A stretch of 64,000 nucleotides of DNA, from positions 62,001 through 126,000 of the forward strand of contig QOQB01000001.1 in assembly GCA_003331305.1 (NCBI GenBank), read 5' to 3'. The position numbers and the translations under genes were made by a program. The stretch's first letter is position 1. Each line of letters starts with the position of its first letter. The stretch is from Flavobacteriales bacterium (GTDB lineage Bacteria; Bacteroidota; Bacteroidia; Flavobacteriales; Flavobacteriaceae). Below the pieces are notes generated by a model that was given only the letters and a program-made list of their open reading frames with translations, was not told the origin of the DNA and did not search any database. Below are positions 1 to 64,000 of the stretch, piece after piece.

Positions 1-315
1 GTGGGCTCACCAAAACTATATGTGACAACAAGTAGTAAAGAAATTGATGCCCTTTTTTTATTAGATCATAATGATAACACCTGCAACATCGAGCTTCGCC
101 CAAAGGGAATTATTTTACGTTTTCGATCATTACTGGAAACCTACGCACTTGTCGTTCCTTACTATAAATTAACATTATTTAAGGGTACAAGCGATGCCTA
201 TAGCGTTCATACTGCCCACCATAAAGTTTCTGTTTTAGCGCAAGAAGCACCAATTCGTACCTTTTTTAAAAAAATACTGGAGCAAAAGGCAATACACTCC
301 CAGGAATATCTTTAG
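1..315 (+). CDS. hypothetical protein, possibly 5'-truncated at window edge
   Basis: An open frame runs from base 1 (GTG) to a TAG at 313-315, 104 codons. The frame is already open at the first base, so the true start may lie outside the window. No signal peptide, membrane segment or recognisable catalytic motif is visible; the protein is soluble-looking with mixed charged and hydrophobic residues. It converges on ctlX and their stop codons overlap. I do not recognise the family and propose no function. Confidence 0.5.
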   Translation: MGSPKLYVTTSSKEIDALFLLDHNDNTCNIELRPKGIILRFRSLLETYALVVPYYKLTLFKGTSDAYSVHTAHHKVSVLAQEAPIRTFFKKILEQKAIHSQEYL

Positions 316-1229
316 AAGACTTCCGCCATCATACAGCGCACACTTCCGCCACCCAAATCTTCAATTGTAGGTATTGGACTGTGTACCAATGTAGCATATT
401 TCGACAGTTTTTGAATTTGTTCAGGTAGTAACGCAGCATGAGCTCTTGAACTCATAACCAAAAGCGGGATGCCTTCTTTGGAGCTTAATGCAAGCATGTT
501 ACCTGCAAATTGTGTCACTTGTTCTTCACTAATCGCAATTACATCTTTACCGGAGTGTGTGAGTGAATCGTGAAGTAATACGCGCTCCTTTAGGCTATCA
601 ATGGCTTCTAAGCAAATTACCGCAAAGGTAACGCCCAATGCCATTATAACATTGGTATGGTATATCAACAAACGCTTATTCCTTACCGTTTGATACGCAT
701 AAAACGGAATTGGTTTATATTCAAAATCTGTACAAAATTGATAAAACAGTTCACGATTAGCGCGTGGAGAAAGCGCGCAGTAGGCAATACGATTTTGGTG
801 GTCTAAGACCATACTTCCAGTTCCTTCTAAGAACATATCGTTTTGCTCATGCGAAGAGTAATCTTTAACTACCAATACGTCATGCCCTAAATTACGTAAC
901 GCATCAAAAATGCGTGTATTTCGTTCAGCCCGTCTGTTTGGGGCAAACATGGGGAAAAGTACCGCTTGGTATTTGGGAAGCAGCGCAAACCAATTATTTG
1001 GGAATAATGCGTCGGGTGTATCGGGGCTTAGCGTGTCTTCTACCACAGTAACTGTTACGCCGTGTATGCGAAGATTTGCAACAAAAGTATCAAACTCGCT
1101 GCGTGCATGTGCCAGGGCAGCTGTATTTGAAAGTAAATCTGACTTTTGAAAGTGATTGTTTATGGCAGTCTGCTCGTTAGACCGAAAGGAGGTGGGACGT
1201 ACAAGTACGACATGGCTTGTAGGTTTCAT
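312..1229 (-). CDS. ctlX: citrulline hydrolase-like protein (CtlX family, guanidino-group-modifying superfamily)
   Basis: 305-residue member of the arginine deiminase/amidinotransferase (beta/alpha propeller) superfamily, resembling CtlX proteins linked to citrulline use. Family motifs seen: FPNNW at 76-80, FLEGTGSM at 133-140 (acidic substrate ligand), HTNV at 191-194 (catalytic His) and the nucleophile Cys299 in GGGSVRCM near the C-terminus. Its start overlaps the stop of the DDAH-like gene by 4 nt, so the two are probably translationally coupled in the carA-eno-gltA operon. Substrate (citrulline or another guanidino/ureido compound) is inferred from the family, not from the sequence alone. 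Confidence 0.85.
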   Translation of the reverse strand: MKPTSHVVLVRPTSFRSNEQTAINNHFQKSDLLSNTAALAHARSEFDTFVANLRIHGVTVTVVEDTLSPDTPDALFPNNWFALLPKYQAVLFPMFAPNRRAERNTRIFDALRNLGHDVLVVKDYSSHEQNDMFLEGTGSMVLDHQNRIAYCALSPRANRELFYQFCTDFEYKPIPFYAYQTVRNKRLLIYHTNVIMALGVTFAVICLEAIDSLKERVLLHDSLTHSGKDVIAISEEQVTQFAGNMLALSSKEGIPLLVMSSRAHAALLPEQIQKLSKYATLVHSPIPTIEDLGGGSVRCMMAEVF

Positions 1230-2092
1230 ACTATTCTTGTTAAGGGCATGGTTACACAGCGGAATAAACCGCCTTGTTTGGCAATTTCACGGAAATTAAC
1301 TTCTTCCACGACTATATCATGTAAACGCAACCAATTGTTTAGGCGTGTGAAGCTACTATCTGAAACCACTACATCTGGGCGGAGAGAAACCACATTACAC
1401 ATCATTTGGCTCATTTCAAGGGCGGTAACTTCAAAAATATGTTCATGACCAAAAAAATCAACTAACCACCGGTATTCTTCCGGATCAGCAAAACCCTCGG
1501 GGCACGTAATAGCATAAGATGTGCCAACAGGTTGAAAACAACAATCTAGATGCAATGCATTTTTTTCCGGGATTGTATTGGATTTTATTAGCTCAAAAGA
1601 AACGACTTTTTTGTGTGGAAATGCGTTTTTAAGGGCTATAACAGCCGCTTTGTTTGTGCGGGCAGTAAGTAAATCTGAATAGTTGTCTTGTGTACATATC
1701 CCAACAAAAACATAGTCGTTGTGAACCATGACATCACCGCCTTCAACATGAACACTTTCTGGAAATATAAGTTGTTTTTCTTCTGGTATTAGTTGATAAA
1801 GTGTTTTTAGCCCTTGCAATTCAGCTGCGCGGTGGGGAATAATATTGGCTCGAACCCAAATATCATCAATAACAAAACCCAAATCCCGAGCAAAAATTTG
1901 ATTGCAATCGACAACGATATCGGGTCGAAACACAACAACATTATAACGAATAAAAACTTTCTCAAGCGTATCTAAAGCCTTCTGTAAGGCTTCTTTTTTA
2001 GGGAAAGTATCTTGTAGTAAATGCTTCCTAGATGAGGGGTCGTATAAATCGTTTAATTTGGGCGGTTTGCCAATAGCATCAGCTGTACCCAA
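1226..2092 (-). CDS. dimethylargininase/arginine deiminase-like hydrolase (start uncertain)
   Basis: Second guanidino-group-modifying enzyme, 288 residues from the only canonical in-frame start (TTG at 2092). Motifs: QIFARDLGFVI at 65-75, HVEGGDV at 115-121, ALHLDCCFQPV at 179-189 with the catalytic His, and Cys279 in FRCVTMPL. Family members usually begin about 16 residues earlier with a strand leading into VxLG. The same frame encodes that stretch here (2093-2140: IKLCVHTETQTLTHVF), but it begins with ATA, not ATG. The gene therefore either starts at ATA 2140, uses TTG with a truncated first strand, or carries an ATG-to-ATA change. It lies directly behind gltA and overlaps ctlX. It probably hydrolyses a methylated arginine or arginine, but the substrate is not established. 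Confidence 0.8.
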   Translation of the reverse strand: MGTADAIGKPPKLNDLYDPSSRKHLLQDTFPKKEALQKALDTLEKVFIRYNVVVFRPDIVVDCNQIFARDLGFVIDDIWVRANIIPHRAAELQGLKTLYQLIPEEKQLIFPESVHVEGGDVMVHNDYVFVGICTQDNYSDLLTARTNKAAVIALKNAFPHKKVVSFELIKSNTIPEKNALHLDCCFQPVGTSYAITCPEGFADPEEYRWLVDFFGHEHIFEVTALEMSQMMCNVVSLRPDVVVSDSSFTRLNNWLRLHDIVVEEVNFREIAKQGGLFRCVTMPLTRIV

Positions 2093-2148
2093 AAAAACAT
2101 GGGTAAGCGTTTGCGTCTCTGTATGTACACAGAGTTTTATCCCATAGC

Positions 2149-3432
2149 TTATCGTTTATTCAGTGGTACAAATGGTCGTTTCGTTTTTCCTACATAAATT
2201 TGACGCGGACGTCCAATAGGTTCTTTGTTTAGTCTCATTTCCCTCCATTGCGCTATCCACCCGGGCAGGCGACCAAGGGCGAACATCACTGTAAAAGTTT
2301 CTGTTGAAATTCCCATGGCACGGTAAATGATTCCAGAGTAAAAATCGACGTTTGGATACAATTTACGCTCTACAAAATAGGGGTCGCTAAGAGCTTCTGC
2401 TTCTAGTTCTTTGGCAATATCTAAGACAGGATCAACAATACCCAGGTCAGCTAAAACTTCGTCAGCTGCTTTTTTAATGATACGAGCACGTGGATCAAAA
2501 TTCTTATACACACGGTGGCCAAAGCCCATAAGTCGGAATGGATCCGCCTTATCTTTAGCTTTTTCCATGTATTTTTTGGTATCACCCCCATCTTGACGAA
2601 TAGCCTCTAGCATTTCGACTACTGCCTGGTTTGCTCCTCCGTGAAGTGGTCCCCAAAGTGCCGATATCCCTGCCGAGACAGACGCAAATAGACCTGCATG
2701 TGAAGACCCAACAATCCGTACTGTAGAAGTAGAACAGTTTTGCTCGTGTTCAGCGTGTAAAATCAATAGTTTATTTAATGCGGCATCAACAACGGGGTTG
2801 GCAACATATTCTTTATTTGGCTTACGGAACATCATCCTTGCAATGTTCTCTACATAACCCAACGCATAATCCCCGTATTTAAGTGGAAGGCCTGCCTTTT
2901 TTCTAAATACCCAAGCTACTAAAACAGGTAGCTTACCCATTATACGCGTTATAGCCCTGTACATATCAACTTCATTGTCAACATCAACAGTGTTTGAGTT
3001 GAAAGCGGTTAAGGCGCTGGTCAACGACGATAATACGCCCATAGGGTGTGCAGCACTGGGAAAACTTTCCAAAATCTTTTTTAGGTCTTCATCTATATAG
3101 GATTCCTCTTTGATGTCTACCAAAAACTTCTCTAGTTGCTCTTCATTGGGTAACTCGCCAAAAATGAGCAAATAAGCAACTTCTAAAAAGTCGGCGCTGT
3201 TGGCAAGTTCATCAATGTCATATCCGCGATAGCGTAGTATGCCTTGCTCTCCGTCCAAAAAAGTGATAGCACTTTGACACGAGCCCGTATTTTTAAATCC
3301 CGGATCAAGCGTAATTAAATTTGTTTTTGCACGTAGGGTTTTGATATCAATTCCCAATTCATCTTGCGTTCCCTCTACAAGAAGTAATTCAATTAATTTG
3401 CCCTCATAGGACAGTGTTGCTGTTTTTGCCAT
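2149..3432 (-). CDS. gltA: citrate synthase
   Basis: Condenses acetyl-CoA and oxaloacetate to citrate, the entry step of the TCA cycle. The 427-residue protein is the length of the hexameric bacterial type. Catalytic residues are in place: His226 in HAEHEQN, His306 in GFGHRVY and Asp363 in VDFYSG, with the glycine-rich LWGPLHGGANQAV between the two histidines. It follows eno by 31 nt on the same strand and its stop region abuts the DDAH-like gene, so it is probably the third gene of a carA-eno-gltA operon. Confidence 0.97.
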   Translation of the reverse strand: MAKTATLSYEGKLIELLLVEGTQDELGIDIKTLRAKTNLITLDPGFKNTGSCQSAITFLDGEQGILRYRGYDIDELANSADFLEVAYLLIFGELPNEEQLEKFLVDIKEESYIDEDLKKILESFPSAAHPMGVLSSLTSALTAFNSNTVDVDNEVDMYRAITRIMGKLPVLVAWVFRKKAGLPLKYGDYALGYVENIARMMFRKPNKEYVANPVVDAALNKLLILHAEHEQNCSTSTVRIVGSSHAGLFASVSAGISALWGPLHGGANQAVVEMLEAIRQDGGDTKKYMEKAKDKADPFRLMGFGHRVYKNFDPRARIIKKAADEVLADLGIVDPVLDIAKELEAEALSDPYFVERKLYPNVDFYSGIIYRAMGISTETFTVMFALGRLPGWIAQWREMRLNKEPIGRPRQIYVGKTKRPFVPLNKR

Positions 3433-3463
3433 TACTTTAGCTTACTATATTTATATGGATGAA

Positions 3464-5874
<2,411 letters not shown>

Positions 5875-5893
5875 TCGGTTTTAAGTGTTTCGG

Positions 5894-5901
5894 CAAAATT
5901 A
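5894..5901 (-). promoter_or_regulatory. candidate -7 box of carA promoter
   Basis: On the minus strand 5901-5894 reads TAATTTTG, matching the Bacteroidota -7 consensus TAnnTTTG, 19 nt before the carA ATG. A matching TTTG element at the expected distance is not clear, because that position falls inside the rplQ terminator hairpin. Confidence 0.45.
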
Positions 5902-5905
5902 ACAC

Positions 5906-5937
5906 AAAAAAAGGATAAACCATCAGGTTTATCCTTT
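5906..5937 (-). terminator. rho-independent terminator after rplQ
   Basis: Minus-strand hairpin with arms 5937-5927 and 5920-5910 (AAAGGATAAAC paired with GTTTATCCTTT) and a 6-nt loop, followed by a run of T. It lies 25 nt past the rplQ stop and closes the ribosomal protein array, separating it from carA. Confidence 0.85.
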
Positions 5938-5961
5938 GAGTTATTAAAATACTGTTAAAAA

Positions 5962-6534
5962 TTATTCTTCCGTATTTTTTTCATCAGCTGCAGCATCGGA
6001 GGCAGGTGTTTCAGCAGTATCCGCTTTTTGTACTTCTTCCGCAGGCGCTGCTGCAACTGTCTCAGCAGACTCGGCTACTTCTTCGGTTGCTGTTTCAGTT
6101 TCTACGGCAACAGCAGCAGCTTTTTTACTACCACGTCTGCGTGACTTTTTCTTAGGCTTCGCTGTTTCATACACCTCATTAAAATCAACAAGTTCAATTA
6201 ATGCCATATCAGCATTATCACCCAGCCTATTTCCCATTTTGATAATGCGCGTATATCCACCAGGACGATCGCCAACTTTTTCTGAAACCGTGCGGAACAA
6301 TTCAGTAACCGCAAACTTGTCGCGAAGTTCTCTAAAGGCAATACGACGATTGTGTGTCGAATCTACTTTTGAACGTGTAATAAGTGGCTCAATAAAGTTT
6401 TTAAGCGCTTTTGCGCGCGCAACTGTCGTATTGATGCGCTTATGCTCGATAAGCGATGAAGCCATGTTGGCGAGCATTGCCTTTCTATGGGTGTTGGTTC
6501 GCCCCAAATGGGCTACTTTTTTTCCGTGTCTCAT
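5962..6534 (-). CDS. rplQ: 50S ribosomal protein L17
   Basis: L17, which lines the peptide exit side of the large subunit. The conserved core ([12 protein letters not shown] to about residue 125) is normal. It continues into a tail of about 65 residues: a lysine/arginine-rich segment ([13 protein letters not shown]), then an Ala/Glu/Thr-rich acidic stretch. Such extensions occur in Bacteroidota L17; the core is about 120-130 residues in other bacteria. Last gene of the ribosomal array, 20 nt after rpoA. Confidence 0.97.
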
Positions 6535-6554
6535 GATTAGTAGCTATTGCGGAG

Positions 6555-7547
6555 TTAGTCTTTGTCAAGTTTGTATTTAGCCAAATCCATTCCAAAATTG
6601 AGTCCTTTGGCAATAACCAATTCTTCAAGCTCTGTAAGGGATTTTTTACCAAAGTTTCTAAACTTCATTAAATCACTTTTGTTAAACGATACCAAATCGC
6701 CAAGTGTGTCTACCTCAGCTGCTTTTAGGCAATTCAATGCACGAACAGACAAGTCCATATCTATGAGTTTTGTCTTCAATAGCTGACGCATGTGGAGTGA
6801 CTCCTCGTCATATGTTTCTGTTTTTGCAATTTCGTCTGCCTCCAAGGTAATGCGCTCGTCAGAGAACAACATAAAGTGATGGATAAGCGTTTTTGCTGCT
6901 TCTGTTAGTGCATCTTTTGGATGAATAGATCCGTCAGTAACAATTTCGAAAATTAGTTTTTCGTAATCTGTTTTTTGCTCAACACGGAAATTTTCAATCG
7001 TATATTTTACGTTCTTAATTGGCGTGTAAATAGAGTCAATTGCAATAGTACCAATAGGTGCAGTAGCCTTTTTGTTTTCCTCAGCAGGAACATAACCACG
7101 TCCTTTTTCAATGGTAAACTCAAAGTTTAGCTGAACGCTTTCGTCCATATTACAAATGACTAAGTCTGGATTAAGCACTTGGAATCCAGATATAAATTTC
7201 TGCAAATCGCCTGCAGTAAGTTGTTTTTGTCCTGAAACGGCAACACTTACAGTCTCGCTATCAACTGAATCAATCTGTTGTTTAAAACGAACTTGCTTAA
7301 AGTTTAGGATCATTTCAGTAACATCTTCTACCACACCAGGGAGCGTAGAAAACTCATGATCAACTTTGTCAATACGAACAGACGTAATAGCAAATCCTTC
7401 TAGTGAAGCAAGCATTACACGGCGTAACGCATTACCAACAGTTAGCCCATATCCAGGCTCAAGTGGACGAAATTCGAAGACCCCTTCAAATTCATCCGAA
7501 TCAATCATGATTACCTTGTCTGGTTTTTGAAAATTAAATAGTGCCAT
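6555..7547 (-). CDS. rpoA: DNA-directed RNA polymerase subunit alpha
   Basis: 330-residue alpha subunit. The N-terminal assembly domain covers about residues 1-230 ([19 protein letters not shown] is the diagnostic alpha motif near residues 31-49). A short linker leads to the C-terminal domain (about 255-315) with the helix-hairpin-helix region around [12 protein letters not shown] that contacts DNA and activators. It sits 4 nt after rpsD and 20 nt before rplQ, the usual alpha-operon order. Confidence 0.98.
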
Positions 7548-7551
7548 AGGA

Positions 7552-8157
7552 TTATTTTGAATACAATTCGACGATTAGTTGTTCCTTTATGTTCTCTGTA
7601 ATTTGCTCACGGGTAGGAACCGATACCAATGTGCCTTCTAAAGTAGCGTCATTCCAAGTAAGCCATTCTAAGTCGTGATTAGCTACTGATAATGAACGTT
7701 CAATCACGTCAAGTGATTTAGATTTTTCACGAACGCCAATGACATCGCCGGGCTTAACTTGACACGACGGGATATTTATGATTTCACCGTTTAATGTTAT
7801 GTGACGGTGACCAACAAGCTGACGTGCAGCGCTTCGAGTTGGCGCAACACCAAGGCGATATACCAAGTTGTCTAAGCGCGATTCGCAAAGCTGAAGTAGC
7901 ACTTCACCTGTAACGCCTTTACTAGCATTTGCTTTAATAAATAGATTGCGGAACTGACGCTCTAAAATACCATAGGTAAATTTTGCTTTTTGCTTTTCCA
8001 TTAATTGGATTGCATATTCCGATTTTTTAGGTCTGCGACGGTTATTTCCGTGCTGTCCTGGAGGATAATTACGTTTTTCGAAAGACTTATCATCACCGAA
8101 AATGGCTTCGCCAAACTTCCGTGCGATTTTTGTCTTAGGACCAGTATATCTTGCCAT
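7552..8157 (-). CDS. rpsD: 30S ribosomal protein S4
   Basis: Primary 16S rRNA binder that nucleates 5'-domain assembly. 201 residues, with the S4 RNA-binding domain at about 92-155 ([13 protein letters not shown]...[10 protein letters not shown]). It has no CxxC zinc knuckle at the N-terminus. It is preceded by a 54-nt spacer, far longer than the spacers around it, which contains an inverted repeat. Confidence 0.97.
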
Positions 8158-8171
8158 AGTTAAAAATTTGT

Positions 8172-8201
8172 GCTGGGAATTAAGGTCTATCCTTCGCCAG
8201 C
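8172..8201 (-). promoter_or_regulatory. inverted repeat in rpsK-rpsD spacer (possible S4 control element)
   Basis: The spacer can fold with an outer stem GCTGG/CCAGC (8172-8176 with 8197-8201) and an inner stem AAGG/CCTT (8182-8185 with 8191-8194). It ends 15 nt before the rpsD start. S4 is an autoregulator of the alpha operon in E. coli; a comparable role here is inference. Confidence 0.35.
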
Positions 8202-8211
8202 GGGATTAATA

Positions 8212-8595
8212 TTAAACTCTACGTCTTTTAGGAGGACGACATCCGTTATGCGGCATTGGCGTCACGTCAACAATTTCGGTAACTTCAATGCCACCGTTGT
8301 GAAGGGTACGAATAGCAGACTCACGTCCATTACCAGGCCCTTTCACAAATACCTTTACTTTTCGTAGTCCAGCTTCCTGGGCTACTTTAGCAGCATCTTC
8401 AGCAGCAAGTTGTGCCGCATAAGGTGTGTTTTTCTTAGATCCTCTAAAACCCATTTTACCGGCAGAAGACCATGAAATCACTTCGCCTTTATTATTGGTT
8501 AGCGATACGATAATGTTGTTAAACGATGCGTTAATATGGGCTTCGCCAAAGGCTTCCACCACAACTTTACGCTTTTTTGAACTTGATTTAGCCAT
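8212..8595 (-). CDS. rpsK: 30S ribosomal protein S11
   Basis: 127-residue S11, part of the 30S platform near the mRNA exit. Typical features: a basic N-terminus (KSSSKKRKV), [17 protein letters not shown], and the C-terminal [12 protein letters not shown]. It lies between rpsM (10 nt) and rpsD (54 nt). Confidence 0.98.
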
Positions 8596-8605
8596 GTGTT
8601 ATGCT

Positions 8606-8980
8606 TTATTTCGTTACTTTCTTCTTGTTAGCAACTGTCTTACGTTTTCCTTTTCGCGTACGCGAATTGTTTTTGGTACGTTGTCCACGCAGGGGAAGTC
8701 CAACACGGTGGCGGATTCCTCTAAACGAACCGATGTCCATCAAACGTTTGATATTCAATTGCGTCTCAGAGCGCAGTTCTCCCTCTATCTTAAACGAAGA
8801 AACTGCATCACGAATGCGACCGATTTCATCGTCGTTCCACTCATGTACTTTTTTGCTTTCATCAACACCAGCAGTTGCTAAAATCTCCTTAGCACGGCTG
8901 CGTCCAACCCCATATATATAGGTGAGCGATATAACGCCTCTTTTTTGTTTGGGAATATCTACTCCAGAAATTCTAGCCAT
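8606..8980 (-). CDS. rpsM: 30S ribosomal protein S13
   Basis: 124-residue S13 in the head of the small subunit, contacting P-site tRNA and the B1 bridge to L5. Begins [15 protein letters not shown] and ends in a basic tail ([18 protein letters not shown]), as expected. It follows rpmJ by 2 nt. Confidence 0.98.
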
Positions 8981-8982
8981 AA

Positions 8983-9099
8983 TTATCCTTGTCTTTGTTT
9001 GAACCTAGGGTTCTTTTTGTTGATTACGTATAAGCGTCCCTTGCGACGTACAATCTTGCAGTCGGCGCTTCTTTTTTTAAGTGATGCTCTAACTTTCAT
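8983..9099 (-). CDS. rpmJ: 50S ribosomal protein L36
   Basis: A 38-codon gene between infA and rpsM. The protein starts [17 protein letters not shown] and ends [12 protein letters not shown], a clear L36. Only one cysteine remains, so it is the zinc-free (C-minus) form. Spacing is 3 nt from infA and 2 nt from rpsM. Confidence 0.96.
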
Positions 9100-9102
9100 A
9101 TT

Positions 9103-9318
9103 TTAATATCTGTAGGTGATGCGTGCCTTAGTCAAATCGTAAGGAGACATCTCCAGTTTTACTTTATCTCCAGGTAATAGCTTGATGTAATGCATACGCA
9201 TTTTGCCCGAAATGTGTGCCGTTACCACATGTCCATTTTCTAACTCCACGCGAAACATGGCGTTCGAAAGTGCCTCGATGATTTGGCCGTCTTGCTCTAT
9301 TGCTGCTTGCTTTGCCAT
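9103..9318 (-). CDS. infA: translation initiation factor IF-1
   Basis: 71-residue S1-like OB-fold protein that occupies the 30S A site during initiation. Motifs include [20 protein letters not shown] and [20 protein letters not shown]. Its ATG shares one base with the secY stop (TAATG), indicating coupled translation. Confidence 0.98.
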
Positions 9319-10670
9319 TAAATTCCTGCCGTTTTACGTTTACTCCCTGTTTTCATTAATCCATCATAATGACGGTTAAGCAAATAGGCGTTAATTTGCT
9401 GAATGGTGTCAATTGCGACGCCTACCATAATAAGGAGCGAAGTTCCACCATAAAATAATGCCCAACCTTGTTGCATCCCAAACAAATGATATACAACAGC
9501 AGGTAACACCGCCACAGCCGCCAAAAATAACGAACCGGGGAAAGTAATCTGTGACATAATGCGGTCTAAAAAATCAGCTGTCTCAGTTCCAGGGCGAACA
9601 CCTGGAACAAAACCACCGCTTCGTTTTAAATCGTCTGCCATCTTGTTTGTAGGCACCGTGATAGCTGTATAAAAATAAGTAAATACAATAATGAGTACTG
9701 CAAACAATATGTTGTACCACAGCCCAAAAATGTCTGAGAATGAAGCTTGCAACCACTGGCCTACCGTACTATCGCCTGCCAAACGACCAAGAGCCGCAGG
9801 AGCAAACATAAGTGCCTGTGCAAAAATAATAGGCATTACGCCTGATGCATTAAGTTTAAGTGGAATGTATTGACGAGATCCGATTTGATTTTTATCGATT
9901 CCTCCTGAAGCCGTTCTTCGTGCATATTGTACTGGAATTTGACGCACTGCCATAACCAGTAAAATACAAATAGCATTAATCGCAATCCAAACAATGGTCT
10001 CGATTAAAATAACAATAGGACCACCGTTGTTTTCTGTTACTCTAGAAACAAATTCCTGTGCAAATGACATAGGAAGGGTCGCCACAATACCTACTGTGAT
10101 CAGTAGCGAGATACCGTTCCCAATTCCTTTATCTGTAATTTTTTCTCCCAACCACATAGCAAAAACCGTTCCTGTGACAAGAATAATTACTGAAGGTACC
10201 ATAAACCCAATTCCTTTTCCAAGGATAAATGCAGACTCTGGAACTCCTAATGCGCTTAGTGAGTACAAGTAAGCTGGTGCTTGGAATACACAAATAGCAA
10301 TCGTAAGCCAACGCGTAATCTGATTGATTCTACGACGTCCACTTTCTCCTTCTTTCTGTAATTTTTGCAAATAGGGAATAGCAATACCCATAAGTTGCAC
10401 AACGATAGAAGCTGAGATATAAGGCATGATTCCCAAAGCGAATACAGAAGCGTTTGCAAAAGCACCTCCTGTGAACATATTCAATACACCAAGTAATCCA
10501 CCACCACCAGTTCTGCTGGAGAGTTCAGATAGTTGTACAGGATCAATTCCGGGAAGCACTACTTGCGCACCAATACGATACACAACTAGTAATCCTAGCG
10601 TAATCCCAATACGGGTTTTAAGCTCCTCTATTTTCCAAATACTCGATATGACTTCTAAAAATCGTTTCAT
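9318..10670 (-). CDS. secY: protein translocase subunit SecY
   Basis: 450-residue channel-forming subunit of the Sec translocon, with ten predicted membrane helices. Diagnostic segments: [14 protein letters not shown] (plug/TM2 region), [10 protein letters not shown] and the cytoplasmic [16 protein letters not shown] loop seen as [17 protein letters not shown]. It exports the signal-peptide proteins encoded elsewhere in the window. It lies between rplO (3 nt) and infA (1 nt overlap). Confidence 0.98.
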
Positions 10671-10673
10671 TTG

Positions 10674-11126
10674 TTACAGCGTGATAGCCTCACCTCCAGC
10701 AGCCTCAATAGCCGCTTTTGCTGATGCCGTAAATTTGTGGGCACTTACTTTTAGTTTAGACGTTAATTCTCCGCGACCTAAAATTTTAACCAAGTCATTC
10801 TTTCCAACTAAGCGTAACGAAATCATCGTTTCAACGTCTAAAGTAGACTTAATTTTCTTTCCATCAACAAGTGCTTGGAGTTTATCCAAATTGATTCCCG
10901 CATATTCTTTACGGTTAATGTTGGTGAATCCAAATTTTGGCACGCGGCGTTGAAGTGGCATTTGTCCTCCTTCAAAACCAATTTTTTTCGAGTAACCAGA
11001 GCGTGATTTTGCCCCTTTGTGACCGCGTGAAGCCGTACCACCCGTTCCAGAGCCTTGTCCTCTTCCTAAGCGTTTGCTTCCGCCTTTTACTGCGCCTTTT
11101 GCTGGCTTTAAGTTTCCTAATTCCAT
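10674..11126 (-). CDS. rplO: 50S ribosomal protein L15
   Basis: 150-residue L15 with the glycine- and basic-rich N-terminal extension (KRLGRGQGSGTGGTASRGHKG) that threads into 23S rRNA, then GFEGGQMPLQRRVPKFGF. 1 nt after rpmD. Confidence 0.98.
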   Translation of the reverse strand: MELGNLKPAKGAVKGGSKRLGRGQGSGTGGTASRGHKGAKSRSGYSKKIGFEGGQMPLQRRVPKFGFTNINRKEYAGINLDKLQALVDGKKIKSTLDVETMISLRLVGKNDLVKILGRGELTSKLKVSAHKFTASAKAAIEAAGGEAITL

Positions 11127-11127
11127 A

Positions 11128-11307
11128 TTATGCGTTTTGGACGGTTACCAAATGTTTTACTTTGTTAATCATGCCTTGAATTACGGCTGTGTCGTCGTGC
11201 TCTGCAACCTGACCAATACGATGTAAGCCAAGAGCTGCAAGCGTACGTTTTTGATCTTCCGGACGCTTGATGTAACTTTTTACTTGTGTAACTTTAATCT
11301 TTGCCAT
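11128..11307 (-). CDS. rpmD: 50S ribosomal protein L30
   Basis: 59-residue L30. The start is placed at 11307 (MAKIKVTQVKSYI), which matches the family. An in-frame ATG 13 codons upstream lies inside rpsE and would add residues with no counterpart in L30. Spacing is 4 nt from rpsE. Confidence 0.96.
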   Translation of the reverse strand: MAKIKVTQVKSYIKRPEDQKRTLAALGLHRIGQVAEHDDTAVIQGMINKVKHLVTVQNA

Positions 11308-11311
11308 GTCC

Positions 11312-11836
11312 TTATCCGTTAAAAACTTTATCAAGTGAAATTCCACGTTGCTTGGCTACAGTATTAGCGTCACGCAATTGCAGCAGTGCATCAAAGGTTG
11401 CCTTTACCACATTATGCGGGTTGGAAGAACCTTGAGATTTTGAAAGTACATTGTGAACACCAACTGCTTCGAGTACCGCACGAACGGCGCCACCAGCAAT
11501 TACTCCAGTACCCTCAGATGCAGGTTGGATATAAACGCGTGCTCCGCCATACTTACCTTTTTGTTGGTGTGGTATAGTCCCATTATTGATAGGAATACGA
11601 ACCAAATTCTTTTTTGCGTCTTCAACAGCTTTTGAGATGGCCTCAGAAACCTCTTTAGATTTCCCAAGTCCTTGACCAACAACACCATTTTCATCACCTA
11701 CTACCACGATAGCAGAGAATCCAAAAGCACGTCCACCTTTAGTTACTTTGGTTACACGTTGAACACCAACCAATCGATCTTTAAGGTCAAGACCCCCTGG
11801 CTTTACAAATTCTACATTTTTATAATCTTGATACAT
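11312..11836 (-). CDS. rpsE: 30S ribosomal protein S5
   Basis: 174-residue S5, contributing to decoding accuracy. N-terminal double-stranded-RNA-binding-like domain ([21 protein letters not shown]) then the C-terminal domain with [19 protein letters not shown]. 2 nt after rplR. Confidence 0.98.
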
Positions 11837-11838
11837 AC

Positions 11839-12195
11839 TTAAAAGTTTAATCCTGCTTCGCGTGCGCCATCAGCAAGTGATTTTACACGTCCGTGATACA
11901 AATATCCTCCGCGGTCAAAACGAATGGCAGAAATACCAGCAGCAAGTGCTTTTTCCCCAATGGCTTTCCCTACTTTTTGGGCAAGCTCTGATTTTGTTCC
12001 GCTATGCTCAGCAAACACTTTGTCTCTTGATGAGACAGAAGCAAGCGTAACGCCTGTTTCATCGTTTACAATCTGCGCATAAATTTCTTTATTACTTCTA
12101 AAAATAGACATACGCGGCATGTCAGCACTACCAAGTACGGTATTGCGATAGCGCTTTTGAATGCGTTGTCTTCGTTGGGTTTTATTCATTTTCAT
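11839..12195 (-). CDS. rplR: 50S ribosomal protein L18
   Basis: 118-residue 5S rRNA-binding protein. N-terminal basic region ([16 protein letters not shown]) and C-terminal [26 protein letters not shown] are canonical. Two ATGs sit at codons 1 and 3; the first is used here but the second (12189) is equally plausible. Confidence 0.97.
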
Positions 12196-12206
12196 ATCCC
12201 TACTTA

Positions 12207-12749
12207 TTATGCAGATTTCCCTGCTTTTCTTCTAATTTCTTCACCTACAAACTTGACTCCTTTTCCTTTGTAAGGTTCTGGCTTACGGAACGAACGAATT
12301 TTCGCCGCAATAGAACCGACCAATTGATTGTCATGAGAGCTTAGTTTGATGACTGGGTTTTTACCTTTTTCAGATATCGTTTCTAACTTAACTTCAATAG
12401 GCAATTCAAATACAATGTTGTGTGAGAAACCAAGTGCAAGATCTAGTTTTTGACCTTGATTCGAGGCGCGGTATCCAACTCCTACCAATTCCAATTCTTT
12501 CGTAAATCCAACAGAAACTCCCTGAATCATATTGGAGATAAGCGCACGATACAAACCGTGTTTCGCTTTGTGAGACTTGCTCTCAGAGGTCCGTGAAACA
12601 ACCAACTGACCATCTTCTTGCGCAATAGTTACCGAGTCGTAAGACTGTGAAAGCTCGCCTAATTTTCCTTTTACGGTAATCACACCGGGTTGAATGTCAA
12701 CCGTGACGCCGTCTGGAAGTGCTATAGGATTATTACCAATTCGTGACAT
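12207..12749 (-). CDS. rplF: 50S ribosomal protein L6
   Basis: 180-residue L6 with its two repeated alpha/beta domains. MSRIGNNPIALPDGV at the start and the C-terminal signature PEPYKGKGVKFVGEEIRRKAGK are diagnostic. It sits near the sarcin-ricin loop where EF-G (fusA, upstream) binds. 18 nt after rpsH. Confidence 0.98.
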   Translation of the reverse strand: MSRIGNNPIALPDGVTVDIQPGVITVKGKLGELSQSYDSVTIAQEDGQLVVSRTSESKSHKAKHGLYRALISNMIQGVSVGFTKELELVGVGYRASNQGQKLDLALGFSHNIVFELPIEVKLETISEKGKNPVIKLSSHDNQLVGSIAAKIRSFRKPEPYKGKGVKFVGEEIRRKAGKSA

Positions 12750-12767
12750 AATTCGATTCTTTAAGGT

Positions 12768-13166
12768 TTAGTGAACGTAACAAAGTACTTCTCCACCTAC
12801 ATTTTCTTTTTTTGCTTGTTTACCCGTCATTACCCCGTGAGACGTAGAAACGATTGCAGTTCCCAATCCATTCAGTACGCGTGGTACTTCATTGGTTGCA
12901 ACATACTTACGTAATCCTGGTGTACTGATGCGTTCTAATTTTTTAATAACAGGCTCTTTTGTAAGACGGTCATATTTCAAAGCAATTTTGATACTCCCTT
13001 GTACCGTATCGTCTTCTTTTTTATAACTAAGGATATATCCTTGGTCAAATAAAATTTTGGTAATTTCTAACTTCAAGTTCGAGGCAGGAACTGAAACCAC
13101 ACGGTGACCAGCGCTATTAGCGTTTCGAATGCGCGTTAGATAATCTGCAATTGGATCTGTATTCAT
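12768..13166 (-). CDS. rpsH: 30S ribosomal protein S8
   Basis: 132-residue S8, a primary binder of the 16S central domain and the classic translational repressor of the spc operon in E. coli. DPIADYLTRIRNA at the N-terminus and STSHGVMTGKQAKKENVGGEVLCYVH at the C-terminus are the family hallmarks. No S8-site-like mRNA structure was examined in detail. Confidence 0.97.
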   Translation of the reverse strand: MNTDPIADYLTRIRNANSAGHRVVSVPASNLKLEITKILFDQGYILSYKKEDDTVQGSIKIALKYDRLTKEPVIKKLERISTPGLRKYVATNEVPRVLNGLGTAIVSTSHGVMTGKQAKKENVGGEVLCYVH

Positions 13167-13178
13167 AATATTATTCGT

Positions 13179-13448
13179 TTACCAGCTAGCTTTTTTAACT
13201 CCAGGGATAAGTCCTTTGTTTGCCATTTCACGGAACATCACGCGTGAAAGACCAAACTGACGCATATATCCTTTTGGACGACCTGTTAATTTGCAACGGT
13301 TGTGCGTGCGCACCGGCGATGCATTTTTTGGTAATTTTTGCAAGGCCTCATAATCTCCAGCTGCTTTTAGTGCAGCACGCTTCTCAGCGTATTTGGCTGT
13401 AAGTTTTGCTCTTTTGACCTCACGGGCCTTCATTGATTCTTTTGCCAT
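13179..13448 (-). CDS. rpsN: 30S ribosomal protein S14 (zinc-independent form)
   Basis: 89-residue S14. The length and absence of a CxxC pair identify the longer C-minus form that needs no zinc. C-terminal [20 protein letters not shown] is diagnostic. 1 nt from rplE. Confidence 0.97.
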
Positions 13449-13449
13449 A

Positions 13450-14001
13450 CTAGTTTTTCTTAAAGGGCATGCCCAATTCGTTCAACAATGATTTTGCTTC
13501 TTTATCTGTATTCGCTGAGGTAACAAACGTGATATCCATACCCGAAATTTTATGTACTTTATCGATGTCTATCTCAGGAAAAATAATTTGTTCTTGGATT
13601 CCAAGGTTATAGTTACCACGACCATCAAAGCCATCGGCTTTTACCCCCTGGAAATCACGTACACGTGGGAGTGCAGCTGTAACCAATCGGTCAAAGAACT
13701 CATACATTTTATCGCCTCGCAACGTAACTTTAGCTCCAATGGGCATTCCCTTACGTAGTTTAAATGTTGCCACGTCTTTTTTGGAAAGCGTTGGTAATGC
13801 TTTTTGACCCGAAATCATGGTTAGCTCATCTACTGCATGATCTACTAATTTTTTATCCGCAACAGCAGCACCAACGCCACGGCTCAGCACAATTTTTTGA
13901 AGTTTTGGTACTTGCATTACATTCTTGTATCCAAATTCCTCAGAAAGTCGAGGTGTCACTCGCTCTTTGTATTCGGTTTTAAGTCTTGGTTGGTAACTCA
14001 T
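13450..14001 (-). CDS. rplE: 50S ribosomal protein L5
   Basis: 183-residue 5S rRNA-binding protein that bridges to S13. The start is set at 14001 ([15 protein letters not shown]). An ATG 23 codons upstream is in frame but lies within rplX and would add an unrelated leader. Core motifs include [12 protein letters not shown] and [15 protein letters not shown]. Confidence 0.96.
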
Positions 14002-14002
14002 C

Positions 14003-14314
14003 TTAAATAGCTTCATTAGTTTTACGTGCCACACGTACTTTCTTTCCCTCTTCCATACGATATCCAACACGAGTTGTTTGACCGTCAGCAGTGATTAATG
14101 AAAGATTTGAAATAGCAATGGGCGCTTCTTTTTCAACAATGCCTCCTTGAGGATTTTCTGCATTGGGTTTGGTGTGACGCTTAACTACGTTTACACCGGA
14201 AACAATTGCTTTGTTCTTTTCGCGAAGTAGTGAAACAATTTCACCCTCAGTACCCTTATGATCGCCAGCAATCACACGTACTTTATCTCCAGATTTAAAT
14301 TTTATCTTACTCAT
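14003..14314 (-). CDS. rplX: 50S ribosomal protein L24
   Basis: 103-residue KOW-domain protein that initiates 50S assembly. [20 protein letters not shown] at residues 5-24 is the KOW motif. 2 nt after rplN and 1 nt before rplE. Confidence 0.98.
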
Positions 14315-14316
14315 AA

Positions 14317-14685
14317 TTATAATACTTCAGGAGCTAAGGAAATTATTTTCATAAACTTACGATCTCGCAGCTCACGCGCTACAGGACCAAATACACGTGT
14401 ACCGCGCATTTCGCCTTGTGCATCTAACAGCACACAAGCATTCTCGTCAAAACGAATATATGATCCATCGGGACGGCGAATTTCTTTTTTAGTGCGCACT
14501 ACAACTGCAGTGGACACTTGTCCTTTTTTAATCGAGCCGTTAGGTGTGGCTTCTTTTACCGTAACCACAATCTTATCTCCAATAGACGCATACCTGCGCT
14601 TTGTACCACCTAAAACGCGGATGGTAAGCACTTCTTTGGCGCCTGTATTGTCGGCAACTCTAAGTCTTGATTCTTGTTGTAACAT
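14317..14685 (-). CDS. rplN: 50S ribosomal protein L14
   Basis: 122-residue L14, a beta-barrel protein at the subunit interface that also binds the silencing factor RsfS in other bacteria. [19 protein letters not shown] and the C-terminal [24 protein letters not shown] are canonical. Start overlaps the rpsQ stop by one base. Confidence 0.98.
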
Positions 14686-14942
14686 TACTTTGCTCTTTCA
14701 ATAATTTCAACCAAACGCCAGCACTTTGATGCGCTCATTGGGCGTGTTTCCATAATTTTTACTGTATCTCCGATATTGCAATCGTTTGTTTCATCGTGTG
14801 CTACGTACTTTTTCGTTTTCAAAACGAACTTTCCGTACATGGGATGTTTCACGCGTTTTACTTCGGATACTACAATAGATTTTTGCATTTTGTTGCTTGT
14901 CACAACCCCGATGCGTTCTTTACGTAAATTTCTAGTTTCCAT
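14685..14942 (-). CDS. rpsQ: 30S ribosomal protein S17
   Basis: 85-residue OB-fold S17, a primary 16S rRNA binder. [16 protein letters not shown] and [23 protein letters not shown] match the family. 1 nt after rpmC. Confidence 0.98.
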
Positions 14943-14943
14943 A

Positions 14944-15141
14944 TTACGCTTGTTCTAAATTTCGTTTTGTTAATGCTGTTTTAATACGTGCAATGGTTCT
15001 TCGCTGCTCACGTATAGAGATTGGATTCTCTAATGGAGACAGGGCGTGCGTTGCACGAGCACTTTCATAGCTTTTTTGAAATGCTGTAAGCTTTTCATTA
15101 AGCTCTTCTACCGATAATTCATTAATCTCTGTCTGTTTCAT
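14944..15141 (-). CDS. rpmC: 50S ribosomal protein L29
   Basis: 65-residue helical hairpin protein near the tunnel exit. [18 protein letters not shown] and [15 protein letters not shown] are the typical two helices. 9 nt after rplP. Confidence 0.97.
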
Positions 15142-15150
15142 ACCTAATGC

Positions 15151-15570
15151 TTATGCTTCGAAATCACGAGCAATAATAAACTTTGTTTTAACTGGTAGTT
15201 TTTGGGCTGCTAATCGCAATGCTTCTTTAGCAACATCAATTGGCACGCCTGAAATCTCAAACATAATCCGACCTGGCTTTACTACAGCTACATAATGATC
15301 TAGAGCTCCCTTTCCTTTACCCATACGAACCTCAAGAGGTTTTTTAGTAATAGGCTTATCCGGGAAAATTTTAATCCACAACTGTCCTTCACGTTTCATG
15401 TATCGTGTGGCTGCAATACGCGCAGCTTCAATCTGGCGTGAAGTGATAAACTTGGAGTCAAGTGCCTTGATACCAAACATCCCATTCGATAATTCGTGTC
15501 CGCGCTGCGATAGGCCTTTCATGCGGCCTTTCTGCATTTTACGGTGTTTTGTTCTTTTCGGTTGTAACAT
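15151..15570 (-). CDS. rplP: 50S ribosomal protein L16
   Basis: 139-residue L16 at the A-site tRNA elbow. [19 protein letters not shown] and [20 protein letters not shown] are diagnostic. 10 nt after rpsC. Confidence 0.98.
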
Positions 15571-15580
15571 GACCTAAACT

Positions 15581-16300
15581 TTATTTTCTACGACGAGGAT
15601 TACGTCCTCCGCGTTTTTCATTTTTTCCTTTAGCAGCACCCAAACTCATACCCACTAGTGGAGATAGTTCGCGCTTACCATAAACTTCACCTTTCATAAT
15701 CCACACTTTGATACCCAAACGACCGTAGGTAGTATGAGCTTCTACAAGTGCATAATCAATATCTGCACGGAATGTCGATAATGGAATACGTCCATCTTTA
15801 TAACTTTCGGAACGTGCCATCTCAGCCCCGTTTAGACGACCTGAAATTTGAATTTTAATCCCTTCTGCGTTCATACGCATTGCAGCAGCAATAGCCATTT
15901 TAATGGCACGACGATATGAAATACGACTTTCAATCTGACGTGCAACACTTGCTCCAACTAGTTGTGCTTCAAGCTCTGGACGCTTGATTTCAAAAATGTT
16001 CAATTGAACTTCTTTGCTCGTAATCTTTTTAAGCTCTTCTTTTAGCTTATCTACTTCTTGACCACCTTTACCAATAATAATTCCCGGGCGAGCTGTTGTA
16101 ATGGTGATGGTAACAAGTTTGAGCGTGCGCTCAATAATCACACGCGAAACGCTTGCTTTAGCAAGACGTGCATGTACATAGCGACGGATTTTGTCGTCTT
16201 CGGCTAGTTTATCGCCATAGTCGTTGCCTCCGTACCAGTTAGACTCCCATCCGCGGATGATCCCTAATCTATTTCCTATTGGATTTGTTTTCTGTCCCAT
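15581..16300 (-). CDS. rpsC: 30S ribosomal protein S3
   Basis: 239-residue S3 at the mRNA entry. A KH type 2 domain includes [19 protein letters not shown] (around residues 73-91). The C-terminal half has [32 protein letters not shown]. Basic tail GGRNPRRRK. 8 nt after rplV. Confidence 0.98.
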
Positions 16301-16308
16301 ATTCGGTG

Positions 16309-16716
16309 TTAGCTTTGCGCGTTATCTTTAGCTCCTAGCACGAGTGTCACGTGGTTTGAGCGTTTTCTAATTCGATGACCTCTTCCTTGTGGAGCGGGAC
16401 GCAAGCGCTTAAGCATGGTACCACCATCCACTCGGATTTCTTTTACATAAAGACCTGCCTTTTCAACGTCAGCGTCTTCGTTTTTGGCTTGCCAGTTGGC
16501 AATAGCCGATAGTAATAGTTTCTCTAAACGACGAGATGATTCTTTTGCGCTAAAACGCAAAATAGACAACGCCTTTTCTACGCCTTCCCCTCGAATCAAA
16601 TCTGCCATAAGGCGCATTTTACGTGGCGATGTTGGGCAATCGTTTAGCTTTGCAAAAGCAATATGCTTTCGGCTTTCTTTTAGCTGTGCTGCAGTTTCTC
16701 TTTTACGAACTCCCAT
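16309..16716 (-). CDS. rplV: 50S ribosomal protein L22
   Basis: 135-residue L22, whose beta hairpin lines the exit tunnel. [17 protein letters not shown] and the hairpin region [20 protein letters not shown] are present. 3 nt after rpsS. Confidence 0.98.
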
Positions 16717-16719
16717 GGC

Positions 16720-16998
16720 TTATTTTTTTCCTTTATTTTTTGCTCCAGCATGACCACGAAACGAGCGGGTTGGTGAAAACTCACCAAGCTTATGCCCCAC
16801 CATGTTCTCGGTTATGTATACAGGTACAAACTGACGACCGTTGTGTACGGCAATAGTTTGACCAACAAAATCGGGTATAATCATAGAGGCACGTGACCAA
16901 GTTTTGATTACAGCTTTTTTACCTGAATCAGAATTTGCTTGTACTTTTTTTACCAAGCTATGGTGTACGTAAGGTCCTTTTTTTAGTGATCTAGCCAT
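16720..16998 (-). CDS. rpsS: 30S ribosomal protein S19
   Basis: 92-residue S19 in the 30S head. [36 protein letters not shown] and [16 protein letters not shown] are the family signatures. 3 nt after rplB. Confidence 0.98.
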
Positions 16999-17001
16999 TG
17001 C

Positions 17002-17826
17002 TTATTTTTTTCTACGTTCAATTATGTACTTGTTAGACGCCTTGTTCTTATTACGGGTACGGTATCCTTTTGCAGGAATGCCATTACGCGAACGCGGATG
17101 TCCTCCTGAGGCACGTCCTTCACCACCACCCATTGGGTGATCTACTGGGTTCATCACAACAGGGCGCGTTCTTGGACGACGACCTAACCAACGGCTGCGG
17201 CCCGCCTTTCCAGAAACCACTAGCTGGTGATCCGAATTTGAAACAGTACCAATCGTAGCCAAACATGTTGTTAAAATCATACGTGTTTCACCAGATGGTA
17301 ATTTGATTGTTGCGAACTTTCCATCACGAGCCATAAGCTGCGCAAATGCCCCTGCACTACGGGCAATAGTTGCCCCTTGTTCTGGGTGAAGCTCAATACA
17401 GGAAATAATAGTACCCAACGGAATGTTTGCCAATGGCATCGCATTTCCAATCTCGGGTTGTACTTTTTCACCAGAAACCACTTCTTGGCCAACCTTAAGT
17501 CCAGCCTGGGCAATGATGTAACGCTTTTCGCCATCGGCAAACTGCGTAAGGGCAATAAAAGCAGATCGATTAGGATCATACTCAATAGTTTTAACTTCAG
17601 CAGGAGCGTCAAAACGGTTGCGCTTAAAATCGATAATACGGTAGCGTTTTTTGTGTCCACCACCAATGTAGCGAGACGTCATGCGACCGCTGTTGTTACG
17701 ACCACCTGAACGTTTTTTCGGAGTAAGCAAGCTTTTCTCCGGCTTATCAGTAGTAATGGCGTCGTTTCCATTTACTACTCTACCGCGCTGTCCAGGAGTT
17801 ATAGGTTTAAGTTTTCTAACTGACAT
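17002..17826 (-). CDS. rplB: 50S ribosomal protein L2
   Basis: 274-residue L2, required for subunit association and peptidyl transferase function. The conserved His230 in [17 protein letters not shown] near the C-terminus corresponds to the essential histidine of the family. 9 nt after rplW. Confidence 0.98.
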
Positions 17827-17835
17827 CCTATCTAA

Positions 17836-18126
17836 TTATAAATTACTGTAAAAATCAATGTTTTCTCCCTCAGCTACTTCCACAACTGCGCGTTTGGTAG
17901 CGTTGGTCTTCGAATGCTGAATACCATTTTTGGTATAGCGTGATCGTCTTTCTGGTCCGTAGTTAAGCGTACGTACTTTTTCTACAGTTACACCGTAAGC
18001 AGCCTCAACCGCTTTTTTAATTTCAACCTTATTTGCTTTTGGGTTTACCAAAAACGTATAGCGATTGCGCAACTCGCTTTCGCGGGTTGCTTTTTCGGTA
18101 ATTATGGGTTTTAGCAAAATACTCAT
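17836..18126 (-). CDS. rplW: 50S ribosomal protein L23
   Basis: 96-residue L23, docking site for trigger factor and SRP at the tunnel exit. LLKPIITEKATRESE and NKVEIKKAVEAAYGVTVEKVRTLN are canonical. 6 nt after rplD. Confidence 0.98.
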   Translation of the reverse strand: MSILLKPIITEKATRESELRNRYTFLVNPKANKVEIKKAVEAAYGVTVEKVRTLNYGPERRSRYTKNGIQHSKTNATKRAVVEVAEGENIDFYSNL

Positions 18127-18132
18127 CGTGTA

Positions 18133-18762
18133 TTATTTACTCAGATTAGCTTCAATGGCAGCTACGGCACTTTCTGCAAGAACCAAATGCTGCGCATTCA
18201 TAATTTTGTATGTATTCAACTCATCGTTTGTTAGCACTTCGGTGGAAGTAAGGTTTCTACCTGACAAATACACATTTTGGTTAGGTGAACCCAAAACCCA
18301 AAGTGATTTTTTATCGGCAACTCCCAATGCACTTAGTGCCGCTTGGAACGATTTTGTTTTTGGTGCATCAAACTGGAAGTCTTCGACAACCGTAATGCTT
18401 TTTTGTTTTGCTTTCAGGCTAAAGGCAGATTTACGTGCTAAACGTTTCACGTTCTTATTCACCTTTTGGTTGTATGACCGAACACGAGGTCCAAACACAC
18501 GTCCACCACCACGAAATAACGGGTTTTTAATACTACCCGCACGAGCAGTACCTGTTCCTTTTTGTTTCTTAATCTTTCGCGTACTTCCTACAATCTCAGC
18601 GCGTTCTTTCGCCTTGTGTGTTCCTTGACGCTGGTGTGCTAAATATTGCTTTACATCCAAATAAACGGCATGCTCGTTAGGCTCAACACCAAAAATAGAC
18701 TTGTCTAGCGCAACCGTGCGTCCAGTATCTTTTCCGTTAATATCAACTACTGCTACTTTCAT
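18133..18762 (-). CDS. rplD: 50S ribosomal protein L4
   Basis: 209-residue L4, whose extended loop reaches the exit tunnel. The loop motif KKQKGTGTARAGSIKNPLFRGGG is present. L4 represses the S10 operon in E. coli; no comparable leader was recognised here. The start shares one base with the rplC stop. Confidence 0.97.
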   Translation of the reverse strand: MKVAVVDINGKDTGRTVALDKSIFGVEPNEHAVYLDVKQYLAHQRQGTHKAKERAEIVGSTRKIKKQKGTGTARAGSIKNPLFRGGGRVFGPRVRSYNQKVNKNVKRLARKSAFSLKAKQKSITVVEDFQFDAPKTKSFQAALSALGVADKKSLWVLGSPNQNVYLSGRNLTSTEVLTNDELNTYKIMNAQHLVLAESAVAAIEANLSK

Positions 18763-19379
18763 TACTTACGAATTAAAATGAACGCATTTTTGTGACCAGG
18801 CACACACCCTTTAACCACAATTAAGTTTTTCTCAGGAACTACTTTAAGCACACGTAAATTTTGTACGGTTACTTTTTCGTTCCCCATCTGTCCAGCCATG
18901 CGCATGCCCTTGAATACACGTGCTGGATATGAAGCAGCTCCAATAGAACCTGGAGCACGAAGACGGTTATGCTGACCGTGTGTGGCTTGGCCAACACCAC
19001 CAAATCCGTGTCGTTTTACAACACCTTGAAATCCTTTTCCTTTAGAAGTACCTGTGATATCCACAAACTCTCCCGCAGTAAAATGATCAACCGAAATGGT
19101 ATCACCAAGATTATACTCCTCTTCAAATCCTTGAAATTCTACAAGCTTACGCTTTGGCGCAGTGCTTGCTTTTTTGAAATGACCGCTTGCTGCTTTTGTT
19201 ACATTTCGTTCTGCTTTGTCATCAAAACCTAACTGTAATGCATCGTAGCCGTCAATTTCTTTGGTACGAACTTGAGTTACCACGCATGGACCCGCTTCAA
19301 TAACGGTACAGGGAAGATTCTTCCCATTCTCGTCAAAGATGCTCGTCATACCAATTTTTCTACCTATTAAACCAGACAT
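18762..19379 (-). CDS. rplC: 50S ribosomal protein L3
   Basis: 205-residue L3, an early assembly protein reaching the peptidyl transferase centre. [15 protein letters not shown] at the start, the [15 protein letters not shown] loop and the [18 protein letters not shown] region are diagnostic. 28 nt after rpsJ. Confidence 0.98.
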
Positions 19380-19407
19380 AATCTGAAATGTTTACTCCCT
19401 TTGGGTG

Positions 19408-19713
19408 TTATACTTTAATTTCTACTTCTACGCCGCTAGGCAACTCTAACTTCATCAAAGCATCAATGGTCTTAGATGAAGAACTATAAATATCCAACAA
19501 ACGCTTGTACGAGCTTAGCTGAAACTGCTCACGCGATTTTTTATTAACGTGTGGCGAACGCAACACCGTAAAAAGCTTTTTGTGTGTTGGTAACGGGATT
19601 GGACCTGTTACCACAGCACCGGTTGACTTTACGGTTTTCACAATTTTCTCAGCAGAGCGATCTACCAAATTGTGGTCGTACGATTTAAGTTTAATTCTAA
19701 TTTTTTGACTCAT
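19408..19713 (-). CDS. rpsJ: 30S ribosomal protein S10
   Basis: 101-residue S10, also the NusE partner of NusB in antitermination. [22 protein letters not shown] and [28 protein letters not shown] are hallmark stretches. 10 nt after fusA, so the str and S10 clusters are fused without a break. Confidence 0.98.
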
Positions 19714-19723
19714 CGTAAATGAT

Positions 19724-21850
19724 TTAAGCTTTTTGTCCTTTTACCTCAGCTATTACTGCCTCGGAAATGTTAGACGGTGTTTGTTCATAGTGTGAAAACT
19801 CCATAGTAGAAGTTGCACGACCAGATGAAAGTGTACGCAATGATGTAACATAACCAAACATTTCTGAAAGCGGTACGTTGGCTTTAACTACCTTCGAACC
19901 TGCACGATCGTCCATGCTGTTTACTTGTCCGCGACGACGGTTAAGATCACCAACAATATCACCCATGTTTTCCTCGGGCGTAAGTACCTCTAATTTCATT
20001 ATCGGTTCCATAATAACGGCACCAGCTGCTTTCGCTGCTGACTTATAACCCATTTTGGCAGCCAATTCAAACGAAAGTGAATCGGAATCCACAGGGTGGA
20101 AAGAACCGTCTGTCAATGTTACCTTAATAGCATCTATTTCAAAACCAGCTAAAGGCCCATTGGACATGGCTTGTTTAAAGCCTTTTTCAACAGATGGGAT
20201 ATATTCTTTTGGAACGTTACCCCCTTTAATTTTATTTACAAACTCTAAACCTGATTTACCTTCTTCAGCTGGCTCAAGGGTAAATACAATGTCTGCAAAC
20301 TTACCACGACCACCCGATTGTTTTTTGTACACTTCACGGTGATCTGTAGAATCTGTAATTGCTTCTTTGTACTCTACTTGAGGTTGACCTTGATTTACAT
20401 CAACCTTAAACTCACGTCTAAGACGATCAACAATAATATCAAGGTGAAGCTCACCCATTCCAGATATAATAGTTTGACCAGAAGCCTCGTCTGTTTTGAC
20501 TTGGAACGTTGGATCTTCCTCTGCAAGTTTGGCAAGTGCCATACCTAATTTGTCAACGTCTGCTTTTGTTTTTGGCTCAACCGCAATACCGATTACAGGA
20601 TCAGGAAAGTCCATACTTTCTAAAATGATAGGAGACTTTTCTGCAGAAAGCGTATCACCCGTCTTGATATCTTTAAATCCTACAGCTGCACCAATATCAC
20701 CAGCTTCAATAAAGTCAATGGAGTTTTGCTTGTTGGCATGCATCTGATAGATACGTGAAATACGCTCTTTGTTACCAGAACGATTGTTTAATACATAAGA
20801 ACCTGCATCCAAGCGACCAGAATATGCGCGGAAAAATGCCAAACGACCAACAAATGGGTCTGTAGCAATTTTAAACGCCAACGCAGCAAAAGGATCGTTA
20901 ACTGAAGGCTTACGAGAAATTTCGTTACCAGAATCTGGATCCGTACCTACAATCGCCTCTTTATCTTCAGGAGATGGTAAATAGCGACAAACTGCATCTA
21001 ACAAAAACTGAACACCTTTGTTTTTAAATGCAGAACCACAAATCATTGGAATAATGCTCATGTCTTGCGTAGCTTGACGCAAAGCCTCGTGCACCTCATC
21101 TTCAGTGATGCTGTCTGGATCTTCAAAATATTTTTCTAAAAGATTTTCGTCATACTCAGCAACAGCTTCGATAAGCTCGCCACGGAATTTTTCGACATCT
21201 TCTTTCATGTCTTCTGGGATATCTACTACATCAAAAGTAGCACCCATGTTTTCCTCATGCCAGATGATAGCACGGTTTTTCACCAAGTCAACGCAACCTC
21301 TAAAGTCATCTTCGTCACCAATAGGAAGGACAATCGGTACGGCGTTAGACTTTAACATCTCACGAACTTGCGTACAAACATTAAGGAAGTTTGAACCCTG
21401 GCGATCCATTTTGTTAACAAAGCCCATACGAGGCACTTTATAATTATCTGCCAATCTCCAGTTCGTTTCTGATTGAGGTTCTACACCATCAACAGCAGAA
21501 AATAAAAACACAAGTCCGTCTAATACACGAAGTGAACGGTTTACTTCAACTGTAAAGTCAACGTGTCCGGGTGTGTCAATAATATTAAAATGATAGGGTT
21601 TAGCGCCGTCCACAGGCTTCCCTTGATCTGTTGGGAATGTCCACTCACAAGTAGTTGCTGCAGAGGTAATGGTAATACCACGTTCTTGTTCTTGCTCCAT
21701 CCAGTCCATTGTAGCCGCACCATCGTGCACCTCACCAATTTTGTGGCTCACACCCGTGTAGTATAAAATACGCTCGGTGGTAGTGGTTTTACCAGCGTCA
21801 ATGTGCGCTGCAATTCCAATGTTACGTGTATATTTTAAATTTCTTGCCAT
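19724..21850 (-). CDS. fusA: translation elongation factor G
   Basis: 708-residue ribosomal translocase GTPase. P-loop [16 protein letters not shown] (15-30), switch [19 protein letters not shown], and [10 protein letters not shown] for guanine specificity. Domains II-V follow, with the [12 protein letters not shown] stretch in domain V. It lies between rpsG (18 nt) and rpsJ (10 nt) in the str-type order; tuf is not part of this run. Confidence 0.98.
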
Positions 21851-21868
21851 GATTGTTATGCTGCGTGT

Positions 21869-22345
21869 TTAGAATCTAAAATGTGAAAAGGCTTTATTTG
21901 CTTCTGCCATTTTGTGGGTATCAGTGCGTTTTTTCACGGCGGCACCTTCTTCTTTTTCGGCAGCAATAATTTCGGCAGCAAGTTTTTGCGCCATAGATTT
22001 TTCGTTACGCTTACGTGCATATCCGATCAGCCATTTCATGGCCATGGAGATTTTTCGGTCTGGACGAATTTGCATTGGAATTTGAAAGGTAGCACCGCCC
22101 ACACGGCGACTGCGTACTTCCACATGTGGCATTACGTTTGAAAGCGCATCTTTCCAAATTTGGAGGGCATCTTTCTCTTCGTTTTGATTTTTTGAATCTA
22201 CGATATCAATGGCATCGTAAAATATTTTGAATGCTACGGATTTTTTCCCGTTCCACATCAGGTTGTTGACAAAACGCGTGACCAGTTGGTCATTAAATCG
22301 CGGGTCGGGAAGTAGAGGGCGTTTTTTCGCCTGTCTTTTTCTCAT
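21869..22345 (-). CDS. rpsG: 30S ribosomal protein S7
   Basis: 158-residue S7, primary binder of the 16S 3' major domain. [17 protein letters not shown] at the start and [25 protein letters not shown] in the middle are typical. Separated from rpsL by a 57-nt spacer, the longest in the array, which carries an inverted repeat. Confidence 0.98.
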
Positions 22346-22361
22346 ATTCTGGGTTTGAGTG

Positions 22362-22379
22362 GTTCAAGCAAGCTTGAAC
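22362..22379 (-). promoter_or_regulatory. inverted repeat in rpsL-rpsG spacer (possible S7 control site)
   Basis: GTTCAAG (22362-22368) and CTTGAAC (22373-22379) form a perfect 7-bp stem with a 4-nt loop, extendable to 8 bp, ending 17 nt before rpsG. In E. coli S7 represses by binding the rpsL-rpsG intercistronic RNA. Whether this short hairpin serves that role is inference. It is not followed by a T run, so it is not a terminator. Confidence 0.4.
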
Positions 22380-22402
22380 GTCATGTTACATTATCGCTAC
22401 TA

Positions 22403-22777
22403 TTACTTTTTAGGTCGTTTGGCACCATACTTGGATCGACGCTGCAAACGGCCTTCGACACCTGCGGTGTCAAGCGCACCACGAACAATGTGGTAGCGAA
22501 CACCAGGTAAATCTTTTACACGACCTCCACGTACAAGTACGATAGAGTGTTCTTGTAAATTATGACCTTCTCCTGGAATATAGGCGTTAACCTCGTTCCC
22601 ATTTGTTAGGCGAACCCTAGCCACTTTCCGCATGGCGGAATTTGGTTTCTTTGGTGTTGTAGTGTACACACGTGTACATACTCCACGGCGCTGCGGACAT
22701 GAGTCCAAAGCAGCAGATTTGCTCTTTTTTGTGAGGTCCTTACGGCCTTTACGAACTAGTTGCGATATAGTTGGCAT
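22403..22777 (-). CDS. rpsL: 30S ribosomal protein S12
   Basis: 124-residue S12 at the decoding centre, first gene of the ribosomal array. [11 protein letters not shown] and [13 protein letters not shown] are intact. Lys43 and Lys88, whose substitution gives streptomycin resistance in other bacteria, are both lysine here, so the allele looks streptomycin-sensitive. The nearest promoter begins 38 nt upstream. Confidence 0.98.
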
Positions 22778-22814
22778 ACGTTATACTTACTTTATTCCTT
22801 CAATTAAAGGGCTG

Positions 22815-22845
22815 CAAATGTAATATAATTTTTTACGCTATCAAA
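22815..22845 (-). promoter_or_regulatory. promoter of the rpsL-to-rplQ ribosomal array
   Basis: On the minus strand a TTTG (22845-22842), a 19-nt spacer and TACATTTG (22822-22815) match the Bacteroidota sigma consensus TTTG-N19-21-TAnnTTTG closely. Predicted transcription start is about 30 nt before the rpsL ATG. The rest of the 208-nt gap to menF is AT-rich, and no equally good menF promoter was found. Confidence 0.7.
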
Positions 22846-22985
22846 CACTGTTATGTAATTTTTTAAGACGATTTAAACTACTGAAACGTTTAACCATATA
22901 AACGCCTTTATACATTTTGAATTAAAAAGCAATACGCACAATTCACTATGTTATTACATCTTCCGTGCGTAGTTTTGTTGCCAAT

Positions 22986-24029
22986 ATGCCAAAAAACCAA
23001 AACGAGTTTGTCACTTTTTTTGAAGCACTAGTTGCCAAAGAGCTTCCATTTGTGTTATTTCGATTGCCAAAAACACAAGAGATAGTGCTCTATCAACAAC
23101 GAGACAGCACGCATCATCGAAGCAAAACACTAACTGAAAATGGCTTTGTGTTTGCTCCTTTTCAAGCCAAAGAATCTTACACCTACATTCCCAATCAATT
23201 GGAAACACGTTTTGTTGTTCTCCAAAACCCTATACCCTATTTAGCAAACAACACGGTTCAGGCACAAAACAAGTCCTATTATATGGAGTTGATTGATGCT
23301 GCAAAAAAGACTATTACGCAAAGCAGCCTTCAAAAGGTGGTCGTTTCTAGGGAGCATAAACAAGACTTTTCTGGATCAATTGCTGCATCATTTTTAAAAC
23401 TCACACACGCCTACCCCAACGCAATGGTCTACTATTGGTCACATCCACACACCGGCGACTGGATGGGTGCAACACCCGAGACTTTGTTGGATATTCAAAA
23501 TGGAGTGTGTAAAACTATGGCCTTGGCGGGTACATTTCCATTTGATGAAAACAAAGAACCAAGCTGGACTTCCAAAGAATTAGATGAGCAACAAATGGTA
23601 ACAGATTTCATCCAAACTCAACTGCAACGAATTTTCTCGAAAGACAGCATCTACGTATCGCCCACCTACACGAAGCGCGCAGGAAATTTAGTGCATTTAT
23701 GCGCCAATTTCGAAGTGCCACTAGGTAAGGCAACGGCACTGGATATTGTGCGCTTATTACACCCTACACCTGCCGTAGCGGGTGTGCCAGTAAAAGAGAG
23801 CTTAGCATTTTTGTCTAATTACGAAAGACATGACCGCAAGTATTACGCAGGAATTTTGGGACCAATTGCCAATAACAGCGTAAACCTTTTTGTAAACTTG
23901 CGTTGCGCAGAAGTAACCCAGAATCAAATTACATTGTATGTAGGAGGTGGAATTACCGCAAAAAGTCATCCTGAAATGGAGTGGACAGAAAGTCAACGCA
24001 AAGCAGAAACTTTGCTGAACGTATTGTAA
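22986..24029 (+). CDS. menF: isochorismate synthase
   Basis: Converts chorismate to isochorismate, first committed step of menaquinone synthesis. About 347 residues, shorter than E. coli MenF (about 430), as is usual in Flavobacteriaceae. The chorismate-binding C-terminal half shows ARKYYAGILGPI-like (DRKYYAGILGPI), LVHLCANFEVPLG and the terminal GGGITAKSHPEMEWTESQRKAETLL region. I use the ATG at 22986, which gives the family-length N-terminus; a GTG at 22965 is in frame and possible. First of six men genes on the plus strand. Confidence 0.93.
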   Translation: MPKNQNEFVTFFEALVAKELPFVLFRLPKTQEIVLYQQRDSTHHRSKTLTENGFVFAPFQAKESYTYIPNQLETRFVVLQNPIPYLANNTVQAQNKSYYMELIDAAKKTITQSSLQKVVVSREHKQDFSGSIAASFLKLTHAYPNAMVYYWSHPHTGDWMGATPETLLDIQNGVCKTMALAGTFPFDENKEPSWTSKELDEQQMVTDFIQTQLQRIFSKDSIYVSPTYTKRAGNLVHLCANFEVPLGKATALDIVRLLHPTPAVAGVPVKESLAFLSNYERHDRKYYAGILGPIANNSVNLFVNLRCAEVTQNQITLYVGGGITAKSHPEMEWTESQRKAETLLNVL

Positions 24030-24064
24030 CTGTTTGCTAATTAGCACACTCATTTGCTGTTTTG

Positions 24065-24072
24065 TACCTTTG
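24065..24072 (+). promoter_or_regulatory. candidate -7 box just before menD
   Basis: TACCTTTG matches TAnnTTTG and ends 7 nt before the menD ATG at 24080, so transcription from it would start at or next to the start codon. No TTTG lies at the usual 19-21 nt distance, which weakens the call. Confidence 0.35.
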
Positions 24073-24079
24073 CAAGGCT

Positions 24080-25873
24080 ATGAATTTGGATGCCCAAACA
24101 CATCAAATGCGATATACCGAAATTCCGCTGCCACAGGCTGTAGTACATTATTGCGTGCAATATAAAATTCAGCATGTGATTATTTCTGCAGGTTCTAGAA
24201 ATGCGCCCTTAACAAATGGCTTTGTTGAGCATTCTTTTTTTATCACCTACAGCGTAGTTGACGAGCGGGCTGCCGCTTTTTTTGCTTTGGGTATTGCCCA
24301 ACAATTGGGAAAACCCGTGGCATTGGTTTGTACTTCAGGCTCAGCATTATTAAACTATTATCCTGCCGTGGCAGAAGCGTTTTACAGCGAGCTTCCTTTG
24401 GTTATTCTATCAGCAGATCGCATGCCACACCGCGTAGATATCGGCGATGGGCAAACTATTCAGCAAGAGGGGGTTTTTGGTCCGCACTTAATCGGATCGG
24501 CCACATTAAAACCAGATGTATCTCATGCTACAGAGGCGTTATTAGCAAGTAATAAGCAACCTTATTTTGAAGCAAAGCCTTCGCAAAAAGAAATTGATGC
24601 GCTTCAGCAAAAACACCTAGCGCATAATATTAAAGAACTTCAGCGTATTTTCACGATTGCGGCTACCGCAAATGGCCCTGTGCATGTAAATATTCCTATG
24701 GAAGAGCCGCTTTACGGCATGACAACTACGCCTATTGCTTTTCCAAAAGTTCCTGCGTTGAAAACACCTACAGTCGAAACTGATTTTGAGCTGTTAAAAT
24801 CTGCTTGGAAAAACGCAAAGCGCAAGATGATTTTGGTGGGTGTTGCCAAACCAAATGCTGGTTTAGCGAACGCCTTAACTAATTTATTAGAAGATCCTAG
24901 TGTGCTTGTGCTTACCGAAAAAACCTCTAATTTTTCGCATCCCGCAGCGATTGATGCGATTGATTGCCTTATGGCGCCCTTAGAGCTTGAACAAAACGGA
25001 GGCGAGGCTGAACTAAAGCCCGACTTATTACTGACTTTAGGAGGCATGATCGTGTCCAAAAAAATCAAATTCTTTTTGCGAAAGCATCAAGCTTTAAACC
25101 ATTTTCACATTGATCAAACCAAGGCAAACGACACCTTTTATTACCTGTCACAACACATCCATGCGCCTGCTGAAAATATTCTTACTGCATTGACTGAAAT
25201 AAGCACCACCAAAAGTGATTATCAATTCAATATTTTGTCACGCTATCGCAATTACTTACAAAAAGGAAAGGGATATCTATCCAAAATTCCTTTCTCAGAT
25301 TTACGTGTTTTTGAGCTTATTACCCAAGCACTTCCACAAAACACACACCTACAAGTAGCAAACAGCTCGCCTATACGTTACATACAACTTTTCGATTTAC
25401 CCAAAGGAACTGACGTATTTTGCAACCGCGGGACAGCCGGAATTGATGGCAGTACCGCTACAGCAATGGGCGCAGCCCAAATCAACACCAAGCAACTGGT
25501 ATTTATTACAGGAGATTTAAGTTTCTTTTACGACATCAATGGGTTGTGGCATACCTACATACCTAATCACGTTCGTATAATTGTTATCAACAATCAAGGG
25601 GGCGGTATATTTAGAATTTTACCTGGCGAAAAAGACAGCCCCAAATATGACACCTACTTTGAAACCATTCACGACCGTAGGGCTAAAGACGTGGCAAAAA
25701 CATTTGGATTTACGTACAATCATGTACGAACAGGTTGGGCACTAAAACAAGCACTCCGCCAATTTTTCCGCCCATCCCGTAAACCAAAAATTTTAGAAAT
25801 TTGTACTCCTCGAAAATCAAACGACACCGTGTTGTTGGACTATTTTAGAGCAATGGCAAACACAAAGAAATAA
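24080..25873 (+). CDS. menD: 2-succinyl-5-enolpyruvyl-6-hydroxy-3-cyclohexene-1-carboxylate synthase
   Basis: Thiamine-diphosphate enzyme joining isochorismate and 2-oxoglutarate. 597 residues from ATG 24080; a TTG at 24062 is in frame but falls on the promoter-like box. VIISAGSRNAPLT (about 34-45) and DERAAAFFALG, with the ThDP-activating Glu62, are in the N-terminal domain. GDLSFFYDINGLW followed by INNQGGGIF forms the cofactor-binding motif in the C-terminal domain. menB starts immediately after its stop. Confidence 0.96.
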   Translation: MNLDAQTHQMRYTEIPLPQAVVHYCVQYKIQHVIISAGSRNAPLTNGFVEHSFFITYSVVDERAAAFFALGIAQQLGKPVALVCTSGSALLNYYPAVAEAFYSELPLVILSADRMPHRVDIGDGQTIQQEGVFGPHLIGSATLKPDVSHATEALLASNKQPYFEAKPSQKEIDALQQKHLAHNIKELQRIFTIAATANGPVHVNIPMEEPLYGMTTTPIAFPKVPALKTPTVETDFELLKSAWKNAKRKMILVGVAKPNAGLANALTNLLEDPSVLVLTEKTSNFSHPAAIDAIDCLMAPLELEQNGGEAELKPDLLLTLGGMIVSKKIKFFLRKHQALNHFHIDQTKANDTFYYLSQHIHAPAENILTALTEISTTKSDYQFNILSRYRNYLQKGKGYLSKIPFSDLRVFELITQALPQNTHLQVANSSPIRYIQLFDLPKGTDVFCNRGTAGIDGSTATAMGAAQINTKQLVFITGDLSFFYDINGLWHTYIPNHVRIIVINNQGGGIFRILPGEKDSPKYDTYFETIHDRRAKDVAKTFGFTYNHVRTGWALKQALRQFFRPSRKPKILEICTPRKSNDTVLLDYFRAMANTKK

Positions 25874-26698
25874 ATGAACACAATGAGAAACTGGGAAACC
25901 ATAAAAGAGTATAGCGACATCCGCTTTGAATTTTACAAAGGCATTGCTAAAATTACAATCAACCGCGAAAAGGTTTACAATGCCTTTCGCCCCGAAACGA
26001 ATAATCAAATGTTAGAAGCCATGGACGTTTGCCGGGAGAGAGAAGACATAGATGTAGTGGTGTTTACAGGTGCCGGTGAAAAGGCTTTTTGCAGCGGTGG
26101 CGATCAAAATGTTAAAGGAGTAGGCGGTTATGTGGGCGAGGACGGCGTACCACGACTGAACGTGTTGGATTTGCACAAAAAAATCAGAGAAATCCCAAAA
26201 CCTGTGGTTGCCATGGTAAACGGCTACGCCATTGGCGGTGGGCATGTACTGCATGTGGTGTGTGATCTTACCATTGCCAGTGAAAACGCCATCTTTGGGC
26301 AAACAGGTCCTAAGGTTGGTAGTTTTGACGGCGGATTTGGCTCGTCTTATTTGGCACGCCATGTAGGGCAGAAAAAAGCACGTGAAATATGGTTTCTATG
26401 CCAACAGTACTCAGCACAAGAAGCCTTAGAGATGGGCTTAGTTAATAAGGTCGTTCCACTTGCTGATTTGGAAGACACTACTGTAGAATGGTGTCAGATT
26501 ATGCAACAGCGCAGTCCGTTGGCGCTACGTATGCTCAAACGATGTATGAATGCCGAACTGGATGGGCAACACGGGTTAATGCAACTAGCAGGAGATGCGA
26601 CGTTAATGTATTACTTGATGGACGAAGCACAGGAAGGAAAAAACGCCTTTTTGGAAAAGCGCGCACCCAACTTCAAACAGTATCCTAAATTCCCATAG
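25874..26698 (+). CDS. menB: 1,4-dihydroxy-2-naphthoyl-CoA synthase
   Basis: Crotonase-fold enzyme closing the second ring of the naphthoquinone from O-succinylbenzoyl-CoA. 274 residues. CSGGDQ (73-78) and [11 protein letters not shown] (117-127) form the oxyanion hole region, and Asp152 in [11 protein letters not shown] is the family's catalytic acid/base. The stop TAG shares a base with the menA GTG. Confidence 0.97.
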
Positions 26699-27615
26699 TG
26701 GCAAAACCCTCGTTGTTTCGCATTTGGATTGCTGCAGCTCGACTGCGAACGCTACCCCTATCGATGGCAGGAATTGTGACGGGCAATGCATTAGCCATTT
26801 CACATACTGACTTTTCTTGGGCGCTCTTTGCCGGTACGCTACTCACCGCCGTTACCTTTCAAATTCTATCCAATTTTGCCAATGATTATGGCGACGGCGT
26901 AAAAGGCACAGACAACGACAATAGGGTTGGGCCAAAACGGGTACTGCAACAAAAACTACTTTCTAAAAAAACACTTTTTAACGCCATTGTTCTAATGGGT
27001 ATTGCGGGATTAATAGTAGCCATGGGTACTATTGCTTTGGCGTTTGGATTGGAAGAAATTCAACGTAGTTTGGTGTTTTTAGGACTTACTATTGCTTCCA
27101 TTTTTGCGGCTTATAAATACACTGCCGGTAAAGGGGCCTATGGTTATTATGCCCTTGGTGATCTGTTTGTTTTTGTGTTTTTTGGAGGTCTGGCAGTCAT
27201 GGGATCTTATTATTTACAAACACAGTCATTGCACCCGTCGGTCTGGTGGATGGCGCTTACCATTGGATGCCTTAGTGTGGGTGTGCTAAACCTGAACAAC
27301 ATACGCGATATGGAAAATGACACTGCCATGGGTAAAAAAACCATCGCATCTCTTTTGGGAGGCAATTCAGCTAAAACCTACCACGCCTTACTTTTGCTCA
27401 CATCAAGTGTATGTTTGTGGATTGGGTTAAAGCCATTTGCCGACTCTTTTTGGCACTACTTCCCTGTTGTCATGGTCATTCCACTTCTATTTCAACTTTA
27501 CAAAACCCTAAAAACTAGGTCTCCTATCGATTTTGATGTATTACTAAAACCCCTGGCATTGACCACTTTTATACTAAGCCTGCTTGTACTTGTTACACAA
27601 TTGTTGGTGCAATGA
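26698..27615 (+). CDS. menA: 1,4-dihydroxy-2-naphthoate polyprenyltransferase
   Basis: Integral membrane UbiA-family enzyme that attaches the polyprenyl tail to DHNA. 305 residues with multiple hydrophobic helices. The first Asp-rich site is NFANDYGDGVKGTDND (59-74), the second is NNIRDMENDTAMGKKT. GTG start overlapping the menB stop by one base; the end overlaps menC by 4 nt. Confidence 0.96.
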   Translation: MAKPSLFRIWIAAARLRTLPLSMAGIVTGNALAISHTDFSWALFAGTLLTAVTFQILSNFANDYGDGVKGTDNDNRVGPKRVLQQKLLSKKTLFNAIVLMGIAGLIVAMGTIALAFGLEEIQRSLVFLGLTIASIFAAYKYTAGKGAYGYYALGDLFVFVFFGGLAVMGSYYLQTQSLHPSVWWMALTIGCLSVGVLNLNNIRDMENDTAMGKKTIASLLGGNSAKTYHALLLLTSSVCLWIGLKPFADSFWHYFPVVMVIPLLFQLYKTLKTRSPIDFDVLLKPLALTTFILSLLVLVTQLLVQ

Positions 27616-28643
27616 AGGTGCGTTTTAAAAAATACACGCTCAATTTTAAACGCCCCAGCGGAACGTCTAGGGGAGTGTTGCGCCAAAAAGAAACGTATTT
27701 TATTGAAATTACAGATGGAAATCGTAGAGGGCTTGGGGAATGTGGGTTGTTTCGTGGGCTTAGTTACGATGACGTGCCTGGTTTTGAGGCGCAACTGGCA
27801 GCCGTTTGTAAAGCCTTAGAAGTTGGAGAAGATACCTCTGCGCTGTGCGCCAATTATCCCTCCATACAAATGGGCGTTGAAATGGCACTTTTATCCTTTA
27901 ACTCCCCTACTCCATTTCAACTATTTAATACGGCATTTAGTCGCGGACAACAACCCATTGCTATAAATGGATTGGTTTGGATGGGTGATGTATCTTTTAT
28001 GCGCCAGCAAGTGTTTGACAAAATTGATGCGGGATTTGATTGTATCAAGCTAAAAATTGGCGCATTGGATTTTGAGGTGGAGTGTCAATTGTTAGCAGAA
28101 ATCCGAGAGCGCTATCCCGCCAAGGACGTAACCCTGCGTGTGGATGCTAATGGTGCCTTTTCACCGGATGAGGCGTTGGAAAAATTAAAAATTTTGGCTG
28201 AATTCGACTTGCACAGCATTGAGCAGCCCATTGCCGCAGGACAACACAAAGCAATGGCAGATTTATGTGCCAAAACACCTTTGCCCATTGCGCTAGACGA
28301 AGAACTTATTGGGGTATTGCAGCACGATGATAAAAGTAGATTGTTGGATAATATCAATCCGCAATACATCATTCTAAAGCCAAGCTTGTTAGGTGGATTT
28401 GCTGCATCAGAAGCATGGATTGGCCTAGCAGAAGAACGCCATATTCAGTGGTGGGTTACCAGCGCTCTGGAAAGCAATGTAGGGCTAAACGCCATTGCGC
28501 AATGGACTGCCTCGCTGCACACCTCCACGCCACAAGGACTGGGTACAGGGAGTTTGTTTACCAATAATATTGAAAGCCCTTTGGTGGTGGCAAAAGGCAT
28601 GCTGCACCACAATAATTCCCTAACTTGGGGTTATCGTTTTTAG
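27612..28643 (+). CDS. menC: O-succinylbenzoate synthase
   Basis: Enolase-superfamily dehydratase forming O-succinylbenzoate from SHCHC. 343 residues. Catalytic KxK is Lys146/Lys148 (CIKLKIG), metal ligands Asp178 (RVDANG), Glu204 (IEQP) and Asp229 (ALDEE), and second base Lys256 (ILKPSLLGG). ATGA overlap with menA and 1 nt before menE. Confidence 0.95.
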   Translation: MKVRFKKYTLNFKRPSGTSRGVLRQKETYFIEITDGNRRGLGECGLFRGLSYDDVPGFEAQLAAVCKALEVGEDTSALCANYPSIQMGVEMALLSFNSPTPFQLFNTAFSRGQQPIAINGLVWMGDVSFMRQQVFDKIDAGFDCIKLKIGALDFEVECQLLAEIRERYPAKDVTLRVDANGAFSPDEALEKLKILAEFDLHSIEQPIAAGQHKAMADLCAKTPLPIALDEELIGVLQHDDKSRLLDNINPQYIILKPSLLGGFAASEAWIGLAEERHIQWWVTSALESNVGLNAIAQWTASLHTSTPQGLGTGSLFTNNIESPLVVAKGMLHHNNSLTWGYRF

Positions 28644-28644
28644 C

Positions 28645-29697
28645 ATGCAATTCCATCCAAAATTTCGACTTAATGGCAAGGCGTACAGCCAAGACAGCCT
28701 GCTTGTAGCAGCTAAAAAATGGCAGTCCTCTGGAGATAATGAACAAAAACAATTGGGGATGTTTATGGAGGAATGGCTTCACGGCAATGATTCCCTAACG
28801 CTACACACCTCGGGTTCTACGGGTACACCAAAACCATTACTGGTATCCAAAAAATCCATGCAAGCTTCTGCGGAACGAACCGCTGCTTTTTTTGAACTTT
28901 CGCCAGGCGATACGGCCTTACTTTGTTTACCCATACGCTATATCGCTGGAAAAATGATGCTGGTTCGGGCTCTGGTTATTGGGCTAGAATTGGATGTAAT
29001 CCCTTCTAAGACATTACTTGACTTAAAAGGTAAAACCTACGATTTTGCAGCACTAATTCCTTTACAAGTCAATGCCTCATTTGAGTTGCTAGGAAACCTA
29101 AAAAAGATACTTATTGGGGGGGCGCCTATCCCTACTGAACTACGCAAGGCATTAGCTAAAAAACATCCGCACTGCGTGGAAACTTACGGAATGACGGAAA
29201 CCCTGACCCATGTGGCTACACGCCCCGTGTGCTATCCGGCTGTTCCATTTAGGGCTATGCCCGGCGTAAAAATTAATGTAAATCACGATAGTTGTTTGCA
29301 AATAATGGCCCCTTACATTTCGTCATCGCCCATTTGCACTAACGATGTCGTGGAGCTTTTAGACAATCAATCGTTTATGTTACTAGGTAGACGTGATTTT
29401 GTCATTAACTCTGGGGGGAGAAAAATATTCCCAGAACAGTTGGAAGAAAAATTGAGCGTTCAGTTAAGAATTCCATTCTTTTTTACAGGAATTCCAGATG
29501 TGGAATTGGGGGAAAAACTGGTACTTGTTGTTGAGGGGGGTATCAAAGAAAAACAACTCGGACTAAAAACCGCAACAAAACTGTTAGGCGCAGACAAACA
29601 CCTTGTTCCAAAGGATGTGTTGTGCTTAGATACGTTTGTGCTCACACGTACAGGAAAGTTAAATAGAATAGCTACATTAAAAGGATTAGCTTTGTAA
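28645..29697 (+). CDS. menE: O-succinylbenzoate--CoA ligase
   Basis: Acyl-adenylating enzyme activating O-succinylbenzoate. At 350 residues it is shorter than the 450-500 of E. coli/Bacillus MenE, as in other Flavobacteriaceae. The core is intact: P-loop-like HTSGSTGTPKPLLV (54-67), YGMTET, GRRDFVINSGGRKIFPEQLE and the catalytic lysine in TRTGKLNR near the C-terminus. Last gene of the men run. Confidence 0.93.
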   Translation: MQFHPKFRLNGKAYSQDSLLVAAKKWQSSGDNEQKQLGMFMEEWLHGNDSLTLHTSGSTGTPKPLLVSKKSMQASAERTAAFFELSPGDTALLCLPIRYIAGKMMLVRALVIGLELDVIPSKTLLDLKGKTYDFAALIPLQVNASFELLGNLKKILIGGAPIPTELRKALAKKHPHCVETYGMTETLTHVATRPVCYPAVPFRAMPGVKINVNHDSCLQIMAPYISSSPICTNDVVELLDNQSFMLLGRRDFVINSGGRKIFPEQLEEKLSVQLRIPFFFTGIPDVELGEKLVLVVEGGIKEKQLGLKTATKLLGADKHLVPKDVLCLDTFVLTRTGKLNRIATLKGLAL

Positions 29698-30029
29698 AAC
29701 TAAGGCAAAAGAACCCAAGCTATTCGCACCAACAATACACTACTTCATTAACAAAATTTTAAAATAAAGTAGATTCTTAAAGTAAAGCGACTAATTTTTT
29801 CATAGGATTCGTAAAAAGACACCTTTTTGAGATAAAAAACTTGCGAATACAGCAGTTTTGGTTTTGTAGTTAACTCCCAATCGGGAAACTTCGATTACAA
29901 CTAGCCTTGAATTTGGAGAAGGTGAAGTTAATTAAATACTAAATATTTTAGGCATCCCCAAAGTAATGCATTCATAAACCAAAAAGAAAGAAAACCCCGA
30001 AATTGCGGGTTTTTTTATACATTGCTGCA
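29698..30029 (+). promoter_or_regulatory. 332-nt gene-free leader before the first subtilase
   Basis: No gene, tRNA or repeat seen. The region holds a segment with competing short pairings (29867-29903): TAGTT with AACTA outside, and either TCCC/GGGA (29875-29878 with 29883-29886) or AATCG/CGATT (29879-29883 with 29892-29896) inside; the last two exclude each other. It ends in a terminator-like hairpin 13 nt before the GTG of the subtilase. This placement fits an attenuated leader better than a simple men-operon terminator, but no known riboswitch class was recognised. Confidence 0.35.
29991..30016 (+). terminator. rho-independent terminator or attenuator hairpin
   Basis: CCCG/CGGG (29996-29999 with 30006-30009), flanked by AAAA/TTTT, with loop AAATTG and seven T (30010-30016). 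It lies 293 nt after menE and only 13 nt before the next start codon. Confidence 0.7.
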
Positions 30030-32003
30030 GTGAAAAAGAAACTTGTTTTTTTTATTGCACTTCTTTTTTTTGTGTCTTGTGTGTCTTCAACATCAGTAAC
30101 CACTGCTTCTACCCCTCAAGAAAAAAAAGTCCAACAGAAGCAAGCGCTCAAAGACCGCTTGCAGGCCACCGTGGTTGAGCAAAATCGCTTAATTGATAGT
30201 TTAATTGCTGCTAAAGACACACGTTTAAAAAAAGACAAAAACGGCAACTATATTCGTCCCAACTGGGTGTCGGCCAAGGGAAATCCATTGTATTACAGCA
30301 CCAATAAACGCTCGGCACGAAAAGCCATTAAAGCAAATGCAGTGGTTGCTGGGGGTGCACTTGGACTAAACCTCAATGGTAAAGGCATTCATATGGGTAT
30401 TTGGGATGCTGGGCATATTTTTACTAATCATAATGAGTTTAATGGCGGGGCTGATTTTTTTGGTTATAAAGTCCCTATAGAAATCGCTGATTCCACAGCG
30501 GCCGATATCTGGCTCGGCCATCCAACAGCCGTGGCGTCTATTGTTATTGCCAAAGGGCTTTGGGAGAACGAAAAATATGATGTTGGCGGTATTTCACCCC
30601 AACTAGAAAAAATATATAGTTATGACTGGGATAATGATGTTTATGAAATTTTTAAACAACTCCAAACAAACAATAACACAGACTTTATTCTTTCCAACCA
30701 TTCTTATGGCATACCACTATTAGACGATAATAACAAACTTATTCTTGAGAGTGAAGAAATAGGTGGCTATAGCCTGTGGAGTTCACTTATAGACGAAATT
30801 ACGTATACCTACCCCAACTACTTGCACGTAGTGGCCGGTGGAAACGATGGTAGAAAAGTGTATCCAAGCCAGTCTGTTAATGGCTTAGACCAATTAACAG
30901 GTTCAACTACATCAAAAAATGCACTAACCGTAGGTAGTTTTTCCATGGATGACAATAGCGAAAACATCACCCCAACAGGATTTAGCAGCGCAGGACCTAC
31001 CAACGATTTTCGTATAAAGCCTGAAATCTGTGCTGCTGGGCAAGCATTAGGTGCCGCCACTTGGAACGAAGATAATCCTGAAGCTACGGATAGCTATGTA
31101 GTTACAAGCGGCACCTCATTTGCCGCTCCAGCAACGGCAGCAGGCGTTGCCCTACTGCAACAACTTTACAAGCAAAAGCAGAATGCATTTATGCGTGGGG
31201 CTACCGCCAAAGCCTTACTATGCCATACGGCAGATGATATTACAGAGTGGGGTACACAAGATATTACAGGTCCTGATGTTAAAACGGGCTATGGTGCAGT
31301 GAATCTGGAAAAAGCAGCTGCACTTATTCGAAAAGATGTAAATGAAACCAATACCATTTTGGAATTTGAACTGAATGAAAACGATACCAAAACACTATAT
31401 TTTCAGGTTATTGAGGAAGGAACCTTGACCGCCACACTGAGTTGGTACGACCCACACACTGTTGAGAGTTCAACCGCTACTCTAGTTAACGATTTAGACC
31501 TGCGAATAACGCAAGAAAACACCATATATTATCCATGGAAACTTTCCGAAGATGCGCAAAAAGCCGTTGCTGTTTTGAGCGACAATAGCACAGATAACCT
31601 AGAGCAAATTAAAATTTCAGAAAATTTGGGTGGTTCATATAAGGTTGAAGTAAGTAATAAAGGTAAGTTACAAAATGGAAGTCAAGAGGCATCGCTAATA
31701 CTTTCAGGGCCTGGTATCATTTTTGTTACTGAAAAAGAATTGGAAAATATTAGTAAAGATGAATTTTTGGTACACCCCATTCCGGCGAATGACTACTTTA
31801 CCATTACCACGCTTAAAAAAAATCTTCCTTTTCGTAATGTACGCTTGCTAAACTTGACAGGAAGCGAGGTTGCTCGTGTCGAAAAACTTTCCTTTACACA
31901 AACTCCAATGCGTTTCTACGTAAATCACATTGCAACTGGGAGTTATATTCTGGCTATTGAAACACAGAATGGAGCCTTTATTAAAAATGTAATAATTCGT
32001 TAG
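30030..32003 (+). CDS. secreted subtilisin-family (S8) serine peptidase with T9SS C-terminal domain
   Basis: 657 residues from GTG 30030 (MKKKLVFFIALLFFVSC); an in-frame TTG at 30003 lies inside the terminator hairpin and is rejected. The N-terminus looks like a lipoprotein signal with Cys17 in FFVSC, although a plain Sec cleavage is possible. Catalytic residues: Asp126 (GIWDAGH), His164 (LGHPTAVAS), Asn272 (AGGNDG), Ser363 (SGTSFAAPA). A beta-rich P-domain-like region follows, then a Por-secretion-type tail over the last about 80 residues (HPIPANDYFTI to FIKNVIIR). Close paralogue of the subtilase at 43133. Substrate unknown; likely an extracellular or surface protease. Confidence 0.9.
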   Translation: MKKKLVFFIALLFFVSCVSSTSVTTASTPQEKKVQQKQALKDRLQATVVEQNRLIDSLIAAKDTRLKKDKNGNYIRPNWVSAKGNPLYYSTNKRSARKAIKANAVVAGGALGLNLNGKGIHMGIWDAGHIFTNHNEFNGGADFFGYKVPIEIADSTAADIWLGHPTAVASIVIAKGLWENEKYDVGGISPQLEKIYSYDWDNDVYEIFKQLQTNNNTDFILSNHSYGIPLLDDNNKLILESEEIGGYSLWSSLIDEITYTYPNYLHVVAGGNDGRKVYPSQSVNGLDQLTGSTTSKNALTVGSFSMDDNSENITPTGFSSAGPTNDFRIKPEICAAGQALGAATWNEDNPEATDSYVVTSGTSFAAPATAAGVALLQQLYKQKQNAFMRGATAKALLCHTADDITEWGTQDITGPDVKTGYGAVNLEKAAALIRKDVNETNTILEFELNENDTKTLYFQVIEEGTLTATLSWYDPHTVESSTATLVNDLDLRITQENTIYYPWKLSEDAQKAVAVLSDNSTDNLEQIKISENLGGSYKVEVSNKGKLQNGSQEASLILSGPGIIFVTEKELENISKDEFLVHPIPANDYFTITTLKKNLPFRNVRLLNLTGSEVARVEKLSFTQTPMRFYVNHIATGSYILAIETQNGAFIKNVIIR

Positions 32004-32067
32004 TTTCACTACTGATTTTTACTGAAAAATCAAGCTAAAACCTTTAACTTTATATTTATTAGATAAA

Positions 32068-32099
32068 TTTGTTTTTTTAAGAAATTATTAACATTTTCG
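32068..32099 (+). promoter_or_regulatory. candidate promoter of the first susC-like gene
   Basis: TTTG (32068-32071), 20-nt spacer, CATTTTCG (32092-32099). The box is a weak match to TAnnTTTG, but it aligns base for base in position with the better promoter of the second susC (37095-37126). The surrounding ATTATTAACAT is shared. Confidence 0.35.
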
Positions 32100-32118
32100 T
32101 AACAAATAATTAACAATT

Positions 32119-35100
32119 ATGAAAACTAAATTTATTAAAATTTTAACATTAGCTTTTGCTTTTGTATTTCAGATTTCCTTTGCACAACAAACTGTTTCAG
32201 GGACCATCACAGACGCTGATAATCAGCCACTCCCTGGAGCTACTGTAGTTGTTCAAGGAACTTCTTCGGCCACAACAACCGACTTTGATGGAAACTATTC
32301 TATTGCAGCTGCCAACGGCGACGTTTTGGTGATAAGCTATGTAGGGTATACTGCCACTGAGGTTACAGTTAATGGCACTTCAATGAATGTTTCACTTACA
32401 ACTTCTACTGCACTAGATGAAGTAGTTGTAACTGCCCTTGGTGTAACTAGAGACAAAAAATCATTGGGGTATGCAGTTCAAACTGTTAGTGGTGAGTCTG
32501 TTGGAGATGTAAAATCTGTAAATGCAATTGAAGCATTACAAGGTGAGGTAGCTGGACTTGACATTCAGGCCTTTAACACTATGGGGGGGTCTGCCAACGT
32601 AGTTATCCGTGGATATTCGTCATTATCTGGTTCGAACCAAGCACTTTTTGTTATTGACGGGACCCCTATAGATAATTTAACCGGAAACAGTAGAGATAAT
32701 AATACTGGTAGAGGAGGTGTTGACTTTGGTAACGCTGCGATGGATATTAATCCCAACGATATTGAGTCCGTTTCTGTACTTAAAGGTGCTGCGGCATCTG
32801 CATTGTATGGTTCTAGAGCCTCTAATGGTGTAATCCTCATTACTACAAAGAAAGGTAAAGCCCAAGAAGGTCTGGGTATTTCGTTTAACTCTCAAATAAC
32901 TACAGGTACTGTAGATATGGAAACATTACCCGTATACCAAGACCAATATGGTTATGGGTATGGACAGTACAGAAGAGCCTACATTGGTCCTTCTGCGATT
33001 GAAACTGGAGCGCAATGGACTGGTAACTATTACGGACAATGGGGAAATAATTCTTCGTTTTACACAGGTGACGATGGATCTTATGGTCCTAAATTGGTTG
33101 GTCAAGAGGTTCATCATTGGTACAACATGGTACCCGAGTGGGCTGATTTATATCAACAAACGGCACCCGCTGTAGCTCCAAATGACACACCAAATGATTT
33201 CTTTGAGAATGATGTAACTTTTCAAAACTCCATATCGCTCTCGGATGCTAATGAAAATGGTTCATTTAGGTTAAGCTTCACAAATTTAAGTAATGAAGGA
33301 ATCCTTCCAAACTCAAGTTTGGACAGAAATTCCGCCTCTCTAAGAGCAACAAGGAATTTTGGAGATTTAACTGTAGACGGTTCTGTTAACTATGTTAACT
33401 CACAAACAACAGGTCGATTTAATACGGGTTATGACGGTCTAAACCCTATGCAAGGTTTCAGACAATGGTGGGCTGTTGGTGCTAGTATTTTAGAGCAAAA
33501 AAGAGTTTTTGATGAAACAGGCAAAAACTACTCTTGGAACATGATTGGTACAAATACTGACGATGCCACAGCTTCTCCAAACCATCAGCCGTTGTATTTT
33601 GACAACCCTTACTGGTCACGTTATAATAACTATTCCACAGACTCAAGAAATCGTTATTTCGGAAATATAAGTCTAACGTATGATCTCAACGAAGACATCA
33701 ACATTTTAGGTCGTGTTACATATGACAATGTAACTGAAGTAAGAGAGCAACGTGCTAACGTAGCTGTTGGAACAGGTGGTAAAGGAGCAAATTTATTTGA
33801 CGACCAACCTGGATATCAATTGCAAAACAGAATTCGTTCTGAATACAACTACGATTTAATTTTTGATTATACTAAAGATTTAAGTGATAACCTTGATATG
33901 GTCGCTCTTGCAGGATATAATTTAAGAGTTCAAAACTGGGATCATGCAACTGCTCAAACAAACGGTGGATTAAATTTCCCTGATATTTTCTCGTTAACGA
34001 ATTCCGTTAATCCTTTGACTGCGGCTGATGTTGCTCAATATGATGCTCAAAAGAAAGTAGAAGGGCTTTATGGATCTTTGAGTTTTGGATACGATGACAC
34101 CTATTTTGTTGAAGGAACTTACAGAAGAGACCGCTCATCTGCATTACCTGTAGACAACAACAGCTATGATTATTATTCTGTTTCTGGCTCTGTTATTCTT
34201 TCAAACCTAATTAGTAGCGATATCATCACGTTTGCGAAACTTAGAGCAAACCACGCGGTTGTTGGTAACGACACGGCTCCCTACAATGTATTTAGAGCGT
34301 ACACTATTAACCCAGCTAGAAATGGAGCAGCGTCTTCGTCTAACCCAAGTACACTTCCAAACCAAAATTTGAAAGCAGAGACAACAACTGAAAATGAAGT
34401 TGGATTGGAAATGACATTATTTAATGGAAGGTTAGGGCTAGACCTATCTGTTTACGAAAAGACTACTGATGATCTTTTGACCTCATTAGACATGTCTCCT
34501 TCAACTGGATTTAGTGGAATTGTTACCAATGCCGGTAGCATTCAAAACAAAGGTTTTGAAGCTCTTGTTCGTCTGACTCCGGTGATGATGAATGATTTTA
34601 AATGGAATGTTGTCTTAAACTACAGTACGTTCGAATCTGAGATCTTGAGTCTTGGAAACGATGCTACTGGAAACGCAATCCAATATCTAAACCAAATGTC
34701 ACCTCAAGGTGGTGTAAGTATTGGTGGGCAAGTTGGGGAGCCATACGGTGTAATTCGAGGACATGCTCACGTTAGAGATGCAAATGGTGATAAAGTATTA
34801 AGAGTCCGTTCCGGGTCGTATGACTACGCACACTATTTGAGAACTTCCAATTCAAATAATGTTATTGGAGACATTAACCCTGATTGGACAGGAAGTGTTC
34901 GTAACTCTTTCACATACAAGAATTTTGATTTAAGCTTTTTGATTGATATTCAACAAGGAGGAGATTTCTTTTCACTAGACACATGGTATGGTTATGGAAC
35001 TGGTGCTTATGATCGCTCAGTTGGCTTAAATCATTTAGGTAATGACATGAGGCTAACCATACCTAACGGTGGTGGTAAACTTCTTGATGGTGTTATTCTT

Positions 35101-35484
35101 CCTGCAAGTGCCACTATAACAGATGGTGTTGCAGATGTTGCTGGGACACAAAACACAGATGTAATGAGTAGATATGACTATTATGCAAACCCTGAGGGTT
35201 GGACATCTATTGGCGCTCCTCACGAAATGCACGTACACGATGCCTCTTTTGCAAAACTAAGAGAGTTAAGAATTGGGTACACGTTCCCATCTGAATTACT
35301 TGATACATCTCCGTTTACAAATGCAGCAGTTGCTTTTGTCGGTAGAAACCTATGGATTATAGGCAAAAATTCTCCTTACACTGATCCTGAAGCTGGTTTA
35401 GGTGCTGGAAATTTCCAAGGGTATCAAACAGGTGCATATCCAGCCGTAAAAACTTATGGACTAAACATCAAGCTTGACTTTTAA
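32119..35484 (+). CDS. SusC/RagA-family TonB-dependent outer membrane transporter (pair 1)
   Basis: 1121 residues. Signal peptide 1-22 (ends ISFA before QQ). Carboxypeptidase-D-like regulatory domain about 25-96. TonB-box-like DEVVVTA at 100-106. Plug domain about 112-248 with the SusC signature LKGAAASALYGSRASNGVI (221-239), then a beta barrel to a C-terminal aromatic end (NIKLDF). It forms the outer-membrane channel for the SusD-like lipoprotein encoded 25 nt downstream. The N-terminal 60 codons are nearly duplicated in the second SusC. Arginine is mostly AGA, unlike the upstream genes. Confidence 0.95.
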   Translation: MKTKFIKILTLAFAFVFQISFAQQTVSGTITDADNQPLPGATVVVQGTSSATTTDFDGNYSIAAANGDVLVISYVGYTATEVTVNGTSMNVSLTTSTALDEVVVTALGVTRDKKSLGYAVQTVSGESVGDVKSVNAIEALQGEVAGLDIQAFNTMGGSANVVIRGYSSLSGSNQALFVIDGTPIDNLTGNSRDNNTGRGGVDFGNAAMDINPNDIESVSVLKGAAASALYGSRASNGVILITTKKGKAQEGLGISFNSQITTGTVDMETLPVYQDQYGYGYGQYRRAYIGPSAIETGAQWTGNYYGQWGNNSSFYTGDDGSYGPKLVGQEVHHWYNMVPEWADLYQQTAPAVAPNDTPNDFFENDVTFQNSISLSDANENGSFRLSFTNLSNEGILPNSSLDRNSASLRATRNFGDLTVDGSVNYVNSQTTGRFNTGYDGLNPMQGFRQWWAVGASILEQKRVFDETGKNYSWNMIGTNTDDATASPNHQPLYFDNPYWSRYNNYSTDSRNRYFGNISLTYDLNEDINILGRVTYDNVTEVREQRANVAVGTGGKGANLFDDQPGYQLQNRIRSEYNYDLIFDYTKDLSDNLDMVALAGYNLRVQNWDHATAQTNGGLNFPDIFSLTNSVNPLTAADVAQYDAQKKVEGLYGSLSFGYDDTYFVEGTYRRDRSSALPVDNNSYDYYSVSGSVILSNLISSDIITFAKLRANHAVVGNDTAPYNVFRAYTINPARNGAASSSNPSTLPNQNLKAETTTENEVGLEMTLFNGRLGLDLSVYEKTTDDLLTSLDMSPSTGFSGIVTNAGSIQNKGFEALVRLTPVMMNDFKWNVVLNYSTFESEILSLGNDATGNAIQYLNQMSPQGGVSIGGQVGEPYGVIRGHAHVRDANGDKVLRVRSGSYDYAHYLRTSNSNNVIGDINPDWTGSVRNSFTYKNFDLSFLIDIQQGGDFFSLDTWYGYGTGAYDRSVGLNHLGNDMRLTIPNGGGKLLDGVILPASATITDGVADVAGTQNTDVMSRYDYYANPEGWTSIGAPHEMHVHDASFAKLRELRIGYTFPSELLDTSPFTNAAVAFVGRNLWIIGKNSPYTDPEAGLGAGNFQGYQTGAYPAVKTYGLNIKLDF

Positions 35485-35509
35485 ATTTTGAACATTTAAT
35501 AACTTAAAA

Positions 35510-36919
35510 ATGAAAAAATATTTCTTATTAATTTTTACTCTTGCCTTAGCAAGCTGTGCTTCAGATGAGGCATATGAGGATTTGAATAAAAATCCTAATG
35601 CACCTGCTGAGGTTACAGATAGTCAACTATTTGTATCAGCTACAAATAGCCTAACAGACTTTATTGAGTCTACAGACGTTAATGTAAATAACTTTAGACT
35701 CTATGCGCAATATTGGACACAAACCCAATACACTGACGAAGCAAACTACGAGATGCAAAACAGAGAAATACCAGACTATATGTTCTCTGAATTCTATCGT
35801 GATGTTTTGGGAGATTTAACTAATGCTGCCGCACAAACTACTGATGGCGTGAAGCTTGCTCAAATTGAACTTCTTTCTGTTTATGCTTGGCAAATGCTTG
35901 TTGATGCATTTGGAGATGTTCCTTACAGCGAAGCGTTACGTGCCGAGGGTGACGATGCAGTTCTATCTCCCAAGTATGATGACGATGCAGCAATTTATGC
36001 TGATTTGATTGCTCGCGCTAAAGCTGCTGTAACTGGTGTTTCTGGTTCTGGCGTTGGATACTCGAGCGATGACTTGATTTTTGGTGGCAATACTGCTGCT
36101 TGGACTAAGTTTGGTAATTCACTTTTGGTTAAATTAGGTTCACGCCTACTAGATCAAAATAGTGCTGAAGCTAGGAGTTTGATTGAAAGTCATTATGCAG
36201 CTGGGATTGCTTCTAATGCAGATAATGCATACATTCAGTTTGAAGGTGCTCCACCGAATACAAATCCACTTTGGGAAGATTTGGTACAGTCTGGAAGACA
36301 AGACTTTATTCCTGCAGATACGTTTGTTGACGTAATCAATGCGCTTAATGACCCTAGAGCAGATAAATTCTTTGATCCTAGTTCAAAAATTAGTGGTGCT
36401 TATAAAGGAGGGCCTTATGGAGTTTCTACGCCATTCAACGATAATTCTCACATCTCACAAACCCTTTACGCTCCTGACTTTAGAGGGGTGCTTATGGATT
36501 ATGCAGAAATGAGCTTTATCTTAGCTGAAGCAGCTAATAGAGGATTTAGTGTTGGTGGTACTGCTGCACAACATTATGAAAATGGTGTAAATGCAAGTAT
36601 GGCTGAATGGGGAGTAGCTGATGCTGATGCAGCAGCTTACCTAGCACATGCCGATGTTGCATTTGCCACAGCTGCAGGAACAGACCAAGAAAAAATTGCA
36701 AAGCAATTTTGGATTGCCATGTATAACAGAGGTTTTGAAGGATGGACGGTCTATAGGCTATTTAATGCTCCTACTCTTCAAAACTCAGGTACATTAAATT
36801 TACCTGTGCCAAAACGTTACACGTATCCACAATCTGAACAGACTATTAATGGAACAAATGTCACAGCTGCTAATGGTGGTAATGACACACAACAAACAGC
36901 TATTTTCTGGGATAACTAA
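35510..36919 (+). CDS. SusD/RagB-family surface lipoprotein (SusD-like_2 type, pair 1)
   Basis: 469 residues. Lipoprotein signal MKKYFLLIFTLALASC with Cys16, followed by ASDE, an acidic export-signal-like start of the mature part. NKNPNAPAEV just after it and the TPR-like helices place it with the SusD-like_2 subgroup rather than classical SusD. It would cap the SusC at 32119 and bind ligand at the cell surface. A strong terminator follows 26 nt after the stop. Confidence 0.9.
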   Translation: MKKYFLLIFTLALASCASDEAYEDLNKNPNAPAEVTDSQLFVSATNSLTDFIESTDVNVNNFRLYAQYWTQTQYTDEANYEMQNREIPDYMFSEFYRDVLGDLTNAAAQTTDGVKLAQIELLSVYAWQMLVDAFGDVPYSEALRAEGDDAVLSPKYDDDAAIYADLIARAKAAVTGVSGSGVGYSSDDLIFGGNTAAWTKFGNSLLVKLGSRLLDQNSAEARSLIESHYAAGIASNADNAYIQFEGAPPNTNPLWEDLVQSGRQDFIPADTFVDVINALNDPRADKFFDPSSKISGAYKGGPYGVSTPFNDNSHISQTLYAPDFRGVLMDYAEMSFILAEAANRGFSVGGTAAQHYENGVNASMAEWGVADADAAAYLAHADVAFATAAGTDQEKIAKQFWIAMYNRGFEGWTVYRLFNAPTLQNSGTLNLPVPKRYTYPQSEQTINGTNVTAANGGNDTQQTAIFWDN

Positions 36920-36945
36920 TAATACTTAAGCGTTTATTAAAATTT

Positions 36946-36975
36946 AAAACCTCGCCACTTGCGGGGTTTTTTTTT
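36946..36975 (+). terminator. rho-independent terminator after susC/D pair 1
   Basis: AAAACCTCGC (36946-36955) pairs with GCGGGGTTTT (36961-36970), one G-T wobble, loop CACTT, then a T run to 36975. It separates the two susC/D pairs into different transcripts. Confidence 0.85.
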
Positions 36976-37094
36976 ACCTAAATGTTAAATTTTCATATAA
37001 ATTTTTAACAATGTAGTTTGAATAGAATAGCTAGAATATTAAAAACCTAAAAATAGGTCATGAATGCTGTTTTTTTTTTGTTCAAATTAAAAAA

Positions 37095-37126
37095 TTTGTG
37101 TTTTAACTAAATTATTAACATATTTG
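37095..37126 (+). promoter_or_regulatory. candidate promoter of the second susC-like gene
   Basis: TTTG (37095-37098), 20-nt spacer, CATATTTG (37119-37126), one base off TAnnTTTG. It starts inside an inverted repeat CAAATT/AATTTG (37083-37098) that could be an operator. Predicted transcript start is about 13 nt before the ATG. Confidence 0.45.
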
Positions 37127-37145
37127 GAAATAACAATTTAAGATT

Positions 37146-40100
37146 ATGAAAACTAAATTTATTCAACTTTTAACATTAGCTTTTGTTTTTGTTATCCAAG
37201 TTGCTTTTGCGCAACAAACGGTTACAGGAACTATTAGTAACTCAAACGGTGAGCCAATCCCTGGTGCTACTGTTGCAATTAAAGGAACCTCTTCAGCAAC
37301 TTCTGCTGACTTTGATGGGAGATATTCTATAATTGCATCGAACGGGGATGTTTTATTGGTAAGCTACGTAGGTTATCTAGCAGCTCAGTACACTGTTGAC
37401 GGTGCTAGTGCAGACATAACATTAACAAGTGCAACTGACCTTGATGAGGTTACTGTAACTGGTTATGGTCAAACTACAAAAGCAAAATCTGCCAGCTCGA
37501 CTGTCCGCATTACTGCTGAAACTATAGGTAACAGACCCAATGCTAGTTTAATTCAAACTTTAACTGGCCAGGTGGCTGGATTAGATATATTTACAAACTC
37601 TGGAGCTCCAGGAGCAAACTCATTGATTAATTTACGCGGTAGAAATTCAATAAATGGAAATACCGAACCACTTATTCTTTTGGACGGAACTCCTATTGAC
37701 GAAGATGATTTTGCTGCGCTTAATCCTAATGAAGTTGAGTCACTTGATGTACTTAAAGATGCTGGTGCTACAGCAATTTATGGTAATAGAGGTGCAAATG
37801 GTGTTATTCTAATCAAAACTAGAAGAGGAAACTACGAACAAGACCTAAGAGTCCGCATTAATGCATCTTACGCTTTTTCATCTGTTCAAGAAGATGATTT
37901 TGACATGATGGGGGCTTCCGAAATTCTTACTTTAGAAAAACAATTAAATAGAGGATTAGGTGCTACTCTAACTGATGCAGAAATAGCTGCTTATGGTGAC
38001 GGGTACAACTGGCAAGACCACTTTTGGCAAAATGGTTTAACATCAAATCACAACATTACGCTAACTAGTGGAGGATCAAATTCTTCTCAATTGACTTCAT
38101 TTGGATATTTTGATCAAGAAGGTATTACTATAACAACAGGATTAAAGAGATTTAACCTTAGAAATAACTTTAATACCAAATCTGAGAATGGAAAATTTAG
38201 AATGGCTTCTAGTTTATCGATAAATTTTGCTAAGTCAAACAACAGAGCAGATGAAGGTAGTTCTGGAATTAATCGAAATGTTCAATTTGGGCCGCAGTAC
38301 TCTGCTCCTTACGTATATCCAAGTGATAAGGGTGATGATCCCTCTGCATTTGGAAGTGCCAAAGGATTAAGCGTTTTTCAGATTACACCGTTGATTTTAA
38401 TGGACTTGGCTGAAAAAACTGTTAATAAAGTTGAAGAAACAAAAATTATATACAACCTTGACACATCATACGATCTACTGGATAATTTAACCTTTAGATC
38501 TGTTACTGGTTTGGATTATGCCGGAACAAGAGGTATGTTCTCTGAGCCATCCGACGGTTGGTCTTCAACTTATTTTGAAGGTAGTGATGATGCTGGATTG
38601 GCTGGTTCACAAAGTTTAAGCCAAACCAATATTTTTTCCATAAACCAAGTTACATCATTAACTTGGAATCAAACATTTGACGAAAAGCACAATATAACAT
38701 TGGCTGCTTACACTGAGTATTTTAAAGCTCATTATAAAACTTTTGGATACAATTCTGTTGGATTAAATCCGAAAACATACTATCCTGGTGACGGTTCTTC
38801 TTACGTAGGTGACAGTTCATCAAACGATGTGTTTGTTGATACAACTAGTGCAAACTTGTTAAATGCTGGTTTATTTTCATATTTCTCATCTTTAGATTAT
38901 GATTTTGATGGCAAATATGGTTTTTCAGCTACTGCAAGAAGAGATGCTTCTTACAGATTCTCTAAATCTAACAGATGGGGAACATTTGGTTCGGTTGCAT
39001 TGAGATGGAATGTTTCAGAAGAAGACTTCATGCAAGATACAGCATTTGATTACCTTAAAATCCGTACTTCATATGGAACAAATGGTAACCAGAGAATTTC
39101 AGGTGGAGGTTACTTTACTGCTCCAGATTTATACGAAAGCTTGTATGCAACTGGAACAGGTTATCAAGGCCAAGTTTCAACTTTTGTAAGCCAAATACCT
39201 AATGACGACTTGAAGTGGGAGACTGTAACACAATTCAATGTTGGTGCAGAGTTTTCTGTTTTCGATGATTTAATAAATGGAGAAATTGATGTTTATTTCA
39301 AGAAAACTGATGATTTGTATCAAAGCAAACCAGTATCTGCAATTAACGCTATCACTTCTTTAAGTGCTAATGTTGGAGGTGTTGAAAATAATGGATTTGA
39401 TATACTTCTAAACCTCAATTTAATCAAAGCAAAAGGAGATAATTTTGGTTTAAGCTTTTCGTTTAATGGAAATTACAATGAAAATAAGTTGTATGATATC
39501 CCAGCAGACACAGGCTACATAATCGGAATTGGTAGAAATGGGTATCAGATTGGTGAAAATTATATTATTCGTTATGCGGGTGTGAACCCTGCAAATGGTA
39601 ATCTATTATTCTACACCAAAGACAATCAAATTACTGAAAGTCCAAATGCAGATACTGACAGGGTTTGGACAGATAAAACATCAGTGCCTGATTTTTTTGG
39701 AGGATTCAGCGCAAAAGCTACATACAAGGGCTTTACCTTCAGTACACAATTTAACTATGCCACAGGGACATATAGATTCGATAATAACATGAGTCGTTTC
39801 CAAGCTTACTCAAGTGTAGGAAGGTTTAACATGTCTAGAGATGTTTTGAGAGCTTGGACGCCGACTAACACTATAACTGACATGCCGGCTTATAATTCAT
39901 CTAATAGGACTGCCTACTCAAGCGACAGGTTCCAAAGAAATGCAGATTATTTAACCCTACGTTTTGCTAGTCTTTCATATGACTTCAAACCAAGTTTACT
40001 TGCTGGTACTGGTATAAAAAATCTAAACTTATTTGTTAATGGAGAAAATCTATTAACATTTTCAGAGTGGAGAGGGTTTGATGTAGTTGCTCGTTCAAGC

Positions 40101-40160
40101 TCATCGCTAATTTACCCTAACCCAAGAACAATTTCAATTGGTCTAAATGCAACTTTTTAA
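37146..40160 (+). CDS. SusC/RagA-family TonB-dependent outer membrane transporter (pair 2)
   Basis: 1004 residues. Signal peptide 1-22 (VAFA before QQ), regulatory domain about 25-96, DEVTVTGYG at about 100-108, plug with VLKDAGATAIYGNRGANGVI, then the barrel ending FNATF-like (SIGLNATF). The N-terminal 80 residues and the upstream promoter region closely resemble the first SusC, but the barrel is about 117 residues shorter and divergent, suggesting a different ligand. The SusD partner starts 10 nt downstream. Confidence 0.95.
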   Translation: MKTKFIQLLTLAFVFVIQVAFAQQTVTGTISNSNGEPIPGATVAIKGTSSATSADFDGRYSIIASNGDVLLVSYVGYLAAQYTVDGASADITLTSATDLDEVTVTGYGQTTKAKSASSTVRITAETIGNRPNASLIQTLTGQVAGLDIFTNSGAPGANSLINLRGRNSINGNTEPLILLDGTPIDEDDFAALNPNEVESLDVLKDAGATAIYGNRGANGVILIKTRRGNYEQDLRVRINASYAFSSVQEDDFDMMGASEILTLEKQLNRGLGATLTDAEIAAYGDGYNWQDHFWQNGLTSNHNITLTSGGSNSSQLTSFGYFDQEGITITTGLKRFNLRNNFNTKSENGKFRMASSLSINFAKSNNRADEGSSGINRNVQFGPQYSAPYVYPSDKGDDPSAFGSAKGLSVFQITPLILMDLAEKTVNKVEETKIIYNLDTSYDLLDNLTFRSVTGLDYAGTRGMFSEPSDGWSSTYFEGSDDAGLAGSQSLSQTNIFSINQVTSLTWNQTFDEKHNITLAAYTEYFKAHYKTFGYNSVGLNPKTYYPGDGSSYVGDSSSNDVFVDTTSANLLNAGLFSYFSSLDYDFDGKYGFSATARRDASYRFSKSNRWGTFGSVALRWNVSEEDFMQDTAFDYLKIRTSYGTNGNQRISGGGYFTAPDLYESLYATGTGYQGQVSTFVSQIPNDDLKWETVTQFNVGAEFSVFDDLINGEIDVYFKKTDDLYQSKPVSAINAITSLSANVGGVENNGFDILLNLNLIKAKGDNFGLSFSFNGNYNENKLYDIPADTGYIIGIGRNGYQIGENYIIRYAGVNPANGNLLFYTKDNQITESPNADTDRVWTDKTSVPDFFGGFSAKATYKGFTFSTQFNYATGTYRFDNNMSRFQAYSSVGRFNMSRDVLRAWTPTNTITDMPAYNSSNRTAYSSDRFQRNADYLTLRFASLSYDFKPSLLAGTGIKNLNLFVNGENLLTFSEWRGFDVVARSSSSLIYPNPRTISIGLNATF

Positions 40161-40170
40161 ATAGAATAAA

Positions 40171-41685
40171 ATGAAAATAAACTTTAAACTTTACTCACTT
40201 TTGCTTCTTACAACCCTTTTTAGTTGTAAAGATGCAATAGACATTGATCAACCAGGAAGATTAACTGATGTTAGAGCTTTTGAATCCATAGATGATTTGA
40301 AAACTGGAATATATTGGTTATATGACAATCTAGACTGGACACCAGACATGGCACTTAGTGCAATGTATACAGACGAAATTGGTATTGGAGTCCAATCAGG
40401 AAACCAAGGTTTAAGCCAATATGATTATATCCTAACACCATCAAGTACTGCCTCTAGTGCTTTTTGGACTGGTTTATATGACCTTGTAAATTTTGCAAAC
40501 AGAGTTATTGAAGGAGCCGCTGTTTACACACCTACAAGTGATGAACAGGACCAATATGATGCAATTCTTGCTCATGCGACTGCAATTAGAGCATTTGGTC
40601 ACTTGAAGCTATTGGCATATTTCACACCAGCATCTGATTACACAAATGATGATGCGCTAGCGATACCACTAGTGATGAAGGTTCCATCAATCACTGAACA
40701 ACCTTCTCGTGATACTGTTGGTACTGTATTTTCAGCAATTTTAGCTGATTTAAATTCGGCTCAACAACACATTGATACTGATCTAGGACTTGTTGGAGAT
40801 TCAAATTCATACAAAACTGGAGATGCTATTACGGCTGTCAAAGCGATTATTGCTGCTATGCGTGGTAATTATAATGATGCATTAACTCTTTCTGAAACCT
40901 TAGTTCAAAAATATCCTTTAGCAACAGTTGAAGAATACCCGTTGATATTTACTGATGAAATTGATACTGAGGTAATATTCAAACTTGAGCGCACTCGTAA
41001 TGATAGTTATGATGGACAGGGCTCAGTTGGATCGGTTGCTGCAGGTGGCTGGGCAGGTGCAATATTTTGTTTTAGTGGACCTACAGCTGATCCTTATTTT
41101 GAGGTTGGTAGAGCATTATTTAACGTACTAGAAGATGGAGATATTCGTAAAGATGTAATTGTACATCCTGAATCCGTTGTTGACACGGATTATGCTAGTA
41201 AAACTGCAGGTGAATTCAAGCAATCTGATATATTATATGTTGGTAAACACAAAGGTTCAGAAGGCCAAGAGCTAATGAATGACCTTAAGGTAATTCGTGT
41301 TGCTGAAATGTATATGATACATGCAGAAGCTCAAGCAGCCCTAGGGGACTTGTCTGGTGCAGCAACAACTTTAACAACTCTTAGAAATGCTCGATTCTCA
41401 ACTCCTCAACTTCCATTTGCATTTTCTAACCAAGCAGAGGCTTTTGGTGCTATTGTAGATGAAAGAAGAATTGAATTTGCTTTTGAAGGTAATAGATATT
41501 TTACACTTAAAAGATTGGGGCCAAGAGCAAACCGTGATGCTGTAAAAGATCCCAAAGATTGTGAATTAGCAGCAGTTCAAAACTGCAGTCTTTCATCAAG
41601 TGACTACAGGTTTACATTACCAATACCATTAATTGAGTTTGATGGAAACCCTAACCTAAGAAATCAACAAAATCCTGGTTATTAA
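40171..41685 (+). CDS. SusD/RagB-family surface lipoprotein (classical type, pair 2)
   Basis: 504 residues. Lipoprotein signal with Cys19 (LTTLFSC then KDAID). The classical SusD C-terminal domain is visible: VAEMYMIHAEAQAALGD, LRNARF, IVDERRIEFAFEGNRYFTLKR and PIPLIEFDGNPNLRNQQNPGY. It partners the SusC at 37146, and the surface lipoprotein gene follows 11 nt later in the same transcript. Confidence 0.93.
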   Translation: MKINFKLYSLLLLTTLFSCKDAIDIDQPGRLTDVRAFESIDDLKTGIYWLYDNLDWTPDMALSAMYTDEIGIGVQSGNQGLSQYDYILTPSSTASSAFWTGLYDLVNFANRVIEGAAVYTPTSDEQDQYDAILAHATAIRAFGHLKLLAYFTPASDYTNDDALAIPLVMKVPSITEQPSRDTVGTVFSAILADLNSAQQHIDTDLGLVGDSNSYKTGDAITAVKAIIAAMRGNYNDALTLSETLVQKYPLATVEEYPLIFTDEIDTEVIFKLERTRNDSYDGQGSVGSVAAGGWAGAIFCFSGPTADPYFEVGRALFNVLEDGDIRKDVIVHPESVVDTDYASKTAGEFKQSDILYVGKHKGSEGQELMNDLKVIRVAEMYMIHAEAQAALGDLSGAATTLTTLRNARFSTPQLPFAFSNQAEAFGAIVDERRIEFAFEGNRYFTLKRLGPRANRDAVKDPKDCELAAVQNCSLSSSDYRFTLPIPLIEFDGNPNLRNQQNPGY

Positions 41686-41696
41686 TACTTAAAAAA

Positions 41697-42500
41697 ATGA
41701 AAAATAATTTAAAATTTATATTAGCAGCTTTTATACTTACTGCTTTTTTCACCTCTTGTGAGGAAGAGCTAATTATATATACACCGGAAAGCTCATACGC
41801 TCAATTAGGAAGTAGTAATCCCATAACAATGAGCGAGAATTTATCATCAGGTACACAAATCAAAGTTCTATTAGGAACGGCAGATCCATCAAATGGTGGT
41901 ACATTTAATTTTAATGTAACAGGTGATACATCACGCTTTTCGGTAACCCCATCTAATGGAGTAATTGAATTTCAAGGTGGTGCAATTGAATCGATGATTA
42001 CTATTACCCCTATAGACAATTCTGTAAGTGATGGTAATGCTAATCTTACAGTAAGTTTGACAGGTGATAACATTGGACCTGGTGGAACTGGCTTGAGTTT
42101 GACATCAGTTGATATAACAATTGTTGATGACGATTGTCCAACACTTATTGATGAAACAGAAACTTGGATAAGTCAATATCAGGATTCAAGAGCTGCTGCT
42201 ACTGAAGTACAACTCACAAAATTAGGAGAAAACCAATGGTATTGTCCTACAACATGGGGATACAATGGTGTAGCTAATTTTACTGGAGTTGCTGGATATG
42301 CTGGTCTTTACCCGTTTGATGTCGTTATAACATTAAATCCAGCAGATAATACTATCACTGTTGAAGGTACATCAAGTTGGGCAGTTGGTGGAACTGGCTC
42401 ATATGATCCATGTACTAATACTTTTAGTTTAGCTGTATTAGATGATGAATTATTCTCAGGAGGTGGTATCGATAATGGGTGGACATTAACAGGACAATAA
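41697..42500 (+). CDS. surface lipoprotein with Calx-beta-like domain
   Basis: 267 residues. Lipoprotein signal with Cys21 (FFTSC), followed directly by EEE, an acidic run resembling the Bacteroidota surface-export signal. Residues about 35-130 look like a Calx-beta/immunoglobulin-type strand module ending in VDITIVDDDCP. The remaining about 130 residues are rich in W, G, T and N (WYCPTTWGYNGVANF) and I do not recognise them. Its position as third gene after SusC/D suggests a SusE/F-like accessory binding protein; that is inference from context. Confidence 0.75.
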   Translation: MKNNLKFILAAFILTAFFTSCEEELIIYTPESSYAQLGSSNPITMSENLSSGTQIKVLLGTADPSNGGTFNFNVTGDTSRFSVTPSNGVIEFQGGAIESMITITPIDNSVSDGNANLTVSLTGDNIGPGGTGLSLTSVDITIVDDDCPTLIDETETWISQYQDSRAAATEVQLTKLGENQWYCPTTWGYNGVANFTGVAGYAGLYPFDVVITLNPADNTITVEGTSSWAVGGTGSYDPCTNTFSLAVLDDELFSGGGIDNGWTLTGQ

Positions 42501-42523
42501 TTTATTATAATATTTGATTATAT

Positions 42524-42550
42524 AACCCCAACTAAAAGTTGGGGTTTTTT
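42524..42550 (+). terminator. rho-independent terminator after the lipoprotein gene
   Basis: AACCCCAACT (42524-42533) pairs perfectly with AGTTGGGGTT (42537-42546), loop AAA, then T to 42550. It also contains the stop codon and last codons of the convergent gene on the minus strand. Confidence 0.88.
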
Positions 42551-43170
42551 ATTTGATAAAGAAAAAACTTTATCCAATCCTCTTCTTTTTTAAACTTATA
42601 ACGTTTAATAAATTTTGCGTGATCGGGAAATGTATTTAAAAGTTCTTTTTTTGAATTTCTCATAATATAAAAATTGTCATTTATATAAAAAATGTAACGG
42701 TTTTTAACTTCTATTTTTCCAGGTTTAGGTAAATCATATCCGGTTGATGAAGGTCTCGGAGGTATTAATTTTGTGAAAAAACTTTTATATAGATATTGAT
42801 CTCCGCTTTGAGCTATCTCTTTTACAATATACCATTCACCATTGATTTCAAGATTTTTAAACTTTAAGTCACCAATAGAAATGAATAAATCTTTGCTATA
42901 ATTAAATTCAAAAATTTCTCCAAACTCGTCCTTAAAAGAAATTGTGTTTGAATAGGTATTGATGTTTAACATTTTTTCAAACTTATTACCCTGAAAATTG
43001 ACAATACCACGCTTAAAGTTATTAAAAAGATAAACTGAACCCGTATATTTGTCGATACTCTTTTTATTAGAAATTTCATTAAATAACTGAACGGGTATTT
43101 CTATTTGTTGTTGTGAAAAAATAAAGCTGCTTATGTGTACAAAAAAAATAAGTATATTTCTGCTAATCAT
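42532..43170 (-). CDS. hypothetical secreted protein
   Basis: 212 residues with a Sec-type signal peptide (MISRNILIFFVHISSFIFSQ). The mature protein is rich in Lys, Phe, Tyr and Asn, beta-strand-like, with the proline-rich stretch LIPPRPSSTGYDLPKPGKIE around residues 136-155. I do not recognise a named family. Its first 38 bases overlap the first 38 bases of the subtilase gene on the other strand, so both signal peptides come from the same DNA. The next in-frame ATG is about 65 codons in and would remove the signal peptide. The stop codon lies within the terminator hairpin of the lipoprotein gene. Very AT-rich. Confidence 0.7.
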   Translation of the reverse strand: MISRNILIFFVHISSFIFSQQQIEIPVQLFNEISNKKSIDKYTGSVYLFNNFKRGIVNFQGNKFEKMLNINTYSNTISFKDEFGEIFEFNYSKDLFISIGDLKFKNLEINGEWYIVKEIAQSGDQYLYKSFFTKLIPPRPSSTGYDLPKPGKIEVKNRYIFYINDNFYIMRNSKKELLNTFPDHAKFIKRYKFKKEEDWIKFFLYQIKNPNF

Positions 43171-45040
43171 TTCTCCTTTTTTATTTTTTGGACAAGTTAA
43201 TGATTTTGAAAAATATTATTTAGAATTACAAAAAAGGTTTCATGAAAAGGATATTATTGAAAATGAAAGAATTGATTATTACATAGAAAGGAATGCTCAA
43301 TCTAAGAGACCTGCTAAAATTACATTCGACGGAGTACCCATTTTTTTTGAAACTCATAATCTTGAATCAATGGTTGATACAAAAACCAATCTAATTGTAC
43401 CCGGTGGTAGTGAGGGATTAAATTTAGAGGGTAGTGGTTTTAACGTTGGTGTTTGGGATGGGGGGCACGTATTTAAATTTCATGATGAATTCCAAAATGT
43501 TTCTGACAGAATTGTTATTGGAAACGATCTGTCTTTTCAATTAAATTATAGTTCACATGCAACTCATGTTGCGGGTACTATTGGATCCAGTGGTATAAAT
43601 TCTGAAGCAAGAGGAATGGCATCCAAAGTGAAAATTATTTCTTTCGACTGGTCAAGGGTTATGATAGAATTGTTAATGGATTCATCTAAAGATATTCACA
43701 TATCAAATCACTCTTACGGCATCGACGGGTTTTCAATCTCTGGTACACCCAATATTAGTTACAGCTATTTTGGAACTTATGATGATTGGGCTGAAGACCT
43801 AGATGCTATCCATTTTGCTAAACCTCATCATTTAGCAATTTGCTCTGCAGGAAATGACGGAACATATATTAATACTGATTCTGTAATAAGTCGTTATGAT
43901 AAGCTCACTGATATGTCAACAGCAAAAAACAATTTAGTTGTGGCTAACGCAAAAAAAATTTTATATTTTGAGTCTGGATTTGAATTAATTAGAATAAATG
44001 AATCTAGCAGTCAAGGACCTACAAATGATTTAAGAATTAAACCTGACATTTCTGGAATCGGAACAAATATTTTGTCAACTGATTTGAATACTAATAACAT
44101 AACTGTAACAAACTTATATTCAAGAAAAACAGGAACATCAATGGCTGCGCCTAACATTTCTGGATCTATGGTGTTATTACAAGAATATTTTTATAACACC
44201 CAAGGAAGACTTCCACTTTCTTCCACGCTAAAGGCACTAGTTATAAACTCCGCAAAAGAAGCAGGAGATTCTGGTCCTGATCCAAATTTTGGCTGGGGGA
44301 TTATGGATGCAAGTAAAAGTTCACAAATTATTACAAGGCATATTTCAAAACCTACAATCATTGAGGGTAAAATTTTTGATGGTCAAAAAATTATGTATGA
44401 TTTGGAGCTTTCTGAGGATATAGATCAATACTCAATTACTATATGTTGGACCGATCCTGGAGCAACAAATTTATATCCGCAAATTAATAAGGATGTCAGT
44501 GTTTTAATTAATGATATTGATCTAAGAGTTGTAGAAAACCTATCAATTGAACATCTGCCTTATGCTTTTTCTGTTGAAAACAAAATTAATAATGATATTT
44601 GGGCAATTAAATCAGATAATAAAGTTGACAACGTAGAGCGGATAGACTTTGCTAGAAATGAAGGGTCTAACTATAAAGTTGTTATATCCCATAAAGGTAA
44701 AATAACAAACCCTGCATTAAGCGATGATGAAACAGAGTATCAGAATTTTTCTATAGTAGTTTCTGAGGGGGCTAACATTAACAAGACTTTAAATAATAAG
44801 TCAGTTGACATGTTCCAAAATGAATTCTTTATCATTTATGAGCTAGATTTTATTAATTTAATTAATCCTAATCAACTATTTATTAACGAAATATATGTGT
44901 ATGATTACAATGGTAAATTAATTTTTAACCAAAATTACCAAGGTACACAACTAAATTATAAAATTCATAATTCACCTAAAAGAGGTGTTATTGTTATAAA
45001 ATCTGGAAATGAAAATTTTGTAAAAAAATATATAAAATAA
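43133..45040 (+). CDS. secreted subtilisin-family (S8) serine peptidase, second paralogue
   Basis: 635 residues. Signal peptide MCTKKISIFLLIISPFLFFG, cleaved near QVND. Catalytic residues Asp109 (GVWDGGH), His145 (SHATHVAGT), Asn241 (SAGNDG) and Ser336 (KTGTSMAAPN). It shares the GLNLxGxG-GxWDxGHxFxxHxEF block, SNHSYGI and QGPTNDLRIKPDI with the subtilase at 30030. The last about 80 residues (from FQNEFFIIYELDF to NFVKKYIK) look like a divergent T9SS sorting tail. All-AGA/AGG arginine use and high AT content differ from rlmB, which starts 3 nt after. Confidence 0.88.
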   Translation: MCTKKISIFLLIISPFLFFGQVNDFEKYYLELQKRFHEKDIIENERIDYYIERNAQSKRPAKITFDGVPIFFETHNLESMVDTKTNLIVPGGSEGLNLEGSGFNVGVWDGGHVFKFHDEFQNVSDRIVIGNDLSFQLNYSSHATHVAGTIGSSGINSEARGMASKVKIISFDWSRVMIELLMDSSKDIHISNHSYGIDGFSISGTPNISYSYFGTYDDWAEDLDAIHFAKPHHLAICSAGNDGTYINTDSVISRYDKLTDMSTAKNNLVVANAKKILYFESGFELIRINESSSQGPTNDLRIKPDISGIGTNILSTDLNTNNITVTNLYSRKTGTSMAAPNISGSMVLLQEYFYNTQGRLPLSSTLKALVINSAKEAGDSGPDPNFGWGIMDASKSSQIITRHISKPTIIEGKIFDGQKIMYDLELSEDIDQYSITICWTDPGATNLYPQINKDVSVLINDIDLRVVENLSIEHLPYAFSVENKINNDIWAIKSDNKVDNVERIDFARNEGSNYKVVISHKGKITNPALSDDETEYQNFSIVVSEGANINKTLNNKSVDMFQNEFFIIYELDFINLINPNQLFINEIYVYDYNGKLIFNQNYQGTQLNYKIHNSPKRGVIVIKSGNENFVKKYIK

Positions 45041-45042
45041 TT

Positions 45043-45765
45043 GTGAACATAACAAAAGTTATTTTCGGTCTCAATGCAGTTCGTGAGGCCATTCAAGACC
45101 CTTCACGAATTCAAAAAGTATTTATTGAAAACGGGGCGAGCTCTCCCGCTTCGCAAAAACTCAAAGAAGAAGTCATGCGTTCAGGTGTGTCTTATTCCTT
45201 TGTTCCAGAACAAAAACTACACAAACATACCAAAGAAAACCACCAAGGGTTTGTTGCACTTATTGGAGAAATTCAATTTGAATCTCTAGAAAACATAATT
45301 GATATTAATAAACAACAACTATTTCTTTTGCTAGACGGCGTAACCGATGTGCGAAATTTTGGTGCAATTATTCGTTCGGCTTTGGGATTAGGTGCCAGTG
45401 GTATTATCATAGGGCAAACAGGCGCTGCACCACTAAACGACATTGCCATTCAGGCATCAGCAGGCGGTGCCTTTCATATTCCCATCATTCGCGTGAGCCA
45501 TCTAAAAGATGCTATGTATTTACTACAATCTCATGAAATAACCCTGTTGGGATGTACCGAAAAAGCAACTAAAAACATTAGCGAAACCAACTTAAATAAA
45601 TCTGTAGGAATTGTTATGGGGAATGAAAACAAGGGAATTAGTAAAGGAGTTCTAAATCTCTGTGATGAACAAATTAAAATACCTATTAATGACACCCTTG
45701 ATTCTTATAATGTTTCGGTAGCTACTGCTATAGTCCTTTACGAATATTACCGCCAAAACAATTAG
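45043..45765 (+). CDS. rlmB: 23S rRNA (guanosine-2'-O-)-methyltransferase RlmB family
   Basis: 240-residue SpoU/TrmH-type (SPOUT) methyltransferase. An N-terminal substrate-binding domain (VIFGLNAVREAI) precedes three SPOUT motifs: DGVTDVRNFGAIIRSALGLG, IVMGNENKGIS and IPINDTLDSYNVSVATAIVLYEY. By family it methylates G2251-equivalent in 23S rRNA. GTG start 2 nt after the subtilase stop; codon use returns to CGN arginine here, marking the right edge of the accessory region. Converges on yjjG with a 4-nt overlap. Confidence 0.93.
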   Translation: MNITKVIFGLNAVREAIQDPSRIQKVFIENGASSPASQKLKEEVMRSGVSYSFVPEQKLHKHTKENHQGFVALIGEIQFESLENIIDINKQQLFLLLDGVTDVRNFGAIIRSALGLGASGIIIGQTGAAPLNDIAIQASAGGAFHIPIIRVSHLKDAMYLLQSHEITLLGCTEKATKNISETNLNKSVGIVMGNENKGISKGVLNLCDEQIKIPINDTLDSYNVSVATAIVLYEYYRQNN

Positions 45766-46451
45766 AGTAAGAATTTTAACTCCTGTAGTTTGTCAATTTC
45801 TATATAATGTGATGGATGCTTTTTCTCCAAAGGCATAAAATGTATGGCGTGCATACCTGTGGCTAAGGCGCCTTCAATGTCAGCTTCCAAATTATCCCCA
45901 ATCATTACGGCTTCATCAGATGCAACTTGACCAACCTTTAGTGCATATCTAAATATTTTAGGATCGGGCTTTTTTACTCCCACAGATGAAGAGTCGGTTA
46001 TGGTTTCGAAAAAGGGTAACAATCCCGAATTTTTCATTTTAAAATACTGAACATCCTGAAAACCATTGGTAATCACATGCAAAGCATAGTGTTGTTTTAA
46101 AGCCGTTAATATTTCAATTGCACCTTCAAAAAGTATGTTATACTCTGGTAGTGTTTGAATATAGGCATCTGCTAAATCATCTATCAGGGTGTTAGTTGCT
46201 GGATAATTAAGTATATCAAAAACTGTTTTGAGCCGCTCAAATCGTAAGGTTTCTTTATCTATTTTACCTTCCCTATATTTCTTCCAGTACACATTATTAT
46301 TTGGAATATAAACAGTTAAAAACTGATGTAGATCGAGTGGTATTTCATATTCTTCAAACAATGATTTAAAGGCTAGCGCTGAATTGGCTTCAAAATCCCA
46401 AAGTGTATGATCCAAATCAAAAAAGAGCGCTTTAATTTGTGATTTATTCAT
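45762..46451 (-). CDS. yjjG: YjjG-family noncanonical pyrimidine nucleotidase (HAD hydrolase)
   Basis: 229-residue HAD phosphatase. Nucleophile Asp12 and acid Asp14 in FFDLDHTLWDF, Thr/Ser motif II in VITNGFQ, Lys in VGVKKPDPKIF and the acidic motif IGDNLEADIEGA. The YjjG/YfnB group dephosphorylates nucleotides including damaged pyrimidines. Last gene of an adk-obg-containing run; its start overlaps the upstream gene by 8 nt. Confidence 0.88.
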   Translation of the reverse strand: MNKSQIKALFFDLDHTLWDFEANSALAFKSLFEEYEIPLDLHQFLTVYIPNNNVYWKKYREGKIDKETLRFERLKTVFDILNYPATNTLIDDLADAYIQTLPEYNILFEGAIEILTALKQHYALHVITNGFQDVQYFKMKNSGLLPFFETITDSSSVGVKKPDPKIFRYALKVGQVASDEAVMIGDNLEADIEGALATGMHAIHFMPLEKKHPSHYIEIDKLQELKFLL

Positions 46452-47745
46452 GAGATAATATTTTACTTAACGTAGATAAAAAGGATGTATTTTTTCCCCG
46501 CGAATTGAAACTCTCATTGGTAAGTGCCACCACAAAGGGCGCATGAAGTTTAGTCAGACGATCTTGGTAAGCCAAAAAAAGCTGACGCATTTTTCGCGAA
46601 AAACGTTGGTTACGAATATGGGTTTCACTTAAGCAAACAGGATGAACTGTTAACGGAGTTTGTTGCTCATCGCCTAAGTCGTAAAAACGAAACGGGAACG
46701 CCGTGCTAGCTCGAAATCCAGCAGCATCAGCATATTGCATGGAATAGTCATTTTTAATGCCAAGGGATGAAAATAAGCGGTACGTGTGAGGAAATTGCAG
46801 GACCAATTTATGTTGACGAATTGATTTTACTGGGCGATGTATGAGTGTGCCGAAGCGTTCAATATCTGTACCCAAAACAGTCTCATTAGTAGAAGATTCA
46901 AAGGATGCCAAAGGAGCTGTTGGTGCATAATCTGATATACTTTTTATTTCTTGTTGGTGAGTTGCATTAAAAACACTCAAACTTCTGTCATGAACGCCTA
47001 GCTTTGTGTACAACACAAAAAAGCGAATTGAAGTTGTTTTTTGCAACAAAATCTCTATCCAATTATAAAGATTAGCCAAGGGGTCTTCACGAATACCCAA
47101 AACGACTAATGCTCTGTCAAAAATCGACCCAAAACGAAATTGAAAAAAATCTTGAACTCCCTCAGCAAATGAACGAAATACTGTTTTGTGCTTAAAGGCA
47201 AACAGTTGCGGAATGTCTACGACAATCGAAAGTTTTGACGGCATTCTTTCAATTGATTTCGTGTCAAAAAATGCTTGCCAAATCGATAAAAAACGATCAA
47301 ACCATAAATCTATAAGAGGTAGATGTAAAAAGTCATGTTTTGCTGCCAAGGATTGATCTGATGTGAATCTGCCCAAGTCATCCGCAACAAAAGGGTGGTA
47401 TTCTTCGTAACGAGACATCAAATAAAAAGCAGCAGCAAAAAAGTCAAATGGCAACGAACTTTTTACTGGAGTTGGAAAAAACGCAGGAAGCCCTTCCCAA
47501 TCAAACAAGTTTATCTGAATGGATGGAACTCCTTGCTGAGTAAGTAATCCATGAGCCGCTACAAAAAACTCATTACCCAGCGGCGAATCTCCATACGACA
47601 TCTTTGGTCCACTGTGGGCAATAAAAGCACTCAAATCAGAAGTAAATGAGATGTCATTCCCCATTCTTCTACCAAAAAAATGATTGAAGATATAACGGAT
47701 TCGTGGTTTCACTACAGGTGCGTGAATAAGAATCATACCTGTCAC
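46444..47745 (-). CDS. polysaccharide-deacetylase-like protein, probably degenerate active site
   Basis: 433 residues, no signal peptide. Resembles flavobacterial deacetylase-like proteins: an N-terminal region with YLMSRYEEY and RFTSDQSLAAKHDFLHLPLIDLW, then a NodB-like barrel with IVVDIPQLFAFKHK, LGTDIERF-SIRQHKLVLQFPHTYRLFSSLGIKNDYSMQYADAAGFRAS and a final PFRFYDLGDE. In relatives the first motif reads D-I-D; here it is D-I-P, so metal binding may be lost. Overlaps both neighbours (4 nt and 8 nt). Function unproven. Confidence 0.7.
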   Translation of the reverse strand: MTGMILIHAPVVKPRIRYIFNHFFGRRMGNDISFTSDLSAFIAHSGPKMSYGDSPLGNEFFVAAHGLLTQQGVPSIQINLFDWEGLPAFFPTPVKSSLPFDFFAAAFYLMSRYEEYHPFVADDLGRFTSDQSLAAKHDFLHLPLIDLWFDRFLSIWQAFFDTKSIERMPSKLSIVVDIPQLFAFKHKTVFRSFAEGVQDFFQFRFGSIFDRALVVLGIREDPLANLYNWIEILLQKTTSIRFFVLYTKLGVHDRSLSVFNATHQQEIKSISDYAPTAPLASFESSTNETVLGTDIERFGTLIHRPVKSIRQHKLVLQFPHTYRLFSSLGIKNDYSMQYADAAGFRASTAFPFRFYDLGDEQQTPLTVHPVCLSETHIRNQRFSRKMRQLFLAYQDRLTKLHAPFVVALTNESFNSRGKNTSFLSTLSKILSHE

Positions 47746-48599
47746 TTAAAGTTGTTTTGAATCCACGCCGTAAGTTTGTCGTATTTCAAAAGTTTAGCTT
47801 CCATCTCCAGATCAACGTTCTCTGAATCCGACACTTTAGACAAATAATGTTGAGCAAAAGATTTGGGATAAGCAGCTCCGTCATCAAATTTTTTAATATA
47901 CATTGAAAACAAACAAGCTGCTTTAGTCTTGTCTTTTTGTAAATAAAAGGCAAGTACCGCTAAGTGGTAATAAGAGTCTATCGACATTTCGACATCTTGA
48001 TTGCAAGATTGAATTTCATTGACTGCGTTTAAATACGCAACCAAAGCTTCCTTGTTCTTCTTAGTTGAGCGGTAGAAATAGCCTTCAGCCAAAAATCCTT
48101 CAATTACAGATAAGGATTTCACGATTTCTAAAACCTGTGTTGCTTTTTTATTACTTCCCCCCAAAACCCATGGGAGTTCAGTATACAATTGCAATAGAAC
48201 AATTTGAATGTCAAGGGCGTCTGGTTTTAACCTAGCAGCAGCCTCAAATGCGATTTTCATAGCCCTTACATAAGGTAGAGATTTTACCCGGGGTAACTCA
48301 GATGCAAGTATTCCTGATACTCCCCCATAAAGAAATTGATAATCAAAATTATCAGGGTACTCCTCACACAATACTGATAACAGTTCAAAAGAGTATTCGA
48401 AGCGTTTTGTTGAGGCAAAAAGCATAGCCAATTCTTCACGCTCAGCTTGTGTTTTTATAGTTATTGTGTCCAATGCTAATATCCGCATTTCTTGTTCGGC
48501 AGTAACGGCAACAGAATCAAATAAGGATTGCGGTGCACGCTGCCCAAAAGAAACAGAAACGCAAAAAACAAAAAAGATTACTCGTTGAGCATATGCCAT
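47742..48599 (-). CDS. secreted TPR-like repeat protein, function unknown
   Basis: 285 residues with a signal peptide ([19 protein letters not shown]). The rest is helical and looks like degenerate tetratricopeptide repeats (for example [44 protein letters not shown] and [23 protein letters not shown]). No catalytic motif. Its first 22 bases overlap the end of obg, so translation is probably coupled. Likely periplasmic scaffold; no function assigned. Confidence 0.72.
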
Positions 48600-49576
48600 A
48601 AAGTATCTTTTAGTGTGGCAATGCCCTGTTGCGAAACAGACGAAAACAATACAAATGGAATGTTTTCAAAGGCTGCTTTACATTCTGCTTCAATAGCAAC
48701 GTATAGCTCCTGGTCTAATAAATCAGCTTTTGAGATTCCAATCATAAAATTTTTATCTAATAACTCGGGATTGTACCGTGTCAATTCATTGTTCAAAATA
48801 GTGAATTGTTCTTTAATATCAGTAGTATCCGCAGGAATTACGTAAAGCAATACGCTGTTACGCTCAATGTGACGTAAAAAATAATGTCCTAGCCCCTTCC
48901 CTTCTGCGGCACCTTCAATAATTCCAGGTATATCTGCCATCACAAAAGAAGTAAAATCACGATGCTGAACAATACCCAGATTAGGTTTTAGGGTAGTAAA
49001 GGGATAATCAGCGATTTTGGGTTTGGCAGATGTTAACGCTGCCAACAGTGTGGATTTTCCTGCATTTGGAAAACCAACAAGACCTACATCTGCCAATACT
49101 TTAAGTTCAAATGTAATGCCTCGCTCAACACCCTCTTTGCCTGGTTGTGCATAGCGCGGCGCTTGGTTTGTAGGGCTTTTGAAATGCCAATTTCCCCTGC
49201 CGCCCATTCCCCCTGGCGCAACAATTACATCTTCCTCAGATGTTATTTCTGCAATGCGTTCTCCAGTTTCAGAATCGAAAACTAACGTTCCTAAAGGAAC
49301 GGGTATAATAAGGTCTTTACCATCAGCCCCTGTACTCCTACTTTTACTCCCGTGAAGTCCGTGTTCCGCCTTAAAATGACGCTTATATTTAAATGTTACA
49401 AGCGTCCACAGGTTTTTATCACCCCGTACAATAACATGCCCGCCACGTCCGCCATCGCCTCCATCAGGGCCGCCTTTTGTAATGTATTTCTCTCTGTGAA
49501 AATGTGTAGAACCCTTTCCTCCGTTACCAGAACTAACGTGAATTTTTACATAGTCTACAAAATTTCCTTCTGTCAT
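48578..49576 (-). CDS. obgE: Obg-family GTPase
   Basis: 332-residue GTPase involved in 50S maturation and stress control. N-terminal glycine-rich Obg fold (1-158, for example [16 protein letters not shown]). G domain with P-loop GFPNAGKST (168-176), DIPGIIEGA (215-223) and SKAD for guanine recognition. It lacks a long C-terminal extension. One-base overlap with adk. Confidence 0.96.
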
Positions 49577-50148
49577 TACAATTGTTCAACAATAGTGGTA
49601 AGTTGTTCAGCGATAGAGGCTATTGAGCCTTCTCCTTGTATCGAGTGAAATTTTCCTTGTGTGCTGTAGTAATCAATAAGTGGTGCTGTTTTTTTGTTGT
49701 ATTCTGCAAAACGATTTCGGATTTTCTCTTCGTCTTGATCATCGGCACGACCACTTTCTTTTCCTCTTTGTAATAGGCGATCAACCAAAATATCTTCAGC
49801 TACCTCAAGTGCTAACGTAGCTGCAATTTTCATGTCATTCTTAGCTAAAAAAGCATCCAATGCCTCGGCTTGGGATCTGGTACGTGGAAATCCGTCGAAA
49901 ATAAATCCTGCAGCTTCTGAGTGCTTAACAACCTCCCCCTCTAGCATTTGAATAGTCACTTCGTCTGGGACCAAATCTCCCTTATCCATATAACCTTTAG
50001 CCAAAAGTCCCAGTGAGGTTTCGTTTTTAATATTATATCGAAATACATCGCCCGTTGAAATATGAATCAGTTGAAATGTATCTTTTAAAAATTCGGCTTG
50101 CGTGCCTTTTCCTGCTCCAGGTTTTCCAAACAAAATGATATTCTTCAT
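49576..50148 (-). CDS. adk: adenylate kinase
   Basis: Interconverts ATP+AMP and 2 ADP. 190 residues, the short form with a small LID ([20 protein letters not shown]) and no zinc cysteines. P-loop [11 protein letters not shown] (7-17) and [15 protein letters not shown] are intact. First gene of adk-obg-TPR-deacetylase-like-yjjG, divergent from purK. Confidence 0.97.
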
Positions 50149-50165
50149 GCATAATTTTTACTGTG

Positions 50166-50173
50166 CAAAGATA
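50166..50173 (-). promoter_or_regulatory. candidate -7 box of adk promoter
   Basis: Minus-strand 50173-50166 reads TATCTTTG, matching TAnnTTTG, 17 nt before the adk ATG. No exact TTTG at the usual distance. Confidence 0.45.
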
Positions 50174-50201
50174 TCCTATTTTGTGCAGTACACCTACATC
50201 G

Positions 50202-50231
50202 TTTGCACATTGCAGAATATGCGTACCTTTG
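50202..50231 (+). promoter_or_regulatory. candidate purK promoter
   Basis: TTTG (50202-50205), 18-nt spacer, TACCTTTG (50224-50231). The box ends 8 nt before ATG 50240, giving a leaderless or nearly leaderless mRNA, and lies downstream of the alternative ATG at 50219. This argues for 50240 as the start. Confidence 0.55.
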
Positions 50232-50239
50232 TCAAGGAA

Positions 50240-51397
50240 ATGAAACACGTTATTTCTACAGATTTTACCGTCGGTATTTTAGGAGGCGGACAGCTTGGTA
50301 AAATGCTCTTGGATGTAACACGTCGCTGGGATATTCATACGCGTGTTTTAGATGCTAATGCTGACGCATCTGCCAGAAACAGCTGCAATCAATTTGTACA
50401 AGGAAGTTTAATGGATTATGAAACTGTCGTCCAATTTGGAAATGACGCAGACGTATTGACCATTGAAATTGAGCATGTCAACATTGATGCACTTTATGAG
50501 TTGGAAAAAAGAGGTGTATTGGTGTTTCCAAAGCCCGCTACCCTAGACGTTATTCAAAACAAGCGCACGCAAAAAGAATTTTACACTGCTCAAAAACTAC
50601 CTACGGCTCCGTATATGGCTTTTGCTAACAAAGCAGAACTAGATAAAGCTACGGCAAAAGGAACGATTAAATTTCCCTGTATTTGGAAAGCTGCACGCTT
50701 TGGTTATGATGGCTTTGGTGTGAAAAAATTGGATAATATCGCAGCTATTGACACACTACCAGAGGGCGAATGTATCGTGGAAGATTTAGTCCCTATCGCT
50801 CAAGAAATTTCGGTAATTGTTGCCCGAAGCGCGTCTGGTGAAGTGTCGCTGTACCCACCTGTTGGTATGGCATTTCACCCTACAGCAAATCAGGTGGAGT
50901 TTGTGTATTACCCAGCGGAAATAACCCCTTCTATTTCCGAAAAAGCGCAAGAAATTGCCAAAGATTTGGTTGCTGCATGGGAGCACGTTGGCCTTTTGGC
51001 GGTAGAGTTTTTTGTGGATGACAACAACACGCTTTGGATTAACGAGGTAGCACCACGTCCTCATAACAGCGGTCATTTGACCATTGAAGGATGTGTTACC
51101 TCACAGTTTGAACAACATCTCCGCGCTATTTTGGATGCACCACTAGGTAAAACCGATTTTTATCGCCCTACAATTATGGCAAATGTGGTTGGTCCTGCTG
51201 ATGTTACTGGAGCATTTGAATATAAAGGCGTCAAAAATATTCTAAGCACCCCGCAAGCCGGACTTCACATTTATGGCAAAAAAACAACCAAACCTCAGCG
51301 TAAAATGGGTCATCTGACTCTTACGGGTGAGAATTTAAATGATATTTTTAAACAAATAAAAGAACTTAAATCTGTTCTACAATTAAAAGCGAAATGA
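50240..51397 (+). CDS. purK: 5-(carboxyamino)imidazole ribonucleotide synthase
   Basis: ATP-grasp enzyme converting AIR to N5-CAIR in purine synthesis. 385 residues from ATG 50240 (MKHVISTDFTVGILGGGQLG). Upstream in-frame starts at 50219 and 50102 overlap the promoter or the antisense adk gene. Motifs: GILGGGQLGKML, KAARFGYDGFGV, EDLVPIAQEISVIVAR and NEVAPRPHNSGHLTIEG. purE follows 1 nt after. Confidence 0.96.
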   Translation: MKHVISTDFTVGILGGGQLGKMLLDVTRRWDIHTRVLDANADASARNSCNQFVQGSLMDYETVVQFGNDADVLTIEIEHVNIDALYELEKRGVLVFPKPATLDVIQNKRTQKEFYTAQKLPTAPYMAFANKAELDKATAKGTIKFPCIWKAARFGYDGFGVKKLDNIAAIDTLPEGECIVEDLVPIAQEISVIVARSASGEVSLYPPVGMAFHPTANQVEFVYYPAEITPSISEKAQEIAKDLVAAWEHVGLLAVEFFVDDNNTLWINEVAPRPHNSGHLTIEGCVTSQFEQHLRAILDAPLGKTDFYRPTIMANVVGPADVTGAFEYKGVKNILSTPQAGLHIYGKKTTKPQRKMGHLTLTGENLNDIFKQIKELKSVLQLKAK

Positions 51398-51398
51398 T

Positions 51399-51884
51399 AT
51401 GAAAGTAGCCGTTATTATGGGAAGCAAAAGCGACTTGCCCGTGATGCAAGATGCCATTGACACCTTAGCATTATTCGAAATAGATACAGATGTTGATATT
51501 GTATCGGCACACCGAACGCCAGAAAAAATGATGCAATTTGCTACCACAGCACATACGCAGAACATTGATGTCATTATTGCAGGTGCAGGTGGTGCTGCGC
51601 ATTTACCTGGGATGGTAGCAGCTTCAAGTCCACTCCCTGTGATTGGGGTTCCCGTAAAGTCATCCAACTCCATTGACGGTTGGGACTCTGTTCTGTCTAT
51701 TTTACAAATGCCTGGGGGTGTTCCAGTGGCGACAGTTGCGCTTAACGGCGCTAAAAATGCCGCATTGCTTGCGTGTCAAATTCTAGGAGTAAAAAATCCT
51801 GCGCTAAGGGAAGCCATGATTGCTTACAAAAATTCTTTAGGAGAAAAAGTGCATCAAAGCGCTAAAGACCTAAACCAAAAGTAA
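51399..51884 (+). CDS. purE: 5-(carboxyamino)imidazole ribonucleotide mutase
   Basis: Class I PurE converting N5-CAIR to CAIR, the step after PurK. 161 residues. MGSKSDLPVM, SAHRTPEKM with the catalytic His, and GAGGAAHLPGMVA are canonical. Convergent with the membrane protein gene, overlapping it by 23 nt. Confidence 0.97.
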   Translation: MKVAVIMGSKSDLPVMQDAIDTLALFEIDTDVDIVSAHRTPEKMMQFATTAHTQNIDVIIAGAGGAAHLPGMVAASSPLPVIGVPVKSSNSIDGWDSVLSILQMPGGVPVATVALNGAKNAALLACQILGVKNPALREAMIAYKNSLGEKVHQSAKDLNQK

Positions 51885-52713
51885 GGGTCAAAATACTTGC
51901 CACAAACCATAAAATAGGAATCCCTTCCACCCAAAAGGAAGTAAACATGGGCGAACGCTTTGGAGATGCGCCGTAAAGTGCAATCGCTAAAAGTAATAGC
52001 ATCCCCCACTCTACATAAAGCAACACATCAACTGCAACCGTTTTAAAGGCCATAAAAGCTGTAAAACTAATCAGTATAAATCCCAATACCTTCACACCAT
52101 TAACCCCAAAAAGCTGGGGCAAGGTTTTTAACGCTTTTTCGTCTTTTTGCAAATCACGAAGATCAAAAGGGAGGATCAGGCAAATCATCCACGTCAGTGC
52201 TTTTATTGAAACTAACACAAATAGATTTTTCGGCAATGCATTCAGGGGGATCGTAGCCAATACCGTCCAACAAAGGGCAACAACAAAAACCTTTAGTGTT
52301 GGCACAAAACGCAGACCCATTTTTGCGCCAAAAGGTAAGGCGTAGCAAAATGTTAACATTCCTGCAAACCCAAAGCTAATCCACACGAAAACGGGTTGTA
52401 GCATCAACCCATAAAATCCTAGGGACAGAGCTAGCAACGCATAAAATAGCTTTGAAAAAGTTACCTGCTGTTGTCGATATAATATAGGAACAAAAGCGTG
52501 TAAGTACTGGTAAGCAGCCCATCCAAACCCAAAAACAGCACATTGAAGGGATAGAGAAAACGGAGCCCCTTGCTGCAGAGCAAAAACACCACAAAACGCC
52601 CATAACGAAAGGGTAACGTGAAGATTTGATGAAATATAACGCTGAAACAAGTGACTTGAATGAAGAGCAAAAATACCAAATGTGTTAATAACATATGGTT
52701 TTGCGGTTAACAA
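51862..52713 (-). CDS. UbiA-like integral membrane protein
   Basis: 283 residues from TTG 52713 with about eight hydrophobic helices. ICLILPFDLRDLQKDEKALKTLPQLFG around residues 195-221 resembles the second Asp-rich motif of UbiA prenyltransferases. The first motif is not obvious (WAAYQYLHAF instead of N-D-x-x-D), so enzymatic activity is uncertain. No ATG lies near the expected start. A TTG at 52650 (residue 22, LFQRYISSNLHVT) fits a TATTTTTG box at 52675-52668 and may be the real start. Confidence 0.65.
   Translation of the reverse strand: MLTAKPYVINTFGIFALHSSHLFQRYISSNLHVTLSLWAFCGVFALQQGAPFSLSLQCAVFGFGWAAYQYLHAFVPILYRQQQVTFSKLFYALLALSLGFYGLMLQPVFVWISFGFAGMLTFCYALPFGAKMGLRFVPTLKVFVVALCWTVLATIPLNALPKNLFVLVSIKALTWMICLILPFDLRDLQKDEKALKTLPQLFGVNGVKVLGFILISFTAFMAFKTVAVDVLLYVEWGMLLLLAIALYGASPKRSPMFTSFWVEGIPILWFVASILTLTFGLGL
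52668..52675 (-). promoter_or_regulatory. candidate -7 box for the UbiA-like gene
   Basis: Minus-strand 52675-52668 reads TATTTTTG (TAnnTTTG), 17 nt before an in-frame TTG at 52650. If used, it rules out the upstream TTG at 52713. Confidence 0.3.
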
Positions 52714-52741
52714 CTTTAATGCGAAAGACTGAGGTTCTGCT

Positions 52742-52770
52742 TTTGTGTATTGTGCAAAAAATTAACTTTG
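52742..52770 (+). promoter_or_regulatory. candidate gcvP promoter
   Basis: TTTG (52742-52745), 17-nt spacer, TAACTTTG (52763-52770), 22 nt before the gcvP ATG. Spacer is two short of the common 19. Confidence 0.5.
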
Positions 52771-52792
52771 AATTTAACTTAATGGTTACACT

Positions 52793-55657
52793 ATGGACAC
52801 ACAAGGTTTTGTTTTTAGACATGTTGGCCCAAACGCAAACGAAGTTGCTTCAATGCTATCAGAAATTAATGCCTCCTCTATAGAAGAGTTAGTTGCGCAA
52901 ACTGTGCCTGAGTCGATACGTTTAAAACAGCCAATATCACTTCCTGCTGCCATTAGTGAACACGCCTTTTCAAAGCATCTATCGACACTAGGAAAACAAA
53001 ATACTGTTTTTTCTTCATTTATTGGATTAGGGTATCACGAAGCCATATTACCAGGTGTGATTCAACGCAACATACTAGAAAACCCAGGTTGGTATACATC
53101 TTACACTCCTTATCAAGCTGAAATTGCTCAAGGCAGAATGGAAGCCCTGCTCAACTTCCAAACTATGGTAACCGATCTCACGGGAATGGAGTTGGCTAAT
53201 GCATCCCTTCTTGATGAAGCCACGGCAGCCGCCGAATCAATGAGCCTATTATATGGACAACGCACCAAATCACAAAAAAAGGATAATGCCTCCTTATTTT
53301 TTGTAGATGAAAACAACTTACCGCAAACCAAATCCGTATTAGAAACACGTGCAAATCCTATTGGGATTACTTTAATCTACGGAGCACCCGAAACGTTTAT
53401 TCCTACAAACGAATATTTTGGTGCGTTGATTCAATATCCAGGAGCAAACGGTGCCATTCCAGATTTAAAATCCTTTATTGAAGTTGCGTCGGAAGCAGAA
53501 ATAAAAACAGCTGTTGCCGCAGACCTCATGAGCTTGGTGCTTTTAGAGGCCCCTGGCGCTCTTGGCGCAGATGTGGTTGTAGGAAGCACCCAACGATTTG
53601 GTATTCCGCTTGGCTACGGAGGCCCGCATGCCGCATATTTTGCTACCAAAACTGATTACAAAAGAAGTGTACCCGGAAGAATTATTGGGGTTACTCAAGA
53701 CAGGGAGGGAAATAGAGCGTTGCGAATGGCCTTGCAAACCCGTGAACAACACATCAAAAGAGATAGAGCCACATCTAACATTTGTACCGCACAAGTGCTA
53801 TTAGCCGTCATGGCAGGCATGTATGCCGTGTATCACGGGCCTGAAGGATTAACAGATATTGCAACTAGAATACACACCACAGCATGCAGGCTAAGCAAAG
53901 CATTGGACAATATGGGCATTCGGCAAAAAAATCATGCTTTTTTCGATACCCTTTGGATTGAGGCTCCAAAAAAAATAGTTCAGCCATTGGCGGAAAAAGC
54001 AGGCATAAACCTGCGATACATTAACGAAAATGAATTAACGCTTTCTGTTCATGAGGCTACGGAAGAACATCACATTGAAACTTTACTTGAAATTTTCTCA
54101 AAAACGGCAAATGGTACGTCAACAAATACAGCTTCTGCAGAACCTAACTGCCTGCCGCATTCGCACAAACGTACAACGGCATTTTTAACGCACAACGTAT
54201 TCCAGCGGTACCACGCAGAAACCAGTATGATGCGTTATATTAAGTCGCTAGAGCGTAAAGATTTGGCGTTAAACCATTCCATGATTGCCCTTGGATCCTG
54301 TACGATGAAATTGAATGCAGCTACTGAAATGTTTGCTCTAAGTGACCCACAGTGGAACAACATGCATCCATTTGCGCCTACAAATCAAGCGGAAGGCTAT
54401 CATACTATTTTGAAAGAACTAACCGACTACCTGACTGAAATAACAGGTTTTGGAGGTACCTCGCTACAACCCAACTCAGGCGCACAAGGAGAGTTTGCAG
54501 GGCTTATGGTCATTCGCGCTTTTCATCAAGCCAACAATGAAGCGCACAGAAACATTTGCCTCATCCCGGCTTCGGCACATGGCACCAATCCGGCTTCAGC
54601 TGTCATGGCAGGAATGGAAGTTGTAGTGGTTGGTACTGATGAGCGAGGCAACATTGACCTCAACGACTTAAAAGTAAAGGCAGATGCTCATGCCGAAAAT
54701 TTGGCTGCGCTAATGATAACATACCCATCTACACATGGGGTTTTTGAATCTGCTATTAAAGAAATTACAGCTCACATTCACAGTAATGGGGGGCAAATTT
54801 ACATGGACGGTGCAAACATGAATGCACAGGTGGGGCTTACAAATCCTGCTGCCATCGGTGCTGATGTATGCCACTTAAATCTTCACAAAACTTTTGCCAT
54901 ACCACACGGAGGTGGTGGCCCGGGAGTTGGACCTATTTGTGTCGCAAAACATCTTGTTCCGTTTCTACCCAATCACGAGATAGTTCCCACAAGTGGCGAA
55001 CAAGGAATTTCTGCGCTTTCGGCCGCTCCGTTCGGTTCAGCAATGGCATGTTTGATTTCCTATGCCTACATCCGCTTACTTGGAGCAGATGGACTCACAA
55101 AGTCTACCGAAATTGCCATTCTAAATGCCAATTACATAAAGGAACGCATTGCAAAACACTACCCTGTACTCTATAGTGGTGATAGCAACAGAGCCGCACA
55201 TGAATTCATTATTGATTGTCGTGCCTTTAAAGAAAAAGGAATTGAGGTAATGGATATTGCCAAAAGGCTTATTGATTACGGGTTTCATGCACCTACAGTA
55301 TCTTTCCCTGTGGCGGGTACGATGATGATTGAGCCTACAGAAAGTGAAAATAAAGAAGAACTTGATCGTTTTTGTGAAGCACTTATTTCTATTCGCTATG
55401 AGATAGAGGCAAGTGATCCCAATCAAGAAAATAACATCCTACGGAATGCTCCGCATACCATGGCGCAACTCACTGCTCATGAATGGAGATTCCCTTATAC
55501 AAGAGAGGAAGCTGCTTATCCGTTGCAATATGTGCGAGAAAATAAGTTTTGGGCTAGCGTTCAACGCGTTGATGAAGCTTTTGGAGATCGAAATTTAGTT
55601 TGTACCTGTGCACCTATAGAATCATATGCTAATAAACAAGTAATTCATAATGAGTAA
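52793..55657 (+). CDS. gcvP: glycine dehydrogenase (decarboxylating), P protein
   Basis: PLP-dependent decarboxylase of the glycine cleavage system. 954 residues, the fused homodimeric form rather than split gcvPA/gcvPB. N-terminal FVFRHVGPNANEVASML. PLP lysine is Lys699 in HLNLHKTFAIPHGGGGPGVGP. The glycine-rich GGGGPG loop and C-terminal FPVAGTMMIEPTESE are typical. gcvT and gcvH are not in the window. Confidence 0.97.
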   Translation: MDTQGFVFRHVGPNANEVASMLSEINASSIEELVAQTVPESIRLKQPISLPAAISEHAFSKHLSTLGKQNTVFSSFIGLGYHEAILPGVIQRNILENPGWYTSYTPYQAEIAQGRMEALLNFQTMVTDLTGMELANASLLDEATAAAESMSLLYGQRTKSQKKDNASLFFVDENNLPQTKSVLETRANPIGITLIYGAPETFIPTNEYFGALIQYPGANGAIPDLKSFIEVASEAEIKTAVAADLMSLVLLEAPGALGADVVVGSTQRFGIPLGYGGPHAAYFATKTDYKRSVPGRIIGVTQDREGNRALRMALQTREQHIKRDRATSNICTAQVLLAVMAGMYAVYHGPEGLTDIATRIHTTACRLSKALDNMGIRQKNHAFFDTLWIEAPKKIVQPLAEKAGINLRYINENELTLSVHEATEEHHIETLLEIFSKTANGTSTNTASAEPNCLPHSHKRTTAFLTHNVFQRYHAETSMMRYIKSLERKDLALNHSMIALGSCTMKLNAATEMFALSDPQWNNMHPFAPTNQAEGYHTILKELTDYLTEITGFGGTSLQPNSGAQGEFAGLMVIRAFHQANNEAHRNICLIPASAHGTNPASAVMAGMEVVVVGTDERGNIDLNDLKVKADAHAENLAALMITYPSTHGVFESAIKEITAHIHSNGGQIYMDGANMNAQVGLTNPAAIGADVCHLNLHKTFAIPHGGGGPGVGPICVAKHLVPFLPNHEIVPTSGEQGISALSAAPFGSAMACLISYAYIRLLGADGLTKSTEIAILNANYIKERIAKHYPVLYSGDSNRAAHEFIIDCRAFKEKGIEVMDIAKRLIDYGFHAPTVSFPVAGTMMIEPTESENKEELDRFCEALISIRYEIEASDPNQENNILRNAPHTMAQLTAHEWRFPYTREEAAYPLQYVRENKFWASVQRVDEAFGDRNLVCTCAPIESYANKQVIHNE

Positions 55658-55773
55658 CTTACGATTAATTCTCTCCGTGTTTAGTTAAATTTTCTTTTTA
55701 TGCTACGCATAGATTTTTATCTTTGGCATGTAGTTGTTTAATTTTTGCACTACACATCAACTTAACAAAAAAA

Positions 55774-56832
55774 ATGGGAATTCACATTACTGGCGTTGGG
55801 AGTTATATTCCTTCTCAAACCGAAAAAAATGAAGCCTTTCTGAATCATTCGTTTTTAGATATGGATGGAAGTCCATTTAATAATGAAAACGTTGACATCA
55901 TTGAGAAATTTAAAGCCATAACGGGCATTGAAGAACGCCGCTATGCCAAACCACACCAAACAGCTTCTGACCTAGCCTTCTTGGCTGCTGAAAAAGCATT
56001 AGAAGACGCTTCGCTAGACCCAGAAACATTGGATTACATCATTGTTGCACATAATTTTGGTGATATTCAGCACGGTTGTATTCAAACCGAAATGTTGCCG
56101 TCACTCGCTACCCGTGTAAAACATCAACTGCAAATCAAGAATCCTAATTGCGTGGCTTATGATGTTATTTTCGGCTGTCCAGGCTGGGTGGAAGGCGTGA
56201 TTCAAGCGCAAGCATTTATCAAAGCTGGAATGGCAAAAAAATGTTTGGTTATTGGCGCTGATACGCTTTCAAGAATTGCTGATTCTAACGATAGAGATTC
56301 TATGATTTTTGCCGACGGTGCAGGGGCAACTATAATTGAAGAAACTGACACAGCTGGAGGCTTACTAAGTCATTGTACACAAACATTTAGTAACGGTGAG
56401 GCATTTTATCTATACTCTGGAAAGTCGTATCATCCAGATGCTGACCCTACCGACAAATACATTAAAATGCATGGCCGTAAAGTATATGAATTTGCCATTA
56501 GCCATGTACCGCAAGCGTTAAAAAGTTGTTTAGACAAGAGCGGGGAAGATATTAGCACATTAAAAAAGGTGTTTTTACACCAGGCCAATGAAAAAATGGA
56601 TGAGGCCATTATAAAACGATTTTACAGGCTTTATCGATATCCACAACCCGAAAATGTATTACCCATTAGTATTCATAAGTTGGGAAACAGTTCTGTGGCA
56701 ACAGTTCCTACACTTCTAGATTTGGTAAAACGCAGCCAAATGGAAAATCATCATGTTGCACAAGGCGATGTGGCTCTCTTTGCTAGTGTTGGTGCAGGGA
56801 TGAATATCAATGCGTTTTCCTATAAGTTCTAG
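55774..56832 (+). CDS. 3-oxoacyl-ACP synthase III (FabH-like) family protein
   Basis: 352-residue thiolase-fold enzyme from ATG 55774 (MGIHITGVGSYIPS); an upstream in-frame ATG at 55723 adds an unrelated leader. Triad Cys135 (IFGCPGW), His269 (FLHQANEKM) and Asn305 (HKLGNSS) is complete. Sequence around the cysteine (CPGW rather than CSGF/CSGL) and the orphan position suggest a KASIII-like enzyme with specialised substrate rather than the housekeeping FabH, which normally sits with plsX/accB. Convergent with pafA, 2 nt apart. Confidence 0.85.
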   Translation: MGIHITGVGSYIPSQTEKNEAFLNHSFLDMDGSPFNNENVDIIEKFKAITGIEERRYAKPHQTASDLAFLAAEKALEDASLDPETLDYIIVAHNFGDIQHGCIQTEMLPSLATRVKHQLQIKNPNCVAYDVIFGCPGWVEGVIQAQAFIKAGMAKKCLVIGADTLSRIADSNDRDSMIFADGAGATIIEETDTAGGLLSHCTQTFSNGEAFYLYSGKSYHPDADPTDKYIKMHGRKVYEFAISHVPQALKSCLDKSGEDISTLKKVFLHQANEKMDEAIIKRFYRLYRYPQPENVLPISIHKLGNSSVATVPTLLDLVKRSQMENHHVAQGDVALFASVGAGMNINAFSYKF

Positions 56833-56834
56833 GC

Positions 56835-58463
56835 TTATTTTAATGCCTCTTTAATCGGATTTCCAATTGTTCCGGTTGGGTTACTAATACCCAAAATAGC
56901 ACAAATCGTAGGAGCGATATCTGTTATATTCGTACGTTCAAAAGTGGTCCCTTTTCTAACCCCTTGTCCATAAAGCATTAGAGGTACGTGAGTGTCGTAA
57001 ATGTATGCAGATCCGTGTGTGGTGCCTTTTTTTCTGGTTTCAATAAAGCCGGGTTGCAAAACGAAAACAATATCACCCGAGCGTTTTGGGTGAAAACCGC
57101 GCTGCAATCGTTCTATGATGGCGTTGTTCTCGTTCATTTTTAGGAGTTCAGTTGTATCATATGCCATAGCAACTCCTTCAAAAGACATCGTAAAAGAGGT
57201 TATATATGATTTAATTTTATTGATATCTAAGCGTTCAGTTGTGATTTTATCATGATTTAGAAAAATTTCATTATTAGAAATATCACGAATCAATCCCCCT
57301 GTATCAAAATAAGCTGAGGTATGTGTTTTTAATTCTTTTACAAAATCTTTTTCTTTAAAGTATCCCGCGGGAATTTTGTTGTCCATCAAATATTTTGGCA
57401 CATGAGCTACGCCATGATCGGAAGTCAAAAAAACAGTATAATTTCCTTTACCCACTTGTTTATCAAGTGCAGCAAACAACCGAGCCAAGTCCAAATCCAA
57501 ACGCACATACGTATCTTGTACTTCTTTAGCGTTTATCCCAAAAGCATGCCCCACATAATCGGTTGAAGAATAGCTGACCATCAAAACATCCGCATCATTA
57601 TCTGTTCCTAATGCCTCGGCCTCTAGAGCGGCCAAAGTGAAATCTGTAATTAAACTATTACCAAATGGTGTTTCCTCTAAAATATCATATCCGTTATTCT
57701 CGGGAGCTAATTCAGCTAAATCGTATGGAAATGTTGGGGTTTCTTTTCCTTTAAATGTAGTTTCATATGGAGTATTATCGGGGCCACTTTCAACATAGGT
57801 TTCAATGGGGTAATAGGTATCCCAAGTTGTCAAATACGTATCTATTTGTTTGCTCGTATTAAAATCAGCTGCCCATTGCGGAAGCGTATTTATGTAAAAG
57901 CTGCTGCTTACAAATTTCCCATCATTTTTTCCTGAAAACCAGTATGCGCCGTTAGCAGCATGTCCAATGGAAAGAATAGCGCCTCTGTCTTTAAAAGAAA
58001 CCCCGATGGCTTTACCCCTTGACTGAGTGGCTAATCTATTCTCATCAGAGAATGTAGAAACCAATAATTGCGTTGGTGCCTTTTCACCGTTGTTAGTTAG
58101 CGTTCCAATACTTTGATACGAATCATCTCCAACACAATATTGCTCTTCACCGCTAATTTTGTCAAACCAATCATTGGCAATAATACCGTGAACAGCAGGG
58201 GGAGTACCTGTAGAAATACTTGCATGACCAGGACCAGTTTTAGTCTGCGCATAATCAAAGTGATGGTTTTTGGCTACAAATCCCTGGTTGTAAAATCGTT
58301 TAAACCCACCATTGCCGAAATGATTTTCAAATCGAGTGAGATAGTCCATGCGCATTTGGTCAACTACAATCCCTACAACAAGTTTTGGTTTTGAGGGCTT
58401 TATTGGTGTATAACACGCCATTAAAGTTAGTAAAGCAAATAGCGAAAAGTGTTTTATGTTCAT
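56835..58463 (-). CDS. pafA: PafA-family alkaline phosphatase, lipoprotein
   Basis: 542 residues, alkaline phosphatase superfamily. Signal with Cys17 (LLTLMAC) suggests a lipoprotein. Metal ligand Asp35 (VVDQMRMDY), nucleophile Thr76 (TKTGPGHAS), Asn97 and the Lys158/Arg160 pair (SFKDRGAIL) correspond to the residues that define PafA monoesterases. Later metal motifs STDYVGHAFG and TSDHGVAHVP are present. Releases phosphate from organic monoesters in the periplasm or at the surface; PafA enzymes are typically not phosphate-repressed. Confidence 0.9.
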   Translation of the reverse strand: MNIKHFSLFALLTLMACYTPIKPSKPKLVVGIVVDQMRMDYLTRFENHFGNGGFKRFYNQGFVAKNHHFDYAQTKTGPGHASISTGTPPAVHGIIANDWFDKISGEEQYCVGDDSYQSIGTLTNNGEKAPTQLLVSTFSDENRLATQSRGKAIGVSFKDRGAILSIGHAANGAYWFSGKNDGKFVSSSFYINTLPQWAADFNTSKQIDTYLTTWDTYYPIETYVESGPDNTPYETTFKGKETPTFPYDLAELAPENNGYDILEETPFGNSLITDFTLAALEAEALGTDNDADVLMVSYSSTDYVGHAFGINAKEVQDTYVRLDLDLARLFAALDKQVGKGNYTVFLTSDHGVAHVPKYLMDNKIPAGYFKEKDFVKELKTHTSAYFDTGGLIRDISNNEIFLNHDKITTERLDINKIKSYITSFTMSFEGVAMAYDTTELLKMNENNAIIERLQRGFHPKRSGDIVFVLQPGFIETRKKGTTHGSAYIYDTHVPLMLYGQGVRKGTTFERTNITDIAPTICAILGISNPTGTIGNPIKEALK

Positions 58464-58478
58464 AATTTGGAATTTTTA

Positions 58479-58486
58479 CAAATGTA
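58479..58486 (-). promoter_or_regulatory. candidate -7 box of pafA promoter
   Basis: Minus-strand 58486-58479 reads TACATTTG, an exact TAnnTTTG, 15 nt before the pafA ATG. No clear TTTG upstream. Confidence 0.45.
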
Positions 58487-58541
58487 TTTTTTTATGCGAC
58501 TCCTGATGTTATAGTTATATTATTTTTTTACATTCGTTTCG

Positions 58542-59279
58542 ATGAAGTTATTGCATCATATTGGCGCTTATTTCCTTATGCTTAGACTGGTTTTTATCAA
58601 ACCCACCAAAGCAAAAGTGATGCGCAAGCTTATCTTCCAAGATATTCAAGACCTTATTATTGGGTCGTTGGGTATAGTTGCGTTTTTATCCTTTTTTGTA
58701 GGCGGAGTAGTTTCGATTCAAACAGCACTTAACATTGAAAGCCCACTTATCCCAAAAAATCTAGTTGGTTTTGCAACAAGGCAATCTGTTATTCTTGAAT
58801 TTGCACCAACATTTATGTGTATCATTTTGGCAGGAAAAGTGGGGTCATATATCACCTCAAGTATTGGAACTATGCGCGTAACCGAACAGATAGACGCTCT
58901 AGAAGTGATGGGAATTAACTCCGTAAATTATTTAGTTTTCCCAAAAATAATTTCCATGCTATTGCTTCCTTTTGTCATAAACATTTCTATGTTTTTAGGC
59001 ATTCTAGGCGGTTATACGGCAACCCTTTACGGTGGTTTCTCTAATAGTGCAGATTTTATCGAAGGTATTCAGATGGATTTTAAACCTTTCCACGTAACAT
59101 ATGCCTTTGTCAAAACGTTAATTTTTGCTGTGGTTTTAGCTACTATTCCGTCCTATCACGGATACTTCATGAAAGGTGGCGCACTAGAAGTAGGCAAGGC
59201 GGCTACGGTAGCTTTTGTGTGGACTTCAATTGTTATAATTGTGTTGAATTATATCGTAACCCAACTTCTCCTTGCTTGA
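58542..59279 (+). CDS. mlaE: MlaE-family ABC transporter permease
   Basis: 245-residue permease of the phospholipid/lipid transport (Mla) family. Five or six hydrophobic helices. EFAPTFMCIILAGKVGSYITSSIGTMRVTEQIDALEVMGI is the diagnostic cytoplasmic loop region (about residues 86-125). The stop overlaps the start of mlaF (TGATG). No MlaD-like MCE protein gene follows in the window. Confidence 0.92.
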   Translation: MKLLHHIGAYFLMLRLVFIKPTKAKVMRKLIFQDIQDLIIGSLGIVAFLSFFVGGVVSIQTALNIESPLIPKNLVGFATRQSVILEFAPTFMCIILAGKVGSYITSSIGTMRVTEQIDALEVMGINSVNYLVFPKIISMLLLPFVINISMFLGILGGYTATLYGGFSNSADFIEGIQMDFKPFHVTYAFVKTLIFAVVLATIPSYHGYFMKGGALEVGKAATVAFVWTSIVIIVLNYIVTQLLLA

Positions 59280-60034
59280 TGATTGAATTACAAAACATAA
59301 CAAAATCTTTTGACGGCATTGAAATTCTCAAAGGCATTAGCATGACCTTTGAAGCTGGAAAAACTAACTTGATTATAGGGCAAAGTGGTTCAGGAAAAAC
59401 GGTTTTACTTAAATGCCTATTAGGACTGCATCAACCTAATGGTGGTGATATGCTTTTTAATAACCAAGCATTGGTGGAAATGGATGATGATCAACGTAGA
59501 ATTTTGCGACGTGAAATGGGTATGGTTTTTCAAGGCAGTGCTCTTTTCGACTCCATGACTGTTTTGGAAAATGTTATGTTCCCCATGCAAATGCTAACTA
59601 ATCAAAGTGAAGCAATAATGCGAAAGGCTGCAGAAGAAGTTATTGAGCGCGTAAATTTGGTCGATGCGCAGCAGAAACTCCCTGCTGAATTGTCTGGAGG
59701 TATGCAAAAACGGGTCGCTATTGCACGTGCTGTAGTAATGAAGCCCAAATACTTATTTTGCGATGAACCAAACTCAGGGCTAGACCCCAAAACCGCTATT
59801 GTAATTGATAATCTTATTCGTGAAATTACACAAGAAAACAACATTACGACCGTGATAAATTCGCACGACATGAATTCGGTTATGGAAATTGGCGACAGCA
59901 TTTTGTTTTTGAAAAATGGCGTAAAAGCTTGGGAAGGCAGCAAAGAACTTATTTTTAAAACAGATAACGAAGCCATCAACGACTTTGTATATTCATCAAA
60001 TTTGATGAAAAAAGTAAAAGAAGTATATCAATAA
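59279..60034 (+). CDS. mlaF: MlaF-family ABC transporter ATP-binding protein
   Basis: 251-residue ATPase starting at ATG 59279 (MIELQNITKSF); an in-frame ATG at 59219 lies inside mlaE. Walker A GQSGSGKT (34-41), signature LSGGMQKR (138-145; the GGMQKR form is typical of Mla ATPases) and Walker B YLFCDEP (158-164). Works with the permease encoded directly upstream to move lipids between inner and outer membrane. Confidence 0.93.
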   Translation: MIELQNITKSFDGIEILKGISMTFEAGKTNLIIGQSGSGKTVLLKCLLGLHQPNGGDMLFNNQALVEMDDDQRRILRREMGMVFQGSALFDSMTVLENVMFPMQMLTNQSEAIMRKAAEEVIERVNLVDAQQKLPAELSGGMQKRVAIARAVVMKPKYLFCDEPNSGLDPKTAIVIDNLIREITQENNITTVINSHDMNSVMEIGDSILFLKNGVKAWEGSKELIFKTDNEAINDFVYSSNLMKKVKEVYQ

Positions 60035-60035
60035 A

Positions 60036-61103
60036 TTACTTTCGCACACTTGGCACTATTGTCAACGTGGCTTTTTCCAAATCGTCGTACGTTTTTATCT
60101 TTTCTTGCAGTTGCAACTCAGTTTCAGTGTCAATATCAACTAAACCCAATGGATTTATAATAATTTCTGCTTGCTCACCTCGAACATAGTATATTTCAGC
60201 AGATTTACTCAAGTAACTCCCAAAAGGCAGTGTAGTTATGTGGTCTTCCAAAAAAACATTTGCTTCTTTTCGGAAAGCATTTTCCTTAAGCGCACGTGTG
60301 AAGGTTATACCAGCTGGAATCATAACCATAAGCGCTATAAAACTCACAAGCCTTACCGTCCTCCTTCGCTGTTTAGAATCGGCATACTGAATCATAGGAA
60401 AGCGCAAAAGTTTAATCACCAAAAAGGAAGCAAATGCGATAAATGTTGCGTTAATAAAAAATAGATACAATGCACCCAGTGCATAATTCGGATTTGCCAC
60501 CGCTACTCCATAGCCAATGGTGCATAAAGGTGGCATTAGTGCCGTAGCAATAGCAACACCAAAAATAACAGAGGCAATAGTTCCTTTTTTTGTTCGGGCA
60601 ATAGCAAGAGCTGCACCTCCGCAAAAGGCAATAAATACATCTCGAATATCAGGTTGCGTTCGCGCCAATAATTCGGATGATTCTTGCTGAAGCGGGAAAA
60701 TCAAGAAGTAAAGTGTGGCCGTAGCAACACTCAATACAACCATAACTACAAAGTTTTGAATGGCCTGTTTAAGCATGGTGAGATCGTTAATTGCCAGCGA
60801 AACGCCTACACCCAGTACTGGGCCCATTAGGGGGGCAATTAGCATGGCGCCAATAACAACGGCTGTAGCATTGGTGTTAAGTCCAATTGAAGCTATAAAA
60901 ATAGAGCAAATCAGCACCCAGGCCGTAGCACCCCGAAATGGAATATCTGCTCGTACAGCCTCTAAAGTTGCGGCATAATCCGTATCTCTAGCAATGTGTA
61001 ATAATTGGCGTACATATCGCAGCTGAGCAACCCAAGAAGTTTTACTAGTTGTGGGTTTCTTTGGTTGTTCGCTTGATTCGGAAAAATCAAATTTAGACTC
61101 CAT
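60036..61103 (-). CDS. DUF389 (TIGR00341-type) membrane protein
   Basis: 355 residues. A cytoplasmic N-terminal segment is followed by several membrane helices with the DUF389 signatures GAMLIAPLMGPVLGVGVSLAIND (about residues 86-108) and GVAIATALMPPLCTIGYG. A soluble C-terminal region of about 90 residues follows (YYVRGEQAEIIINPLG). Function of the family is unknown. Its start overlaps the SprT-like gene stop by one base. Confidence 0.85.
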   Translation of the reverse strand: MESKFDFSESSEQPKKPTTSKTSWVAQLRYVRQLLHIARDTDYAATLEAVRADIPFRGATAWVLICSIFIASIGLNTNATAVVIGAMLIAPLMGPVLGVGVSLAINDLTMLKQAIQNFVVMVVLSVATATLYFLIFPLQQESSELLARTQPDIRDVFIAFCGGAALAIARTKKGTIASVIFGVAIATALMPPLCTIGYGVAVANPNYALGALYLFFINATFIAFASFLVIKLLRFPMIQYADSKQRRRTVRLVSFIALMVMIPAGITFTRALKENAFRKEANVFLEDHITTLPFGSYLSKSAEIYYVRGEQAEIIINPLGLVDIDTETELQLQEKIKTYDDLEKATLTIVPSVRK

Positions 61104-61696
61104 TACATTTGTTTAACTTCCACAAAAGGTGGAAACAAGTACTGTCTTTTAGTTTGGGTACAAGTACATAAAAATCGTGTTCGGCGTTTTATTCCTTTTT
61201 GAAAAATGCGACCATCCGAAGCACAGAACAATGCACCTTGTTCCAATTCAAAAATACATTTTTTATCATTGGGTAGGTCAAATTGCCGTAGCGCAAGCAT
61301 AAGCGAGGCGTCAGCAGCAAACGTTGCTTTGGGCTTTTTCATGTGCTTTTTCAAGGGTTCAAGTAGTGACTTTGGAAAAAAATCTACTGATAAAAATGGG
61401 ATTACCAACTCCTGAAACGTTGATTGCCAAGCTGTACCATGTGGTTTTTGTCTATTCTTGTAATTAGAAAACACGCTGTAATGAGCCCATTCGTGCAAAA
61501 AAGTAAGCAAAAAACGATAGCGATTTTCCATGGCATTTAGTGTAATCGTAACAGGCTTGCCATGCTGTACACGAAAATCTCCATGTTTGGTTTTGCGTTG
61601 GCGCACTACTTTTATATGAACATTATTATCTGCAATCAGCGAAGCACATTTTTCTTGAGTTCCTACTGGCAAAAAAGAATAAAAATCAAGGCTCAT
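61103..61696 (-). CDS. SprT-like zinc metalloprotein
   Basis: 197 residues. The HExxH zinc site is HEWAH (68-72) in LLTFLHEWAHYSVF, with a third candidate ligand His86 in PHGTAWQSTFQ, as in SprT/Spartan-like domains. The C-terminal part has Cys residues (LCTCTQTKRQYLF, FELEQGALFCASDG) that may form a zinc ribbon. Overlaps its neighbours by one base on each side. Protease activity is predicted by family only. Confidence 0.82.
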   Translation of the reverse strand: MSLDFYSFLPVGTQEKCASLIADNNVHIKVVRQRKTKHGDFRVQHGKPVTITLNAMENRYRFLLTFLHEWAHYSVFSNYKNRQKPHGTAWQSTFQELVIPFLSVDFFPKSLLEPLKKHMKKPKATFAADASLMLALRQFDLPNDKKCIFELEQGALFCASDGRIFQKGIKRRTRFLCTCTQTKRQYLFPPFVEVKQM

Positions 61697-62379
61697 TAAG
61701 GCGTCGTGTTCGAAACGGGAAGTACTTTACCGTTATAGAATTGGTGACCCGTTAAGGCAAATTTTGCAATATAGGCTGCCATGGTTTTGGCGTCCATTGG
61801 AACATCTAATCCTGGGAAAGCTTCTGAAAGCATTTCGGTTTGTACAGCACCAAGAGCCAAAGCATTCACTGAAGGACCGGATTGTTTAAATTCCTCTGCG
61901 AGTAATTCTGTAAGTATAGACACTGCTCCTTTGCTACTACTGTAAGCAGCTAAACCTGGAAACTTAGAAGTGCCGTTTATGCCTCCCATGCTGCTGATGT
62001 TTAGCACATGACTCTCAGTACTCATTTTTGAGAGTAATAGGCGTGTAAGGTTTGCCAACCCAAAGACATTGACTTTATAAACTGATTCAAAATCAGACTG
62101 GGTCGTTTCTAAAAAAGGCTTATTGATAAGTTTACCTGCATTGTTAATGAGTACATCGACGTGTTCAGGTGAAGATGTAGATACCCATTTCTGCAACGAC
62201 TCAGCATCCGAAATATCTAAAGAAAATGCGTTGACATTTGGAATGTTTAAAGACTCAATCGGAGCAATGTTGCGCGACAGTGCCCAAACATGATGATGAT
62301 GATCCGAAAGCCATTGTACCAAAGCTAAGCCAATTCCTCTGCTTGCTCCTGTAATCACAATGTTTTTTGACGCCCCCAA
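61696..62379 (-). CDS. short-chain dehydrogenase/reductase
   Basis: 227-residue classical SDR. TGASRGIG (10-17) binds NAD(P), NNAG at 79-82, and the catalytic Ser130, Tyr146 and Lys150 (AYSSSKGA). The start is placed at TTG 62379, 5 nt after the pdhC stop. A longer frame reaching ATG 62478 would lie within pdhC and add 33 unrelated residues. Substrate unknown. Confidence 0.88.
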   Translation of the reverse strand: MGASKNIVITGASRGIGLALVQWLSDHHHHVWALSRNIAPIESLNIPNVNAFSLDISDAESLQKWVSTSSPEHVDVLINNAGKLINKPFLETTQSDFESVYKVNVFGLANLTRLLLSKMSTESHVLNISSMGGINGTSKFPGLAAYSSSKGAVSILTELLAEEFKQSGPSVNALALGAVQTEMLSEAFPGLDVPMDAKTMAAYIAKFALTGHQFYNGKVLPVSNTTP

Positions 62380-62384
62380 AATAA

Positions 62385-63974
62385 TTACACTACTAAGCGG
62401 ATGGGATTTTCGATATGTTCCTTGAGGGTTTGTAAGAACTGTGCCCCTGTTGCTCCATCTACAGTTCGATGGTCGCAAGCCAGTGTAAGCTTCATTGTAT
62501 TTCCAACCACAATTTCACCTTCTTTGACTACTGGTTTTTGCACAATGGCACCCACAGAAAGTATGGCGGAATTGGGTTGATTAATAATAGATGTAAATTC
62601 GTTAATACCAAACATTCCAAGGTTAGAAACCGTAAATGTGCTTCCGTCCATTTCTTGTGGAGTAAGTTTTTTACTTCTTGCGCGACCAGCAAAATCTTTA
62701 ACTTGTGTGCCAATTTGCGGCAAGTTCATTTCGTTAGCAAATCGCAATACAGGTACTACCAATCCATCATCAACTGCCACAGCTACTCCGACATGCACGT
62801 GATGGTTTAACACCATTTTGTCATCAAACCATTGCGAATTTACTTGAGGGTGCTCTTTTAGAGAAAGTGCCACTGCTTTTACAACAATATCGTTGAACGA
62901 AATCTTGGTTTCAGGAATGGAGTTATATTGTTTTCTAAAGGCAATTGCAGCGTCCATATCAAACTCTACTGAGAGGTAATAGTGGGGTGCGCTGAATTTT
63001 GAAGCTCCCAAGCGCTTAGCAATAGTCTTGCGCATTTGAGAGTTTGGAATTTCTTCTTGTTTTTCTTGTCCTGCTGGCACAAAAACAGTTGGTTGACTGC
63101 TCGTCGTGACTGTCGGTGTGTACTGTTCTACGTCGCGTTTAACAATACGTCCAGATTCACCTGTCCCAGTAACAAGGTGAAGATCAATTCCTTTTTCTTT
63201 GGCAATTTTCTTTGCCAATGGCGATGCCATGATGCGACCTGTATTTGGTACTGTGTTTGTTTCGGTAACTGCCGGTGCAACTGCTACAGGCTCGGCTTGT
63301 GGTGTGGGAGGTGCAGGTGCTTCTTCCAGTACAGGAGCAGTCGCTTTTGGCACTTCAGGAGGTGCTGCTAAAATAGCAGAGATATCTGTTCCGGCTGGTC
63401 CAATAATGGCAAGAAGTGTGTCTACAGGCGCCGTTTCGCCTACGGCTGTTCCTATGTGAAGTAATACGCCAGAAAAGAACGATTCAAATTCCATAGTGGC
63501 TTTATCCGTCTCTATTTCTGCTAGAATATCTCCCTCTTCCACTGAGTCGCCTACTTGTTTTAACCAAGAGGCAACTGTACCTTCTTCCATGGTGTCACTA
63601 AGACGCGGCATGTTGATGACCTCAACGCCTTCTGGTATGGCAGTAGGAATAGCTTCTGAAACTTCTGTTTTTTCGACCTCAGGGACAACTTCAGCAGCAG
63701 CTGTTTCACCGCTAATCAATGCTGTAATATCCTCTCCTTCATCGCCAATAATAGCTAGCAATACATCAACAGGAGCCGTCTCTCCTGCTTGTACACCGAT
63801 ATGCAAGAGTGTTCCTTCATGAAAAGACTCAAACTCCATGGTGGCCTTGTCCGTTTCAATTTCAGCTAAAATATCGCCTTCATCTACTGAATCACCTACA
63901 TTTTTAAGCCATGTAGCCACTGTTCCTTCTTCCATTGTATCGCTAAGGCGCGGCATGTTAATGATTGTTGCCAT
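62385..63974 (-). CDS. pdhC: pyruvate dehydrogenase E2 (dihydrolipoamide acetyltransferase)
   Basis: 529 residues. Two lipoyl domains with lipoyl lysines Lys43 and Lys158 (ETDKATMEFES in both). Ala/Pro/Glu-rich linkers lead to a peripheral subunit-binding domain at about 248-284 (ASPLAKKIAKEKGIDL). The catalytic domain ends with DHRTVDGA (501-508; His502, Asp506). It transfers acetyl groups to CoA in the pyruvate dehydrogenase complex. E1 genes would be expected upstream, beyond the window. Confidence 0.95.
   Translation of the reverse strand: MATIINMPRLSDTMEEGTVATWLKNVGDSVDEGDILAEIETDKATMEFESFHEGTLLHIGVQAGETAPVDVLLAIIGDEGEDITALISGETAAAEVVPEVEKTEVSEAIPTAIPEGVEVINMPRLSDTMEEGTVASWLKQVGDSVEEGDILAEIETDKATMEFESFFSGVLLHIGTAVGETAPVDTLLAIIGPAGTDISAILAAPPEVPKATAPVLEEAPAPPTPQAEPVAVAPAVTETNTVPNTGRIMASPLAKKIAKEKGIDLHLVTGTGESGRIVKRDVEQYTPTVTTSSQPTVFVPAGQEKQEEIPNSQMRKTIAKRLGASKFSAPHYYLSVEFDMDAAIAFRKQYNSIPETKISFNDIVVKAVALSLKEHPQVNSQWFDDKMVLNHHVHVGVAVAVDDGLVVPVLRFANEMNLPQIGTQVKDFAGRARSKKLTPQEMDGSTFTVSNLGMFGINEFTSIINQPNSAILSVGAIVQKPVVKEGEIVVGNTMKLTLACDHRTVDGATGAQFLQTLKEHIENPIRLVV
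63477..63614 (-). repeat. lipoyl-domain repeat, copy 2 within pdhC
   Basis: Encodes residues 121-166, nearly the same as copy 1 at residues 6-51 (63822-63959); most of MPRLSDTMEEGTVA to ETDKATMEFESF is unchanged. A recent internal duplication or gene-conversion pair within one gene. Confidence 0.8.
63822..63959 (-). repeat. lipoyl-domain repeat, copy 1 within pdhC
   Basis: Encodes residues 6-51 of PdhC, the direct counterpart of the copy at 63477-63614. Confidence 0.8.
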
Positions 63975-64000
63975 ATTATAATTTATGTGGGATAAATGGG

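Follow-up and report, generated by a model that had tools for sequence, protein, structure and literature searches.

A putative peptide-harvest locus with exchangeable SusCD importers at a fixed chromosomal site in Flavobacteriaceae

Bacteroidota commonly have SusCD importers that are not accompanied by carbohydrate enzymes, and for most of these the substrate is not known. What, then, might two such importers be doing in tandem between two subtilases, as they are in a 64,000-nt stretch of contig QOQB01000001.1 from a Flavobacteriales bacterium (the whole stretch is 'the window' below)? The original prediction was of extracellular proteolysis followed by SusC/D uptake of the peptides, from a gene order at 30030-45040 of S8 peptidase, susCD, susCD, surface lipoprotein and second S8 peptidase. 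Every gene it named was found where it had been placed (Table 1); its list had passed over a minus-strand ORF of 212 aa, for which there was no Pfam or PADLOC match and which is absent from the other loci of the genus that were read. We consider it probable that this is an island for harvesting peptides, fixed in its chromosomal position, in which lineages swap importers and hence the peptides taken up.

Table 1. Features of the locus and its boundaries (window coordinates)
Feature	Position	Strand	Description
menFDBACE operon	22965-29697	+	Left boundary of site; Pfam
S8A	30030(GTG)-32003	+	KP-43-like subtilase, lipoprotein-type signal (..FFVSC), T9SS type A tail; the site's constant gene
Constant 5' module, copy 1	32065-32364	+	Promoter/leader, SusC1 signal peptide and N-terminal domain
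SusC1	32119-35484	+	TonB-dependent transporter, BT2264 type, long plug loop; TIGR04056 602 bits
SusD1	35510-36919	+	SusD-like_2 surface lipoprotein lid; PF12771 360 bits
Intrinsic-terminator-like hairpin	36946-36970	+	3' end of susCD1 unit; 10-pair stem, then T run
Constant 5' module, copy 2	37092-37391	+	At SusC2
SusC2	37146-40160	+	TonB-dependent transporter, RagA/8aa4 class; TIGR04056 676 bits
SusD2	40171-41685	+	SusD lid, PF07980/PF14322
Surface lipoprotein	41697-42500	+	Calx-beta-like N-terminal domain and C-terminal domain of low-confidence fold
Intrinsic-terminator-like hairpin	42524-42546	+	After susCD2-lipoprotein unit; 10-pair stem, then T run
Hypothetical secreted protein, 212 aa	42532-43170	-	26% GC
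S8B	43133-45040	+	KP-43-like subtilase, family-wide SusCD/RlmB-linked lineage
rlmB	45043-45765	+	Right boundary of site; TIGR00186 196 bits

With regard to what defines a polysaccharide utilization locus (PUL), the susC/susD pair is present and linked carbohydrate-active enzymes are absent: Pfam searching gave no glycoside hydrolase, polysaccharide lyase, carbohydrate esterase or sulfatase across 30030-45765, nor in the neighbouring menaquinone genes, which bears out the earlier statement that the interval has no glycoside hydrolase, lyase or sulfatase. What it has instead are two KP-43-type subtilases (PF00082 at 92 bits for S8A and 98 for S8B), the only PF00082 proteins found in the 86% complete genome, with SubHal (5fax) and KP-43 (1wmd) the nearest structures for both and with the catalytic Asp, His and Ser and the oxyanion Asn intact in each. 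That they belong to the same subfamily holds in this broad sense, but at 28% identity they represent two old lineages, S8A in a clade confined to the genus (n=14) and S8B in a deeply separated, family-wide SusCD-linked one where it clusters with other S8B of the genus and Winogradskyella copies (support 0.99); recent tandem duplication is rejected on this ground. An N-terminus resembling a lipobox is present in 14/14 members of the S8A clade. S8A also has the C-terminal sorting domain of type A cargo of the type IX secretion system (T9SS), over the cut-off with PF18962 (36.7 versus 27 bits) and slightly below it with TIGR04183 (22.6 versus 23), in a genome that encodes a T9SS (PorU sortase, 1103 bits; 20 tail matches). 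The T9SS-like tails ascribed to both peptidases are thus confirmed for S8A, but a search of the final 100 residues of S8B detects none at E up to 1, while its orthologues in four loci of the genus (L190-L193) do have one (35-50 bits). For KP-43-type T9SS peptidases from Bergeyella, casein, gelatin and fibrinogen are all substrates (PMC11982257).

The first importer is the more readily assigned. Among solved SusC structures the best match of SusC1 is BT2264 (5fq6_B, E 6e-103, 349 bits; the next is at 3e-52, 181 bits), and its plug loop of 26 residues, where most other SusC have 5-9, aligns to the BT2264 loop, which has been tied to ligand contact (PMC7782687). A few other SusC also have long plug loops, so length alone is no proof of peptide specificity. 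SusD1 is of the same broad class as BT2263 (5fq6_A), which is among its PDB matches, but another ranks best. Since the BT2263/BT2264 pair has been described as a peptide importer (PMC7782687, PMC10132118), peptide import by pair 1 is, as far as sequence can speak for function, well supported, and RagAB, formerly proposed as the closest functional parallel, gives way for this pair to BT2263/64. The Bacteroides thetaiotaomicron locus concerned, BT2259-BT2264, has SusCD BT2263/BT2264, lipoproteins BT2261 and BT2262 and a second SusD, BT2259; going by PDB titles it thus has two SusDs near each other where the window has two tandem SusCD pairs. SusC1/SusD1 are of its type, with the long plug loop in common; unlike it, the window's pairs are framed by secreted subtilases, the site in the genus turns over, and there is no BT2261/2262-like lipoprotein after pair 1. 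One related locus (L064) does have a BT_2262-like lipoprotein 3' of the pair. That the window's own surface lipoprotein is BT2262-like was set aside, as its Foldseek matches to BT2262 are weak (TM below 0.35).

Could the second importer be for something else? The best PDB match of SusC2 is 8aa4 (9.5e-93), which we take to be the SusC of a dextran importer, and the SusD2 model (AF2, pLDDT 83.7) matches the laminarin and starch SusDs (Z 32.7 and 30). The surface lipoprotein, which has a lipobox with acidic CEEE after the Cys, and whose model (pLDDT 73) matches Calx-beta domains (Z 12 over 110 residues) with low confidence in its C-terminal part, occupies the position that surface glycan-binding proteins have in PULs. 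One can therefore envisage a mixed locus, with pair 1 for peptides, pair 2 and the lipoprotein for a glycan or glycopeptide, and the subtilases making it accessible by stripping glycoproteins. However, RagA is almost as close to SusC2 (second, 4e-81), the SusD2 fold is similarly close to RagB (Z 34.5) and closest to uncharacterised SusDs (Z 38), and a sequence profile of SusD2 relatives likewise finds uncharacterised structures nearest. Moreover, the Pfam matches shown for linked loci of other genera include no glycoside hydrolase, lyase or sulfatase, though relatives of SusC2 and SusD2 remain S8-linked there. We regard the mixed locus as unlikely, and pair 2 as probably a second importer, for other peptides, a reading that rests on context. 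The likeness of the locus as a whole to RagAB of Porphyromonas gingivalis, which is gingipain-fed, is in the proposed SusCD-type oligopeptide import together with secreted peptidases, and in allelic variation of the importer; the differences are that the window's peptidases are KP-43 subtilases in the same locus rather than gingipains, that SusC1 is nearer to BT2264, and that a single site exchanges several SusCD types that are unrelated to one another.

That swapping was seen on comparison of loci within the window's genus, where the locus keeps to a single place, with menE on one side and rlmB on the other, each boundary being read in those loci whose contigs, from incomplete draft genomes, reach the respective side. 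Subtilase A is kept in 13/15 site loci, whereas SusC is of about 11 types, which replace one another behind a promoter/signal-peptide module that stays constant. In the window the module is a 300-nt direct repeat (73% between its two copies), and it is matched in 12/14 genus loci. Turnover at the site is evident from remnants of lost susCD genes (SusD1 in L200, SusC1-SusD1 in L203), from a mosaic SusC, and from a T9SS-tailed M43 metallopeptidase at the S8B position in a sister genome (L196). The leader of SusC2, TTAACATATTTG at 37115, has counterparts conserved before other SusC, and for these a promoter-like TTG-N24-TTTG layout would fit at least as well as a signal for an RNA-binding protein; no Rfam family matches the window at gathering score. 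To judge from the hairpins, the two pairs look like separate transcription units, so their co-expression is not a given.

Bacteroides SusC/RagA shufflons are invertible outer-membrane protein loci, and the constant upstream part with variable transporter bodies is reminiscent of them. Here, in contrast, exchange is between lineages and of whole cassettes, with direct repeats; an invertible shufflon was rejected as there is no long inverted repeat and no recombinase domain or invertase among the locus ORFs. It is possible, and we hold this tentatively, that the site works as an exchange system for outer-membrane importers. SusCD-lipoprotein cassettes would come and go there and be reshuffled through homologous recombination within the ~300-nt 5' module, around an unchanging subtilase A and unchanging house-keeping neighbours, and lineages would gain different peptide diets or phage/toxin receptors.

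Is it diet that drives the turnover? Phages or protein toxins using SusC as a receptor might do so instead. The barrels vary most (29% between types, with the N-terminal 104 residues staying at 68%), and SusC can dock foreign agents, such as a bacterial ubiquitin-like protein on ButCD (going by the title of 8ypt). Yet the SusD lids and the lipoproteins change along with the barrels, as a change of ligand would predict, and the analysis found no sign of phage or of receptor use; we think it improbable that such agents are the main drive.

A more sceptical view would give the subtilases another role, as weapons on the surface, in the processing of adhesins or in maturation, and would see the adjoining SusCD pairs as passengers that a permissive site has picked up by coincidence. 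Host proteins can be targets of T9SS subtilases (PMC11982257), and the site clearly accepts many different inserts, but nearly all of these encode SusC, SusD, a surface lipoprotein or a peptidase, and where S8B is replaced it is by a peptidase of a different family. The linkage, besides, is specific and extends over many genera: in named genomes SusC is within 6 kb of 21 of the 24 short S8 peptidases, often beside rlmB, and of none of the 56 long ones. As had been proposed as a check, conservation was looked for in other Flavobacteriaceae, and it was there: rlmB adjoins in these also, and other genera repeat the combination of a PF12771 pair, a further pair and S8, in most cases together with rlmB, which argues against chance. 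The sceptical view is, in our judgement, very unlikely. That S8A and S8B are part of an IetS-type anti-phage system can be dismissed: the weak matches (57 bits in PADLOC; 45 in NCBIfam, against a curated cut-off of 900) are to the shared subtilase core only, there is no ATPase partner among the locus ORFs, and both proteins carry export signals.

Peptide harvest remains the best reading, given the KP-43-type subtilases, the BT2263/64-type pair, the lack of carbohydrate-active enzymes in the locus, none being found in related ones either, and M43 in place of S8B in a sister genome. In outline, the two secreted subtilases would cut extracellular protein, S8A probably being held at the surface via a lipid anchor and/or T9SS; the two SusD lids, along with the surface lipoprotein, would capture the fragments and pass them to the two SusC barrels for import, pair 1 taking oligopeptides and pair 2 probably other peptides; and periplasmic products would pass to inner-membrane peptide uptake, for instance the POT transporter that the genome encodes. 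The two locus SusC genes are among six full-scoring SusC of the genome. Over evolutionary time subtilase A and the boundaries, menE and rlmB, would be kept and SusCD pairs gained, lost and swapped behind the constant module, and lineages may thereby change which peptides they take up.

A proteolytic counterpart of the PUL has already been proposed in principle, with Flavobacterium susCD genes linked to or co-expressed with peptidases and oligopeptide import suggested (PMC10132118, PMC9723704). Those loci (TRV642_0198-0209 in F. collinsii; THC0290_2100/2101 with a collagenase in F. psychrophilum) have S9, S37, M24 or M43 peptidases or collagenase, unlike the S8/rlmB site with its importer exchange. 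SpBcA-C of Bergeyella cardium are likewise KP-43 subfamily subtilases and putative T9SS cargo, with a proposed role in virulence and with SusC/SusD unmentioned in the main text (PMC11982257). Peptidase-linked susCD loci were thus known; a fixed site with exchangeable importers is new. The conserved link of one type of peptidase to varied SusCD pairs provides a rule by which likely peptide importers can be called from sequence, and one site that rotates importers around a constant peptidase allows comparison among sister species of the selection, by diet or by phage, to which outer-membrane importers are subject. With its importers repeatedly swapped and its putative protein-cutting enzyme kept, the locus can serve as a testable model for dietary change in bacteria.

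The original prediction named two subtilases, two SusC/SusD pairs and a surface lipoprotein, and all are present: the PF00082 peptidases S8A and S8B, pair 1 (SusC1 and SusD1), pair 2 (SusC2 and SusD2) and the lipoprotein gene, with no CAZyme domain within the locus interval, as it had also claimed. The menaquinone operon menFDBACE lies upstream and rlmB begins two bases past S8B. Terminator-like hairpins, one 3' of SusD1 and the other 3' of the lipoprotein gene, suggest at least three transcription units, S8A-susCD1 (or S8A and susCD1 separately), susCD2-lipoprotein and S8B-rlmB. The window (G000:C1:62001-126000) comes from a 1.46 Mb draft genome, 86% complete, whose named relatives point to Flavobacteriaceae. 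S8A and S8B are the only PF00082 members found in it and SusC1 and SusC2 are two of its six full-scoring SusC; a different SusC contig encodes a hybrid two-component regulator along with a sulfatase, as expected of a glycan locus. The secreted orphan adjoining S8B (see table) is, from its composition, likely a recent arrival.

Features of the locus, of the draft genome and of related loci (L-numbers, loci in other genomes)
Feature	Location	Strand	Remark
Terminator-like hairpin	about 30000-30025		immediately 5' of S8A start
S8A signal	30030-30090		lipoprotein-type
~300-nt block, first copy	32065-32364		73% identical to second copy
~300-nt block, second copy	37092-37391		
Secreted orphan, 212 aa	42532-43170	minus	GC 26%; adjoining S8B, GC 31%
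Pair of T9SS-tail matches	G000:C7:20447-24462		same pair and identical scores on C10
Pair of T9SS-tail matches	G000:C10:12790-16805		
S8 followed by Porin_10-type protein	L038, L041, L059, L062, L065-L068, L072, L131		

The two peptidases, 28% identical to each other, share their closest PDB structures, KP-43 and SubHal. Both retain the catalytic Asp, His and Ser as well as the oxyanion Asn, and both are predicted to be active. In a FastTree phylogeny of 122 relatives the S8A clade (n = 14, support 1.0) is drawn entirely from the window's genus, while S8B clusters with S8B from elsewhere in the genus and with copies from Winogradskyella (support 0.99), in a lineage that in other genera adjoins susCD and often rlmB. 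Bergeyella T9SS peptidases of KP-43 type degrade casein, gelatin and fibrinogen (PMC11982257). All 14 members of the S8A clade combine a lipoprotein-like N-terminus with a T9SS-like C-terminal tail, an unusual double address. S8A is without the acidic surface-export motif after the Cys that the locus lipoprotein has; the S8B of the window has no recognisable T9SS tail, one being present in its orthologues. The genome encodes the T9SS sortase PorU together with 20 tail matches; S8A is probably surface-located. The tabulated matches on C7 and C10 suggest that these stretches of the draft are duplicated or doubly binned.

The position of the locus is fixed while its importers are not. S8 relatives were found in 15 of 17 genomes of the genus (the window's included), all drafts, and 14 loci were read in addition to the window. 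The window and L196 show both boundaries, menE and rlmB; each remaining locus shows one before its contig or the stretch read ends, always the same gene on its side. S8A (subtilase A) is in 13 of the 15, being absent from L191 and from L190, the contig of which ends there. Flanking and persistent genes remain similar, with median identities to the window of 94% for MenB, 77% for RlmB and 58% for S8A. SusC at the site falls into about 11 types with <50% identity outside the N-terminus (a 50% cut, short fragments left out and some types from partial contigs), and orthologues of SusD1 and SusD2 were found in 3 and 2 of the 17 genomes, respectively. In L196 even the peptidase family differs, the S8B position being occupied by a T9SS-tailed M43 metallopeptidase.

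Turnover has left traces. In L200 the final ~40 codons of SusD1, with an internal stop, and the SusD1 terminator lie immediately 5' of S8A; since this is the position of the window's hairpin, that hairpin may be a relic of an importer since lost. L203 has a stop-containing fusion of the SusC1 start with the SusD1 end. SusC2 is a mosaic, 83% identical to its L195 counterpart from residue 105 onward and 59% before, and mean identity between SusC types at the site falls from 68% (residues 1-104) to 41% (105-250) and 29% beyond; the route of exchange would presumably be recombination. What stays constant is a ~300-nt DNA block (promoter/leader, signal peptide and N-terminal domain) common to nearly all SusC at the site and detected in 12 of the 14 genus loci. 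Across the window and the genus loci there are 13 exact copies of the leader TTAACATNTTTG, always 19-25 nt 5' of a SusC start, with that of SusC1 differing by one mismatch. SusC genes at the site (window, L191-L203) have in common a promoter/leader of the form TTG-N24-TTTG, containing TTAACAnnnnnTTAACATnTTTG, and the signal peptide MKTKFIQILTLAF..FQVALAQQTVSGTV, both conserved. Before the four other SusC read in the window's genome neither the exact leader nor this conserved promoter/leader and signal peptide was found; a similar TTG-N24-TTTG leader precedes S8-linked SusC in other Flavobacteriaceae.

Peptide uptake by the SusCD systems is predicted for pair 1 from importer type and for pair 2 from context only. 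SusC1 matches BT2264 of Bacteroides thetaiotaomicron with 349 bits, almost double the next solved SusC, and keeps a long plug loop of 26 residues (5-9 in most other SusC at these loci). SusD1 belongs to PF12771 and its PDB matches include BT2263, though another structure scores best. Pair 1 is thus, by sequence type, a putative peptide importer. SusC2 falls between RagA and 8aa4, which we take to be a dextran importer SusC. The SusD2 model (pLDDT 83.7) fits both RagB (Z 34.5) and glycan SusDs (Z 30-33), its top matches being uncharacterised SusDs; context alone would make pair 2 a peptide importer. For the BT2263/64 and RagAB results later papers are cited: according to PMC7782687 the BT2264 plug loop can contact ligand, and PMC10132118 presents BT2263/64 and RagAB as importers of oligopeptides.

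Linkage of S8 to susCD extends through the family. Of 149 genomes drawn evenly from the family, one per genus, 52 have an S8A relative (E<=1e-20). For 16 short S8 loci, representing 15 genera, the surroundings were read: SusC is within 3.5 kb in 10 genera, a further genus has SusD within 2 kb (the SusC end being beyond the stretch read) and rlmB is within 3 kb in 7. Across 80 named loci, SusC lies within 6 kb of 21 of 24 short S8 (<700 aa); for the longer relatives the count is 0 of 56 (Fisher P 2e-16, a value weakened by shared ancestry and by a search profile made up largely of linked copies, the contrast being unaffected). The commonest order is susC-susD-lipoprotein-S8(-rlmB), and the Pfam families listed for ORFs in between (25 of 38 for one scan) include no CAZyme. 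A PF12771-type pair again adjoins a second pair and S8 in L034, L036, L039, L058, L061 and L064, and in L064 is followed by a BT_2262-like lipoprotein; the BT2259-2264 layout used for comparison is presumed from PDB titles. In several genera a Porin_10 (PF14121) type protein of ~650 aa replaces rlmB 3' of S8, and Glu replaces the catalytic Asp in 7 of 58 short S8 relatives, at L038, L045 and further short loci from other genera.

Peptidase-linked, peptide-importing susCD loci have already been published as a general idea for Flavobacterium (PMC9723704, PMC10132118); a literature search, with most subscription papers outside its scope, gave no description of the S8/rlmB site or of importer exchange. 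The simplest account is that proteins outside the cell would be cut by the peptidases of the locus, presumably co-expressed with the importers, and the resulting peptides imported in TonB-dependent manner, with importers being exchanged at the site around a constant subtilase.
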